Part shown: piece after piece, positions 1-64,000 of the stretch
How positions within the stretch are numbered: the stretch's first letter is position 1
Layout: every line of letters starts with the position of its first letter
Origin: Alteriqipengyuania abyssalis
Lineage (GTDB): Bacteria; Pseudomonadota; Alphaproteobacteria; Sphingomonadales; Sphingomonadaceae
Direction of reading: 5' to 3'
DNA length: 64,000 nucleotides
Assembly (NCBI RefSeq): GCF_019857185.1
Contig: NZ_JAHWXP010000003.1
Location: forward strand, 587,501 to 651,500
Program-made: the position numbers and the translations under genes
The notes under the pieces: generated by a model
The model's input: the letters and a program-made list of their open reading frames with translations, nothing else
Databases searched by the model: none
What the model was told of the DNA's origin: nothing

Positions 1-1
1 C

Positions 2-1198
2 GGCGGCAGCGACACGGTCAATGCGCTGGCGATCGGTAGCAATGGCGAGCTGCTCGCGCTCACCAGCGAAGGCGGCGTCGGCACGCTGCGACGGATCGAC
101 AGCACCTCTCTGGTCAACGATCTCGGCTCGATGGATCTCGGCCGGGTCGATGCCCGCGTGCTGGCGGTCGCCGCCGACGGCACGATCGGGGTCGGCGGCT
201 CGGCCTCCAGCGCGGTGACCGGCAACCAGCTCAACGCCATGCAGGGCGGGCGTGACGGGTTCGTCGCGCGGGTCAGCGCCGATCTGGCCACCAGCGATGT
301 CAGCTACATCGCCACCGGGGCAGACGAGCGGGTGGACAGCATCACATTCATGGGCAGCAGTCTCTACGCTGGCGGACGGACCACGGGCGACCTTGACGGG
401 ACGCGCAGCGGGACGAGCGACGGGTTCGTCGCACGGCTGGATGCCGGAACCGGCGCGATCGCCAATATCCAGCAATTCGGCCTCGCCACCCGCACGACCG
501 AGCCGGTCCGCATCGCCGCGGCCACCAGCGGATCGACCGTGCTGGGCGCGCTCGGTCTGAAGCGCGGGCGGCTCGACAGCACCGATTCCCCCCTGCTGAC
601 CGCGCAGACCAGCCTGCGCTCGGGCGACCAGTTCTCGATCAAGGTCAACGACGGAATCGCGCGACAGATCACCATCGCCGCGGACGAGACCATGGCCACC
701 TTGTCGCAGAAGATCAGCCGGATCACCGGCACCAAGGCGACCGTCACCACGCCATCGGGCGATGATGGCCGCACTCTGAGCATCACCGCAAAGGCAGGCC
801 AGGCGATCGAGCTGGTCAGTGGCGGTGAAGGGCGCGATGCGCTTGCCAAGCTGGGCCTGCCCGAAGCGAAGCTGGTCGCGCCGCCGGCCTATGACAAACG
901 CGCACCCAAGGTTCTGCCGGGCGGCAGCTACGGCCTCGACCTGACCCATGCGTTCGACATTTCGACCCGCGAGGGCGCCGCGCTTGCCACGAAACGCATC
1001 AAGAGCGCGATCTCGATGACGCAGACCGCCTATCGCTCGCTCTACTGGGACGATGGGAAGGCCGCGATCGTAAATGGCGGCGCCGGTTCCACCGGCGGCG
1101 CATCCCCGCGCCAGCTGGCGCAGATCGCAAACTATCAGGATGCGCTTGCCCGCATCAGCAGCCTTACCGCCGGGTTCAACTCCGGCGGCTTGTTCTAA
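2..1198 (+). CDS. FlaEY-like flagellar protein, 5' end outside the window
   Basis: The reading frame is open from base 2, so the start lies upstream; about 398 codons are visible. The first part carries repeated G-x-D-G-F-V-A-R units of the beta-propeller/SBBP kind. About 150 residues before the end is a segment like the flagellin-hook IN motif (FSIKVNDG followed by ITIAADET), seen in flagellins, hook-filament proteins and FlaEY of Caulobacter. It ends 23 bp before flgB on the same strand. The FlaEY assignment rests on this combination of repeat and hook-IN segment and is an inference. It could also be another flagellin-modifying or hook-associated protein. Confidence 0.6.
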   Translation, partial: GGSDTVNALAIGSNGELLALTSEGGVGTLRRIDSTSLVNDLGSMDLGRVDARVLAVAADGTIGVGGSASSAVTGNQLNAMQGGRDGFVARVSADLATSDVSYIATGADERVDSITFMGSSLYAGGRTTGDLDGTRSGTSDGFVARLDAGTGAIANIQQFGLATRTTEPVRIAAATSGSTVLGALGLKRGRLDSTDSPLLTAQTSLRSGDQFSIKVNDGIARQITIAADETMATLSQKISRITGTKATVTTPSGDDGRTLSITAKAGQAIELVSGGEGRDALAKLGLPEAKLVAPPAYDKRAPKVLPGGSYGLDLTHAFDISTREGAALATKRIKSAISMTQTAYRSLYWDDGKAAIVNGGAGSTGGASPRQLAQIANYQDALARISSLTAGFNSGGLF

Positions 1199-1221
1199 CA
1201 ACTCAGACCAGGGAGCATGGC

Positions 1222-1641
1222 ATGAGTGAAACGAGTCCAGCCCTCCTGCGGGGCATTGGTGTCGCCATGCGGCATCTTTCCGATCGCCAGCAGGTGATCG
1301 CGCAGAACATCGCCAACGGCGATACCCCCGGCTACAAGGCGCGCGAACTCGAAGCGCCCAGCTTTGCAGGGATGGTGGATGCGAACGGCGCAGGGCGCGT
1401 CGCGCGGCCCACCGTCCAGATCAGTTCCGAAATGCGCGCGCTCGGTGCGCGCCAGCAATCATCGAGCGCGATCATCCTGGACGAGAATATCGTCGAGACG
1501 AAGCCGGATGGCAACAACGTCACGCTGGAAGAACAGGTTCTGAAGCTGGGCGCGGTGCAATCCGAATTCACCGCGCTGACCAACCTCTATCGCAAGCAGA
1601 TGCAACTGCTCAAGACCGCGACCGGTCGCGGCAACGGTTGA
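1222..1641 (+). CDS. flgB: Flagellar basal-body rod protein FlgB
   Basis: FlgB is a proximal rod subunit exported by the flagellar type III apparatus. The 139-aa product has the usual family length. Its N-terminal Flg_bb_rod motif (QQVIAQNIANGDTPGYKARE, residues about 23-42) and C-terminal helix (EEQVLKLG...TNLYRKQMQLL) are typical. A GGGAG ribosome site sits just before the ATG. In most bacteria flgB is followed by flgC and fliE; here those two lie 5 kb away on the other strand, so the rod genes are split. A strong terminator follows directly, so this is the last gene of a rightward unit. Confidence 0.95.
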   Translation: MSETSPALLRGIGVAMRHLSDRQQVIAQNIANGDTPGYKARELEAPSFAGMVDANGAGRVARPTVQISSEMRALGARQQSSSAIILDENIVETKPDGNNVTLEEQVLKLGAVQSEFTALTNLYRKQMQLLKTATGRGNG

Positions 1642-1660
1642 CCCGCCCCCAAAGCAAAGC

Positions 1661-1697
1661 GACCCCGGCTGGCGTCAGTGCCAGCCGGGGTCTTTTT
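1661..1697 (+). terminator. Rho-independent terminator after flgB
   Basis: A perfect 13-bp inverted repeat (1661-1673 with 1680-1692) encloses a 6-nt loop and is followed by five T residues. It lies 19 bp past the flgB stop. Confidence 0.92.
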
Positions 1698-1754
1698 GTG
1701 CGTGTTGGAATGTCGTTCGGGATCCGACCCGTTGGTGGTCGGAGCGATCGGGCA

Positions 1755-1784
1755 ATCCCGGCCAGCCCCGAGGCTGGCCGGGAT
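1755..1784 (-). terminator. Hairpin at the end of the flgI-flgJ-flgN operon
   Basis: A perfect 13-bp inverted repeat (1755-1767 with 1772-1784) with a 4-nt loop sits 7 bp past the stop of the leftward operon. There is no clear T-run on the minus strand; on the plus strand CGTCTTATTA follows. It probably insulates the two convergent flagellar units. Confidence 0.6.
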
Positions 1785-1791
1785 CGTCTTA

Positions 1792-2214
1792 TTAGAGGCT
1801 GGTATTGACCGAGATCGGGCTGGAATCCTGCCGCCACGTCACCGAACCGGTGTCGCGGTAGCTGCAACTGGAATTCCCGGTCAGCCGCTTCGCTTCGGCC
1901 GCGACGGCATCGATCAGATCGTTGGAAAGGTCACGCTGGCGCCTGACCACGGTCGCGTTGGACATGGCCGCGGCCTGCAGCGTGCCCATCGCCTCGGTCA
2001 GCGAGGCGTCCTGCTCTGCGTCCAGATCGCGCAGCCAGTTGGGCGTTTCACGGTTGAGACGGACGATCTCGGCTTCCATCTGCGCCACCAGGCGGCGCTT
2101 GGCAGCGACGAGCTCGGCGTGGTCGGCAAGGCGTCCACGCTGGCCGAGTGCTTCGGTTTCCTCATCCATCAGCGAGGCAATCGAGCGGGCAGCATCGAGA
2201 ATTGTTTCGATCAT
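1792..2214 (-). CDS. FlgN-like flagellar export chaperone
   Basis: This 140-aa, largely helical and charged protein has the heptad-rich layout of FlgN-type chaperones, which escort hook-associated proteins to the export gate. Charged helices span residues 1-105, followed by a Ser/Thr-rich tail. Its start overlaps the stop of the flgJ-type gene by 4 bp (ATGA), so the two are translationally coupled. FlgN proteins diverge strongly, so the family call leans on size, helix pattern and position at the end of a P-ring/rod operon rather than a diagnostic motif. Confidence 0.6.
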   Translation of the reverse strand: MIETILDAARSIASLMDEETEALGQRGRLADHAELVAAKRRLVAQMEAEIVRLNRETPNWLRDLDAEQDASLTEAMGTLQAAAMSNATVVRRQRDLSNDLIDAVAAEAKRLTGNSSCSYRDTGSVTWRQDSSPISVNTSL

Positions 2215-2525
2215 TGAGAACCCTCCTGCATTTTGATCATCTGTTCCATCACCGACGGGGCCAGGCCTACGCCGCCCCGTCTGGCGATTTCCGCACCCAG
2301 CTTTTCAGCCAGGACTCCGCGAAATATCTGCTCGGCATGGCCGCCGGAGAACTCGTCCCCCATTTCGACGCTCTCGAGCATGAGCTTGGACATTTCGCCG
2401 AGGAAAACCGCTTCGAATTCCTCGGCCGTCTTGGCGATCTCGGCGCGCGATGCGCCGGGCGATGCGCCGCTGGGCACCGCCGCCGGCAGCCCCTGAAAGG
2501 GCGTGGCTGAAGCTGCGCTTGTCAT
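2211..2525 (-). CDS. flgJ: Rod-binding protein, FlgJ N-terminal domain only
   Basis: The 104-aa protein matches the rod-binding half of FlgJ: a Ser/Ala-rich lead, then AEEFEAVFLGEM (about residues 34-45), a GGHAEQIFRG segment and a helical tail with GVGLAPSVMEQM. It acts as a rod cap or scaffold in the periplasm. The muramidase domain fused to FlgJ in enterobacteria is absent, as is usual in alphaproteobacteria, so another enzyme must open the cell wall. Starts and stops overlap by 4 bp with both flgI upstream and the flgN-like gene downstream. Confidence 0.88.
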   Translation of the reverse strand: MTSAASATPFQGLPAAVPSGASPGASRAEIAKTAEEFEAVFLGEMSKLMLESVEMGDEFSGGHAEQIFRGVLAEKLGAEIARRGGVGLAPSVMEQMIKMQEGSQ

Positions 2526-3628
2526 TGGATCGTGATCTCCGCCTGCAGAGCACCCGCGCCCTTGAGTGCGTGAAGGATCGTGATCAGGTCGCGCGGCGAC
2601 ACGCCCAGCCGATTGAGGCCGTTGACCAGCGACTGGAGCGAGGTGCCCTGCTCCAGCATCGCAAGCGAGGCCCCGCTGCCGTCATCCACCTCCAGCCGGG
2701 TGCGCGGCACCACGGTGGTCTCTCCGCCGGAGAACGGTCCGGGCTGCGATACGATCGGGCTTTCGGCGACGCTGATCGTCAGCCCGCCCTGTGCGATCGC
2801 CACCGGGCTGATCCGCACGTCGGAGGTCATGACGACCGTGCCCGCCGCCTCGTTCACGACGATCCGCGCAGGCTGGTCGACATCGACCGGGAGGTTCTCG
2901 ATCTCGGGCAGGAGCTGGAGAAGCGAGCCGCCATAGCCGCCCGCCCCGCCCAGCTCGACCGTCGCCGGATCGAGCATGCGTGCCGCGCCCGGGAAGCGCT
3001 GGTTGATCGCCCTTACGATACGATCGGCGGTGGTGAAATCGGGGTTCTTGAGCGCCAGTTTGAGGCTGTCCGCACTGCCCAGCACATAGGGAACCTCACG
3101 CTCGACAATCGCGCCACCGGCGATCCGCGCGGAGGTCGAAACACCGCGGCTGATGCTGGCACCTGCGCCCTGAGCCTTGAAGCCAGAGACGGCGAGCGGG
3201 CCCTGAGCGACCGCGAAGATCTCTCCGTTCAGGGCGCGCAGGGGGGAGATGAGCAGCGTGCCGCCCTGCAGGCTGGTCGCATCGCCCATCGCGGAGACCT
3301 GCACGTCGATCCGCGAACCGGCCCGCGCGAAAGGCGGCAGGGTCGCGGTGACGGTGACGGCGGCGACGTTCTTGGTCCGCAACTGCATGTCGCGCACGCT
3401 CACGCCCATGCGTTCGAGCATGGATTGCAGCGATTCCTCGGTAAACGGGACGTTGCGGGTGCGGTCTCCGGTCCCGGCGAGACCGACCACGAGGCCGTAG
3501 CCGACCAGCTGGTTCGTGCGCACGTTCTCGACATCGACGATGTCCTTGATCCGCGAACCTGACTGGGCCTGCGCGGGCGCTGCGAGAAGCAGGGCCAAAG
3601 CTGTGACGACCATTGTCACGATGCGCAT
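2522..3628 (-). CDS. flgI: Flagellar P-ring protein FlgI
   Basis: FlgI builds the periplasmic P-ring around the rod. I place the start at the ATG at 3628, which has AGGAGC six bases upstream and gives a clean signal peptide (MRIVTMVVTALALLLAAPAQA); the frame is open to an earlier ATG at 3661 that lacks this. The mature part begins SRIKDIVDVENVRTNQLVGY, the standard FlgI opening, and continues through GLAGTGD and the C-terminal LNRLGVSPRDLITILHALK. About 368 aa is normal for the family. It is the first gene of flgI-flgJ-flgN and faces fliX. Confidence 0.96.
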   Translation of the reverse strand: MRIVTMVVTALALLLAAPAQAQSGSRIKDIVDVENVRTNQLVGYGLVVGLAGTGDRTRNVPFTEESLQSMLERMGVSVRDMQLRTKNVAAVTVTATLPPFARAGSRIDVQVSAMGDATSLQGGTLLISPLRALNGEIFAVAQGPLAVSGFKAQGAGASISRGVSTSARIAGGAIVEREVPYVLGSADSLKLALKNPDFTTADRIVRAINQRFPGAARMLDPATVELGGAGGYGGSLLQLLPEIENLPVDVDQPARIVVNEAAGTVVMTSDVRISPVAIAQGGLTISVAESPIVSQPGPFSGGETTVVPRTRLEVDDGSGASLAMLEQGTSLQSLVNGLNRLGVSPRDLITILHALKGAGALQAEITIQ

Positions 3629-3711
3629 ATTCTCGCTCCTGTTTACCAAAATGGCTTCCATTTCTTATAGAATAGAGGAGGACAAGAATCGCACTTTGGT
3701 AGGAGTTTATC
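3629..3711. promoter_or_regulatory. Divergent fliX/flgI promoter region
   Basis: This 83-bp AT-rich interval between two divergent flagellar genes must hold both promoters. Around 3673-3684 is a TATAGAAT-like stretch that reads TATAAG on the minus strand. I could not identify a convincing -24/-12 sigma-54 element. Ribosome sites for flgI (AGGAG near 3636) and fliX (AGGAG at 3701) bound it. In Caulobacter fliX and flgI are also divergent. Confidence 0.5.
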
Positions 3712-4128
3712 GTGCAGATCAGCGCGCTTTTGCCTGCCCCGGCCTTGCTTGCGGGGTTCGCCCGCAAGACCCCGACGTTCAGCGTCGGGGAAGAACCGGA
3801 CGTGCCCACCGCACAGGTGCCGCAGCAGCCTGCCGTCCAGCCTGGCCAGCCGCTTGGTTCGGTGCAGATGCTGGTGACTCTTGCCGCCTATGATCCAGAC
3901 CGCGAACGCCGCCGGCAGATGGCCGAACAGGGCTGCGACGGTCTCGACGCGCTCGAAGCGCTGCAGGTGGAACTGGCCACCGGCGAGGTGACGCCAGAAC
4001 GGCTGGAGCAGCTGGCCGAATGGGTCGCTCAGGTCGAGCAGCCCGCCGATCCTGTGCTTGCCGAAATCATCGCCGATATCGAACTGCGCGTGCGCGTCGA
4101 ACTGGCGAAATTCGATATCGAGGTCTAG
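3712..4128 (+). CDS. fliX: Class II flagellar assembly regulator FliX
   Basis: FliX links completion of the early flagellar structure to sigma-54 activator (FlbD) activity in Caulobacter. The 138-aa product has a Pro-rich variable N-terminal third and a conserved C-terminal part: D-R-E-R-R-R-Q-M, a G-x-D-A-L-x-A-L-Q-like stretch, and the ending EIIADIELRVRVELAK. It starts at GTG with AGGAG at 3701 correctly spaced. The divergent placement next to flgI is the same as in Caulobacter and supports the call. FlbD itself is not in this window. Confidence 0.88.
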   Translation: MQISALLPAPALLAGFARKTPTFSVGEEPDVPTAQVPQQPAVQPGQPLGSVQMLVTLAAYDPDRERRRQMAEQGCDGLDALEALQVELATGEVTPERLEQLAEWVAQVEQPADPVLAEIIADIELRVRVELAKFDIEV

Positions 4129-4173
4129 GCCCTCGCCCACCGGCACAAGGCACGGGGCACAAAGGCGCGGTTC

Positions 4174-5238
4174 CTACCGCCCGCCTTGCGCAAGCTTCAT
4201 CACGTAGGAGATGATTTCGGCCACGGCGAGGTAATGCTCTGCCGGGATCGGCTGATCGAGCTTGGCGCTGGCGTGCAGTGCACGCGCGAGCGGCGGTTTC
4301 TCGATGATCGGAATGTTATTGTCTTTCGCGATCTCGCGGATCTTCAGCGCAACCGCGTCGACACCCTTGGCGACCACGACCGGCGCGGCCATCGCGCCGT
4401 GATCGTACTGCAGCGCGACCGCATAGTGGGTCGGGTTGACGATCACCACGCTCGCCTGCGGGACCTTGGTCATCATCCGCCGCTTGGCGCGTTCCATCCT
4501 GATCGCGCGCACCTTGGCCTTGATCAGCGGGTCGCCCTCGGCATCCTTGTGCTCGTCCTTGATCTCCTGCAGCGACATCCGCATCTTCTTCAGGAAGGCG
4601 CGCCGCTGATAGACGAAATCGGCGGCGGCGAGCGCGGCGACCATGATCGTCGCGGCCATGACCATCCGGAACACCAGATCCGCCGCGACCTTGCCGACCG
4701 CGTGCGAGGGCGCCCCGACCAGTGTTTCGATCCCGCGCGCATGCGGCCACACCACGATCAGCGCGACCCCGGCAACGAGGCCGAACTTCGCCAGCGTCTT
4801 GGCAAACTCCACCAGACCCTGCTTGCCGAACATGCGCTTCAGGCCCGAGCCGGGGTTAACCTTGCTCCATTTGATCTTGAGGCGCGACAGGGCCAGCGTG
4901 GGCCGACCTTGCAGGAACAGCGTGAGCAGCGCGAAGAACATCAGCATGCCGAGCAGCGGGCCCAGCGCGAGCCCGACCTGGCCCATCAGCAGGGCGGCAA
5001 AGGTCTGTCCGCTACCGCGAACATCCAGCTCGTCCGCCCCGCCCCACAGGCTGACGAAGACCGTCAGCATGCGCGAGACCGACCATGCGCCCATCCCGCC
5101 CATCACCACGATCGCGGCGACGAACATGCTCGCGTGGCGCATCTCCGGCGCGCTGGCGACGTCGCCCTTCTTGCGCGCATCGTCGAGCTTCTTGTCGGTT
5201 GGGTCGTGCGTCTTCTCGCCGGAATCGGATTGCGACAT
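4174..5238 (-). CDS. flhB: Flagellar export gate protein and substrate switch FlhB
   Basis: FlhB is an inner-membrane component of the flagellar type III export gate that switches export from rod/hook to filament substrates. The 354-aa protein opens with the family's GEKTHDPTDKKLDDARKKG, has four hydrophobic segments between residues about 35 and 210, and a cytoplasmic domain with the autocleavage site NPTH at residues 268-271. It ends the leftward fliE-fliQ-fliR-flhB group, only 3 bp after fliR. All key residues are present. Confidence 0.97.
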   Translation of the reverse strand: MSQSDSGEKTHDPTDKKLDDARKKGDVASAPEMRHASMFVAAIVVMGGMGAWSVSRMLTVFVSLWGGADELDVRGSGQTFAALLMGQVGLALGPLLGMLMFFALLTLFLQGRPTLALSRLKIKWSKVNPGSGLKRMFGKQGLVEFAKTLAKFGLVAGVALIVVWPHARGIETLVGAPSHAVGKVAADLVFRMVMAATIMVAALAAADFVYQRRAFLKKMRMSLQEIKDEHKDAEGDPLIKAKVRAIRMERAKRRMMTKVPQASVVIVNPTHYAVALQYDHGAMAAPVVVAKGVDAVALKIREIAKDNNIPIIEKPPLARALHASAKLDQPIPAEHYLAVAEIISYVMKLAQGGR

Positions 5239-5241
5239 CGA

Positions 5242-5991
5242 TCAGACCCAGCCCTGCTGAACCCATTCGGCCATCGCCATCGCAAAGCCCATCAGCACCG
5301 CGCCCAGCGTTGCGCCAAACAGCGCCAGGCCGAGCAGGATATTGAGCGGCTGGGCGATGAAGAAGACCTGGATGGTGGGGGCAAGACGCGCGGCGAGGCC
5401 GAGCGCGACGTTGAACACGATGCCGTAGACCACCAGCGGCGCGGCGAGCGAGAAGCCCAGCTCCATCGATCGGGTGGTGGTGGCGATCGCCAGTTGCGCG
5501 AAATCGGCTGCGGGCGGCAGGCCGCCCACCGGGAAGACGAGGTAGCTGTTGACCATCGCGGCGATCCACAGGTGATGCACGCCGAGAGAAAAGCACACGA
5601 TAACCGCCGCCACGCTGACCAGCTTGGCGATCACCGGCAATTGCCCGCCCAGCGCCGCATCGGGCATCACGGCAGAGGTCAGGCCGGTCTGCAGGCTGAT
5701 GATCGATCCTGCGATGGTGATGGCAAGAAACATGATCCGTACGATCGCGCCCAGCGCCAGCCCCGTCAGCAGCTCTGCGAAGGCGGTTGCCGCCAGGTTG
5801 ACGGCGTTGCCCGTAGGGGGCACCTGCGGCCCGAGCATGCCGAACAGGCCGAGCGAAATGCCCAGCGCAACCAGGAGGCGGATGCGCCCGGGCACTGCGT
5901 CGTCGGAGAAGGCAGGCAAAACCATCAGCATCGCGCCCAGACGGGCGAATACCACCAGGAAGCCCTCCACCTGTGCGGGCAAGTCTCCCAT
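5242..5991 (-). CDS. fliR: Flagellar export gate protein FliR
   Basis: FliR is an inner-membrane export-gate subunit. From the ATG at 5991 (MGDLPAQVEGFLVVFARLGAM) it gives about 249 aa with six hydrophobic segments, normal for FliR. The longer frame reaching 6048 would run into fliQ and lacks family residues. It begins 4 bp after the fliQ stop and ends 3 bp before flhB. Characteristic sequences include FARLGAMLMVLPAFS near the N terminus and a FSLAAPLVVYG helix. Confidence 0.95.
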   Translation of the reverse strand: MGDLPAQVEGFLVVFARLGAMLMVLPAFSDDAVPGRIRLLVALGISLGLFGMLGPQVPPTGNAVNLAATAFAELLTGLALGAIVRIMFLAITIAGSIISLQTGLTSAVMPDAALGGQLPVIAKLVSVAAVIVCFSLGVHHLWIAAMVNSYLVFPVGGLPPAADFAQLAIATTTRSMELGFSLAAPLVVYGIVFNVALGLAARLAPTIQVFFIAQPLNILLGLALFGATLGAVLMGFAMAMAEWVQQGWV

Positions 5992-5995
5992 TGCC

Positions 5996-6259
5996 TCAGC
6001 CGGCCACGATCCGGTCGGAGACCTGCGCCATGAAATTGCCCATGGCATCGCCGATCATCGGCAGGCACAGCAGCAGGACGAAGCCCATCACGAACAGCTT
6101 GGGCACGAAGGTAAGCGTCATCTCCTGAATTTGCGTGAGCGCCTGCAACAGGCCGATCGCCACACCGATCACCAGCGAGGTGAACAGCATGGGGCCGCTG
6201 ATCGTGAGGATCACGATCAGCGCCGCATGGGCGATCTGGATGGCGTCGGTAGAGGTCAT
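5996..6259 (-). CDS. fliQ: Flagellar export gate protein FliQ
   Basis: An 87-aa protein with two long hydrophobic helices (about residues 12-38 and 50-75), matching FliQ in length and in the central GLLQALTQIQEMTLTFVPK motif, the best-conserved part of the family. The start is set at the ATG at 6259 (MTSTDAIQ); upstream codons in the frame are fliE-side sequence without homology. It lies between fliE and fliR with short gaps, so the export-gate genes are co-transcribed. Confidence 0.95.
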   Translation of the reverse strand: MTSTDAIQIAHAALIVILTISGPMLFTSLVIGVAIGLLQALTQIQEMTLTFVPKLFVMGFVLLLCLPMIGDAMGNFMAQVSDRIVAG

Positions 6260-6278
6260 GTTCGCGGCCCGATCGCGA

Positions 6279-6608
6279 CTAGATCTGCATCCGCATGATC
6301 TCGCCATAGGCGCTGACCACGCGATCGCGCACGGCAACCACCGTGTCGAGGGCGGTTTCGGCGGCACCAATGGCGGTGACCACGTCGATCAGGTCGCCCT
6401 TGCCCGCGACCTGGCGAATGCTCGCCTGCTCGGCCGTATGCAGCTTGCCCGAAGTATCGGCGACGAGCCCCGATACCAGATCGCCGAAGCTGCCGCCGTC
6501 TTCACCGCCGGGGGCAGCCTTGCCCGCAAGGCCGCCGGGCTTGGAAACGGGAATCCCGGCAAGACCACCGCCATATGCGGTCGCTGCGTCGTAAGCACTG
6601 ATGGACAT
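6279..6608 (-). CDS. fliE: Flagellar hook-basal body complex protein FliE
   Basis: FliE joins the MS-ring to the rod. The 109-aa product has a Gly-rich N-terminal third, a helical middle (FGDLVSGLVADTSGKLHTAEQAS) and the family's C-terminal signature with A-A-E-T-A-L, V-V-A-V-R-D-R-V-V-S-A-Y-x-E-I-M-R-M-x-I. It follows flgC by 11 bp. Confidence 0.93.
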   Translation of the reverse strand: MSISAYDAATAYGGGLAGIPVSKPGGLAGKAAPGGEDGGSFGDLVSGLVADTSGKLHTAEQASIRQVAGKGDLIDVVTAIGAAETALDTVVAVRDRVVSAYGEIMRMQI

Positions 6609-6619
6609 CTGGGCGTTCC

Positions 6620-7027
6620 TTACTTGAGGAGATCGATCGTGCGCATCGTCAGGCTGCGTGCCGCTTCGATGGCGTTGAGATTGGCTTCGTAGGATCGCTG
6701 GGCGGACTTCATGTCCGCGCTTTCGATCAGCGAATTGACGTTGGGCATCTTCACGTAGCCATCGGCATCCGCGGCCGGGTTGCCGGGCTGGTGAACCCGG
6801 GTGAAGTCGGACTGGTCGGCCTGGATGCCGGTGATTTCCACCGTGGTGGCGCCGCTGGTGCGGTCCAGCGCGGCACGGAAGGTCGGCACCTTACGGCGAT
6901 AGGGGTCGCCTCCCGGCGTGTCGGCGACGGAATTGGCATTCGCCAGATTCTCGGCGATGACACGCATGCGGAGGGTCTGGGCGCGAAGCCCTGCTGCGGA
7001 AACGCCGATCGAACTATCAAGAGACAT
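6620..7027 (-). CDS. flgC: Flagellar basal-body rod protein FlgC
   Basis: FlgC is a proximal rod subunit. From the ATG at 7027 the product is 135 aa and begins MSLDSSIGVSAAGLRAQTLR, followed by the rod signature VIAENLANANS; the C-terminal MKSAQRSYEANLNAIEAARS is typical. The frame extends to an earlier ATG at 7069 that adds a non-homologous, His/Arg-rich lead. It is the first gene of flgC-fliE-fliQ-fliR-flhB and is divergent from fliN. Confidence 0.95.
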   Translation of the reverse strand: MSLDSSIGVSAAGLRAQTLRMRVIAENLANANSVADTPGGDPYRRKVPTFRAALDRTSGATTVEITGIQADQSDFTRVHQPGNPAADADGYVKMPNVNSLIESADMKSAQRSYEANLNAIEAARSLTMRTIDLLK

Positions 7028-7149
7028 TGTGTGGCCCCGGTTGTGGTGCGCCGAGCGGCGCTGACACACTACTGATAGGAAAATATTGCCTAGCCCGGGG
7101 CGGGGGGCAGGACTTTTCTTCCTAGAATGCGGGCAAGGAGTTTGTTGCC

Positions 7150-7383
7150 ATGTCCGTACTTGATGATGTCCCGGTGGAATGCACCATCGCGCTGGGTTCC
7201 ACGACCCTGCCGATCAAGCAGATCCTCAAGCTGTCGCGCGGGGCGACCATTCCCCTCGACTGCAACGAGGACGACCCCACGCTTATCTATATAAATGGTC
7301 AGCTGATCGCGAAGGGGCAGATCCTTGTCGAAGGCGACAAGATGCTGCTGGAGATCAGCACCCTCGTGAAGCGGGGGCGCTAG
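7150..7383 (+). CDS. fliN: Flagellar motor switch protein FliN
   Basis: FliN forms part of the cytoplasmic C-ring that sets rotation direction and receives export substrates. At 77 aa this version is essentially only the SpoA domain: VPVECTIALGSTTLPIKQIL, LSRGATIPLD, and the C-terminal GQLIAKGQILVEGDKMLLEI. Many FliN proteins have a longer N-terminal extension, absent here. AAGGAG lies about 9 bases before the ATG. It opens the rightward fliN-fliO-fliP unit. Confidence 0.93.
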   Translation: MSVLDDVPVECTIALGSTTLPIKQILKLSRGATIPLDCNEDDPTLIYINGQLIAKGQILVEGDKMLLEISTLVKRGR

Positions 7384-7384
7384 G

Positions 7385-7792
7385 ATGGACACTCTGGTCC
7401 TGTTTCGCACCTTTGGCGCGCTCACTCTCCTGCTCGGCCTGCTGTCGGGCGCGCTGTGGGCGGTGCGACGGTTCGACATCCGCCTGCCCGGTGCGGTCAC
7501 CCGTCAGCCCGACCGGCGGCTGGAACTGGTCGAGCGGCTGGGCCTGGACCAGCGCCGCTCGGCCGTGCTGATCCGGCGCGACGATCGCGAGCATCTGCTG
7601 ATCATCTCCCCGGAAGGGCAGCTGCTGGTCGAAACGCTCGAAGCGCGACCGCGCAAGCCCGCACCGCTTTCGCCGGAGCGCACCCCGCGCGCGCTTCCGG
7701 AATCCTTTACCGCATTGCTCGACCGCAAGCTTGCCGTGCCTGGAAACATCTCGTCGCGCCTTGCGAAGCCCGGCTCCAAGCGAAAGAACTGA
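7385..7792 (+). CDS. fliO: FliO-like flagellar biosynthesis protein
   Basis: This 135-aa protein has one N-terminal membrane segment (about residues 7-27) and a short cytoplasmic domain with RLELVERLGLDQRRSAVLIRRDDREHLLII. That is the FliO pattern of a single anchor followed by a small beta-rich domain. FliO is poorly conserved, so its place between fliN and fliP (1-bp gaps on both sides) carries much of the weight. It assists FliP assembly into the export gate. Confidence 0.85.
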   Translation: MDTLVLFRTFGALTLLLGLLSGALWAVRRFDIRLPGAVTRQPDRRLELVERLGLDQRRSAVLIRRDDREHLLIISPEGQLLVETLEARPRKPAPLSPERTPRALPESFTALLDRKLAVPGNISSRLAKPGSKRKN

Positions 7793-7793
7793 C

Positions 7794-8531
7794 ATGATCT
7801 TCCGCCAATTCCTCCGCGCCGCGACCGGCGCGACCGTGCTGCTGATCCCGGGACACGCCCTGGCGCAGTCCGCCACGTTCGACTTGGGTGGCGGCGGCTC
7901 GATGTCGGGCAGCGTGATCCAGCTGGTCCTGATGCTGACCGTGCTGAGCCTTGCGCCCGGCATCCTGATGACGGTCACCTCTTTCACCCGCATCGTGGTG
8001 GCCCTGTCGCTGCTGCGCACCGGGATCGGCGCGCCCGGCGTGCCGCCCAACCCGGTGATCATCAGCCTCGCCCTGTTCCTGTCGTTCTTCGTCATGGCGC
8101 CGACCTTCGAAAAGGCATGGGAAGACGGCGTGACCCCCTACACGCAGGGAGAGATCGGCGAAGAAGAAGCGTTCGCGCGGACCTCCGCCCCCTTCCGCCA
8201 GTTCATGCTCAGCCAAGTCAACCAGAGCGATCTGGAACTGTTCGTCGAGCTTTCGGGCAAGCCTGCGCCCAGCCGCAGCGAACTCGCCATGTCGACGCTG
8301 GTGCCGGCCTTCATGATTTCCGAACTGCGGCGCGGGTTCGAAATCGGGTTCCTGTTGCTGCTGCCGTTCCTCATCATCGACCTTGCGGTTTCCGCCGTGC
8401 TGATGGCGATGGGGATGATGATGCTGCCACCACCCACCATATCGCTACCGATGAAGATCGTGTTCTTCGTGCTGGTCGATGGCTGGGCGCTGGTTGCGGG
8501 CTCGCTGGTCAAAAGTTTCGGGGGCGGCTGA
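7794..8531 (+). CDS. fliP: Flagellar export gate protein FliP
   Basis: FliP forms the core of the export gate with FliQ and FliR. The ATG at 7794, one base after the fliO stop, gives 245 aa starting with a signal peptide (MIFRQFLRAATGATVLLIPGHALAQ). Family signatures follow: LMTVTSFTRIVVALSLLRTG, PPNPVIISLALFLSFFVM, and the C-terminal GFLLLLPFLIIDLAV with MMMLPPPTISLPMKI. A frame extension to 7731 overlaps fliO and is rejected. Confidence 0.97.
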   Translation: MIFRQFLRAATGATVLLIPGHALAQSATFDLGGGGSMSGSVIQLVLMLTVLSLAPGILMTVTSFTRIVVALSLLRTGIGAPGVPPNPVIISLALFLSFFVMAPTFEKAWEDGVTPYTQGEIGEEEAFARTSAPFRQFMLSQVNQSDLELFVELSGKPAPSRSELAMSTLVPAFMISELRRGFEIGFLLLLPFLIIDLAVSAVLMAMGMMMLPPPTISLPMKIVFFVLVDGWALVAGSLVKSFGGG

Positions 8532-8584
8532 ATAACAGCCCCCGCCAACCTGCGGGACAGCACCGGGCCATCCGCTTTTGCAGG

Positions 8585-9235
8585 CTAAGCAGCGGCAAAG
8601 CGCAGGTCCGGTGCCTCCAGCCAGCGGGCGAAAGATCCGAAGTCGGGCCTGACGTGGAAGATCAGCCCGGCGCGATTGCCGGTAGCCCAGCGGCTGGTAC
8701 ATGCCAGCGGCGGCAGACCGGGTATGGTGAGGGACCCATCCGCCCCGAGCGGGAAGCCCTGGTCACTTTCGACCCGGCAACCCCCAAGCGAGATATCGAC
8801 CAGCCGCAGCGTCGAAGCCTCCCCGGCGGTCTGCAATCGCGCGCGCGCGGTCGCATGAAAGCGCGGACTACGCGCAGCCAGTCTCTTCCCCGATGGCCCC
8901 ACCGGCGGAGAGAGCATCTCCTGATGATCGACGTTGCGGGTGAAGGCGATGCCCGCCGCCAGCTGGTTGGTCCATGCAACCTGCCCGTCGATACATACGC
9001 CGCTGCGTGCTTCGATCGCGACCCGGTCACCCTTTTCGAGTGGCGAACCGGTGTCGATGCGCATGCCCCCGGCAGAGACGTTGCGAATCCGGCAGATCGT
9101 ATCGCTGCCCCGGTGCCGCAGCCGCCCGAGCATCAGCAAGGTGACGGTGCGCTCCAGCCGGGGGACCTCGTGCCGGTCGTTCGCAGGATGTGCAACGTGC
9201 GCTGGTGCGGATCCGATAGATGCTTGGTGCCCCAT
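8585..9235 (-). CDS. Protein with two PilZ domains, candidate c-di-GMP motility brake
   Basis: The ATG at 9235, directly after the fliL stop, gives about 216 aa with two PilZ-like domains. The first has an Arg-rich lead (VPRLERTV) and R-N-V-S-A-G-G-M; the second has S-P-R-F-H-A-T-A-R and V-D-I-S-L-G-G-C. These fit the (D/N)-x-S-x-x-G half of the c-di-GMP site; the R-x-x-x-R half is less regular in the first domain. It is the last gene after motB and fliL, which suggests a YcgR-like action on the stator or switch, though YcgR has one PilZ plus a YcgR-N domain. That function is inference. Confidence 0.8.
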   Translation of the reverse strand: MGHQASIGSAPAHVAHPANDRHEVPRLERTVTLLMLGRLRHRGSDTICRIRNVSAGGMRIDTGSPLEKGDRVAIEARSGVCIDGQVAWTNQLAAGIAFTRNVDHQEMLSPPVGPSGKRLAARSPRFHATARARLQTAGEASTLRLVDISLGGCRVESDQGFPLGADGSLTIPGLPPLACTSRWATGNRAGLIFHVRPDFGSFARWLEAPDLRFAAA

Positions 9236-9236
9236 C

Positions 9237-9689
9237 TCAGACGGGCCTTGCGCTGGCGATGGCGACCGCGCTGACCGTGCCTTTTTCGAAGGCGACATCG
9301 GCCGCTTCCTGTACGATCTGACGGAAGATCTTGAGCGTCGGCAGGGTTCCATCCGGCCCGCTAGCCATCGGCTTGCGATAGGTACGCATGTTGATCTCGT
9401 GGCGCAGCAGCGGGAGGCGCGCGGTCACGTCTTCGGCCTGATCCTCGGGCACCTGCAGCGCAATCTGGAACGAGACGTAACCGGCAAGACGCTGCCCGTC
9501 GGGCAGTACCAGCGGCGCCATCACATCATCCACCTCGACCAGCGTCGTGGGCTTTTCCTCGGCACTGCTCGCGCCATCGGCCTCTGCAGGGCCGAGCAGC
9601 ATCGTAGTCCCGTAGGCCGCGCCACTGCCGATCCCGACACCGCCGGCCAGCAGCACGATCGGCATGAACATTGTCTTGATACCCGGCAT
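9237..9689 (-). CDS. fliL: Flagellar basal-body-associated protein FliL
   Basis: A 150-aa protein with one N-terminal membrane segment (about residues 8-30) and a periplasmic domain of FliL type: YVSFQIALQVPEDQAEDV, a conserved RLPLLRHEIN and a C-terminal segment with I-V-Q-E-A-A-D-V-A-F-E-K-G. FliL surrounds the stator at the motor and adjusts torque. It follows motB by 13 bp, which fits this job. The PilZ gene begins 1 bp after its stop. Confidence 0.85.
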   Translation of the reverse strand: MPGIKTMFMPIVLLAGGVGIGSGAAYGTTMLLGPAEADGASSAEEKPTTLVEVDDVMAPLVLPDGQRLAGYVSFQIALQVPEDQAEDVTARLPLLRHEINMRTYRKPMASGPDGTLPTLKIFRQIVQEAADVAFEKGTVSAVAIASARPV

Positions 9690-9702
9690 GGCTGCTTACT
9701 CG

Positions 9703-10548
9703 CTAGAATTCGAAACTGGTGTCGGGCGGCAGGGCGGAGCCTTCCGCCTTGATGATGATTGCGATCCGACGGTTTTCGGGCCGCATGGGCTGATCAGGAT
9801 AGACGGGGCGCGTGCTCGCCATCGCCGAAACCTGGCTGATCCGGTCGTAAGACAGCCCGGCCGACTGCATGATCCTGCGCGCTGCTTGGGCACGGTCGCC
9901 CGAGAGCTTCCAGTTCGCTTCGCTAAGCCCGCCTTCGGCGTCTGTGTGCCCTTCCAGCTCGACGCTCACCCCGGTTCCGGCAACCTTGCGCGCGATCCGC
10001 ATCAGCAGGTTGGTGGCGTAGCTGTTGGGCTCGCCCGATCCGTCCTTGAACATCGGTCGCTTGGCCGTGTCCATCAGGCTGATGGTCAGCGTGTCGCCGT
10101 CCTCCTCCATCTTCACATTGTCGGAAACGCGGTCGTCGGCGGTACTATCGATGGCGAGGCGCAGTTCCTGTGCAAGCACGCGCATCGACGCGTCCGGCAC
10201 ATTTGCGGTGCCCCCGCGGGCCGCACCTGCGGTCGCGGCTTCCATCGCCGGGGTTCCCTGCGGCTTCTGCTCGCTCGATTGCGCCGCACGGCTGTTGCCC
10301 GCGCCCGCAGACGAACCACTGCTGCCCGGCCCGACAGCGCCGGGATCGGCGGGCGTGAAATACTCGGCCAGCCCCTTGAGCATCTCCTTGTCGGGGTTGG
10401 CCGTCAGCCACAGCAGCATGAAGAAGGCCATCATCGCGGTCACGAAGTCGGCATAGGCGACCTTCCACGCGCCGCCGTGATGCCCCCCGCCGGTGACCTT
10501 CTTCACTCGCCGGATGACGATGGGACGATCGGAGGCGTGGGTCGCCAT
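9703..10548 (-). CDS. motB: Flagellar stator protein MotB
   Basis: MotB anchors the stator to peptidoglycan and carries the ion-binding Asp. The 281-aa protein has a basic N terminus, WKVAYADFVTAMMAFFMLLW with Asp34 as the expected ion-binding residue, a Ser/Gly/Ala-rich linker (about 75-115), and an OmpA-like peptidoglycan-binding domain with VELEGHTDAEG and LSGDRAQAARR. The membrane segment looks like a proton-type MotB, which is inference. Its partner motA is 6.5 kb upstream at the head of the same leftward run. Confidence 0.95.
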   Translation of the reverse strand: MATHASDRPIVIRRVKKVTGGGHHGGAWKVAYADFVTAMMAFFMLLWLTANPDKEMLKGLAEYFTPADPGAVGPGSSGSSAGAGNSRAAQSSEQKPQGTPAMEAATAGAARGGTANVPDASMRVLAQELRLAIDSTADDRVSDNVKMEEDGDTLTISLMDTAKRPMFKDGSGEPNSYATNLLMRIARKVAGTGVSVELEGHTDAEGGLSEANWKLSGDRAQAARRIMQSAGLSYDRISQVSAMASTRPVYPDQPMRPENRRIAIIIKAEGSALPPDTSFEF

Positions 10549-10550
10549 GC

Positions 10551-10841
10551 TCAGTTCGCGCGGGTGGCCGCCCGCAGGCGGTCCTGCAGCGCTTCGAGGC
10601 AGACCGCATCAATGGCCTGGTTGGAATGCACGCCCGACGCCAGCCGCTCGAGCACGTGGGCACTCTCACCCACGCGCTGGATGACCAGATCGAACGCCTG
10701 CAGGCGATGCAGATGCCTCAGAGCAATGTCTTCGTCGGCGACGAGGACGTGGGCCAGTTCCTCCACCAGAAGGCTTACCTGACGAATTTCGTCAGCAATG
10801 GCCCGGCACAGTTCGGCAGTTTGTTTTTCGAGAATATCCAT
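10551..10841 (-). CDS. Small helical protein between cheD and motB, unknown function
   Basis: A 96-aa, strongly helical and charged product with no membrane segment. It lies 41 bp after cheD and 2 bp before motB on the same strand, so it belongs to the chemotaxis/stator operon. A central stretch, LHRLQAFDLVIQRVGESAHVLERL, is reminiscent of helical phosphatase or adaptor proteins acting on CheY, but I see no diagnostic CheZ or CheX motif. I do not assign a family. Confidence 0.75.
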   Translation of the reverse strand: MDILEKQTAELCRAIADEIRQVSLLVEELAHVLVADEDIALRHLHRLQAFDLVIQRVGESAHVLERLASGVHSNQAIDAVCLEALQDRLRAATRAN

Positions 10842-10882
10842 GGCTCATCCCAGGCAAACAAGAAGGCGTTCCGACAAAGGCA

Positions 10883-11395
10883 TCAGAACAGCTCGACATC
10901 ATTGGTGGCGATCCGCTGCGGGCGCTGCTCGAGCGGTGCGTCGGTAACCTTGATCGAACGGACCTTGCCGTCGAACGGCAGGAATTCGACCTTGCGCGCG
11001 CTGGTCCCACCGAGGTCGCAATGGCGCACCTCCAGACCTTCCGTCTGCATGAACCGGCGGGCAAACTCGGCATTGCTGCTGCCGATCGCCCCCAGCCCGG
11101 CGACGATATTCGCGCCGCCATACAGATGGCCGCAGAGCCGTTCGCGCTTCGCACCGGCCTGCATCATCGCGTTGATGAGCAGTTCCATCGCGTGCACCCC
11201 GTAGCGCTGCATTTCCTCGGGCCTGACATCGTGCCCGGCGGTCGGTTCGCCGAGCAGGAAGTGGTTCATCCCGCCAAGGCGAGCCACGGAATCGTGGAGG
11301 CACACGGCAACGCACGATCCCAGAACCGTGGTCAGCATGACCTCCGGTTCGGCAATGACGCGATGTTCGCCCTGGATGATGGAGACGCGGCGCAT
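10883..11395 (-). CDS. cheD: Chemoreceptor glutamine deamidase CheD
   Basis: CheD deamidates glutamines on chemoreceptors and can tune CheC/CheY feedback. The 170-aa product carries the catalytic triad pattern: Thr22, Cys28 in VLGSCVAVCLHD and His45 in GGMNHFLL, nearly the same spacing as in Thermotoga CheD. Further conserved parts are the YGVHAMELLINAMM helix and HLYGGANIV. It lies 5 bp after cheY. No CheC is seen in the window. Confidence 0.95.
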   Translation of the reverse strand: MRRVSIIQGEHRVIAEPEVMLTTVLGSCVAVCLHDSVARLGGMNHFLLGEPTAGHDVRPEEMQRYGVHAMELLINAMMQAGAKRERLCGHLYGGANIVAGLGAIGSSNAEFARRFMQTEGLEVRHCDLGGTSARKVEFLPFDGKVRSIKVTDAPLEQRPQRIATNDVELF

Positions 11396-11400
11396 GGCGT

Positions 11401-11790
11401 TCAGGACAGCGCCCCGAAGACGCGCTCGATCTTCTCTTTGAGAGCTGCAGGCGTGAAGGGCTTCACCACGTAGTTGTTGACGCCCATCTCGGCGGCCTTC
11501 TGGACGATCTCCTTCTCCGCCGACGCTGTCAGCATGATGAAGACCGTCTTGCCGATCACCGAATCCTTGCGCACTTCCTGCAGGAACTGGAGCCCGTCCA
11601 TTTCGGGCATGTTGTAATCCGAAATGATCAGATGCACGCGATTGGCGCGCACGTCGTCGAGCGCTTCGGTCGCGCTCGCCTTGTCGCGAACGTCACGAAA
11701 GCCCAGATCCTGAAGCGTGCGGCGGATCATCGCGCGCATGCTGGTCTGGTCGTCGACCACCATTACCTTGATTGCGGACGCTGCCGGCAT
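11401..11790 (-). CDS. cheY: Chemotaxis response regulator CheY, first copy
   Basis: A single receiver domain of 129 aa: acidic pair Asp13-Asp14, phospho-acceptor Asp58 in IISDYNMPEMDG, Thr88 in MLTAS and Lys110 in VVKPF. The start is the ATG at 11790, 11 bp after cheB; a longer open frame extends into antisense of cheB and is rejected. Its place between cheB and cheD and its E. coli-like receiver make it the best candidate for the CheY that binds FliM. A second single-domain regulator lies upstream of cheA. Confidence 0.93.
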   Translation of the reverse strand: MPAASAIKVMVVDDQTSMRAMIRRTLQDLGFRDVRDKASATEALDDVRANRVHLIISDYNMPEMDGLQFLQEVRKDSVIGKTVFIMLTASAEKEIVQKAAEMGVNNYVVKPFTPAALKEKIERVFGALS

Positions 11791-11801
11791 AACCGATCCC
11801 C

Positions 11802-12827
11802 TTACTTGCTGCGACAGGCGCCGATGATCGCCATCGGCAGCGCAGACAGACTCAATTCTCTTTCGACCGCGCCCATGGCGACGGCCGCACGCGGCATCCC
11901 GTAAACGACGCAGGACTGTGCATCCTGGCCGAAGGTGCGGGCCCCCGCCTGGCGCATGGCCAGCAGGCCGGCCGCGCCGTCGTCGCCCATCCCTGTCAGG
12001 ATCGCGCCCACAGCCTTGCGACCGAGCGGTGCGACCGACTTGAACAGCATGTCGACGGACGGGCGATGGCCGGTCACACGATCTCCATCGATCAGGCGAA
12101 CGGTCTTGCCAGAGAGGACCATGTGGTGGTCCCCCCCAGGAGCAATATAGACGGTTCCACGCTCCAGCGGTGCGCGGTCGTACGCTTCCATGACTTTCAC
12201 CGCACACACGCCATCCAGACGGCGCGCAAGGCTGCCCGTGAAGGCCGGCGGCATGTGCTGGACGACCAGCACCGGCGGCGCATCCTTGGGCAGGCTCGGC
12301 AGAATGGCGAACAGCGCATCGACGCCGCCGGTGGACGATCCGATGACGATCAGACGATCGTCGAGGAACATTCCACCGCCCGCATCGACCGGAGCCGGCG
12401 TCGCGATATTGGGCGAGTGCCGCACCTGCGAACGCGCCGCAGCCTTGACCTTCTCGCACAGCTCCGCAGCCGCGCGCGCCATGTCGGCCCCCGCGCCCGT
12501 CGGCTTGGCGACGAAGTCCACCGCACCGAGGCGCAACGCCTCGATGGTGACCTCGGCCGCGTGCGTGGTGAGCGAGGAGCACATGACCACCGGGGTCGGC
12601 CGCAGGCGCATGATCTTCTCGAGGAAGGAGAGCCCGTCCATGCCGGGCATCTCGACATCGAGCGTGACCACATCGGGATCGAGCTCGCGCATCAACTGGC
12701 GCGCCGCGTGCGGCTCGGGTGCGGACCCCACCACCTTGATATCGGGATCGGCATCGAGTGCGGCGCACAGCATCGTGCGCATCGTCACGCTGTCGTCGAC
12801 CACCAGGGTTCGAACCGGAGACGTCAT
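11802..12827 (-). CDS. cheB: Chemotaxis methylesterase/deamidase CheB
   Basis: CheB removes methyl groups from chemoreceptor glutamates when phosphorylated by CheA. The ATG at 12827 overlaps the cheR stop by 4 bp and gives 341 aa. The N-terminal receiver has VVDDS and the acceptor Asp in TLDVEMPGMDG. The esterase domain has the catalytic elements GSSTGGVDAL (Ser), QHMPPAFTGSLARRL (His) and TGMGDDGAAGL (Asp). The next gene is cheY. Confidence 0.96.
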   Translation of the reverse strand: MTSPVRTLVVDDSVTMRTMLCAALDADPDIKVVGSAPEPHAARQLMRELDPDVVTLDVEMPGMDGLSFLEKIMRLRPTPVVMCSSLTTHAAEVTIEALRLGAVDFVAKPTGAGADMARAAAELCEKVKAAARSQVRHSPNIATPAPVDAGGGMFLDDRLIVIGSSTGGVDALFAILPSLPKDAPPVLVVQHMPPAFTGSLARRLDGVCAVKVMEAYDRAPLERGTVYIAPGGDHHMVLSGKTVRLIDGDRVTGHRPSVDMLFKSVAPLGRKAVGAILTGMGDDGAAGLLAMRQAGARTFGQDAQSCVVYGMPRAAVAMGAVERELSLSALPMAIIGACRSK

Positions 12828-13705
12828 TGCAGGGCCCCTTCCTTGCGAAAGATCGTCTGGCCGCAATTGATCAGGACGTCGGCACCCGGGCCGATCAGAC
12901 GCTCGGAGTGGCCGATGTAAAGATAGCCACCGGGTCGCAGCAGGCGCGCGAACCGGGCGATCAGCTCGGAGGTCGCATTGTCGTCGAAATAGATCATGAC
13001 ATTGCGGCAGAAGATGACATCATATTGCTGGCGCATCGGCCATTCGCCGAACAGGTTCAGTTCGCGCGCGGTCACCAGCTCGCGCGCCTGGTCGACGACG
13101 GCGAAGTCGGCTCCCTCCTCGCGCAGCCACAGTCGCCGATACTCGTCGGGGATCGGCTTGACGGTGTTCTCCGGGTAGACCGCCCTGCGCGCCGCCGCGA
13201 CGACGCGCGACGACAGATCGGTGGCGAGCACCTTGACGTCGCCATCGGTCGCCCAGCGTGCTTCGGGCCGCGAAGTGCCCAGCATGCACATGACCAGCGA
13301 ATAGACTTCCTCACCGCTCGAGCATCCGGCCGACCACAGCCTCACGGCGTGTCCGGCGCGGGCACGTGCCTGCAGTTCGCCGAGGACATTCTGCTTGAAG
13401 TGATCGAAATGGTGGCCTTCGCGGAAGAAGTGGGTGTGATTGGTGGTCAGCGCCTCGACCATCGCAGCACGTTCCACCGCGTCGGATTCGACCAGCGAAA
13501 TGTACTGGCCGAACGAAGCCAGTCCGTGCTCTCGCAGACGGCGGCTCAGACGCGAGAAGACCAGCGTCGCCTTCGTGGGCTGAAGCGCGATCCGCGCTTC
13601 GCGATCCACGATTGCCGCGACCCGCGCGAAGTCGCGCGGATCGAGCCGCGCTTCTTCGGGCCCGGGGCCGGACACGGTGCCGACAGGGGAGACCGCAGGC
13701 GTCAT
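12824..13705 (-). CDS. cheR: Chemotaxis methyltransferase CheR
   Basis: CheR methylates chemoreceptor glutamates with S-adenosylmethionine. The 293-aa protein has the N-terminal helical domain (about 20-90, with RLSRRLREHGL) and the Rossmann domain with LTTNHTHFFRE, LWSAGCSSGEEVYSL (SAM site), ATDLSS and FCRNVMIYFD. It overlaps cheB by 4 bp and shares one base with the cheW stop. The receptors in this window end in a W-x-x-F tail that could tether it. Confidence 0.97.
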   Translation of the reverse strand: MTPAVSPVGTVSGPGPEEARLDPRDFARVAAIVDREARIALQPTKATLVFSRLSRRLREHGLASFGQYISLVESDAVERAAMVEALTTNHTHFFREGHHFDHFKQNVLGELQARARAGHAVRLWSAGCSSGEEVYSLVMCMLGTSRPEARWATDGDVKVLATDLSSRVVAAARRAVYPENTVKPIPDEYRRLWLREEGADFAVVDQARELVTARELNLFGEWPMRQQYDVIFCRNVMIYFDDNATSELIARFARLLRPGGYLYIGHSERLIGPGADVLINCGQTIFRKEGALQ

Positions 13706-14250
13706 CAGGCGGCCAGGTCGAGATGGCGGGTCGGGCTGAGCTTCTCGAGGTCGAGCAGCGAGACCATGATCTGGTGCTTGTTGTCCGAGCTGTCCTGGCT
13801 ACGCTGGCCGATTTCGACCAGACCGCGGATCACGCTGGTTTCAGTCACTTCAACTTCAGGGGCCGGCTGGATCGCGCTGTCCGCAACCGACACGATGTCG
13901 GCCACTTCGTCGACCAGGAAGCCGGCGTGCTTGCCCCCAATATTGACCACCAGGATGCACGAGCGCGCATGCAGCACGCTGGGCTCCCAGCCGAGACGCT
14001 CGGCCAGGCCGACCACCGGCACGACATGGCCGCGCAGATTGGTGACGCCCTTGATGTAGGCGGGCACGCTGGGCAGCGGAGTGGGATCTTCCCATTCGCG
14101 GATTTCGATCAGCGCCGACATGTCGATGCCGAAGGTCTGCTTGCCGAGGAGGAAGGTGACGATCTTGCGCTCTGCATCGTCGACCGCTTCGGTCGCTTGC
14201 ACAGACGCAGCGGTCATGGTGTTGAGATCGGCGGTATCGGTCGCGTTCAT
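13705..14250 (-). CDS. cheW: Chemotaxis coupling protein CheW
   Basis: CheW bridges receptors and CheA. The 181-aa protein has a 25-residue acidic N-terminal extension and then the CheW/SH3-like fold: FLLGKQTFGIDMSALIEIRE, LPSVPAYIKGVTNLRGHVVPVVGL, and GFLVDEVADIVSV. The NLRG motif at the receptor-binding face is intact. It overlaps cheA by 4 bp. Confidence 0.96.
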   Translation of the reverse strand: MNATDTADLNTMTAASVQATEAVDDAERKIVTFLLGKQTFGIDMSALIEIREWEDPTPLPSVPAYIKGVTNLRGHVVPVVGLAERLGWEPSVLHARSCILVVNIGGKHAGFLVDEVADIVSVADSAIQPAPEVEVTETSVIRGLVEIGQRSQDSSDNKHQIMVSLLDLEKLSPTRHLDLAA

Positions 14251-16436
14251 GCTGCCATTCCTTTCAGGACGAATTTGTTGGGGGAGTTGGCCGAGGCCAC
14301 CAGGGCCTCGATATCGAGAATGAGTGCGATCGAGCCGTCACCCAGGATGGTCGCGCCACCCAGCCCGCGGATCGGGTAAAGGTTCTGGTCGAGGCTCTTG
14401 ATCACGACTTCGCGGCGGTCCTCGATGGTATCCACCATCAGGCCGACATTGCCCGCATCGGTTTCGACGATGATGACGACGCTATCCTCGTCTTCCCGAT
14501 CGGCGGGCGGCAGCTGGAACAGCTCGGACAGGCGCTTCACGGGCACGTAGGTGCCGCGCATGTCGATCACTTCCGAACTGTTGGCGACCGGGCGCATCTG
14601 CCCGGGCTCGGGCTGGACGGTCTCGACCACGTTGGACAGCGGCAGCACGTAGCGCTGGCCACACAGCCGCACGACCATGCCATCCAGGATCGCCAGCGTC
14701 AGCGGCAGGATCATGGTGAAGGTGGTGCCCTTGCCGGGAACCGAGGTGATCTCGATCCGGCCGCCAAGCGCCTCGACATTGCTGCGCACGACATCCATGC
14801 CCACGCCGCGTCCGGAAATGGACGAGATCGTTTCGGCGGTGGAGAAGCCGGGGGCGCAGATCAGGTTGTCGATCTCTTCGTCGCTCAGGGTCGCGTCGGC
14901 GGCGACGATGCCCTTCTCGACCGCCTTGGCGAGCACGCGTTCACGATCGATGCCGCGCCCGTCATCGGCGACGCGCAGGAAGATACGCGCACCCCTCTGC
15001 TCAGCCGACAGCCGCAGGTTGCCCTGCGCAGGCTTGCCCTTCTCGATACGCTCCTGCGCGCTTTCGATACCGTGATCGACGGCGTTGCGGATCATGTGAG
15101 TCAGCGGTTCGCCGATCTTTTCGATCACGCTCTTGTCGACTTCGGTCGCCTCGCCCGACATTTCGAGCGCCACGTCCTTGTTGGTCGCCGCGCACAGCTC
15201 GCGCAGCATCCGTGGCACGCGGGAGAACGCCTGGCGAATGGGCTGCGCGCGCAGCGCCATCACATTGTCCTGAATCTCGCGAGTCAGGCGCGCCAGTTCG
15301 GGCAGTTCGACCCGCTGCTGGTCGGCCGACGAGAGTCGGTCCGCCAGGATCGAGTTGCGAATGACGAGTTCGCCGACGAGGTTGAGCAGCATGTCGAGCT
15401 TGGACACGTCGACACGGATGTTCTGCGGCGGCTCGATTGCCTTGGCCTCCGCCGGCGGAGCCGCCGGGACGGCCTTCACCGGAGGCTCGGACGGCTTGTC
15501 TTCGGCTGCAGGCGCGTTCGGCGAGGAGGCGGTCGAGACGGGCTGTGCATCCGCTTCGGGGGCGGCCTCGGGCTGTTCCGCCGGCGTGCTGTCCTGCGAC
15601 GGCGCTGCCACGCCTTCGGCAATGTCGACCACCGAGTCGGGCGCGACGAAGTCGAACGCCTCCTCAATGTCCGAACGCGTCACGCTCGCAGGCATTTCGA
15701 TCGACCAGGCGAAATAGGCACCTTCGGGGTCCATCTCGCGCAGCGACGGCAACGAACCGGTCTCCACACCGACAACCTCGCCGCCCATCCGCTCCAGTTC
15801 GCGCAGCACCAGGAGGGGTTCGCTGCCATTGGCCATCGCTTCACGCGACGGCGCGAAACGGATCGACCAGCCCGCAGCCTCAGCCGCCCGCGGTGCCTCG
15901 CCATCCCCCAGATCCATGAACGGATCGGGATCCTGGTCGAGATCCTCGATATCGACGACCACCGGCATGAAGCCGAACTCGTCCGCTTCGCCTTCGGCAG
16001 CAGGTGCGCTCGGCGCAAGCGTGGCGGCGTCTTCGGCATGCGCATCGCCAGCGCCTTCAACCAGCAGCGCTTCGAGCGTGGCCAGCATCGCGGCGTCGTC
16101 CGGCACGGGCGCAAAACCCTGCGCCGCCTGCACGTGATCGGAGAGCACGTCGAAGGCAAGCAGCATGTTCTTGCAGATATGGGCGGTCGGTTCGATCCGG
16201 CCCGCGCGCACTTCGTCGAGCAGGTTTTCGAAGATGTGCGAGAAGCTCTGCAGCGCCTCGTGCCCGAAGGCACCCGCGCCGCCCTTGATCGAGTGGACCG
16301 CGCGGAACACGCCTGCGATCACATCGGCCGAGGTGTCGCCGTCGGCCATCGTGCTGAGGCCGGCTTCGGCGGTCGCAAGACCTTCGTTGCATTCTTCGAA
16401 GAAGATTGCCTGGATATCGTCGAGATCGTCGCTCAT
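14247..16436 (-). CDS. cheA: Chemotaxis sensor histidine kinase CheA
   Basis: CheA autophosphorylates and passes phosphate to CheY and CheB. The ATG at 16436 overlaps the preceding gene's stop by 4 bp, as elsewhere in the operon, giving 729 aa. The HPt domain has His48 in FRAVHSIKGGAGAFG. A long acidic Pro/Ala-rich linker (about 130-340) replaces a clear P2 domain. Then come the dimerisation helices, the ATP site (RNAVDHGIE, VADDGRGID, GRGVGMDVV) and a C-terminal CheW-like domain. All catalytic motifs look intact. Confidence 0.97.
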   Translation of the reverse strand: MSDDLDDIQAIFFEECNEGLATAEAGLSTMADGDTSADVIAGVFRAVHSIKGGAGAFGHEALQSFSHIFENLLDEVRAGRIEPTAHICKNMLLAFDVLSDHVQAAQGFAPVPDDAAMLATLEALLVEGAGDAHAEDAATLAPSAPAAEGEADEFGFMPVVVDIEDLDQDPDPFMDLGDGEAPRAAEAAGWSIRFAPSREAMANGSEPLLVLRELERMGGEVVGVETGSLPSLREMDPEGAYFAWSIEMPASVTRSDIEEAFDFVAPDSVVDIAEGVAAPSQDSTPAEQPEAAPEADAQPVSTASSPNAPAAEDKPSEPPVKAVPAAPPAEAKAIEPPQNIRVDVSKLDMLLNLVGELVIRNSILADRLSSADQQRVELPELARLTREIQDNVMALRAQPIRQAFSRVPRMLRELCAATNKDVALEMSGEATEVDKSVIEKIGEPLTHMIRNAVDHGIESAQERIEKGKPAQGNLRLSAEQRGARIFLRVADDGRGIDRERVLAKAVEKGIVAADATLSDEEIDNLICAPGFSTAETISSISGRGVGMDVVRSNVEALGGRIEITSVPGKGTTFTMILPLTLAILDGMVVRLCGQRYVLPLSNVVETVQPEPGQMRPVANSSEVIDMRGTYVPVKRLSELFQLPPADREDEDSVVIIVETDAGNVGLMVDTIEDRREVVIKSLDQNLYPIRGLGGATILGDGSIALILDIEALVASANSPNKFVLKGMAA

Positions 16437-16798
16437 GGGCACACCTTGCGGATCGCCGCCCCCAGTTTGTCAGGATCGAAAGGCTTGGTGATCCAGCCGG
16501 TTGCACCCGCGCTGCGCGCACGGGCCTTCTTGTCGTCGGAAAATTCCGTCGACAGGACCAGGATCGGGGTCCCGCGGAACTCCGGCATGCCGCGAACCGC
16601 CTCGATCAGCTCGAAGCCGTCCATCTTGGGCATGTTGATGTCGGTGATCAGCAGGTCCGGGTTCAGCTCGCACATGCGCGAAAGGCCGTGCTCGCCATCA
16701 TCGGCGGTTTCGATGGCGAAACCCTGCTTGGTCAGCGATGCCTTCAAGAGCATACGCATGCTCGCCGAGTCATCGACAGTCAGAATGCGCTTGGTCAC
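16433..16798 (-). CDS. Single-domain response regulator, second CheY
   Basis: A 121-aa receiver with Asp9-Asp10, phospho-acceptor Asp53 in LITDINMPKMDG, Ser in LVLSTE and Lys in WITKPF. The Lys-Pro dipeptide and the Ser switch residue match the CheY class that sits just upstream of cheA in many alphaproteobacteria, often thought to act as a phosphate sink or in signalling to PilZ or other outputs. It overlaps both neighbours (STAS gene and cheA) by 4 bp. Which CheY drives the motor cannot be told from sequence alone. Confidence 0.9.
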   Translation of the reverse strand: MTKRILTVDDSASMRMLLKASLTKQGFAIETADDGEHGLSRMCELNPDLLITDINMPKMDGFELIEAVRGMPEFRGTPILVLSTEFSDDKKARARSAGATGWITKPFDPDKLGAAIRKVCP

Positions 16799-17145
16799 GC
16801 GGCAACTCCTTCAGGATCCAGGCCGATCTGATCGGTCAGATGGCAACGTTCGACGCGGTCGCGAAAAGCCGCGCTGGGATTGGTAAAAGTCAACGGACGG
16901 CCCGCGCTGCGCGCTTCGGCCTGAGCGGCAACCAGCAGCTGCAGAACCGCCTGACCGGCGTTCTCCACTTCGCTGGCGTCGATTTCCGCCGGGGCCTGGC
17001 CGTCGAGTGCCAGCACCAGCTGGACCCGCAGTTCCTCGGCAGTGGCAGTGGTGCCGTTCGCCGGAAGCGTGACGGAGCCCTGCGGCTTGCCCTTGCTGTC
17101 GCCCGGGGGCGTATTGTCTTCAGGCGGGTTGGGCGTTGAGTTCAC
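16795..17145 (-). CDS. STAS-domain protein of the chemotaxis operon
   Basis: The GTG at 17145 has GAGGAGG eight bases upstream and gives 116 aa; an upstream TTG in frame is part of that ribosome site and is rejected. After a Pro-rich lead, the sequence shows a STAS-like pattern: LRVQLVLALDGQAPAEIDASEVENAGQAVLQLLVAAQAEA, then a helix resembling the SpoIIAA end. Similar small STAS proteins sit beside cheY-cheA in many alphaproteobacteria, with unknown role. Its first 26 bp overlap the end of motA. Confidence 0.72.
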   Translation of the reverse strand: MNSTPNPPEDNTPPGDSKGKPQGSVTLPANGTTATAEELRVQLVLALDGQAPAEIDASEVENAGQAVLQLLVAAQAEARSAGRPLTFTNPSAAFRDRVERCHLTDQIGLDPEGVAA

Positions 17146-18004
17146 TGTTCGCCTCCTCAAGTGCGGTCTCGAGCTGTTGGAAGGACGGCGCGAAACCCGA
17201 AGGTGTCATGCGCCGCGCAATTTCGATGGCTACCTGTGTGGGCAGCCCCTGGGCGTGTCCGATGATCGCGGTCTTCGCGATGATGAACGGCTTGGAATCG
17301 GCCTCGATCGTTTCTAGCAGCTTGGCTGCAAGCGGGCCGACGAGGCAGTAGGAAAGCAGCACGCCAAGGAAGGTCCCGACCAGCGCGCCACCGATCATTC
17401 CGCCCAGAATTTCGGTCGGCTGATCGATCGAACCCATGGTCTTGATCACCCCCAGCACGGCGGCGACGATCCCGATGGCGGGCAGGCCATCGGCCATCAC
17501 CTGAAGCGCGTGCTGCGGCTCCATCTCTTCATGGTGATGCCGCTCGATGTCGTTTTCCATCGCTTCGGTCATCTGGTGCGGGTCTTCGAAATTGACCGTC
17601 ATCATGCGCAGGTAGTCGCAGATGAACTCGACCAGGTGATGGTCGGCGAGGATGCGCGGATAGCGGTTGAACAGCGAGCTTTCTTCCGGAGCGTCGAGAT
17701 GCGGTTCGATCGCCGTCGCGCCGCCCTTGCGGAAGGTCGTCAGCAGGCTGAACAGCATCGTCAGAAGGTCGCGATAATCGCTTTCCTTCCAGCGCGGCCC
17801 CTTGAAGGAACGGATGAGCCCCTTGCCCGCCTTCTTCACCACACCCATCGAGTTGGCGACAAGGAAGGATCCGATCGCTGCGCCGCCGATGGCCATCATC
17901 TCATGCGGCAGCGCATGAGAAATGATGTCCATCTTGCCGCCGGCCAGAATAAAACTGCCGAACACGCAAGCAAGGATCACAATAAGGCCAATGCCGTTGA
18001 GCAT
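17120..18004 (-). CDS. motA: Flagellar stator protein MotA
   Basis: MotA forms the stator ring around MotB and drives rotation. The 294-aa protein has four hydrophobic segments: two near the N terminus (about 3-22 and 33-52) and two near 170-215 containing GLPAIGIVAAVLGVIKTMG and GGALVGTFLGVLLSYCLVGPLA. A charged cytoplasmic loop lies between. It heads the leftward chemotaxis run, and its 3' end overlaps the STAS gene by 26 bp. Confidence 0.95.
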   Translation of the reverse strand: MLNGIGLIVILACVFGSFILAGGKMDIISHALPHEMMAIGGAAIGSFLVANSMGVVKKAGKGLIRSFKGPRWKESDYRDLLTMLFSLLTTFRKGGATAIEPHLDAPEESSLFNRYPRILADHHLVEFICDYLRMMTVNFEDPHQMTEAMENDIERHHHEEMEPQHALQVMADGLPAIGIVAAVLGVIKTMGSIDQPTEILGGMIGGALVGTFLGVLLSYCLVGPLAAKLLETIEADSKPFIIAKTAIIGHAQGLPTQVAIEIARRMTPSGFAPSFQQLETALEEANSELNAQPA

Positions 18005-18043
18005 GGATTCTCGGTCGCTTTCGTCGATTAGGGTCTAAGGAGA

Positions 18044-18049
18044 ATTATA
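18044..18049 (-). promoter_or_regulatory. TATAAT box upstream of motA
   Basis: An exact TATAAT on the minus strand about 40 bp before the motA ATG, in otherwise GC-rich sequence. A matching -35 hexamer at 16-18 bp is not evident. Confidence 0.4.
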
Positions 18050-18085
18050 GTGCGCCGGAGCTGGGCCCGGACGCGAACGGGCGGT

Positions 18086-18802
18086 TTATTCTTCGGTTGT
18101 GCCCGCGCCACCGCGCGCTCGACCGATGATGTCCAGATAATCGAGCAGTTCCTGTTCGGTCATCGCGGCAACGGCAGCGCTGTCGTGGAACCTGGACAGG
18201 CGGTATGCGAGCTCGGGAGCCCAGTCGGCCTCCACGTCGAACAGGGCGCAGAAGCCGCCGATCGTGGGCAGGCAGGTGTAGGCGAGCGCGGTGCCTTCGT
18301 CCCAAACCTCCTGCGTGAAATCCTCGATCGCCGTCAGCACACCATTGCGCTGGCCGCCCTTGATGCTGGCGCGTTCGATCGTCTCGCCGCGTACCAGGCA
18401 GGTTTCCGAACAGTGCCGCCATGCCTGGGGCACGCTCGGAATTCCAACGTAGTAGTCGCGGCGGGCGATCGCGCTTTCCAGCTGCGGGCGCAGGACCAGC
18501 AGAGGGGTTCGCTGTCTGATGGACGTCGCGCGAATGCCGTGCAGCAACCTATAGGCATGAAAGTAGTTCGCGACTTCGGGAATGATCCAGGCGCAGGATT
18601 CGAAATCCATCGGAAACGCCGTCGTGCCGCAAGCGCAGTCCAGCAGCTCGAGCGTGCCGCCCTCCATTTCGAACTGCGCGAGGATATCTTCGGTAAGCGG
18701 ATCGACGCGTCCGATCACGCACACCCGATCAACCTCGGTCGTGTCGAGTGTCTCCTTGATCGCAAGGCGCATCCCGGCAAGAGGATGAGTTGGCAGATCC
18801 AT
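18086..18802 (-). CDS. Conserved-looking 238-aa protein next to motA, function unknown
   Basis: A soluble 238-aa protein starting at 18802 with GAGGA seven bases upstream. It has many Cys residues (about eight), including a C-A-C pair in ELLDCACGTTAFP. I see no membrane segment, signal peptide or recognised motif. Codon use matches the neighbouring flagellar genes, so it appears native. It lies between flaF (divergent) and motA (same strand, 81 bp on), so a motility role is possible but only inferred from place. Confidence 0.7.
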   Translation of the reverse strand: MDLPTHPLAGMRLAIKETLDTTEVDRVCVIGRVDPLTEDILAQFEMEGGTLELLDCACGTTAFPMDFESCAWIIPEVANYFHAYRLLHGIRATSIRQRTPLLVLRPQLESAIARRDYYVGIPSVPQAWRHCSETCLVRGETIERASIKGGQRNGVLTAIEDFTQEVWDEGTALAYTCLPTIGGFCALFDVEADWAPELAYRLSRFHDSAAVAAMTEQELLDYLDIIGRARGGAGTTEE

Positions 18803-18843
18803 GGAGAAGTCCTCGTAATCGCACGCACGGCACGCGCCTTTAG

Positions 18844-18849
18844 ATTATA
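18844..18849 (-). promoter_or_regulatory. TATAAT box upstream of the 238-aa gene
   Basis: An exact TATAAT on the minus strand 42 bp before the ATG at 18802, the same distance as the box before motA. No obvious -35. Confidence 0.38.
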
Positions 18850-18958
18850 GGAGGATTTCAGAGGGTCACGGAGGCAAGCACCCGTAAAATGGCCCGTCAG
18901 GTGACGGGATACGCGGCATTCCGTCTAAAATAGAAGAACACCGTCAGAGGAGTTTTTC

Positions 18959-19321
18959 ATGTCGCTTGCCGCTTACCAGAGTGTTCGCCGGCTCTCCGAA
19001 GCGCCCCGCGATACCGAGCATCGCTTGATGGGGCAGATCACCGGAGAGATGATCACCGCCCGCGATGCTCGAAAGCAGGGGGCCGAACTGGCCGAGCCGC
19101 TGCATCGCAATCGCGAGATGTGGAACATCTTCTCCGCCGACTGCACTTCTCCCGGCAATGAACTCCCCCACGAGCTGCGCGCTTCGATCATCTCCCTCGC
19201 ATTGTGGGTCAATCGCTTCTCGAGCGAGGTTATCGCCGGCCGCGAAAGCATCGAGGACCTGATCGAGGTCAACCGCAGCGTCATGGAAGGGCTCGCAGCG
19301 CAGCGGCTGGTCAAAGCCTGA
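18959..19321 (+). CDS. flaF: Flagellar biosynthesis regulator FlaF
   Basis: FlaF is an alphaproteobacterial helper of flagellin secretion and synthesis, usually paired with the repressor FlbT. The 120-aa product matches in length and layout: AYQSVRRLSEAPRDTEHRLMGQI, LAEPLHRNREMWNIFSADC and LRASIISLALWVNRFSSEVI. AGAGGAG precedes the ATG. Neither flbT nor a flagellin gene adjoins it, so the usual trio is split in this genome. A strong terminator follows. Confidence 0.92.
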   Translation: MSLAAYQSVRRLSEAPRDTEHRLMGQITGEMITARDARKQGAELAEPLHRNREMWNIFSADCTSPGNELPHELRASIISLALWVNRFSSEVIAGRESIEDLIEVNRSVMEGLAAQRLVKA

Positions 19322-19343
19322 AGACACCACGTGACATTCAGCC

Positions 19344-19383
19344 AAAAGGGGGAGCAACAGACGATCTGTCGCTCCCCCTTTTT
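19344..19383 (+). terminator. Rho-independent terminator after flaF
   Basis: A 12-bp arm (19344-19355) pairs with 19371-19382, extended by an inner ACAG/CTGT stem; the hairpin ends in a run of T residues. It is 22 bp past the flaF stop. Confidence 0.9.
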
Positions 19384-19476
19384 GTCCGCCGTCTGCGTCT
19401 GCCCCGGCCGTCGGGTCCAGCGGCAGGCCACCTGCCGGCGGACACACCCACGAATTTGCGAGCCAGGATGCGAACA

Positions 19477-19507
19477 GGGCCGCCGCTCCCTACCGAAGCG
19501 GCGGCCC
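19477..19507 (-). terminator. Hairpin downstream of the globin chemoreceptor
   Basis: A perfect 11-bp GC-rich inverted repeat (19477-19487 with 19497-19507) and 9-nt loop, 31 bp past the stop of the leftward receptor gene. No T-run follows on the minus strand, so it may be a weak or Rho-assisted end. Confidence 0.45.
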
Positions 19508-19538
19508 TGGCATTCCCGGGCTGGAGGGGCAGTTCGTC

Positions 19539-21054
19539 CTAGAAACCGTTCCAGTCATCCGCGCCCGCAAGAGCGGCGTCTTTCGCAGCGGGCGATCCGT
19601 GGCTCTTCGCGGAAGCATGGGCGGGCGACCGGACCTTCGACGCCGGAGCGGTGACCCGCACGCCGGACCGATCGGCGCCGGTCTGGAACATCGCCGCACG
19701 CTCGGAAAGCGAGCCGACCTCGGTCTGCAGGTTGCGCGCCGCAGCGGAAGTCTCTTCCACCATCGCGGCGTTCTGCTGCGTCGACTGGTCCATGCTGGAA
19801 ATAGCCGAGCTGATCTCGCTCACCGAAGACGACTGGGTCTGGTTGTCCGCCGCCATCGTGCCCAGAAGACTGTGCACTTCGCTCACCCCTTCGGTGATGT
19901 CCGCAAGTGCGCCATCGACACGCTCGACCGCACCAACCGCAGTCCCGATGTCGGTCTGGGTCACGGTCAGCTGGTCGCGAGCGAGCTTGGCCTCTTCCTC
20001 GGCGCGCATGGCCAGCGCGCTGACCAGATCGGCGACCACCGCGAAGCCTCGGCCCGCTTCACCGGCACGCCAGCTTCGACGGCGGCGTTCATGGCGAGCA
20101 CGCGGGTCTGGAAGGCGATCTTGTCGAGACCTTCGATCACCGCGTCGATGCCCTTGGCACTTTCGCTGACGCGGCCCATCGCCTGAACCGCCTCATCCGC
20201 GATCGAGCGGCCGCCATTGACCGCCTTGATTGCGCAATCGGCGCGCTCGACGGTTTTCTGGCCCGCATGCGCGGACGCCCTGAGACGCTCGTCGATCTGG
20301 GTCAGCGAGGCGGAAGTTTCCTCCAGGCTGGCGGCGTTGCTTTCGGTGCGACGGGCAAGGTCTTCCGATGCCTGCGCAATCTCGCGCGAGCCGGTACCGA
20401 TCGCCTCGGCACTTTCGGCAACGGCCGAAATTATCTCGCGCAGGTTCGCCACGGCGTCGTTGAAGTTGGTCTTCACCGTCGCATATTCCGGCGCGAGATC
20501 TCCGTCGATGCGGGCGGTGAGATCGCCCTGCGACAGGCGGCTCAGTTCGCGCTCGAGCGCTTCGACCACGGCGACCTGCGAGGCCTTGGTGCGTTCGAAG
20601 TAGATCGAGACCGACAGCTCCATGTCCATCAGCGCTGCCTTGAGCACCGAAATGATCAGTTCGATGTCGTTGCCGGGGACAAGGCGCTTGAGACCGGAGC
20701 CACCTGCGAGCCCACGGAACATCTCCTCGAGCAGCACCGCGTAGGCACCGATATACCAACGCGGCTCAAGCCCGATGATGGCATGGCATTCGCCGATACG
20801 CCGGACGCTCTCTCGTAATAGGCCTCGTCGAAATTCGCGGTCGCGATGTTGTTCCAGTGGCGCGACTGGGCAGCCTTGGCGCCGGTCATGTGCTTCTCGT
20901 CCTTGAAGAAGCGTGCCGTCTCCGGCGTCTTGCGGACAACGTCGTAAAAGCGGTCGAGAGCCTTCGGAAGAACCCGCTCAATGCGCGACTTGGACTTGGA
21001 CAACAATGATTGCTGCTGGGTGTCGAACGCGGCAAATTCAAGCCGCGACTGCAT
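19539..21054 (-). pseudogene. Protoglobin-domain chemoreceptor, broken by two frameshifts
   Basis: Read through, this would be a soluble globin-coupled chemoreceptor of about 505 aa. The N-terminal protoglobin domain has DRFYDVVRKTPETARFF and SRHWNNIATANFDEAYYE, then, in another frame, GECHAIIGLEPRWYIGAY with the likely haem-ligand His. A receptor signalling domain follows, nearly the same as its two neighbours, ending D-D-W-N-G-F. The frame changes at 20807-20814 (explained by one extra GA in a GAGAGAGC run) and again near 20070 (one G missing compared with both paralogues). If real, translation stops before the signalling domain. A sequencing error cannot be excluded. The start at 21054 is a best guess. 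Confidence 0.82.
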
Positions 21055-21177
21055 TTCTTGCTTGGGTATCTTGGGTAAACTCTCGTTGTTGAGGTGCGGG
21101 AGACCATCCTGTCGGCCCGACCGCCCGTGTCCTTTACCTACGGAGCGGAACATCGCCGTACTCGGCATGGTGGTTAC

Positions 21178-21208
21178 CGGGCCGACGCCCCGAGGAAACG
21201 CCGGCCCG
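21178..21208 (-). terminator. Hairpin downstream of the second chemoreceptor
   Basis: Arms CGGGCCG (21178-21184) and CGGCCCG (21202-21208) with further partial pairing inside, 25 bp after the stop of the leftward receptor gene. No T-run. Confidence 0.4.
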
Positions 21209-21232
21209 ATTTCGTTTGACGGCTGGACCTCC

Positions 21233-22639
21233 CTAGAAGTCGTTCCAGTCGTCCGCACCGCTATGCGATGCGCCGTTCGCGGGCAGGGCCGCGACCGGAG
21301 ATACGTAGGCCTTGGCAGGCTTGGCCGCAGGGGCCGGAAGCGAGCGGGCCTTTGAGGCGGGCGCAGTAACCGTGACCTTGGCCTTGCCGGTCTGGAACAG
21401 AGACGCACGCTCCGACAGCGAGCTGACCTCGCTCAACAGGTTGCGGGCGGCAGCGGAAGTCTCTTCCACCATTGCCGCGTTCTGCTGCGTCGACTGGTCC
21501 ATGCTGGAGATGGCGGAGCTGATTTCGGTCACCGACGAAGACTGCGTCTGGTTGTCGGCCGCCATGGTGCCCAGCAGGCTGTGCACTTCGCTGACACCCT
21601 CGGTGATCTCTGCCAGCGCGCCGTCGACGCGCTCCACCGCGTTCACCGCAGTGCCGATATCGGTCTGGGTCACGGTCAGCTGATCGCGGGCGAGCTTGGC
21701 CTCTTCCTCGGCGCGCATGGCCAGCGCACTGACCAGATCGGCAACCACGGCGAAGCCACGGCCCGCCTCACCGGCACGCCCTGCTTCGACGGCAGCGTTC
21801 ATCGCCAGAACGCGGGTCTGGAAGGCGATCTTGTCGAGACCTTCGATCACCGCGTCGATGCCCTTGGCGCTCTCGCTGACGCGGCCCATCGCCTGAACCG
21901 CCTCGTTGGCGATCGAGCGACCGCCATTGACGACGCCAATCGCCGAGTCCGCACGTTGCACCGTCTTCTGGCCTGCACCCGCGGTGGCGCGCAGCCGTTC
22001 GTCGATCTGTGCGAGCGAGGCAGAGGTTTCTTCCAGGCTGGCGGCGTTGCTTTCCGTGCGGCGAGCAAGGTCTTCCGATGCCTGCGCAATCTCGCGCGAG
22101 CCGGTGCCGATCGCTTCGGCGCTGTCGGCGACGGCCGAGATCATCTCGCGCAGGCGCACCACCGCTTCGTTGAAGTTGGTCTTGAGCTCGGCATAGGCGG
22201 GCGGGAATTCCGCGTTCACTTCGGCAGTCAGGTCGCCTTCGGACAGCTTGGCCAGATGCGCGGCAAGGACCTTTACGACCTCGGCCTGCCCGTCCGCCTG
22301 CTTCTTCTGCTCGACCGCGGCATCGCGGAAGGTGAACATGGCCCGTGTGATACGGCCCACGCAGTCCTGATAATCGACGAACTCGATCGGCGAATCCAGA
22401 TCCCCGGCAGCGAGACCTTCCATACGGACCACGGTGGTCACGTACGGATCAGCGATATTGGTGCGATAGACGACGCCCAGACCCGCTGCGATCAGAGTGG
22501 CCACCGCTCCGGCAGCCATGGTGATGGCGTCCCCCATGATCACGCCGACGATACCAACCATCGCGGTCAGCGCCGTGAGCGAACCGAATGCTATAAGCAG
22601 CTTCAACCTGATCGGGGCAACTGTTCTGAACCAGTGCAT
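21233..22639 (-). CDS. Methyl-accepting chemotaxis protein, minimal sensor
   Basis: A 468-aa receptor with two N-terminal hydrophobic segments (about 12-33 and 36-57) separated by only a few residues, so it has practically no periplasmic sensor. A HAMP-like region (about 60-125) leads to a signalling domain with the hairpin tip sequence GLDKIAFQTRVLAMNAAVEAG and methylation-type helices. It ends D-D-W-N-D-F, fitting the x-W-x-x-F tether for CheR/CheB. Ligand sensing must be internal, membrane-based or through partners. The C-terminal half is nearly the same as in both neighbouring receptors, pointing to recent duplication. Confidence 0.92.
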   Translation of the reverse strand: MHWFRTVAPIRLKLLIAFGSLTALTAMVGIVGVIMGDAITMAAGAVATLIAAGLGVVYRTNIADPYVTTVVRMEGLAAGDLDSPIEFVDYQDCVGRITRAMFTFRDAAVEQKKQADGQAEVVKVLAAHLAKLSEGDLTAEVNAEFPPAYAELKTNFNEAVVRLREMISAVADSAEAIGTGSREIAQASEDLARRTESNAASLEETSASLAQIDERLRATAGAGQKTVQRADSAIGVVNGGRSIANEAVQAMGRVSESAKGIDAVIEGLDKIAFQTRVLAMNAAVEAGRAGEAGRGFAVVADLVSALAMRAEEEAKLARDQLTVTQTDIGTAVNAVERVDGALAEITEGVSEVHSLLGTMAADNQTQSSSVTEISSAISSMDQSTQQNAAMVEETSAAARNLLSEVSSLSERASLFQTGKAKVTVTAPASKARSLPAPAAKPAKAYVSPVAALPANGASHSGADDWNDF

Positions 22640-22702
22640 AGCTAAACCTCACTCTCATTGTGCGATACTCTAAGGCGCGTCCGCACGATTACGCTTCCAG
22701 CT

Positions 22703-22708
22703 ATTATA
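22703..22708 (-). promoter_or_regulatory. TATAAT box upstream of the second chemoreceptor
   Basis: An exact TATAAT on the minus strand, about 64 bp before the ATG at 22639, within an AT-rich patch. No clear -35 partner. Confidence 0.4.
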
Positions 22709-22837
22709 GCCGAACGCCGCGGGTGAAAGGCTTTCCTGCTAATATTATATAGGATTACGTAACTTATCGGAGGCTTTTACAATAACTTATTTAGGCATGT
22801 TTTTCAGAAATTCGTGAAGCACCATACGCATAAAGCT

Positions 22838-22874
22838 GCCAGGCCGGTCGCACCCTTAAGGTGGCCGGCCTGGC
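22838..22874 (-). terminator. Hairpin downstream of the third chemoreceptor
   Basis: Perfect 10-bp arms GCCAGGCCGG (22838-22847) and CCGGCCTGGC (22865-22874), 20 bp after the receptor stop. On the minus strand AGCTTTA follows, a weak T-rich end. Confidence 0.6.
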
Positions 22875-22893
22875 ATCGAGTGAGGAAGTGGAA

Positions 22894-24786
22894 CTAGAAG
22901 TCGTTCCAGTCGTCCGCACCGCCGGCCCCCGCCCCATTGGCGGGAAGAGCCGCGACGGGAGAGACGTAGGTGGAGGAAGGCTTGGCCGCCGGGGCCGGAA
23001 GCGAACGCGATTTGGTCGCGGGCGCCGTAACCGTCACCTTGGCCTTGCCGGTCTGGAACAGGGAAGCGCGCTCCGACAGCGAGCTGACCTCGCTGAGCAG
23101 GTTGCGGGCGGCAGCGGAGGTTTCTTCCACCATCGCGGCGTTCTGCTGCGTCGACTGGTCCATGCTGGAGATGGCCGAACTGATCTCGGTCACCGAAGAC
23201 GACTGGGTCTGGTTGTCCGCCGCCATCGTGCCCAGCAGGGTGTGCACTTCGCTCACCCCTTCGGTGATGTCCGCAAGCGCGCCGTCGACACGCTCGACCG
23301 CGTTCACCGCAGTGCCGATATCGGCCTGCGTCACGGTCAGCTGGTCGCGGGCAAGCTTGGCCTCTTCCTCGGCGCGCATGGCCAGCGCACTGACCAGATC
23401 GGCGACGACCGCGAAGCCACGCCCCGCCTCACCGGCACGGCCTGCTTCGACGGCGGCGTTCATCGCCAGAACGCGGGTCTGGAAGGCGATCTTGTCGAGA
23501 CCTTCGATCACCGCGTCGATGCCCTTGGCGCTCTCGCTGACGCGGCCCATCGCCTGAACCGCCTCATCCGCGATCGAGCGCCCACCACTGACCGCCTTGA
23601 TCGCGTTGTCTGCGCGTACGACGGTCTGCTGGCCAGCATCTGCGGACGCCTTGAGGCGTTGGTCGATCTGCGTCAGCGAGGCGGAGGTTTCCTCCAGGCT
23701 GGCGGCGTTGCTTTCGGTACGACGAGCGAGATCTTCCGATGCCTGCGCAATCTCGCGCGAGCCCGTTCCGATCGCCTCGGCACTGTCGGCAACGGCCGAG
23801 ATCATTTCGCGCAGGCGCTCGATTGCCTGGTTGAAATTGATCTTGAGCTCTGCGTACGCGGGCGGGAAGTCGGCCTTCAGTTCCGTGGTCAGATCGCCTT
23901 CCGAGAGCGCGTTGAGCCCGCTGCTCAGTGCGGTCGTCACCACCCGCTGTTCCTCGGCTTCACGAATGGCGTCTTCCGAGCGTTTGGCGGCGGCCACGCG
24001 GAAGCTGTCCACGGCCTTGGCGATCTGGCCGACTTCGTCCGTGCGATTGGTGGAAGGCACCGGAAGGTCAGCTCCACCGGCCAGACGCTGGGTCGTATCG
24101 GCCAGCGCGGCAAGCGGGCTGGCGACGCTCCTGTTCAGGCCAAACCAGATTGCGCCTAGCGCGCCGATGCCGAATAGGGCGATCAGGAGCGACAGCATTT
24201 CCATGAAGCTGCCGAAGTCGCGCGCTTCTTCGAAGGCGGCCTGACGCGTGTCGATCACTTCCTTGACCAGAGTTTCGACTGCCTCGATGGCATCATGCGA
24301 GGCTTCCTTTGCGTCGGTGCGCAGGAACTGGATCGCCACTTCGCGGGGCTGTGCGCTGCTGATTGCGATCAGTTGCTGGTTGGTCGCCTCAAGTCGGTCG
24401 ATTGCACTTTCGAGAGTCTCGAAGTCGCGGGTCACCTGGTCGCCTTCGCGCTGCGCGAGTTCCGCTGCCTCGGCATAGTCGTCCATCGCGGCGTGGAGCT
24501 CGGTCTGAGCCTTGGCCATACGCTCTTCGGTATTGATGCGATCCTCTTCGCTAATCCGGTTGACGTGGGCGAAAACCAGGATCCGGTACTGCTTGACCTG
24601 ATCCTGTACCCGAGCAAGCGCCGAGGTCGCTACCAGGCCACGTTTATTGGCCTGTTCGGAATAGGCGAGCGCGGATTTTTCGGCGACATACGAAACCGTG
24701 GCCATGGCCGCGAAGGAGATAAACAGCGCGCCAAAGGCGAGCAGCATCTTGCGCGACAGGGGCCAGTCGTTGAGGCGACTTAGCAT
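22894..24786 (-). CDS. Methyl-accepting chemotaxis protein with four-helix periplasmic sensor
   Basis: A 630-aa transmembrane receptor: membrane helix at about 13-33, a helical periplasmic domain of about 155 residues of the 4HB_MCP type (Gln/Glu/Ala-rich, no Cys), a second membrane helix near 195-215, then HAMP (RSVASPLAALADTTQRLAGG) and a signalling domain with the tip GLDKIAFQTRVLAMNAAVEAG. It ends D-D-W-N-D-F, a plausible CheR/CheB tether. From the HAMP-distal helices onward it is almost the same as the receptor downstream. The ligand cannot be read from sequence. Confidence 0.94.
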   Translation of the reverse strand: MLSRLNDWPLSRKMLLAFGALFISFAAMATVSYVAEKSALAYSEQANKRGLVATSALARVQDQVKQYRILVFAHVNRISEEDRINTEERMAKAQTELHAAMDDYAEAAELAQREGDQVTRDFETLESAIDRLEATNQQLIAISSAQPREVAIQFLRTDAKEASHDAIEAVETLVKEVIDTRQAAFEEARDFGSFMEMLSLLIALFGIGALGAIWFGLNRSVASPLAALADTTQRLAGGADLPVPSTNRTDEVGQIAKAVDSFRVAAAKRSEDAIREAEEQRVVTTALSSGLNALSEGDLTTELKADFPPAYAELKINFNQAIERLREMISAVADSAEAIGTGSREIAQASEDLARRTESNAASLEETSASLTQIDQRLKASADAGQQTVVRADNAIKAVSGGRSIADEAVQAMGRVSESAKGIDAVIEGLDKIAFQTRVLAMNAAVEAGRAGEAGRGFAVVADLVSALAMRAEEEAKLARDQLTVTQADIGTAVNAVERVDGALADITEGVSEVHTLLGTMAADNQTQSSSVTEISSAISSMDQSTQQNAAMVEETSAAARNLLSEVSSLSERASLFQTGKAKVTVTAPATKSRSLPAPAAKPSSTYVSPVAALPANGAGAGGADDWNDF

Positions 24787-24834
24787 TTAGAAATCACTCC
24801 ATAATTGAGGGCAAAAAGCCGAACGGATGTCCCA

Positions 24835-24840
24835 ATTATA
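24835..24840 (-). promoter_or_regulatory. TATAAT box upstream of the third chemoreceptor
   Basis: An exact TATAAT on the minus strand about 50 bp before the ATG at 24786. The sequence just upstream is extremely GC-rich with no recognisable -35. Confidence 0.4.
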
Positions 24841-25003
24841 GAATGGCGGCCGCGCAGCCCTGCGGCGGCGGCGCTAAAATCTCCATCCGGGCCCTTGGCG
24901 AAGGCGCAAACCATCCTTGGCGAACCGAAAAAGGCGTGTCCGTCCGCCGGAACCCTCTTCGCTCCAGCTATAAAAACAGCACAGGTTTCAGATGGAGTGC
25001 ACT

Positions 25004-26374
25004 ATGATTTTTGGCGAACGTTCTGGCAGCCGCGCCTCGATGGTCGCGGTTGCGGTGCTGTTGGCCCTGCCTGCCCCCGTGCTGGCTGCCGACGACACGC
25101 AGGAGGATGACGGCTTCTCGATCGAAGGCAGCGTACGCGGCCGGTTCGAACGGATCGATGACGAATTTCGTCCGGGCAAGCTTCCCGACGAAACCATCTG
25201 GTCGACCCGCGCACTGGTGAAGGCCGAATATGCCACCGGGCCGGTGCGGTTCGTCGGCGAACTGCTCGACGCGCGTGCCTACGGGGTCGATCCGGGTTCT
25301 ACCGTGAACACCTCCACCGTGAACGTGCTGGAGCCCATTCAGGCCTATGCCCAGTTCGACCTGGGCGAGGTTGCCGATGGCTGGAAGACGAGCCTGCAGG
25401 CGGGCCGCTTCACCATGAAATACGGATCGGGCCGCCTCGTCAGCCGCATCGGCTTCTCCAACGTGCCGACATCCTTTACCGGGGCGCGGATCGACCTTGC
25501 TTCGGAAGGCGGCGACCAGATCAGCCTGTTCTGGACCATGCCGCAGGAACGGCGCCCTGGCGATGCCGCGTCCATTCGCGACAATGATTTCAAGCTCGAC
25601 CGCGAGGGGACGGACCTCCAGCTCTTCGGTGCCAATTACCAGTCCAAGCTGGACGCGCTCGGCGCCAGCCTCGAGCTCTATGGCTATGGCCTGCTGGAAG
25701 ACGATCGCCCGGACAATGCGACGCGTAACCGGCAGCTCTTCACCCCGGGCCTGCGGCTGCTGCGCAACCCCAAGGACGGCGCTTTCGATTTCGAATTGGA
25801 GGCTGCCTATCAGCTGGGCACGATCCGCACCGGCAAGGCGGCCACCGCTGCCGAGCAGGACGTCTCCGCATGGATGCTGCATGCCGAGGTAGGTCGCACC
25901 CTGGGTGGCCCGGCAGGCTTGCGCATCGCGGCGTTGTTCGACGCCGCTTCGGGCGACAGCGCGGGTGGCGACTACACCCGCTTCGATTCCCTGTTCGGCG
26001 CACGCAGCAGCACCTTCGGCCCGACCGCCAATTTCGGCCCGCTGTCTTTCGCCAACATCATCTCGCCGGGCCTGCGCGTCGCGGCAAAGCCCAGCAAGCG
26101 GATCGACGGATCGCTCTCGGTTCGCCTCGCCTGGCTCCAGCGCGAGACGGATTCCTTTGCGAAAACGGGTGTTGTCGATCCCCTTGGCGATGCAGGTCGC
26201 TTCGCCGGGACACAGTACGAAGCTTCGCTGGGCTACTGGATCGTGCCCAAGTCGGTACGCTTCGGGTTTGGCGCAGCCTATCTCAGCAAGGGGCGCTTCC
26301 TCGAAGAGGCCGCCAATGCGCCCGATACCGGCGACACGCGCTATATCCTCTCGGACGTGACCTTCAGTTTCTGA
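25004..26374 (+). CDS. Alginate-export-family outer membrane porin
   Basis: The ATG at 25004 has GGAG six bases before it and gives a 456-aa protein with a signal peptide ending VLAADD. The rest is a beta-barrel pattern of alternating residues ending in the outer-membrane signature V-T-F-S-F. Segments such as GSVRGRFERIDDEFRPG, RALVKAEY and RFTMKYGSGRLVSR match the alginate export (AlgE-like) family, common in sphingomonads without alginate synthesis. The substrate is unknown. It stands alone, divergent from the chemoreceptor. Confidence 0.85.
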   Translation: MIFGERSGSRASMVAVAVLLALPAPVLAADDTQEDDGFSIEGSVRGRFERIDDEFRPGKLPDETIWSTRALVKAEYATGPVRFVGELLDARAYGVDPGSTVNTSTVNVLEPIQAYAQFDLGEVADGWKTSLQAGRFTMKYGSGRLVSRIGFSNVPTSFTGARIDLASEGGDQISLFWTMPQERRPGDAASIRDNDFKLDREGTDLQLFGANYQSKLDALGASLELYGYGLLEDDRPDNATRNRQLFTPGLRLLRNPKDGAFDFELEAAYQLGTIRTGKAATAAEQDVSAWMLHAEVGRTLGGPAGLRIAALFDAASGDSAGGDYTRFDSLFGARSSTFGPTANFGPLSFANIISPGLRVAAKPSKRIDGSLSVRLAWLQRETDSFAKTGVVDPLGDAGRFAGTQYEASLGYWIVPKSVRFGFGAAYLSKGRFLEEAANAPDTGDTRYILSDVTFSF

Positions 26375-26396
26375 CGATCGCCCCTACAACCCGGCA

Positions 26397-26423
26397 CCGC
26401 GCGGCTTACCCTTGGCCGCGCGG
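26397..26423. terminator. Hairpin between convergent porin and fixJ-type genes
   Basis: Perfect 9-bp arms (26397-26405 with 26415-26423) around a 9-nt loop, in the 57-bp gap between two convergent genes. No T-run, so bidirectional function is only suggested. Confidence 0.4.
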
Positions 26424-26431
26424 CCTCTGGC

Positions 26432-27040
26432 CTAGGCCTCGACCAAGCCGGCAGCGAAGGCCACGCGGAGAGCTTCGGGCAGGCTTTGCACTTCCAGCTT
26501 GTCCATCATCTTCCCACGGTAGACCTCGACCGTGCGCGGGCTGATATCGAGTTCATAACCGATGACCTTGTTGGACTTGCCGTCGATCAGCCCTTCCAGA
26601 ACGTCCCGCTCGCGGGCGGAAAGGCGGGACACCTTCTCGCGCGCCTCTCCGGTGCGCGCGATCACCTGTTCGGTTTCTTCCAGATTTTCAAACGCCTGAT
26701 CGATCGTCTGCAACAGGGCCTTGGGCTCGCAGGGCTTTTCGAGAAAGTCGATGGCACCCGCCTTCATCGCCTGGACGGCCATCCGCGTATCGCCCTGACC
26801 GGTGATCACGATCGACAACAGATCCTTACGATCGCGGATTGCGGCCAGCACGTCGAAGCCGCTGGCACCCGGCATGTTCATGTCGAGCAGGATCAGAGCA
26901 GATTGAACGTCACCAAGCTCGGCCAGAAAATCGTCGCCGGAAGCAAACGATCGCAGCAACGTGTTGGGATAGACCGACAGCAGGGAATACAGCTCTGAGC
27001 GCACCGACTGATCGTCATCGACTATGTAGATGCTGCGCAT
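26432..27040 (-). CDS. FixJ-type two-component response regulator
   Basis: A 202-aa regulator: receiver domain (about 1-125) with IVDDDQSVR, acceptor Asp in ILLDMNMPGASGFD and Lys in FLEKPCEP, a short helical linker, and a LuxR/GerE helix-turn-helix (LSARERDVLEGLIDGKSNKVIGYELDIS...). The recognition helix residues VEVYRGKMMDKL are family-typical. It is the last gene of a four-gene signalling operon, 45 bp after the EAL gene. Target genes are not visible here. Confidence 0.94.
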   Translation of the reverse strand: MRSIYIVDDDQSVRSELYSLLSVYPNTLLRSFASGDDFLAELGDVQSALILLDMNMPGASGFDVLAAIRDRKDLLSIVITGQGDTRMAVQAMKAGAIDFLEKPCEPKALLQTIDQAFENLEETEQVIARTGEAREKVSRLSARERDVLEGLIDGKSNKVIGYELDISPRTVEVYRGKMMDKLEVQSLPEALRVAFAAGLVEA

Positions 27041-27085
27041 AATATCCGCTCGAACTCAAAATGACGGGTCGGAATGGATGGTACC

Positions 27086-28255
27086 CTATCCGCCCAATGA
27101 TACGTTTGCCTGCGGGCCCGACAAGACCACTGCTGGGCTCGGCCAGTCCCAGAGATAGCCTTGTCCGCATTGCGCCCCCAGCGAGGTGGCAAAATCGAAA
27201 TGCGCGACTGTCTCGATGCCTTCAACCGTGGATGTGATCCCGCGTTCCTCGCAGTAATGGACCACCTCCTTGAGTAGACCCGAAGGTTCGTAACCGTCGA
27301 AGCATTTCCAGAAAATCTCCTTGTCGATTTTCAGCTCGGTCAGCGGGAGGTCGAAGAGCCGTTCCAGGCTGGTTGTCCCGCGCCCGAAATCGTCGATCGA
27401 GATGCCGCAATCGCGCATCGCAAGGCGACACGCAGCGCTGGCAACCTCATGAAACGATTCGATCGCCGCGTTTTCGGTGATCTCGATCATCAGCGTGCCT
27501 GCCGGCATCTGCCAGCGCTCCAACGCTTCGAAAACGATCTCGGGAAGATCGCCGGTGCACAGGATCGCCGGGGTACAATTCACCGAAACCGTGGTGTGTG
27601 TGCCCGCATCACGCAGGCTCGATAAGAACTGCAAGGCGTCGTCGAGTACCTTGCGTGTCAGCGCGATCTGGTGCGCCATTTCAATGCGCGCATCGAAGAT
27701 TGCTTCCGGATTGATGGCAACGCCATCTGCTGAAAGGCGCAGCAGGGCTTCGTATCCGACTATTGATCCGTCGGACAACCGGCGCTTGGACTGAAAAACA
27801 GTCCGCGCCTGCTGTCCGATCGCATCGCTACCCAAGAGTTTGTCGATCAACGCCGCCTGGTCGTCCGGAGTGCTTCGCACAGGCGAGGCACCCTTCTCCG
27901 CAAGGGCCAGAAGCGAGTGGATCGAGTAGGGTTTTTCGAGCGCACCCAAGATACTCAAACCGACATCCCGGGCGTAGCGCACGGCAGCTTGAATGATCCT
28001 GTGTTCCTGTCCGCTGGCCACAATCACGTGGGACCGGCGCCCCTCCCCCGCGAGCCGCTTGATGACCTGAAATCCATCCATACCCGGCAAGCTGAGGTCG
28101 AGGAGCAGGATATCGGGATCCCGGTCGCCCGGCCCCGTCATCCGTTCGGCCGACGTCGCCCAAGAGCAATCGTAACCCGAAGCCCGCAGCGCACTGGCAA
28201 TCTCGGCGCAAGCTTCCTCGTCGTCGTCGATGATATGGAGACTTGGCCTAGGCAT
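27086..28255 (-). CDS. Receiver-EAL protein, c-di-GMP phosphodiesterase
   Basis: The ATG at 28255 overlaps the kinase gene by 8 bp and gives 389 aa. The receiver domain (about 1-120) has IIDDDEEA, acceptor Asp in LLLDLSLPGMDG and Lys in LEKPY. The EAL domain follows with YEALLRL, SVNCTP, MIEITE, IDDFGRGTTS, LKIDKEIF, VEGIET and GQGYLW, so every metal- and base-coordinating residue expected in an active EAL is present, although the DDFG loop is GRGTTS rather than GTGYSS. This is the layout of RocR/PvrR. It probably lowers c-di-GMP in response to the kinase next to it. Confidence 0.92.
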   Translation of the reverse strand: MPRPSLHIIDDDEEACAEIASALRASGYDCSWATSAERMTGPGDRDPDILLLDLSLPGMDGFQVIKRLAGEGRRSHVIVASGQEHRIIQAAVRYARDVGLSILGALEKPYSIHSLLALAEKGASPVRSTPDDQAALIDKLLGSDAIGQQARTVFQSKRRLSDGSIVGYEALLRLSADGVAINPEAIFDARIEMAHQIALTRKVLDDALQFLSSLRDAGTHTTVSVNCTPAILCTGDLPEIVFEALERWQMPAGTLMIEITENAAIESFHEVASAACRLAMRDCGISIDDFGRGTTSLERLFDLPLTELKIDKEIFWKCFDGYEPSGLLKEVVHYCEERGITSTVEGIETVAHFDFATSLGAQCGQGYLWDWPSPAVVLSGPQANVSLGG

Positions 28256-30590
28256 TCGCCGAAACCTCCTGCGCAGTGGAAGGCGCGTCGGGCGGAACCA
28301 CGACAAATGCGGGGAAGTCGATCGTTACGATCGCGCCCTTCTCGGGTTCCTCGCGCGAGGTGATCGCAATCTTGCCGCCGATTTCCATGACGATTTGCCG
28401 TGAGATATAAAGACCCAGTCCGGTCCCACGATCTGAATCCTTGGTCGTCATGAACGCATCGAACGCAGCTTCGGGGTGGCTGAGCGACAAGCCACCGCCA
28501 TTATCGGCAATGCTGATCTGCAGCCCGTCCTCCGCCATATTCACGCCAAGCTCGATCACTCCGGTCAACCCGTCCTCTTCGCTCTCGCGGCGCGTCGCGA
28601 TGGAATCGACCGCGTTCTGGAATGCATTGACCAGCACCTGTTCGAGGCCGACCCGCGGTGCCAGCAAGCGCGGTGGCGGACCTTCCGGCAGGGTTACGTG
28701 TACGCCGATATCGTGCTGGACCAGCAGGGGCCGGATGAAAGACAGGGTCGCGGTGATGACCTCACCCAGATCCAGCGGTTCGGGATCGCTATCCTCGATG
28801 CGCGCGTAGCGCGAAATCCGCCCGATGATGTCCCGTGCCCGGTGCACCTGATCGCTGATCCGATCGAGTTTTCCACGCGCACGCACAGAACCCTCCTCAT
28901 CACCCTGATCAAGCAGCAGCCGTCCGTTCTCCGCGCACAGCGAAATGGTGAACAATGGCTGTTTGAGCTCATGGCTCAGCGCCGACGCCATGCCGCCGAG
29001 TTCCACCAGTCGCGCCTGCTGAAGCATCCGGTTTTGAGCCAGTTTGGACTGCCGCAAGCGCACCAGCCACCCCGAACGCCAGTGCCCCGGGGCGAGCAGA
29101 TCGCGGGCGACGAGCAGATACCAATCGTTGGAGACATCCCCCCCGAGGCGGAATTCGATGAAGGCCTCGTCCTCCCTGCTCACTTCAGAAAAGGCCATGC
29201 AGTCGTTGGGATGCACATGGACCGACCGCTGCACCGCGAGCCGATCGGTGCTGATATCCTCGAAACTAAGGGTGCAGCCATCCCGATCGAAACGGATATT
29301 TGCAGCGAGGCTGAGGTCCATTTCCTTCTTGAGCTCGGTCACCGCGCGGGTGATGCGCCGACGCTCCTCCACCAGCCCGGCGAAGCTGTTGTTGGCCGCG
29401 ACGATCGCCGCGATTGGCCGCTCGAACTCCGTGATCACCAGCTGGCGCGGAGCGGTCAGGCCGGGGCGACCGAACCCTTCGGTCACCTCTTTCCAGGCGC
29501 GCAGCGATCGTTTCAGCGCACGTGACAGAAATATCTGCAGCAATATCGAAAAGGCCAGGATCAGCGCTGGACCGATCATCTGAAGCAGCACCCCGTGGTA
29601 TGCTTCTTCCGCCAGCGGCCGGGTCGAATACAGGTAGAAATACCGGCGGCCCGCTATCTGCGTCTCGGCAAGCTGGCAGGCCGATACCCAATAGGCGAAG
29701 GTGTTGCGATCGTTCGGCCCGGTCACATTTGAGCCATCGTCGATCCGCTCGCATCCGAAGATATCCATGGCAGAGCGCGAACGCAGGCTATTCTGCTCGT
29801 CCGAGATCAGCACTCTCTGATTCTCGATCCCGGCATTTTCCAGATTGGCCATGCCCAGGAAGGGTTCCTGACGGTAGAGACCGCGACCGATCCTCAATTC
29901 CACCTGAAGCGCCGTGTCGGCCCTGTAATTGGCGAAATCCTGCGGGAAGGTCCGCACGCTTCCGACGAACAGCACGAGCGCCGATGTGAGCACGATGAGG
30001 GTGATGGAAGCGGGCAGCAATTCCGAAAGGCTGACCGTTCGCCGCCTGGACAGACGCCCGGTGCGAACATTGAACGTCAGCATGGCCACGCCGAGGTCCA
30101 CCAGGGCAGCCAGCAGCACTTCGTTGATGATCTTGCGGATAAGCGCCAACTCGATGATCGTGGCCGACGCGCCGTAATAGAAATACAGGAAGAGAAACGA
30201 CCCGACAGCACCGAACGTGAGAAAGAACACGAGCGTTGCTATCGCGAGCGAGCGGTCGGCAAAGCGGACCCGATCGATAAACACCACATGGCCCAGCGCC
30301 ATCGCGATGCTGAAGTAATGGCCCCACCAGAAAACCGACGCCCCCATCGTGAGCAGGACCATCGGCAGTGCCAGTCTCAGCCCGCCCAGCCGGTATGCCA
30401 GCAGATAGAAAAAAGGTCCAAGATACAGCTCGAAGCCCGGCGCAAGCACGATCCGGAAAGAGCTTGCCGCGACCGCGACAACAACCAGAACCAGGGCGAC
30501 CACCCATCCTCGGGCGGTCATTCCTCGCCAAGCATATGACCCGAAGATGGATTTCAGGCCTGCCGTCTTGCGGTTGATCCGGCTGGCCAT
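28248..30590 (-). CDS. Membrane sensor histidine kinase
   Basis: The ATG at 30590 shares a base with the preceding stop (TGATG); an upstream TTG in frame is unlikely. The 780-aa protein has a multi-helix membrane domain (about 25-195, roughly six hydrophobic segments) reminiscent of MASE-type sensors, an extracytoplasmic stretch (about 215-325), another membrane helix near 335-355, then the kinase: H-box ASALSHELKQPL with His540, N-box LVNAFQNAVDSI, and ATP motifs IADNGGGL and GTGLGL. The input signal is unknown. Partners are the receiver upstream and the EAL and FixJ genes downstream. Confidence 0.9.
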   Translation of the reverse strand: MASRINRKTAGLKSIFGSYAWRGMTARGWVVALVLVVVAVAASSFRIVLAPGFELYLGPFFYLLAYRLGGLRLALPMVLLTMGASVFWWGHYFSIAMALGHVVFIDRVRFADRSLAIATLVFFLTFGAVGSFLFLYFYYGASATIIELALIRKIINEVLLAALVDLGVAMLTFNVRTGRLSRRRTVSLSELLPASITLIVLTSALVLFVGSVRTFPQDFANYRADTALQVELRIGRGLYRQEPFLGMANLENAGIENQRVLISDEQNSLRSRSAMDIFGCERIDDGSNVTGPNDRNTFAYWVSACQLAETQIAGRRYFYLYSTRPLAEEAYHGVLLQMIGPALILAFSILLQIFLSRALKRSLRAWKEVTEGFGRPGLTAPRQLVITEFERPIAAIVAANNSFAGLVEERRRITRAVTELKKEMDLSLAANIRFDRDGCTLSFEDISTDRLAVQRSVHVHPNDCMAFSEVSREDEAFIEFRLGGDVSNDWYLLVARDLLAPGHWRSGWLVRLRQSKLAQNRMLQQARLVELGGMASALSHELKQPLFTISLCAENGRLLLDQGDEEGSVRARGKLDRISDQVHRARDIIGRISRYARIEDSDPEPLDLGEVITATLSFIRPLLVQHDIGVHVTLPEGPPPRLLAPRVGLEQVLVNAFQNAVDSIATRRESEEDGLTGVIELGVNMAEDGLQISIADNGGGLSLSHPEAAFDAFMTTKDSDRGTGLGLYISRQIVMEIGGKIAITSREEPEKGAIVTIDFPAFVVVPPDAPSTAQEVSANA

Positions 30591-30970
30591 CAAGTCACCG
30601 CGTCCTGCGCCAGCAACGAGAGCAGCAGTTCTGAATCGATCGGCTTGAAGAGGATGGGAAGATCCTGCTTCTGGATGTCGAGATTAACCTGATCGGTCAG
30701 GTCGATATGCCCGGTCATGAGGATCAAACGCACGACCTTCGACCGCAAGGCCGGATCAGCCGTTATCTGGCGGATGAGATCGAGGCCGCTCCCTTCACGC
30801 AGGCGCAGGTCCGTCAGCAGGATCAGCGGGCCCGAAGCCGCCCTGACCTGTTCCATGCCGGATGCGACACTGTCTGCCCCGCAGACATCAAAACGGCGCA
30901 ATTCGAGCATTTCGACCAGTTCTTCGCGAACGTCATCCTCGTCTTCGACTACCAAAATCATCGCAGACAA
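30590..30970 (-). CDS. Single-domain response regulator heading the kinase operon
   Basis: A 126-aa receiver with VVEDEDDVREE, acceptor Asp in LLTDLRLREGSGLD, Thr in LMTGH and Lys in LFKPID. There is no output domain. It precedes the membrane kinase with a TGATG junction, so it is translated with it and probably takes or modulates phosphate in the same circuit. An in-frame ATG three codons further in is an alternative start. Confidence 0.9.
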   Translation of the reverse strand: MSAMILVVEDEDDVREELVEMLELRRFDVCGADSVASGMEQVRAASGPLILLTDLRLREGSGLDLIRQITADPALRSKVVRLILMTGHIDLTDQVNLDIQKQDLPILFKPIDSELLLSLLAQDAVT

Positions 30971-31227
30971 ATCTCGCGCCTAGCAACCTCAAACATTTAG
31001 ACAAAGGGTACTGCCAAGCCGTTAACGTTTCCAGAACGCCGGCAGAACTACTTTCTCTCCGCCTCGCGTTCTCACCCATCATGGATGTAATGGGCAACTC
31101 GCGCAGTTCATGCGACCGTGCAAAAGTCGTTGCCTCCACAACGGGTTAGGAGGCGCGATGCCCCGCCGGAGCGCATGGTAATTCCTGAATATACGCGGCT
31201 GGTAGCGCGCGCTCAAAGCGCGTTTAC

Positions 31228-33186
31228 CTAGGGTTGAAGCGCGGCCTTGAGCGGATCGAGCCATTCCTCATAGGGCTTCCACGCGCCCTGCCCCGCCCGC
31301 GTGATCGGCTGGCGCACCTGTTCGCTGCTGGCGGTGCGGACCGCGCGCTTGGTTTCGTGGAAAGCGAGGCATTGCTCCTCGAAGGGGAGGCCTATGTGGT
31401 CGAGCATGCGGCGGGTCTGGCCCTCCAGATCGTCCAGCACATCCTCGTGGTTCACTCGCAGAACCCGCCCCGGCAGCACCTCATCCCAGTGCTGCATCAG
31501 GTCGACATAATCGGCGTAGTATCGACCGATCTCTTCCAGCCCGTAGGTGAACTCCTGTCCCTCGGCGAACAGCTGCTTGAACCCGGAGAAGCAGCAATCC
31601 ATCGGATCGCGCCGCGCGTCGATGATGGTGGCATTGGGCAGGATCAGCTGGATCAGGCCGATATGCCGGAAATTGTTCGGCATCTTGTCGATGAAGAACG
31701 GCGCGCCCTGCCGGTGGATGCGGGTGTCGGCGATGTACTGCTCGCCGAATTTCGCCAGCTGCTCTGCAGTCAGATCGTGCAGGATGTCGGGATAGCGCGA
31801 GGCGCTCGCCTTGCGCCCACGAAGCCGGTGCGCGAGCGAGAGGATATTGGGCAGTTCCAGCGTCCCGTCGATCTGGCTGTGGCTGGCGAGGATCTGTTCA
31901 AGCAGGGTCGATCCCGCGCGCGGCAGGCCGAGGATGAAGATCGGATCGGGCGCGCGGTGCCCGTCACCCTCGTGCCGCGCGAACAGGTCCGCGGTGCATG
32001 CCTCTCGCTGGCGTGCCAGCTCGGCGGTCATGGCATCGGCGCTGTAACGTGTCTGGGCGCGTTTGAGATCGTTGCCCTCGCGGTAATGCGCGAAGCTCTC
32101 GGCATATTCCCCGCGATCCTCATGCCCCTTGCCCAGCGCGAAGGCGATGTGGACCCGGTCCATGAAGGCAAGCTCCGGACGGGCAGCCTGCTCGCGCATC
32201 GCCGCCATTTCATCGTCGGTGAAGCGGTAGGTCTTGAGGTTGGCGAGCGCGTAGTAGGCATCGCCGTGATCAGGCTTCGCAGCGAAGGCAGCGCGGTAGC
32301 TTTCGACCGCGTCGGCCTGCCGCCCCATCGTCTTGAGCGCGTGCCCACGGCTGGTCAGCGTCGCGGGATCGTGCGGAAGCTTTTCCAGCACCTGGCCGAA
32401 CAGTTCGAAGGCGCGATCGTAATCGCCGGTCTGCAGGCTCTCGATCGCGAGATGCGACTGGAACAGCGGGTTGTCGGGATCGCGCGCGTAGAGCGCCTCG
32501 GCCTCTTCGCGCGAACGCTCGAATTTCTGGCGGCGGCGCAGTGCGTCGATATAGTCGAGCCGCAGCTGGATGTCCTCGGGAGCGAAGGCGACCGCGCTCT
32601 CCAGCAGGAACTCCGCGTCGTCGAGCACGCCCAGCCGGATGCCGATCTGCGCAAGCAGGCGCATCCCCTCCGTCTCTTGCGGGCGCGCGCGCAGATAATG
32701 GCGGCAGATTTCCTCGGCACGGAGCAGGCGGCCCTCGTGCAGGTGGTTGGTCACTGCGAGCAACTCGCGCGGCAGCGCCACGATACGCTCGCGCTGGGCG
32801 CTGGCCGCCCGCGCCTCCGCAGTCCGGCCCGCGGCTGCCTGCAATCTTGCCAGTTCCCGCCAGCTGGCCTCCAGCGCGGGGTTGAAACGGACCGCCCGTG
32901 AAAAAGCGGCGATCGCCTCTTCCGGCTGATTACGCGCCACTGCCAGATGGCCCGCCTCCTGCCACGCGCGCCCATATTCGGGCATCGCACGGTGGAGCGC
33001 CGCAAGATAATCCGCCGCTGCCTCGGCCTTGCCGGCGTAGCGCGCGGCGACCGCGGCGACGTACAGCGCATCGCCATCGCCCGGATCTGCCGCCAGCAGT
33101 TCCTCCGCAATCGCGAGCGCGCCCGCGTGATCGCCTGCCTGCAACGCCTTGCGCGCCGCCTGAAGCTGTTCGTCGCGTCGGTCCAT
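31228..33186 (-). CDS. TPR-repeat sulfotransferase-family protein
   Basis: The ATG at 33186 (MDRRDEQLQAARKAL) gives about 652 aa; a longer frame adds an Arg-rich lead that overlaps the hairpin. Residues 1-390 are tandem TPR units (for instance AEELLAADPGDGDALYVAA). The C-terminal part has the PAPS-binding loop FILGLPRAGSTLLEQILASH, a second PAPS element around DARRDPMDCCFSGFKQ, and RVLRVNHEDVLDD. It lies directly downstream of a TonB receptor on the same strand, a pairing I know from sphingomonad genomes. Substrate and even sulfotransferase activity are unproven. Confidence 0.88.
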   Translation of the reverse strand: MDRRDEQLQAARKALQAGDHAGALAIAEELLAADPGDGDALYVAAVAARYAGKAEAAADYLAALHRAMPEYGRAWQEAGHLAVARNQPEEAIAAFSRAVRFNPALEASWRELARLQAAAGRTAEARAASAQRERIVALPRELLAVTNHLHEGRLLRAEEICRHYLRARPQETEGMRLLAQIGIRLGVLDDAEFLLESAVAFAPEDIQLRLDYIDALRRRQKFERSREEAEALYARDPDNPLFQSHLAIESLQTGDYDRAFELFGQVLEKLPHDPATLTSRGHALKTMGRQADAVESYRAAFAAKPDHGDAYYALANLKTYRFTDDEMAAMREQAARPELAFMDRVHIAFALGKGHEDRGEYAESFAHYREGNDLKRAQTRYSADAMTAELARQREACTADLFARHEGDGHRAPDPIFILGLPRAGSTLLEQILASHSQIDGTLELPNILSLAHRLRGRKASASRYPDILHDLTAEQLAKFGEQYIADTRIHRQGAPFFIDKMPNNFRHIGLIQLILPNATIIDARRDPMDCCFSGFKQLFAEGQEFTYGLEEIGRYYADYVDLMQHWDEVLPGRVLRVNHEDVLDDLEGQTRRMLDHIGLPFEEQCLAFHETKRAVRTASSEQVRQPITRAGQGAWKPYEEWLDPLKAALQP

Positions 33187-33207
33187 GCGTGCGGCCCTAA
33201 ATGAAGA

Positions 33208-33238
33208 GCGGCGGCGAGCGCAAACCGCCCGCCGCCGC
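33208..33238 (-). terminator. Hairpin between TonB receptor and TPR-sulfotransferase
   Basis: Nine-bp arms (33208-33216 with 33230-33238), all G/C, and on the minus strand TCTTCATTTAG follows. It probably reduces transcription into the downstream gene and makes the receptor mRNA more abundant. Confidence 0.6.
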
Positions 33239-33261
33239 ATGATGATCGGAAATCGTTTCGA

Positions 33262-35976
33262 TCAGTAGTTGTAGCCAACCCGCAGGCCGACCGTCAGCGG
33301 ACGGTTGGTCACGATACGCGGACGGTCATAGTAGAAGTCGCCTGCGATCTGCGCCCGTTCGTCGGACAGGTTCTCGCCGAAGATTTCGACATTCCAGCGA
33401 TCCGCCTCGATCCCTGCGGACAGGCCGAAGGTCGTGTAACCTTCCAGCTGCCAGCGGTTGATCTTGATGATGTCGGTGTACTTCGACGAGGAATGCGTCA
33501 CCTGCGGCATCACATAGGCATCCAGCGCATTGCTGAGCGCCCACTGATACCGCACCCGCGCATTACCCTGGAAGTTGGGCGCATAGGCGAGATCGCTGCC
33601 AAGTTCGACGTCGTCGGTCGGGGTCAGCACTTCCGTAATCTCGGTATCGAGGATCGAGAACGCGCCCGAGAACGTCAGACCCGGCACGGCATAGGGTGCG
33701 AAGGTGAACTCCGCCTCGACGCCCCAGATCTCTGCATTCGCCGCATTGTCAGAGAAGAACAGGTTGACGATGCTCGGATCGAAGATCGTCGTCTGCAGGT
33801 TGCTGATGTCGACGAAGAAGGCACTGCCGTTGAACTTCAGCTGGCGGTCGAACAGCTGGGTCTTCCAGCCGAGTTCGTAATTGGCCACGGTATCGGTCTG
33901 CAGTTCGAAGGGAACGGTGAAGTCGCCCGGCCCCTGCGCGCCGCCCGGCCGGTTGAGAAGACCGGGACGGAAGCCTTCCGAATAGGTCGCATACAGCAGA
34001 ATGTCGTCGGCAGGCGTCAGGGTAACCGTGCCCTTGAAGATCACCCCTTCGGACTTCGCCACGTCCGGCGCGCTCAGCGCGTTGAACACCAGATTGGCCT
34101 GCGATTCCGAAAGGCCGGCCGCCATGATGTCGTCGACGGTATCGCCAAGGTTGAACGTCTGGCGAAGCGAGGCGTCGCACGATCCAATGAAGGTGTACTG
34201 CCCGTCGCCGTCGTACAGGTCCGACAGGTTGGTGCCGAACGCGTTCTGATCTTCGGCAGCGCCTGCGTTGCAGAACGAGCTGTTGGCAGTGCCTTCGAAA
34301 TCGACCTCTACGTTGTAGTAGCGCGCGCCGAAGGTGGCAGTCAGCAGGTCGGGCACGACATCGAAGCTGGCTTCGCCGAAGATACCGATCTGACGGTCAG
34401 TGCGCTTCACGTCGTTGCGGAAGATCGCGGTCGCGGGCAGCGGACCGGCATCGCTGTTATACGCGCCCGGGAACGGGAAGTTCGGGGCAAAGCCGCCGAA
34501 GGGTGCCGCCTCGATATTGCCCGGATAGTTGTAGTCGTTGCGTTCCTTCAGGATCAGGTCGGAATAGAACCCGCCTGCGGTCACGCGGAAGCGGTTTTCT
34601 TCCGGAGTGCTGACCCGCAGTTCCTGCGTGAACACGGTGGTTTCGGTATCCGAGGTCACGAATGCATTCGGGGCCTGGCACGTGCCGCTGGGATCGTTGC
34701 CGGCCCCCGGATAGCTGACCGAACCGTCGCAGATGTAGTACGGCAGGTACTGACCGGCGAACATGTAATCGGTGTAGTCGATCTTCTGGTCGACCTCGCG
34801 ATCGGTGTAGGCACCGTTGTAGATCACATCCAGCATGCCCAGCCGACCTTCGACGCTCCACGCGGTGTTGGAGAAGCTGTCTTCCAGCCGGTCATCCTCG
34901 TACCGCTGGATTTCCAGCTCATCGAGGTCGAGCTCCGGATCGGCGAAGAACACGCCGTCGGTCTCCAGCGACTGGCGCGTATGCGACACGGTCAGCTTCC
35001 AGTCGGGCGAGAATTCATACAGCGCGGAGGCGCGGAAGCCCGAATACTGCGCGTCGTTGAAGTTCTCTTCGACCAGCCCTGCGTTATTGGCTTCGAGGAA
35101 GGTGACGTCCGACAGGTCGGCGCCCGCCTGGATACCCTGGCGGCGCGGCTCGACCGGCACGCCGTTGCGGCGCACGGTGCCCGCCTCCCGGAAACGCGCG
35201 CTCTCGCTGAGGTCGCGGGTGCCCGGCACGTTGTCGATATAGCCGCCCTGATCGTCCAGATAGACCACCGCGCGCAGAGCGAGATTGCTGGTCACCGGCA
35301 CGTTGATCATGCCTTCGGCCTTGTAGCTTTCCTCGCCGCCCTTGGTGAAGGAGGTGCTAGCCTTGAAGCTGGCGTCGAACCCGGCGAGGCTCGGCTTGTT
35401 GGTGATCAGGCGGACGACGCCCGCCTGCGAGCTGGCACCGAACAGCGTGCCCTGCGGGCCTTTGAGCACTTCGATCCGCTCAAGGTCGGCGGCATAGACG
35501 TCGAGGTTGCGGCCCGGCTGCGCCAGCGGCTGCTCGTCGAGATACATCGAGACGTTGGGGGCAAGGCCCGCGACGCCTGCCGTGGTCAGGTTCGGCGTGG
35601 TCGAGGCGAGGCCGCGAATATAGATCGTGCTCTGCCCGGGGCCGGAGCCACCCGCGGTGATCGAAGGCAGCTGCTCCAGATAGTCGTCGAAGGTGCTGAT
35701 GTTGAGCTGGTCGAGCTCTTCGGCACCGATCGCGTCGACCGCCACCGGTACATCCTGCAGGTCTTCGCTGCGCCGCTGTGCGGTGACGACGATGGTTTTC
35801 ACCCCGCCTTGCGCAGGCTTGCGGCGGGCGCCGGGCTGTGCAGCCTGGCCGGACTGGCTCTGCTGCGCGGCGGCAGCGGTCGATGTTTCGGCAGGCGCAG
35901 CATCCTGTGCGGAAGCGCCCGTGGCGAGCGCGAACGAAAGCGCGCCCGACGAAATGCCGGTTAGAAGTCGGTTCAT
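33262..35976 (-). CDS. TonB-dependent outer membrane receptor
   Basis: A 904-aa receptor with a signal peptide (about 1-23), an Ala/Gln-rich segment, a TonB-box-like TIVVTAQRR (about 65-73), a plug domain (DVPVAVDAIGAEEL, YIRGLASTTPN, RIEVLKGPQGTLFGASSQAGVVRLIT) and a 22-strand-type barrel ending GLRVGYNY. Two Cys pairs in extracellular loops (near 418-432 and 575-610) may form disulfides. The substrate is unknown; no siderophore or sugar genes adjoin. It is followed by the TPR-sulfotransferase. Confidence 0.95.
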   Translation of the reverse strand: MNRLLTGISSGALSFALATGASAQDAAPAETSTAAAAQQSQSGQAAQPGARRKPAQGGVKTIVVTAQRRSEDLQDVPVAVDAIGAEELDQLNISTFDDYLEQLPSITAGGSGPGQSTIYIRGLASTTPNLTTAGVAGLAPNVSMYLDEQPLAQPGRNLDVYAADLERIEVLKGPQGTLFGASSQAGVVRLITNKPSLAGFDASFKASTSFTKGGEESYKAEGMINVPVTSNLALRAVVYLDDQGGYIDNVPGTRDLSESARFREAGTVRRNGVPVEPRRQGIQAGADLSDVTFLEANNAGLVEENFNDAQYSGFRASALYEFSPDWKLTVSHTRQSLETDGVFFADPELDLDELEIQRYEDDRLEDSFSNTAWSVEGRLGMLDVIYNGAYTDREVDQKIDYTDYMFAGQYLPYYICDGSVSYPGAGNDPSGTCQAPNAFVTSDTETTVFTQELRVSTPEENRFRVTAGGFYSDLILKERNDYNYPGNIEAAPFGGFAPNFPFPGAYNSDAGPLPATAIFRNDVKRTDRQIGIFGEASFDVVPDLLTATFGARYYNVEVDFEGTANSSFCNAGAAEDQNAFGTNLSDLYDGDGQYTFIGSCDASLRQTFNLGDTVDDIMAAGLSESQANLVFNALSAPDVAKSEGVIFKGTVTLTPADDILLYATYSEGFRPGLLNRPGGAQGPGDFTVPFELQTDTVANYELGWKTQLFDRQLKFNGSAFFVDISNLQTTIFDPSIVNLFFSDNAANAEIWGVEAEFTFAPYAVPGLTFSGAFSILDTEITEVLTPTDDVELGSDLAYAPNFQGNARVRYQWALSNALDAYVMPQVTHSSSKYTDIIKINRWQLEGYTTFGLSAGIEADRWNVEIFGENLSDERAQIAGDFYYDRPRIVTNRPLTVGLRVGYNY

Positions 35977-36237
35977 TGATAAGCCCCGTTAAATTTTAAG
36001 CCACACTAGAGGCGCGAGCATGCCCGACGACTTCGAAGGGCAGCGTGCTCACGAGCGAAATGGATTTCGCGGCGGTGGAGGGCCAAGGGTAACGGGCCGG
36101 TCCACGCGCGGCCACCGCAGCAGGCCGGAAAACCAGGCCACAAGCAATTCGTGTTGCATGATTGCAACATTTTGAGCTGACTAGTCAGCGCCAAGTTGTT
36201 GCCCGGATCGGCCGATGCTGAGTTCGCTCAGAGGCCC

Positions 36238-36819
36238 TCACCCTTCCTTCAAGCGCAGTTGGCAATCGCTCAACTCGTAAACGCGATCCGCTGCGCTCAA
36301 CAGTGCGGGACGATGGGCGATAACAATCCGTGTGATGTTCAGGTTGCGCAAGTGCTCGGCAATCTTCAGTTCCGAAGCCTCGTCGAGATCGGCCGTGCCT
36401 TCGTCGAGGATCAGATAGCTGGGGTTGCGATAGAGTGCCCGGGCCAGGAGGATACGCTGGCGCTGCCCACCGGACAGTGCCGCCCCCATATCGCCGATCA
36501 TCGTCGAGAACCCTTGCGCCATCTGTTCGATTTCGGCGGCGACATTCGCCGATCTGGCCGCCTGTACGACCCTTTCTACGCTCATTTCAGGATCGAAGAA
36601 GGCGATGTTCTCGGCGATGGAGCCAGAAAACAGCTGATCGTCCTGCAACACGATACCCGCACGCCCACGCCAGCTGTGCCACAACGGCGGTAGCGCAGGT
36701 TTGCCGCCGATCGTGATCGTACCGCCAGCCGGCTCGTAGAGACCGGTGAGCAGTTTCAGCAGGGTCGATTTCCCTCCGCCCGAGCGGCCGGTGATGGCGA
36801 TGTATTCGCCATAGTGCAC
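36238..36819 (-). pseudogene. C-terminal ATPase remnant of a peptide-exporter ABC transporter
   Basis: About 193 residues of a nucleotide-binding domain remain: Walker A GRSGGGKSTLLKLL, Q-loop LQDDQLFSGSIAENI, signature LSGGQRQRILLARAL, Walker B LILDEG, and the H-loop His in IVIAHR. This style fits the CvaB/LagD type of exporters that cut and export bacteriocin-like peptides. In a full gene a C39 peptidase and membrane domain of about 500 residues should precede it; here the frame turns to unrelated sequence upstream of 36819, and other frames show only short possible scraps. The ATPase could still be made from an internal start, but I read it as a truncated gene. Confidence 0.72.
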
Positions 36820-36978
36820 TGTGCACCTTGAGAAAGCGCACCTGCATCGCCTGATTGATGAGCGCCAGCGCACGCTCGCTAAAGGTCGATCATATCGCAC
36901 AGCTGCTGGTCGGCGAAGACGTCGCGCTTTATCATCTTACGTCCAATGACCGTTCACTAAAGGCTTTCATCACGGCCA

Positions 36979-37695
36979 ATGGCGGATTTGGTGGCTGACA
37001 TGCGGCCTTCCGACCTTGCACTGGCGAGTGTTTTCGCGCGAGCCGAATTCATGAAGCTTCGCGGATCGCTTGCGTTGCTCCTCTGCCTGGTCGCGCCGGT
37101 CTCCGTGGTCGTGCTCAATCTCGCGATCAGCCTGGATCAGGATATCCGGAGCTTCGCGCAGTTCGCCTCGGCCAGCGCTGCGCTGTGGTCGTTTGCCATG
37201 CTACCGATGGCGGTCACCGCACTAAGCGTGCTCCTCGCCCAGATGGAACATTCGCGTCAGGTCTGGGACCACGCCCTGTCACACGAAGGCGCCCGGCCCT
37301 TCCTGTACACTGCGAAAATGGGAGTCGCGGCCGTGTTGACCTTAGCGATGCACGGTGTTCTCGCAGTGGCGATGCTGATCGGCTGGCTGCTGCTGCGCGG
37401 TCTCCCGGGCTCTGACGCCTGGCTACGGGAGTTTGCGACGTGTGCGTTTGTTCTGGCGAAGATGGCGGCAAGCGCGATGTTGATGGTCGCGCTGCAGATG
37501 GGCTGCGCAATCCTGTTCCGCAGCGCCATCCCCCCGCTCTGCCTGGGCATCGTCGGCACGATGGCTGCAACAGGGGCAGTACTTTCGCGGCAGGGAATCT
37601 ATTTCCCGTGGCTCTTTGCCATCAACGTCATGAGCACCAAGTCGAGAACCGGTCGAATCGCAGGCCGCTCAAACCTGATCAAGCCACAGCCATAA
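36979..37695 (+). CDS. ABC-2-type permease, lantibiotic-immunity style, probably 3'-truncated
   Basis: A 238-aa integral membrane protein with about six hydrophobic segments and the N-terminal pattern A-E-F-M-K-L-R-G-S-L-A-L-L-L-C-L-V-A-P common in permeases that protect lantibiotic producers (MutE/MutG, NisE/G-like). The end (STKSRTGRIAGRSNL...) is polar, whereas a further membrane helix would be expected after FPWLFAINV, so the 3' end is probably lost. It is divergent from the exporter-ATPase remnant; together they look like leftovers of a peptide export/immunity locus. Confidence 0.65.
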   Translation: MADLVADMRPSDLALASVFARAEFMKLRGSLALLLCLVAPVSVVVLNLAISLDQDIRSFAQFASASAALWSFAMLPMAVTALSVLLAQMEHSRQVWDHALSHEGARPFLYTAKMGVAAVLTLAMHGVLAVAMLIGWLLLRGLPGSDAWLREFATCAFVLAKMAASAMLMVALQMGCAILFRSAIPPLCLGIVGTMAATGAVLSRQGIYFPWLFAINVMSTKSRTGRIAGRSNLIKPQP

Positions 37696-37815
37696 GGCTC
37701 GCATTGCCGCCAGCGGCGGTGGTAGTCCGACAAGACCGATCCGAACCAGAGATCGCAAATCTCGGATCAAGCCGTTAGACGCTCCCCTCCCATCGAGCAA
37801 ATCGGATATAGGCAC

Positions 37816-38160
37816 ATGGCGCGCAAACATTCCAAGGCTGGTGCCTATTATGAGGAAACCTCTCGCGAGGACGAGGAAGAAACGGCAGCACCTGCCCCGT
37901 GCTGGCTCTGCGGCCGCCCCCTGGGCAAGAATATCGTCTTGCACCATCCCGTGCCGAAGAGCCGGGGTGGGCGCGATGTCGTGCCGATGCACCCGATCTG
38001 CCAGCAAACCCTGATCGCCAATTTCAGCAATGCGGAACTGCAGCGCCACGCGCTCGATGTCGAGGCGATCCTGCTCAATCCCGACATGCGCAAATTCGTG
38101 GACTGGGTTGCCAAGAAGGATCCAGATTTTCACGCCAGCCCGGCCAAGAAGAAGCGCTGA
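37816..38160 (+). CDS. Small HNH-type protein
   Basis: A 114-aa protein with a Cys-x2-Cys pair (CWLC), the HNH-like core VLHHPVPKSRGGRDVVPMHPICQQ, and a basic tail. The layout (zinc pair, HH-x-P, R-G-G, H-x-x-C) is of the HNH nuclease fold. Such short HNH proteins occur widely as single core genes in this bacterial group, with unknown substrates. It is followed 35 bp later by trhO on the same strand. Confidence 0.8.
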   Translation: MARKHSKAGAYYEETSREDEEETAAPAPCWLCGRPLGKNIVLHHPVPKSRGGRDVVPMHPICQQTLIANFSNAELQRHALDVEAILLNPDMRKFVDWVAKKDPDFHASPAKKKR

Positions 38161-38195
38161 TCTTCGACCACGCAGCGCAATATCCTACGGACGAA

Positions 38196-39179
38196 ATGAC
38201 CATGACCACGCCGATCGATGCGAGCGCCCGACCGATTTGTGTCGCCGCATTGTACCGCTTCGCCTCCCTCGCGCAGTTCGAGCAATTGCGCGAACCCCTG
38301 AAGCGCTTGTGCGACGATCAGGGCATCAAGGGCACGCTGCTGCTGGCGAGCGAAGGTATCAACGGCACGATCGCGGGTTCGCGGGCCGGCATTGACCGGG
38401 TGCTCGATCATATTCGCAGCTGGCCCGATTGCGCCGACCTCGACGTGAAGTTCTCGAGCGCGGCAACGATGCCGTTTCACCGCATGAAGGTGCGGCTAAA
38501 GCAGGAAATCGTCACTCTCGGGCAGCCCGGTATCGATCCAGCCGCCAATGCGGGCACCTATGTCGATCCGCAAGACTGGAACGCGCTGATCGACGATCCC
38601 GATACGATCGTGATCGATACGCGGAACGACTACGAGGTTTCGATCGGCACTTTCGCGGGATCGATCAATCCGATGACCGGCACCTTCCGCGATTTTCCGG
38701 AGTGGTTCGCACGCGAGCGCGAGCGCCTGCTCGGATCCGAAAGGCCGCCCAGGGTCGCAATGTTCTGCACCGGTGGCATCCGCTGCGAAAAGGCGTCCGC
38801 TTTCCTGAAGAAGGAAGGGCTGGAAGACGTCTTCCATCTCAAAGGCGGCATCCTTGCCTACCTCGAGACGGTACCCGAGGAAGAGAGCCGGTGGCAGGGC
38901 GAATGTTTCGTGTTCGACCAGCGCGTGGCAGTCGGGCACGCGCTTTCGGACGGCACTCATGAACTGTGCTTCGCATGTCGTCGCCCGGTCAGCCCGTCGG
39001 ACAAGCTGTCTCCGATGTACGAAGCTGGCGTCAGTTGTGCGGCCTGCCATAGTGAGAGGGACGATGATCGACGCGCGTCCTACCGCGAACGCCACCGGCA
39101 GGAAATACGCGCCGCAGAGCAAGGTCGCGCGCATGTCGGGGCAGTGCTCGCGGCGACAGGGAGGGACGATGTCGACTGA
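38196..39179 (+). CDS. trhO: tRNA uridine(34) hydroxylase TrhO (YceA family)
   Basis: TrhO makes 5-hydroxyuridine at the wobble position of certain tRNAs using oxygen. The 327-aa product has the N-terminal UPF0176 domain (GIKGTLLLASEGINGTIAG), a rhodanese domain with VIDTRNDYEVSIGTF and the catalytic Cys in MFCTGGIRCEKAS, and a C-terminal Cys cluster (CFAC...CAACH). The start is the ATG at 38196; another ATG two codons on is equally possible. Its last 11 bp overlap the glutathione transferase gene. Confidence 0.93.
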   Translation: MTMTTPIDASARPICVAALYRFASLAQFEQLREPLKRLCDDQGIKGTLLLASEGINGTIAGSRAGIDRVLDHIRSWPDCADLDVKFSSAATMPFHRMKVRLKQEIVTLGQPGIDPAANAGTYVDPQDWNALIDDPDTIVIDTRNDYEVSIGTFAGSINPMTGTFRDFPEWFARERERLLGSERPPRVAMFCTGGIRCEKASAFLKKEGLEDVFHLKGGILAYLETVPEEESRWQGECFVFDQRVAVGHALSDGTHELCFACRRPVSPSDKLSPMYEAGVSCAACHSERDDDRRASYRERHRQEIRAAEQGRAHVGAVLAATGRDDVD

Positions 39180-39822
39180 GCGCATACTCTACAGTTTCCG
39201 CCGCTGTCCTTATGCGATCCGCGCAAGGCTCGCCCTCGCGATCAGCGAAACATCCTACGAGCTGCGGGAAGTACGTCTGTCGCGAAAGCCGGCTGCGATG
39301 CTGGAGGCTTCGCCCAAGGGCACGGTCCCGGTTCTTGTCCTCACCGATGGCACAGTCATCGATGAGAGTTCTCAAATCATGCGCTGGGCGCTCGACCGGA
39401 ACGATCCCGAGGGGTGGCTGGAGCGGGACGATGCCGCCCTGATCGAACGCAATGATGGGCCGTTCAAGCACGATCTCGACCGATACAAATATCCCGATCG
39501 CCATGATTCAGATGCTCTTGAGCACAGGCAGCGGGGGATGGAATTTCTCGGCCTGCTCGACGCCCGCTTATCGGATCACGCGCACCTGTGCGGTTCGCAG
39601 CGCGGCATGGCCGACGCGGCGATCATGCCCTTCGTGCGCCAATTCGCAGGAGTGGATTCGGAGTGGTTTGCGGCCCAACCGATACCGCATTTGCAGAAAT
39701 GGCTGGCCGATCAGTTGGCATCACCGCTGTTTTCGCAAGTAATGCTTCGCGTCGATGCATGGTCGCCTGGAGATCCTGCCGTGGTGGTTTCGGGCGCAAG
39801 CCCCGGCCAGCCGGACGGCTAG
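39169..39822 (+). CDS. Glutathione S-transferase family protein
   Basis: The ATG at 39169 has GGGAGGG just upstream and gives about 217 aa. The thioredoxin-like N-terminal domain has LYSFRRCPYAIRARLAL, a C-P-Y-A active-site motif like Omega or YfcG-type enzymes, then PKGTVPVLVL and the glutathione-binding E-S-S-Q-I-M. The C-terminal helical domain has MADAAIMPFVRQF. The reaction is not evident from sequence. It overlaps trhO and converges on a dipeptidase remnant, with 4 bp shared. Confidence 0.9.
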   Translation: MSTERILYSFRRCPYAIRARLALAISETSYELREVRLSRKPAAMLEASPKGTVPVLVLTDGTVIDESSQIMRWALDRNDPEGWLERDDAALIERNDGPFKHDLDRYKYPDRHDSDALEHRQRGMEFLGLLDARLSDHAHLCGSQRGMADAAIMPFVRQFAGVDSEWFAAQPIPHLQKWLADQLASPLFSQVMLRVDAWSPGDPAVVVSGASPGQPDG

Positions 39823-40442
39823 GATTCGCCAGGCTGAGCCGCAACTTGCGCGGCACGCATAAGCCGCAGGACATTGCCGCCCGTCATCTTGCCGACGTCC
39901 TCACGCGAGTAGCTCGCTTCGAGCAAGCGCCCGGTCACGACCGGCAGCGATGAAATCTCCATCAGCCCCTCGATCCCGCCGCCGCCATCCCAGTCCGCGC
40001 CGAAGCAGACATGGTCGACGCCCGCGACGTCGAACGTGTGCAGCAGCGCTTCCATGTAGCGGTCGAGATCGATGTCCCAGAGCGGCTGCGTCTTGTCGAG
40101 TTCACGCCATTTGCGGATCAGTTCGCGCTGCTCGGCGGCGGACATGCTGGCGATGTCCTTGTACTGGTCGAACAGCTCGCCGCGCTCTCCGTCGAGGTTG
40201 ATCTCGCTCATCAAGATGGTCGACATGCAGATCGCCCCGCCCTGCGCAGCCAGCTTGCGGATGCGCGCATCGTCGAGATTACGGGGATGGTCGTAAGCCC
40301 ACCGCGGCGAGGTGTGCGAGAGGATGATCGGCGTGCGCGACCGCTCCAGCAGTCGGTAGAACACCGCATCGGAGGCGTGGCTGGCGTCGATCACCATGCC
40401 CAGCTGGTTCATCTCGTCCACCCACTGCTTGCCGAGCGGACC
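39819..40442 (-). pseudogene. C-terminal half of a membrane dipeptidase
   Basis: About 208 residues of a renal-type dipeptidase (peptidase M19) remain, from PLGKQWVDEMNQLGM through VIDASHAS, ILSHTSPRWAYDHPRNLDD and VCFGADWDGGG. The N-terminal half, with the first metal-binding H-x-D motif, is missing. Homology stops abruptly around 40442-40446, where a fragment of an unrelated membrane-protein gene begins on the same strand in another frame. The remaining frame could start at a GTG (40421) but would lack part of the metal centre. Confidence 0.85.
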
Positions 40443-40693
40443 CGATGGTCTGCTTCGCCGTTCTGTATAGACAGGTCAGAGGGGTCGCTCTCACCCGGTT
40501 CTATCGCCCGGAGGCCAAGCGCGGTGCCCATCAGGCCGAGCAGCGCCGTCAGCCCCAGCGCGATCACCGCCCCGGCAAAGATCGCACCCTAGCTGATGCG
40601 GTCGAGCAGGCCGGCCGCGGGAGTCAGCCGTGTGTTGGTCGGCCCGTCCACTCTTTCGCCCCTGAGATCGGTGTGGGTCGTTGTCTCTACCGT
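40443..40693 (-). pseudogene. Membrane-protein fragment with internal stop, fused to the dipeptidase remnant
   Basis: On the minus strand the frame reads VETTTHTDLRGERVDGPTNT, then LLDRIS, a TAG at 40589-40591, then GAIFAGAVIALGLTALLGLM and GTALGLRAIEPGESDP, a typical hydrophobic helix. The family, as I recall it, has Trp at the stop position (S-W-G-A), so TGG to TAG is the likely mutation. The rest of the gene is missing where the dipeptidase remnant starts. No good start codon remains at the 5' end. Confidence 0.65.
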
Positions 40694-40938
40694 GGCGTGC
40701 TCTCCCCTTGTCGCCGGGCACCGCGCGCGGGTCGCCCGATATGGTCCGCAGGAGGAGAAGCCGGAGCGGGCGTGCCCGTATCCGGTTTTAACAAAACATG
40801 GGCTGGGGCTCGTAGGCTCCGCAATCATCCGAGCGGTCTGTCGGGGCAGAGTGCGGCCCCCTCTCGCGACTCCGCGTCCCGGCATACGCGGACAAACAGC
40901 AGTCCGGGAGAAAATCGGATCGGCCTCAGAAAAGCCAA

Positions 40939-40952
40939 TGGCGGAGCGGGAG
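40939..40952 (+). repeat. Left attachment site (distal att)
   Basis: TGGCGGAGCGGGAG, the same 14 bases in the same orientation as the 3' end of tRNA-Ser at 52934-52947. Flanking bases differ on both sides. It marks the element end farthest from the integrase. Confidence 0.8.
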
Positions 40953-41038
40953 TCCGCCTCACATATTCCGTAAGTACCTACATATCATGAAAGATTCTTA
41001 GAGGAGAAACATTTTCTCCCACAATTCTTACCACGGAA

Positions 41039-41062
41039 GCTAAGCGCCATCCGGCGTTTAGC
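41039..41062 (-). terminator. Hairpin after the exported-protein operon
   Basis: Arms GCTAAGCGCC (41039-41048) and GGCGTTTAGC (41053-41062) pair with one wobble around a 4-nt loop, 15 bp past the last stop of the leftward operon. The T-tract is weak. Confidence 0.5.
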
Positions 41063-41077
41063 GCGTTGCGCCCCGGG

Positions 41078-41668
41078 TCAGCTCAGGCGTGCCGAAGCTA
41101 CCAATTGCTCGAAATGCGGCAAGTCTCGCTCGAAAAAATAGATCGTCGGCGCCTCGAAGGTCATCATGAAGAGCTCGCCGTCGATGATCGTAGCCACAGC
41201 CCTCCCTCGTCTGCGAATATCGTCGTTGCCCACAGTTGAAAACGAGACGCTCACACCAGGTTGGCCGAGAAAGGTGGTCGGCGCTACCGAGTCTACCGAG
41301 AAAGTCTGATGACCCTTAGCAATCCTCATCGATGAGTTAAGAAAGTCAGGCAGGTCGATCAGCAGCATGTTTCCGGAAAATCTTGGCAACGGGCTGTTTC
41401 GCTTATCAACTTCGCGGAAAATGGCGTCGCCGTCTTCGACCTCTGCAAAGAACAGGACATCGTTCAGCAATTCGCCATCCAACGTCCAGCGTTCAGCCTC
41501 TTTCCCCGGACGCTCGTTGATCCGGTTCCAGTCGATGGCCGGAACCACGGTCAGATCGGACTTTGCAACTGTGACGGTTTCGCCAGCATCGATAAGTTTA
41601 TGGGCGGCTGCCGGAACGGTAGGCACCATGAGCAGACCGGACGCGATCAAAAGGAAAGCGCGCATCAT
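41078..41668 (-). CDS. Exported protein of unknown function, last gene of the M48 operon
   Basis: A 196-aa product with a signal peptide (MMRAFLLIASGLLMVPTVPAAA) and no other membrane segment; the mature part is mixed alpha/beta with no Cys. Its start overlaps the stop of the M48 peptidase gene by 4 bp, so both are made together. The sequence contains FSGNMLLIDLPDFLN and VSVSFSTVGNDDIRRRGRAVATIIDGELFMMTFEAP, the latter reading as an antiparallel sheet. I do not recognise a family. A role as substrate, inhibitor or partner of the peptidase is inference. Confidence 0.78.
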   Translation of the reverse strand: MMRAFLLIASGLLMVPTVPAAAHKLIDAGETVTVAKSDLTVVPAIDWNRINERPGKEAERWTLDGELLNDVLFFAEVEDGDAIFREVDKRNSPLPRFSGNMLLIDLPDFLNSSMRIAKGHQTFSVDSVAPTTFLGQPGVSVSFSTVGNDDIRRRGRAVATIIDGELFMMTFEAPTIYFFERDLPHFEQLVASARLS

Positions 41669-42861
41669 TCTTCTCCGACCAACATTTGGAGCATGGGGGC
41701 ATCTGGTGCGTCTGGCACGCGCTCTAGATAATTCTGCAGGGCAGATCGGCCATCTTCGGCTTTTCCGCTGCGAAGCAAGGCAAGGCCTAATCCTCTCCAG
41801 GCCGAAGCGGCTTCTGGATCAAGTTCGAGAGCGTTCTGATAGAAATTCGCCGCACTGACCATGTCACGTGGATTCCCTCGCGCGCGATAGAGTTCACCCT
41901 TTGCGTAATATAGGTCAGCGGTGAACTCTTCTCCCCCAAGCCGATCAATCACATAGTCCGTCCCGCCAAAGTCATTCATGGCCAATTCGTCAGCAAGAAA
42001 GAGAGGCACCCAGTCTTTCATCGCCTTCCTGTGAGTTGCAAAGCCGTCAAATTCGCCACCGCTCACACGATTGGCCAACGCACTGAGTTTGTCCGCCCGC
42101 TCCAAGCTGGTCGGATGGCTCGCGAAAAACGCGACCCCATCGTATCTTTTCGTGCGGCGACCTCGATCTATGGCGGTTTGGTCAGACTCATTCATAACTG
42201 ACCGCCAGACTTCCGGCGCAGCCGATGGCCGATAGCCAGCATTGGCCATGTAAGCGAAGCCAAGCGTATCAGCGTCGCGTTCTTGGTCCCTTTTGAAGCT
42301 GTAGAGCCCGCCAAGGATTGACCATTGAGTGTCATATACGCTTGGCCCAGTGCCACCGTATGAAGCCGCAACCGCTCCCAGTAGCGCAGTCCATGCCATT
42401 GCATCACTGCCGCGTCGTGCAGCCTCGAAGCCTCGCAATGTATGTCGTAACTCGAAATGGGCGAATTCGTGTCCGAGGATTGAGGCGAGTTCAGCCTCGC
42501 TTCGCACTCGTAGAAGAAGCCCCGAATATACCCTCATCGTTCCGTTGGGCGACATCGAAGCGTTAAATGCAGGCACCCGCAAAATGTATATACGGACACT
42601 CTGGCAACGGTCGTCTCCGACAGTCTTACACAGGACCGAACGGACATACTCGTTTAGCGCCGTGTCACGGATGACGAGGTCAGATTGCGCGAGTGCTCGC
42701 TCACTTTCGTCATCCATTGCCCAGAGACCGCGCTCGTCCCTATCTTGGGGTTGGTATGCCCCGGACCAGGTCGGTAGTTCGAACTCATTGTCATCGGCCA
42801 ACGCACTAGTTGCAATCAAACCGGCGGCGGCGAAAATCAGCGGAAGGTGCCAGAAGCGCAT
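41665..42861 (-). CDS. Exported M48-family metalloprotease with TPR tail
   Basis: The ATG at 42861 shares a base with the upstream stop (TGATG); frame extension to 42984 is rejected. The 398-aa protein has a signal peptide (MRFWHLPLIFAAAGLIATSALA), zinc site H-E-F-A-H in ASILGHEFAHFELRH, the third ligand region RDQERDADTLGFAYMANAGY, and a C-terminal TPR-like helix pair (ASAWRGLGLALLRSGKAEDG). This resembles periplasmic BepA/LoiP-type M48 enzymes that trim or fold outer-membrane proteins. Its location in an integrated element with two other exported proteins is unusual. Confidence 0.88.
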   Translation of the reverse strand: MRFWHLPLIFAAAGLIATSALADDNEFELPTWSGAYQPQDRDERGLWAMDDESERALAQSDLVIRDTALNEYVRSVLCKTVGDDRCQSVRIYILRVPAFNASMSPNGTMRVYSGLLLRVRSEAELASILGHEFAHFELRHTLRGFEAARRGSDAMAWTALLGAVAASYGGTGPSVYDTQWSILGGLYSFKRDQERDADTLGFAYMANAGYRPSAAPEVWRSVMNESDQTAIDRGRRTKRYDGVAFFASHPTSLERADKLSALANRVSGGEFDGFATHRKAMKDWVPLFLADELAMNDFGGTDYVIDRLGGEEFTADLYYAKGELYRARGNPRDMVSAANFYQNALELDPEAASAWRGLGLALLRSGKAEDGRSALQNYLERVPDAPDAPMLQMLVGEE

Positions 42862-43616
42862 CACTGCTCTCCCGACCCATCGGTAACAGGAAGCGGGAAA
42901 TCTTCGAACAATTGGCGGACGCGCTTCTCCGCACCATCCGCCTCGCGGACATCGCCACCCATCTGAAAGTCGGCATTGATCCAAAGAATGTTGCCGGTCT
43001 TCAAATCGATCAATGCAGCGTAGCCAGAATGAACCCCAGAGGTAACGCCCACTCCCACTGTTACTGCTGCCAAGATTTGTAGAGCCTTGCGACCGGTCGA
43101 GCCGTAATGGTCTTCCGTGCTGATAAACAGTGCGTAATCGGCTTGATCAGCCCCGGGCAGTTCCGCAACGCCTGGCCCTAGCGACCAATCAAAAACATCT
43201 TCGCGGTTGTCCGCTTTCTTCGTTTCCAAACGGTCGCCTCTGAAGAACTGATAGGTGATTATCGAGTTTGAAACCGCGCTGAATAAGGCGAGATACTCGT
43301 CAACTAGCCGTGCGTCCTCTCCGATCGGCTCGGGGGCATCGATAAGCGAGCTACCGTAGCGACGCCGCTGCACATCCAATGCACTGCCGATGTTCTCTCT
43401 AGCGAGTTCGGTCCAGTCAGCTCGGGGTTCGAACATCCCGCCTGTCGACTGTTCTCCGACCTTGATACGAGGTCGAAAGACAAGGATGCGCGTGTCGGTC
43501 CCTAAGGTCGAAAAATCGAAATCGTGCCGGACCGCCCCCCTCTCTTGCGCGCTAACTGGCGATGCAAGCAGCAGCGCCGCCATTCCTAGGAACACGAACA
43601 AGCGACTCAACAGCAT
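42861..43616 (-). CDS. Exported protein of unknown function, first gene of the M48 operon
   Basis: The ATG at 43616 has AGGGGG upstream and gives about 251 aa with a signal peptide (MLLSRLFVFLGMAALLLASPVSA). The C-terminal part reads ALQILAAVTVGVGVTSGVHSGYAALIDLKTGNILWIN, a hydrophobic strand or helix followed by a pattern seen in lipoprotein-like envelope proteins that report on their own environment. It has no lipobox. It joins the M48 gene through TGATG. The longer frame to 43694 lacks a signal peptide start. Confidence 0.75.
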   Translation of the reverse strand: MLLSRLFVFLGMAALLLASPVSAQERGAVRHDFDFSTLGTDTRILVFRPRIKVGEQSTGGMFEPRADWTELARENIGSALDVQRRRYGSSLIDAPEPIGEDARLVDEYLALFSAVSNSIITYQFFRGDRLETKKADNREDVFDWSLGPGVAELPGADQADYALFISTEDHYGSTGRKALQILAAVTVGVGVTSGVHSGYAALIDLKTGNILWINADFQMGGDVREADGAEKRVRQLFEDFPLPVTDGSGEQ

Positions 43617-43714
43617 GAGACCCCCTACCCCATCTGAATTCGAAAGACTTACGGCGGATTCCGCGTAGGTCAACGAGGCAATTTCGCGATGCATCTTCTA
43701 TAGGTTGGAAACGC

Positions 43715-44101
43715 TCAGCACCAACCGCGCCTATCCCCCCATCGCCGCGCGAGCCCTTCGTTTACAAGGCTCTCACCTAAAGAAATGCTCGACCGACTGA
43801 CTGTGGCCAATGTTCGGCCATATCGATCTTTACCATGTGTGGTGAGGGAGAACGCCCCATCGTTTAGCAACTGCACCAGCCGCAGTGTCGCAGCATCGCC
43901 AAGCAGGGCCTCTCGTTCGCATTCCGGTTGGCTCACCTCAGGTGCGTCGATGTCAGCAACTCGATATTTTACGCGGTGTAGCCAGAATGTGTCCCCGTCC
44001 ACTACGCAAGTTACCCGGCGCTCGGAGCCACAAATTGTGAACTGCACTCTTTCAGCGTCGACCTGTATAAAAGCAAGAAGTGCCGCAGCCAAACTTAGCA
44101 T
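43715..44101 (-). CDS. Thermonuclease (SNase) family protein
   Basis: A 128-aa staphylococcal-nuclease-fold protein. It has the calcium/catalytic elements VVDGDTFWL, YRVADIDAPE (with Arg and Asp), E at CEREALLG, and DRYGRTLA. The N terminus (MLSLAAALLAFIQVDA) is hydrophobic and could be a signal peptide or anchor. It starts 7 bp inside the end of the preceding nuclease-like gene, so the two are coupled. Thermonuclease-family genes are frequent on mobile elements; the target is not evident. Confidence 0.87.
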   Translation of the reverse strand: MLSLAAALLAFIQVDAERVQFTICGSERRVTCVVDGDTFWLHRVKYRVADIDAPEVSQPECEREALLGDAATLRLVQLLNDGAFSLTTHGKDRYGRTLATVSRSSISLGESLVNEGLARRWGDRRGWC

Positions 44102-44529
44102 TGCGCCTCTTGCAAAGCCTTCAGCTTCGTAATTGCTACCATATGCTTATTGTCTCGCCCTGAATAGCGCGCCACAGCCTTTACCTCCGCAAACGAGCCG
44201 TAGTAAATTTCTGACCAATCGCCATCGGTCTCGACTTTCACAACCAGGAGAAGGTCAGCCTCGCCTCTGAAACCGATTTGGCTTGCCGCGTGATTAGCTT
44301 TGATTTGGACCGTCTGCCCATCCGGCGTCGTGGCATCGAAGCCGTCCGACCCGGCTGGCGCTTTGGCGAGGCCGTAAGCTTCAATGGCCACGTATTCTCC
44401 GTAGTCGCCCAGCAAGTTACCCAGACCTGCCCAGCGGAACTCTGGCGCGAGAGAACGTAAAGCGTTCTGCGCTGAGAACAGAGTCGCCATGATATGCTTC
44501 ACGGCCTGAAGATCTGAACCTACCGCCAT
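44095..44529 (-). CDS. PD-(D/E)XK nuclease-like protein
   Basis: The ATG at 44529 has GAGGGG five bases upstream; the frame upstream to 44580 is not needed. The 144-aa product has N-terminal helices and then a segment of the PD-(D/E)XK pattern: GDYGEYVAIEAYGL (Glu), GSDGFDATTPDGQTVQIKA (Asp and the Q-I-K) and a following strand ADLLLVVKVE. Similar domains of the DUF6998 kind occur in defence islands. It overlaps the SNase gene by 7 bp. The nuclease activity is inferred from fold motifs only. Confidence 0.72.
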   Translation of the reverse strand: MAVGSDLQAVKHIMATLFSAQNALRSLAPEFRWAGLGNLLGDYGEYVAIEAYGLAKAPAGSDGFDATTPDGQTVQIKANHAASQIGFRGEADLLLVVKVETDGDWSEIYYGSFAEVKAVARYSGRDNKHMVAITKLKALQEAQC

Positions 44530-44539
44530 TTTCCCCTCA

Positions 44540-44836
44540 TTATCGTCGCTCGGATCTGTACGCAGGCGACACAAGGCCATCCGCCAATTCGGCCTCGGGA
44601 AAAGCTTTCACGAATGCCAGAGCTACTCGTATGTCACGGAAATAGAACGCCGCCGTGTGGCAAGCCAGGCCTGGCTGACTATGGCAAGCATGGTTGCGAG
44701 GTCCGACTGTCTCATTAAGCCAACCCTGCATTGAGCCGAGCGACTTGCCCAACCCATCGGGCGGTACTCGCACCTTCACGCGAATTGGAAAAGCGAGGTC
44801 GTCGCGTTTCGCCTGTCGAATCGAATGAGCCGTCAT
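44540..44836 (-). CDS. Small mobile-element-associated protein, unknown function
   Basis: From the ATG at 44836 this is a 98-aa protein (MTAHSIRQAKRDDLAFPIRVKVRVPPDGLG...), basic at the N terminus, with GWLNETVGPRNHACHS and ALAFVKAFPEAELADG. The frame is open to 44962, but that part is Arg-rich and overlaps the next gene, so I prefer the inner start, which lacks a strong ribosome site. I recall similar short proteins next to mobile genes in alphaproteobacteria but cannot give a function. Confidence 0.6.
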   Translation of the reverse strand: MTAHSIRQAKRDDLAFPIRVKVRVPPDGLGKSLGSMQGWLNETVGPRNHACHSQPGLACHTAAFYFRDIRVALAFVKAFPEAELADGLVSPAYRSERR

Positions 44837-44946
44837 GAGCGGAACATGGCGGGAACATTCAACACGGACAATCCCTCGCGCGCGCGGGCGAAAAAATGGT
44901 TTAGCGAAAGCGACGCGTTTCGCCGCCGGTGTACGGACTTGTAGCC

Positions 44947-45588
44947 TCAGAGATTTGACCACCCCTCCCCCGGCTCACCCTTAAACCGGGTCAGCATTCC
45001 CGCCATCTCAAGCGAGCATTGTTCATCTAGCTCCCAAAATGTTTCCATGTGGCGCTCATAGGTGCGGTGCCACATGCCTTTCGGTCTGGTCGGCACATTC
45101 CCCCAGCCGAGCTCACAACCTAGCTTCTTCTGAAGTCTGAAAAGCCGCTCAAAGGGCTTGTCTCTCGCCGCGTCCCGCTGCGACTGATAACCCAGCCGCC
45201 AAGCCCGGCGACAAGCAAACCGATCACCCCCTGGTGGAAGGTAGAGCTTGCCCACACGGATATGCCGATAAGGGCAAATCATCCACCATCGCTTGCCGCC
45301 ATAATTGGGCTCAGTGAAGATGAGGCGGATTGTTTGATTGACACGCTCAGTATCCTCACCGCTGCCCCGCGAATAATCCAGCGTCAGCCGCTCGCTCCCC
45401 GGCGCATCCATAGATGCCCGATAGCCAATGGAACCGCTCGGAGAACCGTTGCAAGTCCAGCTGAGAGTGCCTTGTCTATAATCGCCCTCTCGCGCCAAGC
45501 CCCGGCGCATCATCCACACCAGATCGATCCGCAAGCATTGCTCAGCAATCGGCCTCCCGCCGTAGCGCCCAGAACCAAAACCGCCCAT
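44947..45588 (-). CDS. 213-aa protein, mobile-element-associated, unknown function
   Basis: A soluble 213-aa protein beginning MGGFGSGRYGGRP, with a basic Gly-rich start, a mid part containing IRLIFTEPNYGGKRWWMICPYRH and YLPPGGDRFACRRAWRLGYQSQRD (a C-P...C-R arrangement that may hold metal), and a helical C terminus. A second, broken copy of its first 30 codons lies at 47757-47850 in the same element. Such proteins recur in alphaproteobacterial elements near rep-like genes; I know of no assigned function. Confidence 0.72.
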   Translation of the reverse strand: MGGFGSGRYGGRPIAEQCLRIDLVWMMRRGLAREGDYRQGTLSWTCNGSPSGSIGYRASMDAPGSERLTLDYSRGSGEDTERVNQTIRLIFTEPNYGGKRWWMICPYRHIRVGKLYLPPGGDRFACRRAWRLGYQSQRDAARDKPFERLFRLQKKLGCELGWGNVPTRPKGMWHRTYERHMETFWELDEQCSLEMAGMLTRFKGEPGEGWSNL

Positions 45589-45756
45589 AGCGAAACACTA
45601 GCAGCAGACGATTCGACCTGCTAATATTTTCCTAAATCATTAGTAGAATTTGCGACGATGTGATGCGGCGAAATTAGGGACCTACTAGCGCCTATCGCGA
45701 GGTCGTCTACCAATTACTAGCTTGATCTCAAACTCTTCAATTTGGGAGTAAATTAC

Positions 45757-46077
45757 GTGCGAGACACAGAGCGCCCCCCCCCCACCAAGTTCAATTTGAA
45801 CCCGAGAAAAAATCGTCGTCCGTTGGGTGAGCCAACCGCGAAGGTTATGTCCGCAATTATAGTGTCCGCTGGAATCGTCGGCGCATCACTCATTATTCGG
45901 TTAGAAGACCCTGCGCCTCGATACCAACTCGTCAATGTAGGCGGTGGAGATACGCATCGAATTGATCGTGAAACAGGGACGGTTTCCTTGTGCTTCACGG
46001 GTGGGTGTGTGGAGCTTCAAGAATTTAATGAAGGAGAATTGGTCGAGGGGAATATAATATGGGACGCCGAGGACTGA
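45757..46077 (+). CDS. Small membrane protein of unknown function
   Basis: The GTG at 45757 has GGGAG eight bases upstream and yields 106 aa. A Pro/Asn/Arg-rich N terminus precedes one hydrophobic helix (VMSAIIVSAGIVGASLIIRL, about residues 30-49), followed by a C-terminal domain with GGGDTHRIDRETGTVSLCF, probably outside the cytoplasm, and an acidic end. It is the only rightward gene in this part of the element and is rich in A and T. Not recognised. Confidence 0.6.
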   Translation: MRDTERPPPTKFNLNPRKNRRPLGEPTAKVMSAIIVSAGIVGASLIIRLEDPAPRYQLVNVGGGDTHRIDRETGTVSLCFTGGCVELQEFNEGELVEGNIIWDAED

Positions 46078-46131
46078 ATTGCTCGATGATCAGTTTTAGT
46101 GAGATTTTGAGTTATCCTCGCCGCTTACCGG

Positions 46132-46430
46132 TTATCGCTTCGCCATCGCAGAGCGAGTTGACCCCAACGCCTCGCGTGTCTCTCGCTTTGCTGCCTTGAG
46201 GATATAGCGAACCATTTTCTCGGCATTCGGATGAAATTGTCTTATTGCCCTTGAGCTGAGAAAGCCGCCCGCCGAATACCGTTACCCTGCTCACACCGGC
46301 GCGGTAAGTGCCCCCAGCCGCCACAATCCATCCCCGCGTGCGGTTCTTAGGGCTCAGCCCGGCTGGCAATTGCATCACGATATGCACGTGCTCGCCCTCG
46401 CCGCTCGCAGGTTTCGCACTTTCCTAGTTC
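46132..46430 (-). pseudogene. Decayed second copy of the HUH rep-like gene (3' part)
   Basis: The minus strand from about 46430 to 46132 parallels the end of the rep-like gene at 49069-49794: HIVMQLPAGLSPKNRTRGWIVAAGGTYRAGVSRVTVFGGRL, then after a frameshift AEKMVRYILKA and a stop at 46132. The H-x-H motif and the later Tyr are retained but in different frames, and the 5' half is missing. It is clearly a relic, not a working gene. Confidence 0.8.
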
Positions 46431-46507
46431 CAACATTGAATGCACCAAATTGCCTCGCTTGGTCCAAGTCCGGCTATTGAAATCGAGCAATGAGTTGCAC
46501 TCACCGA

Positions 46508-47590
46508 TCAACGGCACGATCGACGCATATGTGGCGCAACTTCCTCGAGATTTGATGTCGGAATCCGGTATGTCCAGCCGCCGAATTCTTCCAAAAAAGC
46601 ATGAGGAAGATCGACATCAAGTACCAATCGATTGTTTGACGCTTCGGCCATCGAAATAGCCCGATGTACTGGTGCGAGGCTTACAAGAATTAGCCCATCA
46701 TCCGAGGTCACATCCACGACTTGCAAATCGTATCGGATGCTAGTCCCATCAATCTCAAGTGCCACGCCCCTGATCGATTTAGCTACTTCCTCGATCCTTC
46801 GGGTGCGGACCTGAAAGCCGACATGCATCAATCCGCAATCGAGAATAACGACAAGCCCCCGACCGTTCGCTTGCTCCTGAACCGTCTTCGCAATCAATCG
46901 GTCGTCTAATGGCTCCAAGGACCATTTACTTGGCTCAAAGCTCGCTCGATATGTAAGTAAATTTACGCTCTCTAGCTCTAGTCGGTCTAGCCATGCCATT
47001 TCATCAGGCTTGGTTGCTGAAGCCAAGGCAAGCACCACCGGATCAACACCCATCGACATCGTATAAGACTGGAGCAATGCCACTAGGCTCTGGGTTTCAG
47101 ACGTCGTAGCACTCGTCTGGCTAATATCGTCAGCTTCCGGAGCGAACTGGTGAACTCCGATGAGGCTTCCATCCTCCATTTCACGCGTCACTCCGCCCAT
47201 CAGCACAAACACGCAAGCGCTCGCGCAGACGCCCTCTCGCGCAAGCTCTATGTTATCGTAGATCCCGTATGGCTCCTCTTCACTCTTGTAGGTCTCGGAT
47301 ACGATAACGTCGAATTCTCGATCACGGATCAATTGCCCCAATTCGAGAGCAGCAGCCAAATTTCCACCCGGAGAATTAATCCGGATAAGGTTTAGATAGT
47401 CGATTTGCTCTGCTTCAATGAAGGCAAGCAACGCAGCTGCGTCGCCTTCTTCAATCGTGCCTTCTGCCGCGATCCAAGCGCAAGTTGAGCAATTGCCGCC
47501 TTGATGGGCAAAGCTGAACTCCAAGGCGTGAAGCGGGGCCGACCAAGTGGCTAACATACCAAATAGAAGCCAAAGTAGCCTAACTGCCAT
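46508..47590 (-). CDS. Exported ClpP/crotonase-fold protein
   Basis: A 360-aa protein with a signal peptide (MAVRLLWLLFGMLATWSAPLHA), then a ClpP-like domain (about 25-190): LIRINSPGGNLAAALELGQLIRD, GVCASACVFVLMGGVTRE and IGVHQF. In ClpP-like enzymes the serine follows such an A-S-A-C region; here SACVF supplies Ser or Cys near that point and His follows in GVHQF. The C-terminal 150 residues are unassigned. This matches predicted periplasmic ClpP-like proteins (COG3904 type). The ATG at 47590 has AAGGTGG upstream. Confidence 0.78.
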   Translation of the reverse strand: MAVRLLWLLFGMLATWSAPLHALEFSFAHQGGNCSTCAWIAAEGTIEEGDAAALLAFIEAEQIDYLNLIRINSPGGNLAAALELGQLIRDREFDVIVSETYKSEEEPYGIYDNIELAREGVCASACVFVLMGGVTREMEDGSLIGVHQFAPEADDISQTSATTSETQSLVALLQSYTMSMGVDPVVLALASATKPDEMAWLDRLELESVNLLTYRASFEPSKWSLEPLDDRLIAKTVQEQANGRGLVVILDCGLMHVGFQVRTRRIEEVAKSIRGVALEIDGTSIRYDLQVVDVTSDDGLILVSLAPVHRAISMAEASNNRLVLDVDLPHAFLEEFGGWTYRIPTSNLEEVAPHMRRSCR

Positions 47591-47694
47591 TGCACCACCT
47601 TATCACGGAAGAGTGCCGACTTTAGAAAAAACGCGCTCTCGCGCAACGCAAACCAGGCAAGGCTCGAGCGACCGCTGATGCTTACGAACTCAAA

Positions 47695-47850
47695 TTCTGC
47701 GTTCGCCCGCATCGCTTGCCCATAATTCGCCCGGAGCAGCCCGCACGTGTCAGTGACAATCCCTGGCGCATCATCCACGCTAGGTCGATCCGCAAGCAAT
47801 GCTCAGAAATCGGCCTTCCGCCGTAGCGCCCAGAACCAGAGCCATCCATC
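47695..47850 (-). pseudogene. Fragments of two island genes
   Basis: From 47850 to 47757 the minus strand matches the first 30 codons of the 213-aa gene at 45588 (DGSGSGRYGGRPISEHCLRIDLAWMMR), then stops matching. From about 47735 to 47695 the sequence parallels the last codons of the rep-like gene (region 49084-49120). Both are short relics side by side. The 347-bp interval 47591-47937 contains no intact gene. Confidence 0.75.
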
Positions 47851-47937
47851 TTTAGAACCTACGGAATGGCTGGAATCACAGCCAGTGATTTTCCTAGATT
47901 ATTAGGGAAATCCGACCATCTGAACGGCCACGAACGG

Positions 47938-48516
47938 TTACAAACTCTCTATATGCGGCTTGAGCATGGCAGCGAGTTTGGGCAAGCCATTTGTCTGCAG
48001 GTGAAGAATGAAGCCATCGGGTTGATATGGTGGATTTGTGTAAGCCCTACGCATTCGCCGCATCGCTTTGAGCGCCTCTGCCTCATAGAGCTCAAACGTG
48101 CTAGCTAGGAAATCATCTGCCGAGACAGCACTGAGGCCGTATTCTTCTAACGTTTCGAGTGGGAAATCTTTCAGATTATCTGTGACAATTTGCTCAGCTC
48201 CCACGACAATCGCGGTTGCAAGCACGTGTCTGTCACCGGGGTCTGGTAGGACCAAACCTTCGACTAGGTCCTGGCCACCGTCCACACAGGCTTCGGGAAA
48301 TGCCTCCGCCATCGCTGCAATCTGGGATTCGACACTTTCCCGTAAATCAGGCTTCAGTTTGAGCAGATTGCGCGTCCATTCATCAAGTATTTCGCTTGAC
48401 CAGCGCGCTCGAAACAGCCCCGCCTCGGCGAACCGAAGCAGGGCGTCTCGCTTTGTAAATGGGAATAGAACGTTCGCGTCTAGAACGACCACAAACCTGT
48501 CAGCGATGTGGCTCAA
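47938..48516 (-). CDS. PIN-domain toxin-like ribonuclease
   Basis: A 192-aa PIN protein with the four acidic positions of the nuclease site: Asp in VVVLDANVLFP, Glu in SSEILDEWTRN, Asp in LPDPGDRHVLATAIVVGAE, and Asp in IVTDNLKDFP. A helical C-terminal extension of about 60 residues follows. It overlaps the preceding HTH gene by 4 bp, the usual layout of a toxin-antitoxin pair in which the antitoxin comes first. RNA targets are unknown. Confidence 0.88.
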   Translation of the reverse strand: MSHIADRFVVVLDANVLFPFTKRDALLRFAEAGLFRARWSSEILDEWTRNLLKLKPDLRESVESQIAAMAEAFPEACVDGGQDLVEGLVLPDPGDRHVLATAIVVGAEQIVTDNLKDFPLETLEEYGLSAVSADDFLASTFELYEAEALKAMRRMRRAYTNPPYQPDGFILHLQTNGLPKLAAMLKPHIESL

Positions 48517-48965
48517 GCTGCATCTGCCTCCTGTCCCAGTTGCTGCATTCGATCCAAGGCCGAGGAGCGCGCTGTGTCTCGCTTTCTCTTGTAAGCAAGA
48601 ACATCCTCAGATTTGACCCGCCGATGCGATCCAACTTTGTGGAAGTCGATTTCCTGGTCATTCAAAAGCTTGATCAAATGTGGTCGCGAGACGTTAAGAA
48701 GGTCAGCTGCCTGATTTGTGGTCAATTCAGCGCCGTAAGGTACGAATGTAACCATCTCCTCTCGCGACACATGAGCGAGCAAGTCTAGCACCAGCTGACC
48801 TAGAGCCTTTGGAAGCTCGATCCTCGTCGTCTCTCCATTCGAAGTGACTTGGATGGGCAAAGCGCCTGCAGGAGTGAGCGCCGAGGCGAGAGCTTCAAGA
48901 GCCTCACCCGCCTTTTGCGCCTCATCCTCGGTAGGGGGACGCATCGCTTCTGCTTGATTAGACAT
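48513..48965 (-). CDS. HTH excisionase-type protein, probable antitoxin to the PIN protein
   Basis: The ATG at 48965 has GGAGAG five bases upstream; 150 aa. After a helical N terminus comes a MerR/excisionase-type helix-turn-helix: LTTNQAADLLNVSRPHLIKLLNDQEIDFHKVGSHRRVKSEDVLAYK. It precedes and overlaps the PIN gene by 4 bp. Proteins of this kind serve as antitoxins that also bind their own promoter, and a direct repeat lies just upstream. An alternative start at 48998 is less likely. Confidence 0.85.
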   Translation of the reverse strand: MSNQAEAMRPPTEDEAQKAGEALEALASALTPAGALPIQVTSNGETTRIELPKALGQLVLDLLAHVSREEMVTFVPYGAELTTNQAADLLNVSRPHLIKLLNDQEIDFHKVGSHRRVKSEDVLAYKRKRDTARSSALDRMQQLGQEADAA

Positions 48966-49013
48966 ATTTGCTCTCCGTGGTGGCCAATCGTGATCCATAT
49001 ATAGCCAATCTGG

Positions 49014-49040
49014 ATAAGTGCAATATGTGAAATAAGTGCA
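49014..49040. promoter_or_regulatory. Direct repeat upstream of the toxin-antitoxin pair
   Basis: ATAAGTGCA occurs at 49014-49022 and again at 49032-49040, 18 bp apart centre to centre, 50-75 bp before the antitoxin start, in AT-rich sequence. The spacing of nearly two helical turns is suitable for a dimeric autorepressor. This is inference. Confidence 0.5.
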
Positions 49041-49068
49041 TTAAACGTAAACGGGTGTCAGATGTCCA

Positions 49069-49794
49069 TTAACGCGGCTGCAGATTTTGCGTCCGCCCGC
49101 ATCGCTTCCCAATTATCGCACCGCCTTCGCCAGAGCGCGGCAATCCCAGCCGCTCACCCGCCTCAGTCTTCCCTGCCTTAAGGATATAGCGAACCACGTT
49201 CTCGGCATTCGTGTGCGATCGTCTATTCCCCTCTGCTTTAGAAAGCCGACCGCCTATCACAGTCACCTTGCTCACACCGGCACGGTAAGTGCCGCCAGCC
49301 GTCACAATCCATCGCCGCGTCCGGTTTCTGAGGCATATCTCGGCTGGCAGGTGCATAAGGATATGAACGTGCTCGCCCTTGCCGCTCGCGCGTTCCCTAA
49401 CCCAAATTGCGGAGAGGCTCCCGCCCTCCCTTCGCGCCTGCTTGCTGACAAGGTCTAAAAGCTTGCCGACAAACCTAGCGCCGTCGCTCGGCTCAATATC
49501 GGCTAGCCCATAGTGGACAGCCCAGTGCCGCTGAAAAACTCGCCCGGTCTCAAAGGCGTAAGCGGCTGCCCCCATCAGCATCGCAAGCTGACGATTGGAG
49601 AGGAAATCGCTAACCCGATCCGCACGGTTACGAGCGCCGCCCCACGTGCCATTCCCGGCCTGTCTCGGCTGACCAAGGTCGCAACTTAGAGTATCACTAT
49701 AGTTTGCAATCGCCGTGCCAAAGTCGTCTGCTCGTCCGTTATCCGCCGCTATCAAACGGTTTGCCCCAGCGTGCAGGAAGGCGTTCTCTGCCAT
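49069..49794 (-). CDS. HUH-motif protein resembling a rolling-circle replication initiator
   Basis: A 241-aa basic protein. The middle has FQRHWAVHYGLADIEPSDGARFVGKLL, then GSLSAIWVRERASGKGEHVHILMHLP, in which H-V-H-I-L-M-H-L-P is an HUH-type metal motif, and later ENVVRYILKAGK with a Tyr placed as in single-Tyr nicking enzymes. GAVIGKRCG-like text (GGAIIGKRCGRTQN) closes it. Relatives I recall from alphaproteobacteria are annotated only as hypothetical or replication proteins. If correct it nicks DNA to start replication or transfer of the excised element. A degenerate second copy lies at 46132. No strong ribosome site is seen at the ATG. Confidence 0.65.
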   Translation of the reverse strand: MAENAFLHAGANRLIAADNGRADDFGTAIANYSDTLSCDLGQPRQAGNGTWGGARNRADRVSDFLSNRQLAMLMGAAAYAFETGRVFQRHWAVHYGLADIEPSDGARFVGKLLDLVSKQARREGGSLSAIWVRERASGKGEHVHILMHLPAEICLRNRTRRWIVTAGGTYRAGVSKVTVIGGRLSKAEGNRRSHTNAENVVRYILKAGKTEAGERLGLPRSGEGGAIIGKRCGRTQNLQPR

Positions 49795-49863
49795 GACGGT
49801 GAAGTTTCAAGATTTGGCAAACGGGGCGCGTTCACCCAGCTGGGCCGACGCACCCCGCTCGAT

Positions 49864-50121
49864 TTAGCTCTCAGAGCCCGTTTCGGGCACGCCGAGAGCT
49901 TTTTCTTCCGCATAGGCGGTGAGGGCCCGCGCGAGGTCCGCGACTGCATCGATCGGCATGGTGACGCCCTTGCTCGTCGCGGTGTCACCATGCTGTCCTG
50001 CCCAGAGGCGAAGCTCGAAGAAGTCGCGCCCCTTGAACTCGCGCTCACCGGCGACCAGCCGCCCTTCGCGCTTTTGCAGTTCCCAGACGACGGGAGCGGT
50101 AAAACCGGGAAGCTCGCTCAT
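49864..50121 (-). CDS. PC4-like ssDNA-binding protein
   Basis: An 85-aa protein whose core, GREFKGRDFFELRLWAG followed by ATSKGVTMPIDAVADLARALTAY, fits the PC4/YdbC fold (strand with aromatic, K-G-V, then a helix). PC4-like proteins bind single-stranded DNA. It overlaps the upstream winged-helix-like gene by 4 bp and precedes the HUH gene, which would also act on single strands; a shared role in replication is inference. The exact N terminus (MSELPGFTAP) is well placed. Confidence 0.6.
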   Translation of the reverse strand: MSELPGFTAPVVWELQKREGRLVAGEREFKGRDFFELRLWAGQHGDTATSKGVTMPIDAVADLARALTAYAEEKALGVPETGSES

Positions 50122-50498
50122 GCCGCCTCCCTGTTTTCGCCCTGTTCAATCACGCTACCGATGGTCGAGAGGCGATAGCGCGCGTGGCGATATTCACCTT
50201 CAATTTCGGTGCTGATTGCCAGCCTATCTTCGCGCATCGCGTGGATCGTACCACCAAGCCGGGTGTGCCAGGGGAGCGTATCCCACTGGGTCAGACCATC
50301 GCGCTTGGTTGCCAGCAAGAAGAGAACCCGCGCCCGCTTGCCGCGATAGCGCCAGACGCGCCCTTCGGAAGAGCGGAAGGCCACTTGCGGCTTGTCATGG
50401 GAACCTTTGTCGGCGATATGCGGGTTGTCGATTGCTACCACGCTTTTCGGCTGGCCCTTGGACGTTGCCGCGTCCGGGGCCTTTACTTTGTCTGCCAT
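50118..50498 (-). CDS. Winged-helix-like protein of the integration module
   Basis: The ATG at 50498 has GGAGGCGG upstream and overlaps the AlpA stop (TGATG); 126 aa. An Ala/Lys-rich lead is followed by KPQVAFRSSEGRVWRYRGKRARVLFLLATKRDGLTQWDTLPWHTRLGGTIHAMR, a pattern typical of a winged helix in which a gene-product family of this size recurs behind alpA in alphaproteobacterial elements. DNA binding is inferred; no function is assigned. It overlaps the PC4-like gene by 4 bp. Confidence 0.6.
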   Translation of the reverse strand: MADKVKAPDAATSKGQPKSVVAIDNPHIADKGSHDKPQVAFRSSEGRVWRYRGKRARVLFLLATKRDGLTQWDTLPWHTRLGGTIHAMREDRLAISTEIEGEYRHARYRLSTIGSVIEQGENREAA

Positions 50499-50689
50499 CA
50501 GGCCGCCTCCCCCTGATAGTCGGGAAGCGCATTCGCCCAAGCCATCGCATCGGCGCGAGCAATCCGCGTTGCCACTCCGAACTTACGAATTTTCAGGCGA
50601 CCGGCATTCACCTCGCGATAGAAAGAGGTCTTGCCGATAGAGAAGCGGTCGCAAAATTCCGCGACCGTAAGCAATTCAGGAAGGTCCAT
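50498..50689 (-). CDS. AlpA/excisionase-type DNA-binding regulator
   Basis: A 63-aa helix-turn-helix protein: LLTVAEFCDRFSIGKTSFYREVNAGRLKIRKFGVATRIARADAMAWANAL, the MerR-like winged HTH of AlpA, which in P4-type elements activates the integrase and favours excision. It starts 137 bp after the stop of a 263-aa gene and is followed without gap by the winged-helix-like gene. This is the usual position for such a switch in P4-style elements. Confidence 0.88.
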   Translation of the reverse strand: MDLPELLTVAEFCDRFSIGKTSFYREVNAGRLKIRKFGVATRIARADAMAWANALPDYQGEAA

Positions 50690-50708
50690 TTGTCTTAGTC
50701 CTAGCTGC

Positions 50709-50727
50709 GCACGGAAAACCTCCGTGC
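50709..50727. promoter_or_regulatory. Inverted repeat upstream of alpA-like gene
   Basis: GCACGGA (50709-50715) and TCCGTGC (50721-50727) form a perfect 7-bp inverted repeat 20 bp before the alpA-like start. It could be an operator for AlpA or a repressor, or a small leader hairpin. Confidence 0.45.
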
Positions 50728-50826
50728 CGGACCCGGCGAATGCCGTGGTGCTGCTAGGGATAATTGCGACGGGTGCGAAACGCTGTCAGATAGTTTGAAC
50801 CTCGGCGGCACGAGAATGCCCGACGC

Positions 50827-51618
50827 TTACCAATTCTGGTACGCTTCCCACAAAACGGCCTGCCGATCAGGAGTCTCCCTCTCTTGCATTCGAACGAATG
50901 CACAAGCCTGATAGAACCGCTGCCAATCATTTGCTTGCTCGATTGGAACGTGCGCCGATCCACCATCCGGCTTTGGCGCAAGACCAAATTCGCGATGAAA
51001 AATCGTGAGTAATCTAGTAGCCAAATCAATTCGGGAATTGCGGAGCGTCTTTTCTCGCCACCGTGGCGCTTGATGGTGCTCAGAGAGCCAGGCGGAAACG
51101 ATTTTGTGCGATTTAATTAAAGCGTCCAGCATACGAATGTTGTCGTTCGTAGCCGCCTTCGACAGCATTGCTGCGACGGAAAAATCGATACTGTGATTAA
51201 ATTCAAAAAAAGTAGGACGCAGCGCCTCGAGTTTTCCAATGCAAGCATCAACCTCGCGCCTCAACTCGGCATACCCCTTTCGAACGTCCGGCACATCGAA
51301 TTGCACGAAAATCAAGTCCAACTCGAAGAGGAAATTGCTCCAGCCGGACACGGGCTCAAGCTCGAAATTGAAATCACGGAAAGTTTCTCGAATGGCGGCG
51401 TGCCTAACCTCGCTGGTGGCCATCCACCCGATATGCTCAGCCCCTCGGAGCATTTCGATGTTCTGCGGTCTGAGGGCATCAGCGTAGGCATCGACATATT
51501 CGCGCGGGGTGAGGTCTCCTAAATCTTCCCGGCTAAGAAACGCCTCGACGCGCTGATTGTGCTTCTGTTGTCGCGATTGCCATTCGTCATTTTGTTCCGG
51601 AAGGTTCTCATCCTTCAA
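50827..51618 (-). CDS. 263-aa protein of unknown function, coupled to the integrase
   Basis: A soluble, acidic, largely helical 263-aa protein with many Trp and Phe residues (SGWSNFLFELDLIFVQFDVPD, RPTFFEFNHSIDFSV). No signal peptide or known motif. Its start overlaps the integrase stop by 4 bp, so it is translated with the integrase, an unusual place for cargo. Codon use is more A/T-rich than in the integrase, suggesting it was acquired separately. Possible regulator of integration or a defence function; neither is shown. Confidence 0.72.
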   Translation of the reverse strand: MKDENLPEQNDEWQSRQQKHNQRVEAFLSREDLGDLTPREYVDAYADALRPQNIEMLRGAEHIGWMATSEVRHAAIRETFRDFNFELEPVSGWSNFLFELDLIFVQFDVPDVRKGYAELRREVDACIGKLEALRPTFFEFNHSIDFSVAAMLSKAATNDNIRMLDALIKSHKIVSAWLSEHHQAPRWREKTLRNSRIDLATRLLTIFHREFGLAPKPDGGSAHVPIEQANDWQRFYQACAFVRMQERETPDRQAVLWEAYQNW

Positions 51619-52790
51619 GTTGCCAACCGAACGACGTTCCCGCCGCTCGCTCCCTCACAGTAGGCGGCCCATGCAGCCATAAGCTCGCGCCGCTTTTCCA
51701 GCATTGATCCACGCTGATAGGCTGCAACCGTCTTATCGCCAACGACATGGGCCAGCGCGGCCTCTGCTAGCTCGGCTGGCCAATGCGTCTGCTCGGCAAC
51801 CCAATCGCGGAACGTGCTGCGAAAGCCATGTGGCACCTCATCGCGGCCCATGTCGCGCATCACCTTTGTGAGCGTCATATCGCTTAGAGGCTTGCCTCGT
51901 CGCTGCCCCGGAAAAACCAAATCGCTATCGCCGCGCCTATGCGCCTTCACTCGCTCGAATAGGGCAACCGCTTCTGGCGATAGTGGCACAACATGCTCAC
52001 GCCCTGCCTTCATGCGCTCGGCTGGGATTGCCCAAGTCGCCGCGTCGAGGTCTATCTCACTCCATTCGGCCAGCCGCACTTCGCCAGAGCGCGCTGCGGT
52101 GAGGATGACAGCCTCCAGCGCTAGCCTCCCCATGCTTTCGCCTTCCCGTAATTTTCCCATAAATTCGGGAAGCTCGGAATAGGGCAATGCCTTGTGGTGT
52201 TTCGGCTGAGCGCGCTGTTTGGGTAGGGCTTTGTCTATCACCGGCAACGCAAGGCCGCTATCGCGGTAGCCCTTAGCAACCGCCCAATCGATCACCGTGT
52301 TGATGCGCTGGCGCAACCGGCGAGCGGTCTCGGGCTTCTCCAGCCAAATCGCAACAAGAGCATCGCGTACCGCCGCAGCGTCCACGCTAGCAACAGATCG
52401 ATTGCCGAACGCGGGGAATGCGTAGGCCTCTAGCGTAGTGATCCATTGCCGCGCGTGTTTCGGGTTTTTCCAGCTGGGCGCGTTCTCGGCATGCACCAAT
52501 CTGGCCGCTTCCGAGAATGTGGGAATGCCCGCCGCCTTCTGGCGCTCGGCAACCGGATCAATGCCTACCTCGATTTGCGAGCGAACTTCCGCCGCTCGCT
52601 CTCGTGCCAATTTCAGCGAAACTTTTTTGGCGCTCCCCAGCCCAATGTCGCGCCGCCGCCCGTCTTTCTGGACCCGAACTATCCAGCTCTTGCCGCCGCG
52701 CTTTCCAATCAGGAGGAAAAGCCCGTCCCCATCGCCATACCGTCCTGGCTCGCTCGCGGCCTTCACCGCCGTCGCCGTAAGGCTCCCCAT
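51615..52790 (-). CDS. int: Tyrosine-type site-specific integrase, P4 family
   Basis: The ATG at 52790 (MGSLTATAVKAA) gives 391 aa; a longer frame reaching 52847 is unlikely. Domains: DUF4102-type arm-binding N terminus (GDGDGLFLLIGKRGGKSWIVRVQKDGRRRDIGLGSAKKVSLKLARERAAE), SAM-like core-binding domain, and catalytic domain with Arg in TAARSGEVRLAEWSEID, H-x-x-R in PHGFRSTFRDW, His in LAHVVGDK and the Tyr nucleophile in TVAAYQRGSMLEKR. It lies 144 bp from the tRNA-Ser it recognises. Confidence 0.95.
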   Translation of the reverse strand: MGSLTATAVKAASEPGRYGDGDGLFLLIGKRGGKSWIVRVQKDGRRRDIGLGSAKKVSLKLARERAAEVRSQIEVGIDPVAERQKAAGIPTFSEAARLVHAENAPSWKNPKHARQWITTLEAYAFPAFGNRSVASVDAAAVRDALVAIWLEKPETARRLRQRINTVIDWAVAKGYRDSGLALPVIDKALPKQRAQPKHHKALPYSELPEFMGKLREGESMGRLALEAVILTAARSGEVRLAEWSEIDLDAATWAIPAERMKAGREHVVPLSPEAVALFERVKAHRRGDSDLVFPGQRRGKPLSDMTLTKVMRDMGRDEVPHGFRSTFRDWVAEQTHWPAELAEAALAHVVGDKTVAAYQRGSMLEKRRELMAAWAAYCEGASGGNVVRLAT

Positions 52791-52933
52791 TGCCGAATAC
52801 TCCCACGCTTTCTCCCACACGATAGCGCGAGCGGCTGGGAACGGCAAGGTCCGCGCCGGAACCGCAGAGGCGCATCAAGCCTCAGGTTTTGTCAGGTTTC
52901 ACGAAAGCTAGGGAATGGCCACGAAAGGGCGAT

Positions 52934-52947
52934 TGGCGGAGCGGGAG
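52934..52947 (+). repeat. Right attachment site within tRNA-Ser 3' end
   Basis: TGGCGGAGCGGGAG, covering the CCA, the 3' acceptor strand and the first T-stem bases; the same 14 bases occur at 40939-40952. Confidence 0.8.
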
Positions 52948-53024
52948 GGATTCGAACCCTCGATACGGGGTTACCGTATACACACTTTCCAGGCGTGCGC
53001 CTTCGACCACTCGGCCACCGCTCC
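52934..53024 (-). tRNA. tRNA-Ser(GGA)
   Basis: A 91-nt class II tRNA on the minus strand. The acceptor stem GGAGCGG pairs with CCGCTCC, followed by the discriminator G and an encoded CCA. The anticodon loop CTGGAAA gives GGA, a Ser anticodon. A long variable arm and the T-loop GGTTCGAATCC are present. The 3' end is the integration site of the adjacent element and stays complete. Confidence 0.97.
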
Positions 53025-53106
53025 GCATCGCCCGTTCGGGAAGGGTGCGCACCTAGCTGCGTTCCGTGCGCTTCGCAAGACGCGGAAGCTCCGCTAGGCA
53101 CCTGGC

Positions 53107-53511
53107 ATGAGAGAATTCGGACTTCCCGTGACGCTTGACGAGATGGAAGCGCTTGGCCGGGCGGCGATCGCTGCGCTTCCGCAGGCTTTTGCCGAGCAAC
53201 TGGGCGATGTCGTGTTCGCGGTGGAGGACTTCGCCGACGAGGAGACCTTGCACGAGCTGGGAATGGAAAATCCCTTCGAACTGACCGGTGTCTACGAGGG
53301 TCACGCCCTGACCGAGCGCAGCATCGAGATGTCGGGCCAGCTCCCCACCCGCATCCGCCTGTTCCGCCGCCCGATTCTCGACGAATGGGCAGAGCGCGGC
53401 GATGAGGCGCTGGAGCACCTGGTGCGGCATGTCGTAATCCACGAGATCGGCCATCACTTCGGCCTCTCGGACGAGGACATGCATGCGCTGGAAGATATGG
53501 CGGACCGCTAA
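53107..53511 (+). CDS. Zincin-like metallopeptidase family protein
   Basis: A 134-aa protein with the motif H-E-I-G-H-H-F-G-L-S-D near the C terminus (VVIHEIGHHFGLSDEDMHALE), a minimal zincin, preceded by TRIRLFRRPILDEW. The family of short HEIGHHFGLSD proteins is widespread in actinobacteria and alphaproteobacteria, without a known substrate. It is the first gene on the chromosomal side of the tRNA, so it belongs to the core genome. Confidence 0.9.
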   Translation: MREFGLPVTLDEMEALGRAAIAALPQAFAEQLGDVVFAVEDFADEETLHELGMENPFELTGVYEGHALTERSIEMSGQLPTRIRLFRRPILDEWAERGDEALEHLVRHVVIHEIGHHFGLSDEDMHALEDMADR

Positions 53512-53614
53512 ATTTGCGTTCGGCATTGCGGGGAGCATCGTGAGGACGCAATCTGGGGCAGCGATGCGCTCCGCTCCGGATTGTGTCGCACTGCTCGCCA
53601 TGAGGGGGAAGCCA

Positions 53615-54604
53615 ATGCGTATTCTTTTTGCCGCCACCTGTGCTCTCGCGCTCGCCACTGCCGCGTTCGCGCAAGAAGTCGAGGCGCCCCCGCCTTCGCC
53701 GAGCGAGATCGTAAGCTTGGCGCCCACCGATGACTGGATCGCGATCGATCCGGAGAACCTGGTGGTGATGACGCTGCCCCCGCTGGAGGATGGCACCGAA
53801 CGGAAGGTGGTGATGCAACTGATCGGCGCGCCGTTCAGCCAGGGCTGGGTCGCGAACATCCGTACCCTCGCCCGCGCGAAGTACTGGGACGGCAGCCAGA
53901 TCTTGCGCGTGCAGGACAATTACGTGGTCCAGTGGGGCCAGCCCGACCCGGAAATGGGGGTCGAGCCCAAGCCCGTGCCCGAGGGGCTGAAGGTGATGAC
54001 CGAGGGCGAGTACACCGCCGGATCGCCCAACTGGCTCACAGGACCGGTGCTGCAGGCCAAGCGCCAGCCGCAGGTGTTCGAGGACTGGCCCGCCCCGATG
54101 ATGACCGACGCCTACGCCGATTTCGCAAGCTTCCGTGACGGCTGGCCGATTGCCGGCGTGCAGGGGATGCATCTGGCACGCCAGTGGCCGGTCCACTGCT
54201 ACGGCATGGTCGGCGTGGGTCGCAACATGTCGCCCGATACTGGCGACGGATCGCAGCTCTACACCGTGATCGGCCACGCGCCGCGCCATCTCGACCGCAA
54301 TATCGCGGTCGTGGGCCGGATCGTGGAAGGGATCGAGCACCTCTCCAGCCTGCCGCGCGGCACAGGCCCGCTCGGCTTCTACGAGGACGAGAGCAAGCGC
54401 GTGCCGATCGTGTCGGTCCGCATGGCAGCCGATATGCCCGAGAGCGAGCGGCCCCGCTTCGAATACCTCTCCACCGCGAGCGAGAGCTTCGCGCGCTATG
54501 CCGATGCGCGCGCCAACCGGCGCGATCCGTTCTTCATCCAGCCTGCCGGCGGGGCGGACGTCTGCAATATCCCGGTGCCCGTGCGCAGGACAGACGCGGA
54601 GTGA
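53615..54604 (+). CDS. Exported cyclophilin-type peptidyl-prolyl isomerase
   Basis: The ATG at 53615 has GGGGGAAG upstream and opens with a signal peptide (MRILFAATCALALATAAFAQ); 329 aa. The cyclophilin fold is recognisable in ILRVQDNYVVQWGQPDP near residue 100 (Phe/Gln positions partly changed) and SQLYTVIGHAPRHLDRNIAVVGRIVEGIEHL near 220, where the family's F-G-x-V-x-x-G occurs. About 60 extra residues lie between these elements. Isomerase activity may be low because the usual F-x-x-Q core is degenerate. It overlaps the next gene by 4 bp. Confidence 0.8.
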   Translation: MRILFAATCALALATAAFAQEVEAPPPSPSEIVSLAPTDDWIAIDPENLVVMTLPPLEDGTERKVVMQLIGAPFSQGWVANIRTLARAKYWDGSQILRVQDNYVVQWGQPDPEMGVEPKPVPEGLKVMTEGEYTAGSPNWLTGPVLQAKRQPQVFEDWPAPMMTDAYADFASFRDGWPIAGVQGMHLARQWPVHCYGMVGVGRNMSPDTGDGSQLYTVIGHAPRHLDRNIAVVGRIVEGIEHLSSLPRGTGPLGFYEDESKRVPIVSVRMAADMPESERPRFEYLSTASESFARYADARANRRDPFFIQPAGGADVCNIPVPVRRTDAE

Positions 54605-55134
54605 GCACATTTGCGCTGCGCACTGCCGATGCTGGCGATGCCGGAGCGATCGCGGCGCTCCACACCGCCAACTGGCGCAGCGCCTATGCCGACATCCTCG
54701 ACCCGGCCTATCTCGCCGGGCCGGTGGAGGAAGATCGACGCGCGGTGTGGCATGAGCGTCTGACCGCCGGGCCGGACGACCTCGAGGTGGTCGTCGCCGA
54801 AAGCGAACAGGGGATCATCGGCTTCGCCAGCCTGTTCCACGAGCGCGAGCCCGACTGGGGCAGCTTCGTCGACAACCTGCACAGCGCCGCATCGGTGCGC
54901 GGACAGGGTGTGGGCAAGGCGCTGCTGACCGAGGCGGCACGGCGGGTCGCCGCGCGCGATCGGCACAAAGGGCTCTACCTGTGGGTGTTCGAACGCAACG
55001 AAGCTGCGGTCGGCTTCTACCGCGCGCTCGGCGGGGAGATCGCCGAGCGGATCATGTCCGACTGGGACAAGGCGCCCGACGAAGTGCGCTATCGCATGCA
55101 CTGGCCTCGGGCCGCGGACCTCGCCAACCGCTAG
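54601..55134 (+). CDS. GNAT-family N-acetyltransferase
   Basis: It starts at GTG (54601) within the stop of the isomerase gene and gives 177 aa: N-terminal strand FALRTADAGDAGAIAALH, acetyl-CoA motif SVRGQGVGKALLTEAARR (R-x-x-G-x-G/A pattern) and the closing LWVFERNEAAVGFYRALGGE. The substrate cannot be told. The final 4 bp overlap the convergent VOC-protein gene. Confidence 0.88.
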   Translation: MSTFALRTADAGDAGAIAALHTANWRSAYADILDPAYLAGPVEEDRRAVWHERLTAGPDDLEVVVAESEQGIIGFASLFHEREPDWGSFVDNLHSAASVRGQGVGKALLTEAARRVAARDRHKGLYLWVFERNEAAVGFYRALGGEIAERIMSDWDKAPDEVRYRMHWPRAADLANR

Positions 55135-55493
55135 ACCTTCTGCATGAATTCCAGCCGGTTGCCGAAAGGGTCGGCGGTGAAGAAACGGCGGTAGCCTGCC
55201 ACGGCCTTATCGTCGCGACAGGCCACACCGGCCTGTTCCAGCCGCTCGCGCAGGGCATCCAGATCGCTGATGAGGAACGCCGGATGCGCTTTTGTCGCTG
55301 GGGTAAAATCGGGGTCGATACCCACATGCAGCGCGACCTCGCCGGCCGCGAACCAGCAGCCCTGCGGCGAGAGCGTGTCGGGCTTGGGCACCTCGCGCAT
55401 GCCGATCAGATCGACGAAGAAGCCGCGCATCCGATCCTCGCCGCCTTCGGGAATGGCGAGCTGGACATGATCATAGGCCAGCAGCCCGGTCAT
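55131..55493 (-). CDS. VOC-superfamily (glyoxalase-like) protein
   Basis: A 120-aa single vicinal-oxygen-chelate unit: LLAYDHVQLAIPEGGEDRMRGFFVDLIGM, then ALHVGIDPDF, and DPFGNRLEFM with the usual metal-binding Glu near the end. The ATG at 55493 overlaps the stop of the (p)ppGpp enzyme by 4 bp, so it is co-translated with it. The reaction is unknown; many such proteins are small-molecule-binding or resistance proteins. Confidence 0.86.
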   Translation of the reverse strand: MTGLLAYDHVQLAIPEGGEDRMRGFFVDLIGMREVPKPDTLSPQGCWFAAGEVALHVGIDPDFTPATKAHPAFLISDLDALRERLEQAGVACRDDKAVAGYRRFFTADPFGNRLEFMQKV

Positions 55494-57583
55494 ATCCGGT
55501 CCGCCTGCGCCACCGCATCGCTCGCCCGCAGCGCGCTGAGGATGCGGGTGAGGTGGGCGAGATCCTGCACTTCGATATCGATCTCGTAGGTCGCGAAGGG
55601 GTCTTCGATCCGCACCTTGTCGAGGCTGCGGACATCGGCATTGTTGCGCGCGACGATATTGGCCATCTCGGCGATCGTTCCGCGCCGGTCGTACAGCGTG
55701 ACCGACAGCCGCCCGGTCGCAAGGCCAGAGCGATTGCCCCAGTCGAGATCGAGCCAGTCGTTGTCGATCCCGCTGGCAAGGCTGAGGCACTGGATATTGT
55801 GCACCTCCACACTCTCCCCCTTGCGCCGCAGCCCGACGATCCGGTCGCCGGGCACCGGATGGCAGCACTGGGCGAGCGTGTAGGCATTGCCGGGTTTGAG
55901 CCCGCGGATGGAGAGCGCCTGCTTCTTGTGCCGCCCCCAGTCGGGGTCGTCTTCGAAATCGGCGGTGCTACCGGGGACCAGCGCCTCCATCACCTCGTGA
56001 TCGGTGATCTGCGCCGCCCCGATGGCGTACATCAGGTCTTCCTCTTCCTCCATGCCGAGGCGTTTCAGCGCCTCGCGCAGCGCCTTCTTGCCGACCTTGG
56101 CCGGGGTACGCGCGGCGATCTGGTCGTAGAGTTTGGAGCCCAGTTCGGCGACGTCTTCGCGTTCCTTGTTGCGCACCGCCCGGCGGATCGCGGCGCGCGC
56201 CTTGCCCGTCACCACGAAGCCCAGCCAGGATAGCTGCGGCTCCGCCTCGCTGCCCTTGATGATCTCCACCACGTCGCCGTTCGCCAGCGGGGTGCGCAGC
56301 GGCATGTGCCGCCCGTTGATCTTCGCGCCGACCGTCTGCGCGCCCAGATCGGTGTGCACGGCGAACGCGAAATCGACCGGGGTCGCGCCCTTGGGCAACT
56401 GGAACAGCGCCCCCTTGGGCGTGAAGGCGAAGATGCGGTCCTGATAGATTGCCAGCCGCGTATGTTCGAGCAGCTCGTCGGGGTCGTGGCTGGCGTCGAC
56501 GATCTCGATCAGGTCGCGCAGCCAGCCGACCTGCCCGTCGGGCCGGTCGTGCTGCTTGTACGCCCAGTGCGCCGCGAGCCCGAACTCATTGGTCCGGTGC
56601 ATCTCCTGCGTGCGGATCTGCACCTCCACCCGCATCGAATTCTCGTAGATCAGCGAGGTGTGCAGGCTGCGATAGCCGTTGCTCTTGGGGGTGGAGATGT
56701 AATCCTTGAACTTGCCGGGAATGAACTGCCACACCGTGTGCAGCACGCCCATCGCGCGGTAGCAGTCCTCGACGCTTTCGGTGATCACGCGAAACGCGAA
56801 AATGTCGGTCACCTGATCGAAGGGCAGATGCCTCTCGGCCATCTTCTTCCAGATCGAATAGGGGTGCTTCTCGCGCCCCGACACCTCGACGCTCAGCCCC
56901 GCCTCGGCCAGCGCCTGCTTGATAGCGAGCGCGATCGCATCGACCTGCCCGCTGTCCTGGCTGCGGATTTCCGCAAGCCGTCCGGTGATCGTGGCGTACG
57001 CTTCCGGCTCCAGCTGCTCGAACGCGAGCGCCTGCATCTCGCGCATGTATTCGTACATGCCCACGCGCTCTGCCAGCGGGGCGTAGATATCCATCGTCTC
57101 GCGCGCGATCCGGCGGCGCTTGTCCTCGTTCTTGATGAAGTGGAGCGTGCGCATGTTGTGCAGCCGGTCGCCCAGCTTGACCAGCAGCACGCGAATATCC
57201 TCGCTCATCGCGAGCAGGAACTTGCGCAGGTTCTCTGCCGCGCGCTCGTTCTCGGGCAACTGCTCGATCTTGGAGAGCTTGGTCACGCCATCGACCAGCC
57301 GCGCGATCTCGGGGCCGAAATTGGCCTCGATATCCTCGATCGTCGCCAGCGTATCCTCGACCGTATCGTGCAGCAGCGCGGTGGCGATGGTCTGCTGGTC
57401 GAGGCGCAGGTCGGTCATCAGCCCGGCGACCTCTACCGGGTGACTGAAATAGGGGTCCCCGCTCGCGCGCTTCTGCGTCCCGTGCTTCTGCACGGTGTAC
57501 ACATAGGCGCGGTTGAGCATCGCCTCGTCGGCGTCCGGGTCATAGGCCTTGACCCTTTCAACAAGTTCGTACTGGCGCAGCAT
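55490..57583 (-). CDS. Bifunctional (p)ppGpp synthetase/hydrolase RelA/SpoT
   Basis: A 697-aa Rsh protein with all expected parts: HD hydrolase domain (YFSHPVEVAGLM, ALLHDTVEDT, LVDGVTKLSKI, KLGDRLHNMRTL), synthetase domain (FAFRVITESVEDCYRAMGVLH, GYRSLHTSLIYENSMRVEVQIRT), TGS (FAFTPKGALFQLPKGATPVDFAFAVH), helical/zinc-finger-like part (CCHPVPGDRIVG) and a C-terminal ACT domain. With both catalytic domains intact it is probably the sole long RSH of the cell, as usual in alphaproteobacteria. The downstream VOC gene is coupled by 4 bp. Confidence 0.96.
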   Translation of the reverse strand: MLRQYELVERVKAYDPDADEAMLNRAYVYTVQKHGTQKRASGDPYFSHPVEVAGLMTDLRLDQQTIATALLHDTVEDTLATIEDIEANFGPEIARLVDGVTKLSKIEQLPENERAAENLRKFLLAMSEDIRVLLVKLGDRLHNMRTLHFIKNEDKRRRIARETMDIYAPLAERVGMYEYMREMQALAFEQLEPEAYATITGRLAEIRSQDSGQVDAIALAIKQALAEAGLSVEVSGREKHPYSIWKKMAERHLPFDQVTDIFAFRVITESVEDCYRAMGVLHTVWQFIPGKFKDYISTPKSNGYRSLHTSLIYENSMRVEVQIRTQEMHRTNEFGLAAHWAYKQHDRPDGQVGWLRDLIEIVDASHDPDELLEHTRLAIYQDRIFAFTPKGALFQLPKGATPVDFAFAVHTDLGAQTVGAKINGRHMPLRTPLANGDVVEIIKGSEAEPQLSWLGFVVTGKARAAIRRAVRNKEREDVAELGSKLYDQIAARTPAKVGKKALREALKRLGMEEEEDLMYAIGAAQITDHEVMEALVPGSTADFEDDPDWGRHKKQALSIRGLKPGNAYTLAQCCHPVPGDRIVGLRRKGESVEVHNIQCLSLASGIDNDWLDLDWGNRSGLATGRLSVTLYDRRGTIAEMANIVARNNADVRSLDKVRIEDPFATYEIDIEVQDLAHLTRILSALRASDAVAQADRI

Positions 57584-57642
57584 TTCACCCGCAAATGTGC
57601 GGTGCAGCGCACATTATTGCAACGCGCAAAATCGCCGCTTGG

Positions 57643-59553
57643 TTAATCGGCTGCCATCAGCCGGTCGACACCGGCCCGCGTCACCGCGTGATAGCCGTCG
57701 CGCGTTTCGGCATAGATGCGTTTAGCGATAGGCCGCCCCCAGTCGCCTTGGTCCCACAGCACCGCGAACAGCGGGCGGACGAACTTGGCCCGGCCGATCT
57801 CGCTCAGGAAGACCTCGGCCTGCGGCACGGCAGGTTCGTACCGGTTGGCGAGCGCGAGTTCGAGCCACAGGAACAGCACTTCGTTGTTGCCCGTCTCCGA
57901 CAGGCCCAGCGTATCATTGAGCGCGGCAAGTTGCGCAGCAGTGCGCTCCTTGGGAATATTGTCGAGGAAGCGCATCTGCTCCGCGGCAGTCCAGCCACTC
58001 CAGCCGGTGGGGATGGTGCCATTGTCGGCATAGGCGGTCACCGCCGTATCGACCGTAGCAAAGGCCTGCGGATCGGGCTTGGCCACATTGCTCGGCAGGC
58101 CGGGCTCGAAAATCCATTCGCGCAGCTTCAACTGCTTCGCTTCGGCGGGCGAGGTGACGAGGTTCGCCAGCATGTCGTCGTAGATCATCTGGCTGGTCGC
58201 TGGCTGGAACGCATGGTTGTCGAACCACTGGCGCAGCCACGCGTCGAAACGCTCGCGGCCAACCGCGCGCTCTACCGTGCGCAGGAAGAAATGCCCCTTG
58301 TCGTAGGCGATCGCGCTGCCGATCAGCTCACCATCGCCTTCGTTGTGGAGCGCGGTGCCCGGCGCATCATTGCCGACCTCGTTCAAGGTCTCGATAATGT
58401 TGGCATAGGAGAGCGCGGCCTCCTGTTCGGCACGGCTCTTGCCGTAGACCTTCTCGACGATGCGGTTCTCAAAGTAGGAGGTGACGCCTTCGTTGAGCCA
58501 GCCGTCGCCCCACACCGCGTTGGTGACGAGGTTGCCCGACCAGCTGTGCGCCAGCTCGTGAGCGACCAGCCCGTTGTTCGACCGGTCGCCCGCGATGAAA
58601 GTCGGCGTGAGGAAGGTCATCACCGGGTTTTCCATGCCCCCGTAGGGGAACGAGGGCGGCAGCACGATCATGTCGTAGCGGCCCCAGCGATAATCGCCGT
58701 AGAGTTCCTCTGCCGCTTCGACGAGCTGTTCGGTATCCGCCACCTCGTTATACGCCCGGTCGAGCGTTGCCGGTTCGGCCCACACGCCGGTGCGGGGGCC
58801 GGTGGCGCGGAAATCGATGTCGCCGGCAGCAATCGCGATCAGATAGGGCGGCACAGGCTTGTCCATCACAAAGCGGAAGGCGCGGCGGCCGTTGCCGACA
58901 TCTTCGGGCTCGCCCTGCCGCACGCCGCTCATCACCACATCCAATGGCTTGGGCGCGGTGATGCGCGCCTCCCAGGTCTGGCGGATGCCAGGGCTGTCCT
59001 GCGTCGGAATCCACGTGCGGTTGAGGATCGCCTGCCCCTGGCTGAACAGGTACGGGTACTCGCCCCCGGCGGTCTGTTCGGGGGTCAGCCATTGCAGCGC
59101 GTCGGCATCGGGCGCGCTGCGATAGGCGATGCGCAGCTGGCGCGCGCCGTTCAGCTGGATGGTCAGCGGGGCCCCCTTGCCCTCCTCTGCCTCACCGATC
59201 GTGAACGGGAGCGAATTGCCCTGCCCGTCGGTCACCCGGTCGATCCGCAATCCGTTGCTGTCGAGCACGATCTGCTTGGCATCGTCCTTGGCGAGAATGT
59301 TCAGCACCGCACCGCCGCCGATCATCTTGGCGTCGAAATCCAGATCGAGGTCCAGCGCCACATGCGTGACCCGCGCGACCTGCGGCTGCGCATAGGTCTG
59401 GTCGTCCACCGCATCGGGCGTTGTCAGGATCGGGGAGACCATCGCCTTTTGTATCGGCACGCCCGGTTGGGAAGCCGGTGCCGTCTCCCCGTCGATCGTG
59501 CTGCACCCGGTCGCAAGGACGGCACAGGCTGCGATTGCGGCAAGACGATACAT
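57643..59553 (-). CDS. M1-family aminopeptidase lipoprotein
   Basis: A 636-aa protein with a lipoprotein signal (MYRLAAIAACAVLATGC, lipobox LATGC), so it is anchored in the envelope. It has the M1 signature: exopeptidase motif G-G-M-E-N, zinc site HELAHSWSGNLVTNAVWGDGWLNEG (HExxH then 18 residues to Glu; about residues 330-355), and YFENRIVEKVYG. The C-terminal helical domain with LREWIFEPGLPSN is of the leukotriene-A4-hydrolase class. It probably trims peptides in the periplasm. Confidence 0.93.
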   Translation of the reverse strand: MYRLAAIAACAVLATGCSTIDGETAPASQPGVPIQKAMVSPILTTPDAVDDQTYAQPQVARVTHVALDLDLDFDAKMIGGGAVLNILAKDDAKQIVLDSNGLRIDRVTDGQGNSLPFTIGEAEEGKGAPLTIQLNGARQLRIAYRSAPDADALQWLTPEQTAGGEYPYLFSQGQAILNRTWIPTQDSPGIRQTWEARITAPKPLDVVMSGVRQGEPEDVGNGRRAFRFVMDKPVPPYLIAIAAGDIDFRATGPRTGVWAEPATLDRAYNEVADTEQLVEAAEELYGDYRWGRYDMIVLPPSFPYGGMENPVMTFLTPTFIAGDRSNNGLVAHELAHSWSGNLVTNAVWGDGWLNEGVTSYFENRIVEKVYGKSRAEQEAALSYANIIETLNEVGNDAPGTALHNEGDGELIGSAIAYDKGHFFLRTVERAVGRERFDAWLRQWFDNHAFQPATSQMIYDDMLANLVTSPAEAKQLKLREWIFEPGLPSNVAKPDPQAFATVDTAVTAYADNGTIPTGWSGWTAAEQMRFLDNIPKERTAAQLAALNDTLGLSETGNNEVLFLWLELALANRYEPAVPQAEVFLSEIGRAKFVRPLFAVLWDQGDWGRPIAKRIYAETRDGYHAVTRAGVDRLMAAD

Positions 59554-59637
59554 GGAGTTCTCCGAAAGACGTGTTTTGGGGTGCGTTAAACGCTCCCGTG
59601 CAAATCACGCCTGAACGATATTCGCAACCCTGTGCAA

Positions 59638-60072
59638 TCAGGCGGTAAGCACGGCCCGATCTTGCAGAGCGAGCAGCTGGCGCATCCGCGCGATCGCTTC
59701 GCGCGCGTTGAGCGTGGCGAGGACACGCACTTCGGACAGAGCTTCGCGCTGGCCGATCGTCGCATCCTCTTCCACCAGGCTGGCCATCGCCCACTCGGAG
59801 AACAGGCGCGAAGGCGCCGTGTGGTAGTCGAGTAACTTCAGTTCGCGATGCCGGAAGTCGCAGCAAATCCGCTCGAACGTCTCTTCCACCTGCTTCAGGT
59901 TTCCTTCCAGCACCTGAATGAAATGCCCATCGATATAGGCAAGCGTCCCGGTGAGCTCCGATGCTGAATTGCGGACGGCGCTGGCCTGCGCGATCTCGCG
60001 GGCGATCGCGGCCCCGCGCGAGGCGTGCTCGTCTGCGATGCGGCTCGAATAGAACAGGCGCTGGACGGTCAT
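59638..60072 (-). CDS. BLUF-domain blue-light photoreceptor
   Basis: The ATG at 60072 gives 144 aa; the longer frame is rejected because it overlaps the upstream gene and lacks homology. The BLUF domain fills residues 1-95: LFYSSR with the key Tyr, N-S-A-S-E-L-T-G-T-L-A-Y with the flavin-binding Asn, HFIQVLEG with the essential Gln, and SRLFSEWAM with the Trp/Met pair. A short helical tail follows, so it is a short-type BLUF that signals through a partner. It lies 13 bp after the MHYT-GGDEF-EAL gene. Confidence 0.95.
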   Translation of the reverse strand: MTVQRLFYSSRIADEHASRGAAIAREIAQASAVRNSASELTGTLAYIDGHFIQVLEGNLKQVEETFERICCDFRHRELKLLDYHTAPSRLFSEWAMASLVEEDATIGQREALSEVRVLATLNAREAIARMRQLLALQDRAVLTA

Positions 60073-60085
60073 CTCGCGTTCTCCC

Positions 60086-62146
60086 TCAGGCGACCGAACG
60101 GTTCTTCTCGTGAGTGCCGAACAGCCGGGCAAGCGTGGCCGCATCGACCGGCCGGCTGAACAGGAAGCCCTGCATGTGGCGGCAACCATGCTCGGCGACG
60201 TAGGAGTACTGGGCATCGGTCTCGATCCCTTCCGCCGTCACTTCCATCTGCAAGCTCTCGCCCAGTTGCGCGATCGCGCGAACGATCGATGCACTGCCCG
60301 GATCGTGGGGGACCTGATTGACGAAGCTGGCATCGATCTTGATCCGGTCGATCGGGAAACGGTGGAGGTAGCTGAGCGAGGAATAGCCCGTGCCAAAGTC
60401 ATCAAGAGAGATTTTCACCCCCAATGCGCGCACTTCCTCCAGCGCACGAAGCGCAAGCTCGTCATCCGTCACCAGCGCGGTCTCGGTAATCTCGATCTCC
60501 AGCCGGCCCGGCTCCAGGCCCGACTTGTGCAACGCCTGCGCGACCGTGCTCGCCAGTCGGCCGCCCATCATCTGGACGGGCGATACGTTCACAGCCACGG
60601 TCATGCCGTCCGGCCAGGTTGCTGCTTCGGCGCATGCTCGCTCGAGGACCAGCGCGCCGATGGTCGTGACCAGGCCAAGCTCCTCTGCAACCGGGATGAA
60701 CAGCACGGGCGACACAACGCCGCGCTCCGGACTGTGCCACCGGACCAGCGCCTCTGCGCCTGCAAATTCACGGGTCGCAGTGTCGAGGATCGGCTGGAAA
60801 TAGACCTCGAATTCCTCACGCATGCATGCGCGACGAAGGTCCGCTTCCAGCAGCCGGCGTTCGCGCAGGGTCTCCGTCAGCGAGGGATCGAAGAAACAGT
60901 GCCGACCGCGTCCCTCGTTCTTGGCATGGTAGAGCGCGATATCGACCTGTTGCGTCAGCGTTTCGGCATCCTTGCCGTCTGCGGGCGCCAGCGTAATTCC
61001 CACACTGGCCCCAAGATCGGCGACTTGGCCGCTGATCACGAACGGGCGCGAAAGGACCTCGACGATCCGCTCCGCCAGCAGGCGCGCGACTGATGGATCG
61101 TCGACCCCTGGCGCGATCACCGCGAATTCGTCGCCACCGATGCGGGCAACCATGTCGTTGTCGCGAACCGCCTCCTGCAGGCGCGCGGAGACCGCCTTCA
61201 GAACCTTGTCGCCAAAGGGATGGCCAAGCGAATCGTTGATCGGCTTGAAGCGGTCGAGATCGACCATCAGCAGCGCGAATGGCGGGCCGCCCTTGACCAG
61301 CCGCTGACACAGACGGCGAAGCTTGCCGTTGAAGGCATGGCGGTTCTGCAGGCCGGTCAGCGTGTCGTGCATCGCGATATGGTGCAGCCGATCCTGCGCA
61401 TCGACGCGGGTGCGCATCTCGACCAGATAGGTGGAGATGCCGGTGCCCACGATCAGCAGTGCAGCCATCGCGATGGCCGAGGCCATGGCGACGAAGACCT
61501 CGCTCTGCGGTCCGCTGCCAAAGCCCGCGATCGGCGTGACCGTAAACGCGGCCATGCCAACGAAGTGCAGCATCACGATGGCGACCACCAGCAGCAAGGT
61601 CGCCGTCCACGGATGGCCCTCGTGGTCGTGCACACGCAGCCGATCAATGGCGAGCGCGCCGAAAACCACCGCACAGGCGAGCGAGAGCGCCACATAGTTC
61701 GGCAGCCAGCCGACGATCCCGTCTGCCCGGTAAGCGAACATCCCGACATAGTGCATCGCCGCGATGGCAAGACCGATCGTTCCGCCACCGCACAGCGCCC
61801 CGAACCACCGGTTACGCAGAGTCGAAAGGAACAGGCCGATGCCCACGCCAAAGATGGCGATCACCACAGAAATGATGGTCAGCGTCGCATCGAATGTGAC
61901 GGGCACCCCGGGCTGGTAGCCCAGCATCGCGATGAAATGGGTTCCCCAGATCGAGGAACCGGCACAGACCGATGCGAGGAAGCACCAGTGAAAGCGCGAT
62001 CCACCTCCCGCCTGCAGCGTGCGACGAAACAGCTGGATGGAAACATAGGAGCCGACCACGCACAGCAGCGCCGCCAGCAGAACGAGCATGAGATCATGCT
62101 CATGGAAAAGACAGGTCAGAACGCGCAACACACTACCTTCGAACAC
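60086..62146 (-). CDS. MHYT-GGDEF-EAL membrane protein of c-di-GMP metabolism
   Basis: A 686-aa protein. The N-terminal integral membrane MHYT domain (about 15-235, seven hydrophobic segments) has the repeats WGTHFIAML, AAMHYVGM and MLHFVGM, thought to bind copper and sense oxygen, CO or NO. A GGDEF domain follows with DLDRFKPINDSLGH and R-I-G-G-D-E-F, then an EAL domain with EALVRW, VNVSP, EITETA, DDFGTGYSSL, KIDASF and AEGIET. Both catalytic sites are intact, so either synthesis or breakdown may prevail. It is followed by the BLUF gene. Confidence 0.95.
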   Translation of the reverse strand: MFEGSVLRVLTCLFHEHDLMLVLLAALLCVVGSYVSIQLFRRTLQAGGGSRFHWCFLASVCAGSSIWGTHFIAMLGYQPGVPVTFDATLTIISVVIAIFGVGIGLFLSTLRNRWFGALCGGGTIGLAIAAMHYVGMFAYRADGIVGWLPNYVALSLACAVVFGALAIDRLRVHDHEGHPWTATLLLVVAIVMLHFVGMAAFTVTPIAGFGSGPQSEVFVAMASAIAMAALLIVGTGISTYLVEMRTRVDAQDRLHHIAMHDTLTGLQNRHAFNGKLRRLCQRLVKGGPPFALLMVDLDRFKPINDSLGHPFGDKVLKAVSARLQEAVRDNDMVARIGGDEFAVIAPGVDDPSVARLLAERIVEVLSRPFVISGQVADLGASVGITLAPADGKDAETLTQQVDIALYHAKNEGRGRHCFFDPSLTETLRERRLLEADLRRACMREEFEVYFQPILDTATREFAGAEALVRWHSPERGVVSPVLFIPVAEELGLVTTIGALVLERACAEAATWPDGMTVAVNVSPVQMMGGRLASTVAQALHKSGLEPGRLEIEITETALVTDDELALRALEEVRALGVKISLDDFGTGYSSLSYLHRFPIDRIKIDASFVNQVPHDPGSASIVRAIAQLGESLQMEVTAEGIETDAQYSYVAEHGCRHMQGFLFSRPVDAATLARLFGTHEKNRSVA

Positions 62147-62284
62147 GTCGAAGGCTTCATCACCGATCGACAGCGTGCTCGGTAGAATTACTGAGGTTAA
62201 TTTTGTGTAGGCAAAGCCTCGGTTCGCAGGCCCCTATCTGGCAAGCTGTCTGCCGGGGCGCCGAGCTCAGTGCCCCTTGCCCAA

Positions 62285-63139
62285 TCAGGTCCACACCGCT
62301 TCGGGCGGCAGGCTCATCAGGATGGCGTCGACATTGCCGCCGGTCTTGAGGCCGAACAGCGTGCCTCTGTCGTAGACGAGGTTGAACTCGGCATAGCGCC
62401 CCCGCCATTCCAGCTGGGTGCGCTTGTCCGCCTCGGTCCACTCGCTCTCCATCCGGCGGCGGACCAGCTTGGGGAAAATCTCCAGAAAGGCGCGCCCGAC
62501 ATCCTGCGTGAAATCGAGATTGCGCGCGAAGCCGCTCTCGTCATCGCATTCCAGATGGTCGTAGAAAATCCCGCCGACCCCGCGATGCACGCCGCGATGG
62601 GGGATGTAGAAATACTCGTCCGCCCATTTGCTGAAGCGTTCGTAATAGGTCGGGTTGTGCTTCGCGCAGGCGGCGCGGAAGGCGGCGTGGAATTCCTGCG
62701 TATCCTCCTCGTAGGGGATCGGCGGATTGAGGTCCGCGCCGCCGCCGAACCACGCCTTGCCGGTGACGAGGAAGCGCGTGTTCATGTGCACTGCCGGGAC
62801 ATGCGGGTTGGCCATATGTGCGACCAGACTGATGCCGGTGGCGGAGAAGCTGGGATCGTCCTCGGCCCCGTTGATCGTCTTGGCGAACTCGGGCGCGAAT
62901 GTGCCGTGCACGGTGGAAACGTTGACCCCGACCTTCTCGAACACTTTGCCCTTCATCAGGCCCTGCACCCCGCCGCCGGGGCTGTCGTTGCCCTCTTCCT
63001 CGCGCTCCCAGGGGGTGTACTGGAAGGTCGCGTCGGAACCAGCCTCGCGCTCGATCGCCTCGAACTCGGCGCAGATCTGATCGCGCAGGGATTCGAACCA
63101 GGTACGCGCTTGTTGCGTTTGGGCAGACCAGTCGGGCAT
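62285..63139 (-). CDS. hemF: Oxygen-dependent coproporphyrinogen III oxidase HemF
   Basis: HemF turns coproporphyrinogen III into protoporphyrinogen IX with oxygen in haem synthesis. The 284-aa product shows the family signature from GGGVQGLMKGKVFEKVGVN and FSATGISLVAHMANPHVPAVHMNTR through WFGGGADLNPPIPYEEDTQEFHAAF, YFYIPHRGVHRGVGGIFYDHLE, and RGTLFGLKTGGNVDAILMSLPP. All conserved His and Asp/Glu positions of the family are present. The 138-bp gap to the MHYT gene shows nothing recognisable. It is divergent from pdeM. Confidence 0.97.
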   Translation of the reverse strand: MPDWSAQTQQARTWFESLRDQICAEFEAIEREAGSDATFQYTPWEREEEGNDSPGGGVQGLMKGKVFEKVGVNVSTVHGTFAPEFAKTINGAEDDPSFSATGISLVAHMANPHVPAVHMNTRFLVTGKAWFGGGADLNPPIPYEEDTQEFHAAFRAACAKHNPTYYERFSKWADEYFYIPHRGVHRGVGGIFYDHLECDDESGFARNLDFTQDVGRAFLEIFPKLVRRRMESEWTEADKRTQLEWRGRYAEFNLVYDRGTLFGLKTGGNVDAILMSLPPEAVWT

Positions 63140-63208
63140 TGTCTTCGCATCCTTGCGTGGCGTCGTGCATCCCTTGCCAATCCTGCCAGCCTAGGGCAAG
63201 TGGACCCC

Positions 63209-63925
63209 ATGGTTCCCCTTTCGTTCGGCACGGCGGAGCTGCTTCTGCGCAGCGACGGTGCGGTCTACTGGCCGCGCGAGGCGACGCTGTTCGTCGCCGA
63301 CCTGCACCTCGAAAAGGCAAGTTTCTTCGCGAGTCACGGCCAGCCGCTGCCGCCCTACGACAGCCGCGCCACGCTCGAACGGGTGGCGCAGGCGGTGGAC
63401 GAGACCGGTGCGCACAAGGTCGTGACGCTGGGCGACAATTTCCACGACGCGGATGGCGCAGCCCGCCTGGAAGAGGGCGCGTGCAACATGCTGCGCGCGC
63501 TCACCTCGCGGATCGACTGGGTCTGGATCACAGGCAACCACGACGGCCCGCCCGACGCCGCCGGGGCAGCCGCGCAGTGCGGCGGGTCTCTGCATGAAGA
63601 GCTGGAAATTGGCGGAGTGATCTGCCGCCACGAGGCGCGAGCCGGCGAAACGCAGGCAGAGCTTTCCGGTCACTGGCACCCCAAGCTTTCCGTCACCCTG
63701 CGCGGTCGCCACATACGCCGCCCGTGCGCGGTGATCGCCCGGCGCAGCGATGGTCCTCCGCGCATGGTACTGCCCGCATTCGGCGCACTGACCGGTGGAA
63801 TGGCGGCCGACGATCCGGCGATTCGCAAGAGCCTGAGCCCGGCCGAAACGATCGAGGCGCTGTGCGCGGTGCGCGGGCAACTGGTCCGTCTGCCGCTGTG
63901 GCGGGCCGAAAAACGCGCGGCCTGA
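63209..63925 (+). CDS. pdeM: Ligase-associated DNA damage response endonuclease PdeM
   Basis: A 238-aa metallophosphoesterase with the motifs VADLHLEKASFF, V-T-L-G-D-N-F-H-D, WITGNHDG, and GHWHPK, and the C-terminal LPAFGALTGGMAADDP typical of PdeM. In many alphaproteobacteria this nuclease is encoded beside an Lhr-like helicase and ATP-dependent DNA ligase; they are not seen within the window and could lie to the right. The ATG at 63209 is preferred; an in-frame GTG three codons upstream is possible. The last 75 bp of the window hold no gene I can identify. Confidence 0.93.
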   Translation: MVPLSFGTAELLLRSDGAVYWPREATLFVADLHLEKASFFASHGQPLPPYDSRATLERVAQAVDETGAHKVVTLGDNFHDADGAARLEEGACNMLRALTSRIDWVWITGNHDGPPDAAGAAAQCGGSLHEELEIGGVICRHEARAGETQAELSGHWHPKLSVTLRGRHIRRPCAVIARRSDGPPRMVLPAFGALTGGMAADDPAIRKSLSPAETIEALCAVRGQLVRLPLWRAEKRAA

Positions 63926-64000
63926 CGCGATCTACCCGCTGCAAAGCGCGGTTCCTCGCGCAGCCCCCTTTCGCATTGCGGCGAAAACACCTAAATAGCG

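Follow-up and report, generated by a model that had tools for sequence, protein, structure and literature searches.

The window analysed here is a stretch of 64,000 nucleotides from Alteriqipengyuania abyssalis, and it contains a mobile element of 11,995 bp lying between two 14-bp att copies, with tRNA-Ser(GGA) as its target. The boundaries and the leftward genes, in window positions, are as follows.

52934..53024, minus strand: tRNA-Ser(GGA), the integration target (ARAGORN)
52934..52947, minus strand: attL core, within the 3' end of tRNA-Ser(GGA)
51615..52847 (alternative ATG start at 52790), minus strand: tyrosine integrase (Arm-DNA-bind_3, Phage_int_M, Phage_integrase; Pfam 1e-16 to 1e-25)
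50827..51618, minus strand: 263-aa ORF, an orphan sequence in an iolg-like position, overlapping int by 4 bp
50498..50689, minus strand: AlpA/excisionase-like HTH_17 protein (Pfam HTH_17 7.7e-7, above cut-off)
50118..50540, minus strand: winged-helix-like protein (weak HTH_91 match, E 0.0049, below cut-off)
49864..50121, minus strand: PC4-like ssDNA-binding protein (Pfam PC4 9.3e-6, above cut-off)
49069..49794, minus strand: predicted HUH-family replication initiator, 241 aa
49351-49371 and 49186-49188, minus strand: HUH motif codons and Tyr203 codon of the 241-aa gene
40939..40952, minus strand: attR core CTCCCGCTCCGCCA, repeating the 3' end of tRNA-Ser in direct orientation

The bases after the attR core resemble the native downstream sequence of tRNA-Ser in congeners, and the element-free right flank is colinear in nine congeners. 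An earlier note on this DNA had proposed an element that excises, like a phage satellite or integrative plasmid. With att sites and colinear element-free sites found, the anatomy suggests an excisable, tRNA-bounded element, and the satellite or integrative plasmid idea gains support.

All six genes are present in the leftward order int, 263-aa ORF, AlpA, winged-helix-like, PC4-like and 241-aa protein. The coupling by 1-4 bp overlaps, taken earlier to be the rule, is seen at only two of the five junctions (int/263-aa ORF and winged-helix-like/PC4-like, 4 bp each). The 263-aa ORF and AlpA are 137 bp apart, the overlap between AlpA and the winged-helix-like gene requires a TTG start at 50540, and the 69-bp gap between the PC4-like and HUH genes holds a strong hairpin. 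Rather than forming part of one coupled module, the HUH gene is set apart and probably stands under its own sigma54 promoter. The int-alpA-...-HUH order recurs in other genomes; of the 50 homologous loci, 46 have int upstream in the same orientation, which places the arrangement far from chance. For the PC4-like protein, once thought a defining partner, similarity reveals a counterpart in only a few relatives. Homologues of the winged-helix-like protein occur in several loci, and the AlpA-like protein matched TIGR01764 at 8e-6, just under the cut-off of that model. The 263-aa ORF gave no convincing family match in Pfam, PHROGs, NCBIfam or PADLOC. In relatives the same int-overlapping position is filled by unrelated ORFs, none of them homologous to the 263-aa ORF.

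The 241-aa protein carries the motif H142-V-H144-I-L-M-H148 and a downstream Y203, that is, the His-hydrophobic-His motif of an HUH initiator followed by a catalytic Tyr with YxxK. The His pair and Tyr singled out in the earlier note are retained in the 41 aligned homologues, with H142, H144 and H148 at least 90% conserved and E134, Y203 and K206 invariant. Pfam REP_ORF2-G2P matched 31 of the 41 (best 1.4e-8). The AlphaFold model (pLDDT 85.5) gave no confident match to a non-HUH fold; it matched viral Reps and HUH nucleases. Its top PDB matches include SIRV1 ORF119, parvovirus NS1 and IS200/605 transposases (TnpA), the best E being only 0.007, and its top viral structure matches include microvirus and G2P Reps. 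Its sequence and modelled fold make the 241-aa protein an HUH Rep, as had been proposed. Replication would then proceed by rolling circle through single-strand intermediates.

Then, what controls the HUH gene, and where would its product act? Three features lie at its upstream end.

49818..49861, minus strand: strong hairpin between the PC4-like and HUH genes, terminator- and/or origin-like
49802..49810, minus strand: box TTGAAACTT, candidate double-strand origin or Rep site
49705..49720, minus strand: sigma54 (-24/-12) promoter consensus TGGCACGGCGATTGCA, 12/12 match

The hairpin amounts to -39.7 kcal/mol for a 75-nt region (z = -5.0 against mononucleotide shuffles), and nearly all relatives have a hairpin at the same place. 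Of 50 loci, 35 have the box, in every case immediately before the HUH gene, against 0.0006 expected per locus. There may be a nick-site resemblance (CTTG^A) to phiX174. Scored with the consensus TGGCACGN4TTGCW, a sigma54 site of at least 11/12 is present in 31/50 loci on the rep strand and in 0/50 on the other, with 0.0012 expected. Since the site occurs in all three reading frames across loci, it is a DNA signal. The other four perfect sigma54 sites of the genome lie before psp or inside the flagellar cluster, and this genome carries rpoN, as do 39/39 of the other hosts tested; no enhancer site was identified for the promoter. The HUH gene appears to have a promoter of its own, and rep is predicted to be sigma54-dependent. 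The annotated ATG of the HUH gene probably lies upstream of the true start. In the window and its nearest relatives, the stretch from the sigma54 site to the conserved domain has no ATG, GTG or TTG in frame with HUH, a point against this reading. A blind search of 401 genomes with a composite DNA pattern yielded 14 matches, each of them immediately upstream of an HUH gene, and this signature finds such elements without a protein search. In IMG/VR the pattern matched 8 contigs, and in none of these was there a homologue of HUH or int; by a rough estimate, a collection so large would give about this many by chance.

Instead of a Rep origin, the box could be an enhancer, the site at which an activator of the sigma54 promoter binds. 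It stands upstream of the promoter at two spacings, 88-91 or 67-71 nt in most loci, about two helical turns apart, and in one subgroup it forms an inverted pair, as enhancers do. However, the tRNA-Thr/Leu/Glu subgroup has the box without a sigma54 site, which is absent from some loci, and in locus L054 the box is downstream of the promoter-like site. Moreover, the genome as a whole has just two copies of TTGAAACTT with C or G as the next base, neither of them at psp or the flagellar sites. The loci with a box and no promoter weaken the enhancer reading, which we regard as possible but doubtful. Under the origin reading, Rep would nick specifically at the candidate TTGAAACTT site. It could also be asked whether the HUH gene and its promoter are remnants of a dead island in which nothing is mobile now. 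Two decayed HUH copies in the same element would suit such an island, but int, alpA, rep, box, promoter and both att sites look intact, and we hold this to be very unlikely.

HUH homologues were found in 46 of 401 Sphingomonadaceae genomes, about one in nine of the species genomes sampled, mostly at tRNA genes, and the att-bounded relatives span 4.4-12 kb. Among the matches listed for 99 cargo ORFs, the 25 commonest families per library, there are some defence genes and no capsid, terminase, T4SS or relaxase/Mob family. No DUF3987/DUF5906 primase was found in the 18 scanned proteins of the window element, and no conjugation machinery in the scanned window proteins. The phage, plasmid and IMG/VR collections hold no protein homologue and therefore give no direct sign of packaging. 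The family is apparently undescribed; no such element type was found in the open-access literature.

How would such an element spread? It could be an integrative and mobilizable element, whose HUH protein would be a Rep-like relaxase acting at an oriT in the TTGAAACTT box and using the conjugation pore of a helper. The chemistry would be the same as that of a Rep. Relaxases of Rep-like type are known (MOBT, PMC6499999), for some RCR plasmids the Rep protein supports conjugal transfer (PMC5714925), and the absence of own transfer genes among the matches listed is expected of a hitchhiker. Yet the Tyr follows the HUH motif with YxxK in the style of a Rep, the HUH protein matched no relaxase/Mob family and only a replication family, no coupling or accessory Mob gene was recognised, and plasmid homologues are absent from the plasmid collection; we consider this reading unlikely. 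An autonomous integrative plasmid without a helper, which would excise, replicate by rolling circle and depend for its spread on natural uptake or generalised transduction alone, seems improbable as well. Int/AlpA, Rep and an origin-like region are present and nothing indicates a particular helper, but the integrated form is widespread in distant genera and absent from the plasmid collection, which suggests a dedicated route, and the sigma54 switch suggests conditional rather than housekeeping replication.

In pSAM2, Rep acts by rolling circle on the excised circle. The pSAM2-type actinomycete ICEs (PMC3218068) are likewise tRNA-integrated, with a tyrosine integrase and a rolling-circle Rep (here predicted), whereas in the present element no translocase gene was recognised and both the Rep family and the host class are different. 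The phage-inducible chromosomal minimalist islands (PICMI) of Vibrionaceae (PMC10803314) are similar in small size, in the order of int, an int-overlapping ORF of unrelated families, alpA, small gene(s) and a replication gene, with integrase and AlpA (PF12728) close together, in the defence cargo of several members and in that no capsid or transfer genes were recognised. They differ in carrying a DUF3987/DUF5906 primase in place of the HUH Rep and in integrating at fis rather than at tRNA genes of Sphingomonadaceae (tRNA-Ser(GGA) in the window); here, moreover, rep lies behind a sigma54 promoter and the helper is a predicted one. Inovirus/microvirus-type Reps (Pfam REP_ORF2-G2P) share the HUH-then-Tyr fold and include the best viral structure matches, whereas the present Rep sits in an integrase island where no coat, Zot or other virion genes were recognised. 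The jumbo-phage-transduced genomic islands (PMC12595487), as their abstract presents them, are also integrase islands with defence cargo and no transfer genes of their own, but use a tmRNA site in Pseudomonas; an HUH Rep with a sigma54 promoter is absent from that abstract.

We think it probable, on the whole, that the element belongs to a widespread family of small integrative elements working by Int/AlpA excision, rolling circle from the box, sigma54-gated rep and probable helper-phage transfer. Together with AlpA, Int would release the element from tRNA-Ser(GGA) in circular form. The HUH Rep would nick this circle at or beside the TTGAAACTT box, which precedes the rep gene, and copy it by rolling circle via the single Tyr203. 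The hairpin may insulate rep from the upstream genes, and transcription from the sigma54 promoter would therefore leave rep silent until a host enhancer-binding protein fires. Because no capsid, primase or conjugation gene was recognised in the members examined, transfer would most likely occur by hitching on a helper phage, as PICMI satellites do. This suggests small elements, akin to phage hitchhikers, whose replication is set off by a stress or regulatory signal of the host. A more specific proposal is a new minimal phage satellite family of Alphaproteobacteria, with a rolling-circle replicase wired to the host sigma54/phage-shock (PspF) pathway, which would sense phage attack through the host's stress sensor and then amplify from the conserved box for packaging. 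PspF scored above the curated cut-off in 25/25 hosts tested and no PspF site was found; we rate this proposal as quite unlikely. If sigma54 does control the replicase, it would offer a concrete answer to the timing of satellite-like replication, a question left open by the PICMI authors, and the box would provide a predicted origin for a Rep group only loosely known to Pfam.

The rest of the element is cargo.

40953..49068, no strand assigned: cargo half, with an HTH-PIN pair, a ClpP-like protein, decayed HUH copies, a 213-aa GSGRYGG protein, DUF6998, SNase and M48 peptidase
48513..48998, minus strand: excisionase-type HTH protein (TIGR01764 3e-14), overlapping the PIN gene by 4 bp
47938..48516, minus strand: RSP_2648-type PIN-domain protein (NCBIfam 6.9e-44, below cut-off; Pfam PIN_3 5e-10)

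The decayed HUH copies in this half are two in number.

The six leftward genes described in the earlier note are present, and they adjoin tRNA-Ser(GGA). Its statement that they are mostly coupled by overlaps of 1-4 bp was not borne out, however, as a 4-bp overlap occurs at only 2 of the 5 junctions and the 241-aa ORF is separated from the other five genes by 69 bp.

Genes of the module and the putative promoter site
leftward, first gene: tyrosine integrase
leftward: 263-aa orphan ORF, 4-bp overlap with int
leftward, third gene: AlpA
leftward: winged-helix-like protein, similarity weak
leftward, fifth gene: PC4-like protein
49069-49794 (-), last gene: 241-aa ORF
49705-49720 (-): predicted sigma54 site, 12/12 consensus match

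The 241-aa protein is almost certainly a HUH Rep, judging from sequence and fold. An alignment of 41 sequences shows no variation at E134, Y203, K206, G229 and R231 and at least 90% conservation of H142, H144 and H148, so that the His pair and Tyr noted earlier are retained among homologues; the Tyr follows the HUH motif, as in Reps. Pfam REP_ORF2-G2P matches 31 of the 41 homologues (best 1.4e-8), while the window protein itself scores under the cut-off. The AlphaFold model has a pLDDT of 85.5 and a pTM of 0.80. Structure searches, also proposed in the earlier note, retrieved microvirus and G2P Reps from a viral library (E about 1e-4) and, from the PDB, SIRV1 ORF119, IS200/605 transposases and nuclease domains of parvovirus NS1, although the best PDB match, at E 0.007, is not a strong one. 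The strengths given here to the HUH Rep, excision, promoter, box and satellite readings are judgements, not computed values. HUH homologues are present in 46 of 401 Sphingomonadaceae genomes, are sporadic elsewhere in the class (8/385 genomes, counting A. abyssalis) and were absent from the plasmid, phage and IMG/VR collections searched. Genomes G254, G299, G305, G315, G326, G358, G382 and G082 have two homologues of the family at separate places.

The 3'-terminal 14 bp of the tRNA, CTCCCGCTCCGCCA (minus strand), are repeated at 40939-40952, with no third copy within the window at up to one mismatch. The right flank and tRNA are colinear in congeners without the element, and GGCCGATCCGAT, after the left att copy, matches the sequence downstream of the same tRNA in a congener (locus L094). 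These bounds give the element a length of 11,995 bp. Relatives with att bounds measure 4.4 to 12 kb, and in many the repeat begins exactly 14 nt from a tRNA-Ser 3' end. The G+C of the island is 0.53-0.59 versus about 0.65 in its surroundings. We have little doubt that these features denote an excisable tRNA element. A pronounced GC skew, near -0.1 for the plus strand, is confined to the element (41000-53000); gene orientation may account for it, or asymmetric replication. In congener G102 (locus L095), about 2 kb separate the equivalent of 1-4335 from this tRNA-Ser; tRNA and flank are therefore some 36.6 kb (4336-40938) further apart here, owing either to a rearrangement or to another, larger island.

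By k-mer counting, the 9-mer TTGAAACTT (the box; 49802-49810 (-) in the window) was found in 35 of 50 loci against 0.0006 expected per locus, single or as an inverted pair and always immediately upstream of the HUH domain. A strong hairpin lies 5' of it in nearly all loci, often followed by a T-rich stretch, terminator-like. Most loci carry TGGCACGN4TTGCW, the sigma54 consensus, 88-91 or 67-71 nt downstream of the box; at least 11 of its 12 positions are matched in 31/50 loci against 0.0012 expected, and in none on the opposite strand. The frame of the site with respect to the HUH domain varies among loci, all three being represented, so its conservation is at the DNA level. L103 and L111, homologous loci from another family of the class, share this box, and in both a promoter with a 12/12 match lies at 88 nt. 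The rpoN gene is present in A. abyssalis and in 39/39 other host genomes tested, and PspF in 25/25. The A. abyssalis genome holds five perfect TGGCACGN4TTGCW sites, one being that of the element; the other four lie between pspA and pspF (one) and within the flagellar gene cluster (three), which we take to be typical sigma54 targets. The promoter is very likely real.

The window site lies inside the annotated N-terminus of the 241-aa ORF, a low-confidence part of the AlphaFold model. In 21 of 30 loci a canonical start codon lies no further upstream than the expected transcription start, and in L043, L046, L050 and L066 an upstream stop closes the frame, so that the start can only be there. The window, L034 and L035 have no such codon, so the first 30-50 residues of the ORF may be untranslated.

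The box could be an activator site for this promoter. However, a tRNA-Thr/Leu/Glu subgroup retains the box although it lacks the sigma54 site, and in locus L054 a promoter-like site precedes the box; because of both we lean towards a Rep origin. The composite pattern TTGAAACTTN{57,84}TGGCACGN5TGC was searched in 401 genomes of the order. It matched once in each of 14 genomes, always directly upstream of a HUH gene and in 7 of the 14 outside the motif-discovery set, whereas the reversed control gave no match in the 401.

The gene order recurs, as anticipated: 46/50 loci have int upstream in the same orientation, and many have AlpA. Among these 46, 19 carry an ORF with a 4-nt overlap of the int stop, most such ORFs belonging to separate unrelated families. 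Phage-inducible chromosomal minimalist islands (PICMI), satellites of Vibrionaceae, are built of int, iolg, alpA, a small gene and a replication gene (PMC10803314). The HUH elements show this architecture and may work like PICMI. Their replication gene is HUH rather than primase and their site a tRNA rather than fis, so the element is not a PICMI by defining features. Among the 25 commonest families per tally (99 cargo ORFs), no capsid, terminase, relaxase or T4SS was found; type IIG restriction, Abi, SRAP and Y-family polymerase genes are among the matches listed. Transfer as a phage satellite is a tentative reading.

Two decayed partial HUH copies lie inside the element (46112-46413 and 47691-47766), one of them as a fusion with the beginning of a GSGRYGG-type gene, which suggests element stacking or internal duplication. 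A 213-aa protein (44947-45588; N-terminus MGGFGSGRYGGRP; no Pfam family) has homologues downstream of the HUH gene in L034, L035, L046, L061, L065 and L071-L073. Overlapping excisionase-type HTH and PIN-domain genes (47938-48998) look like a toxin-antitoxin pair, and a DUF6998 protein (44095-44580), which PADLOC matches weakly to type II restriction enzymes of the methyl-directed kind, is possible defence cargo.
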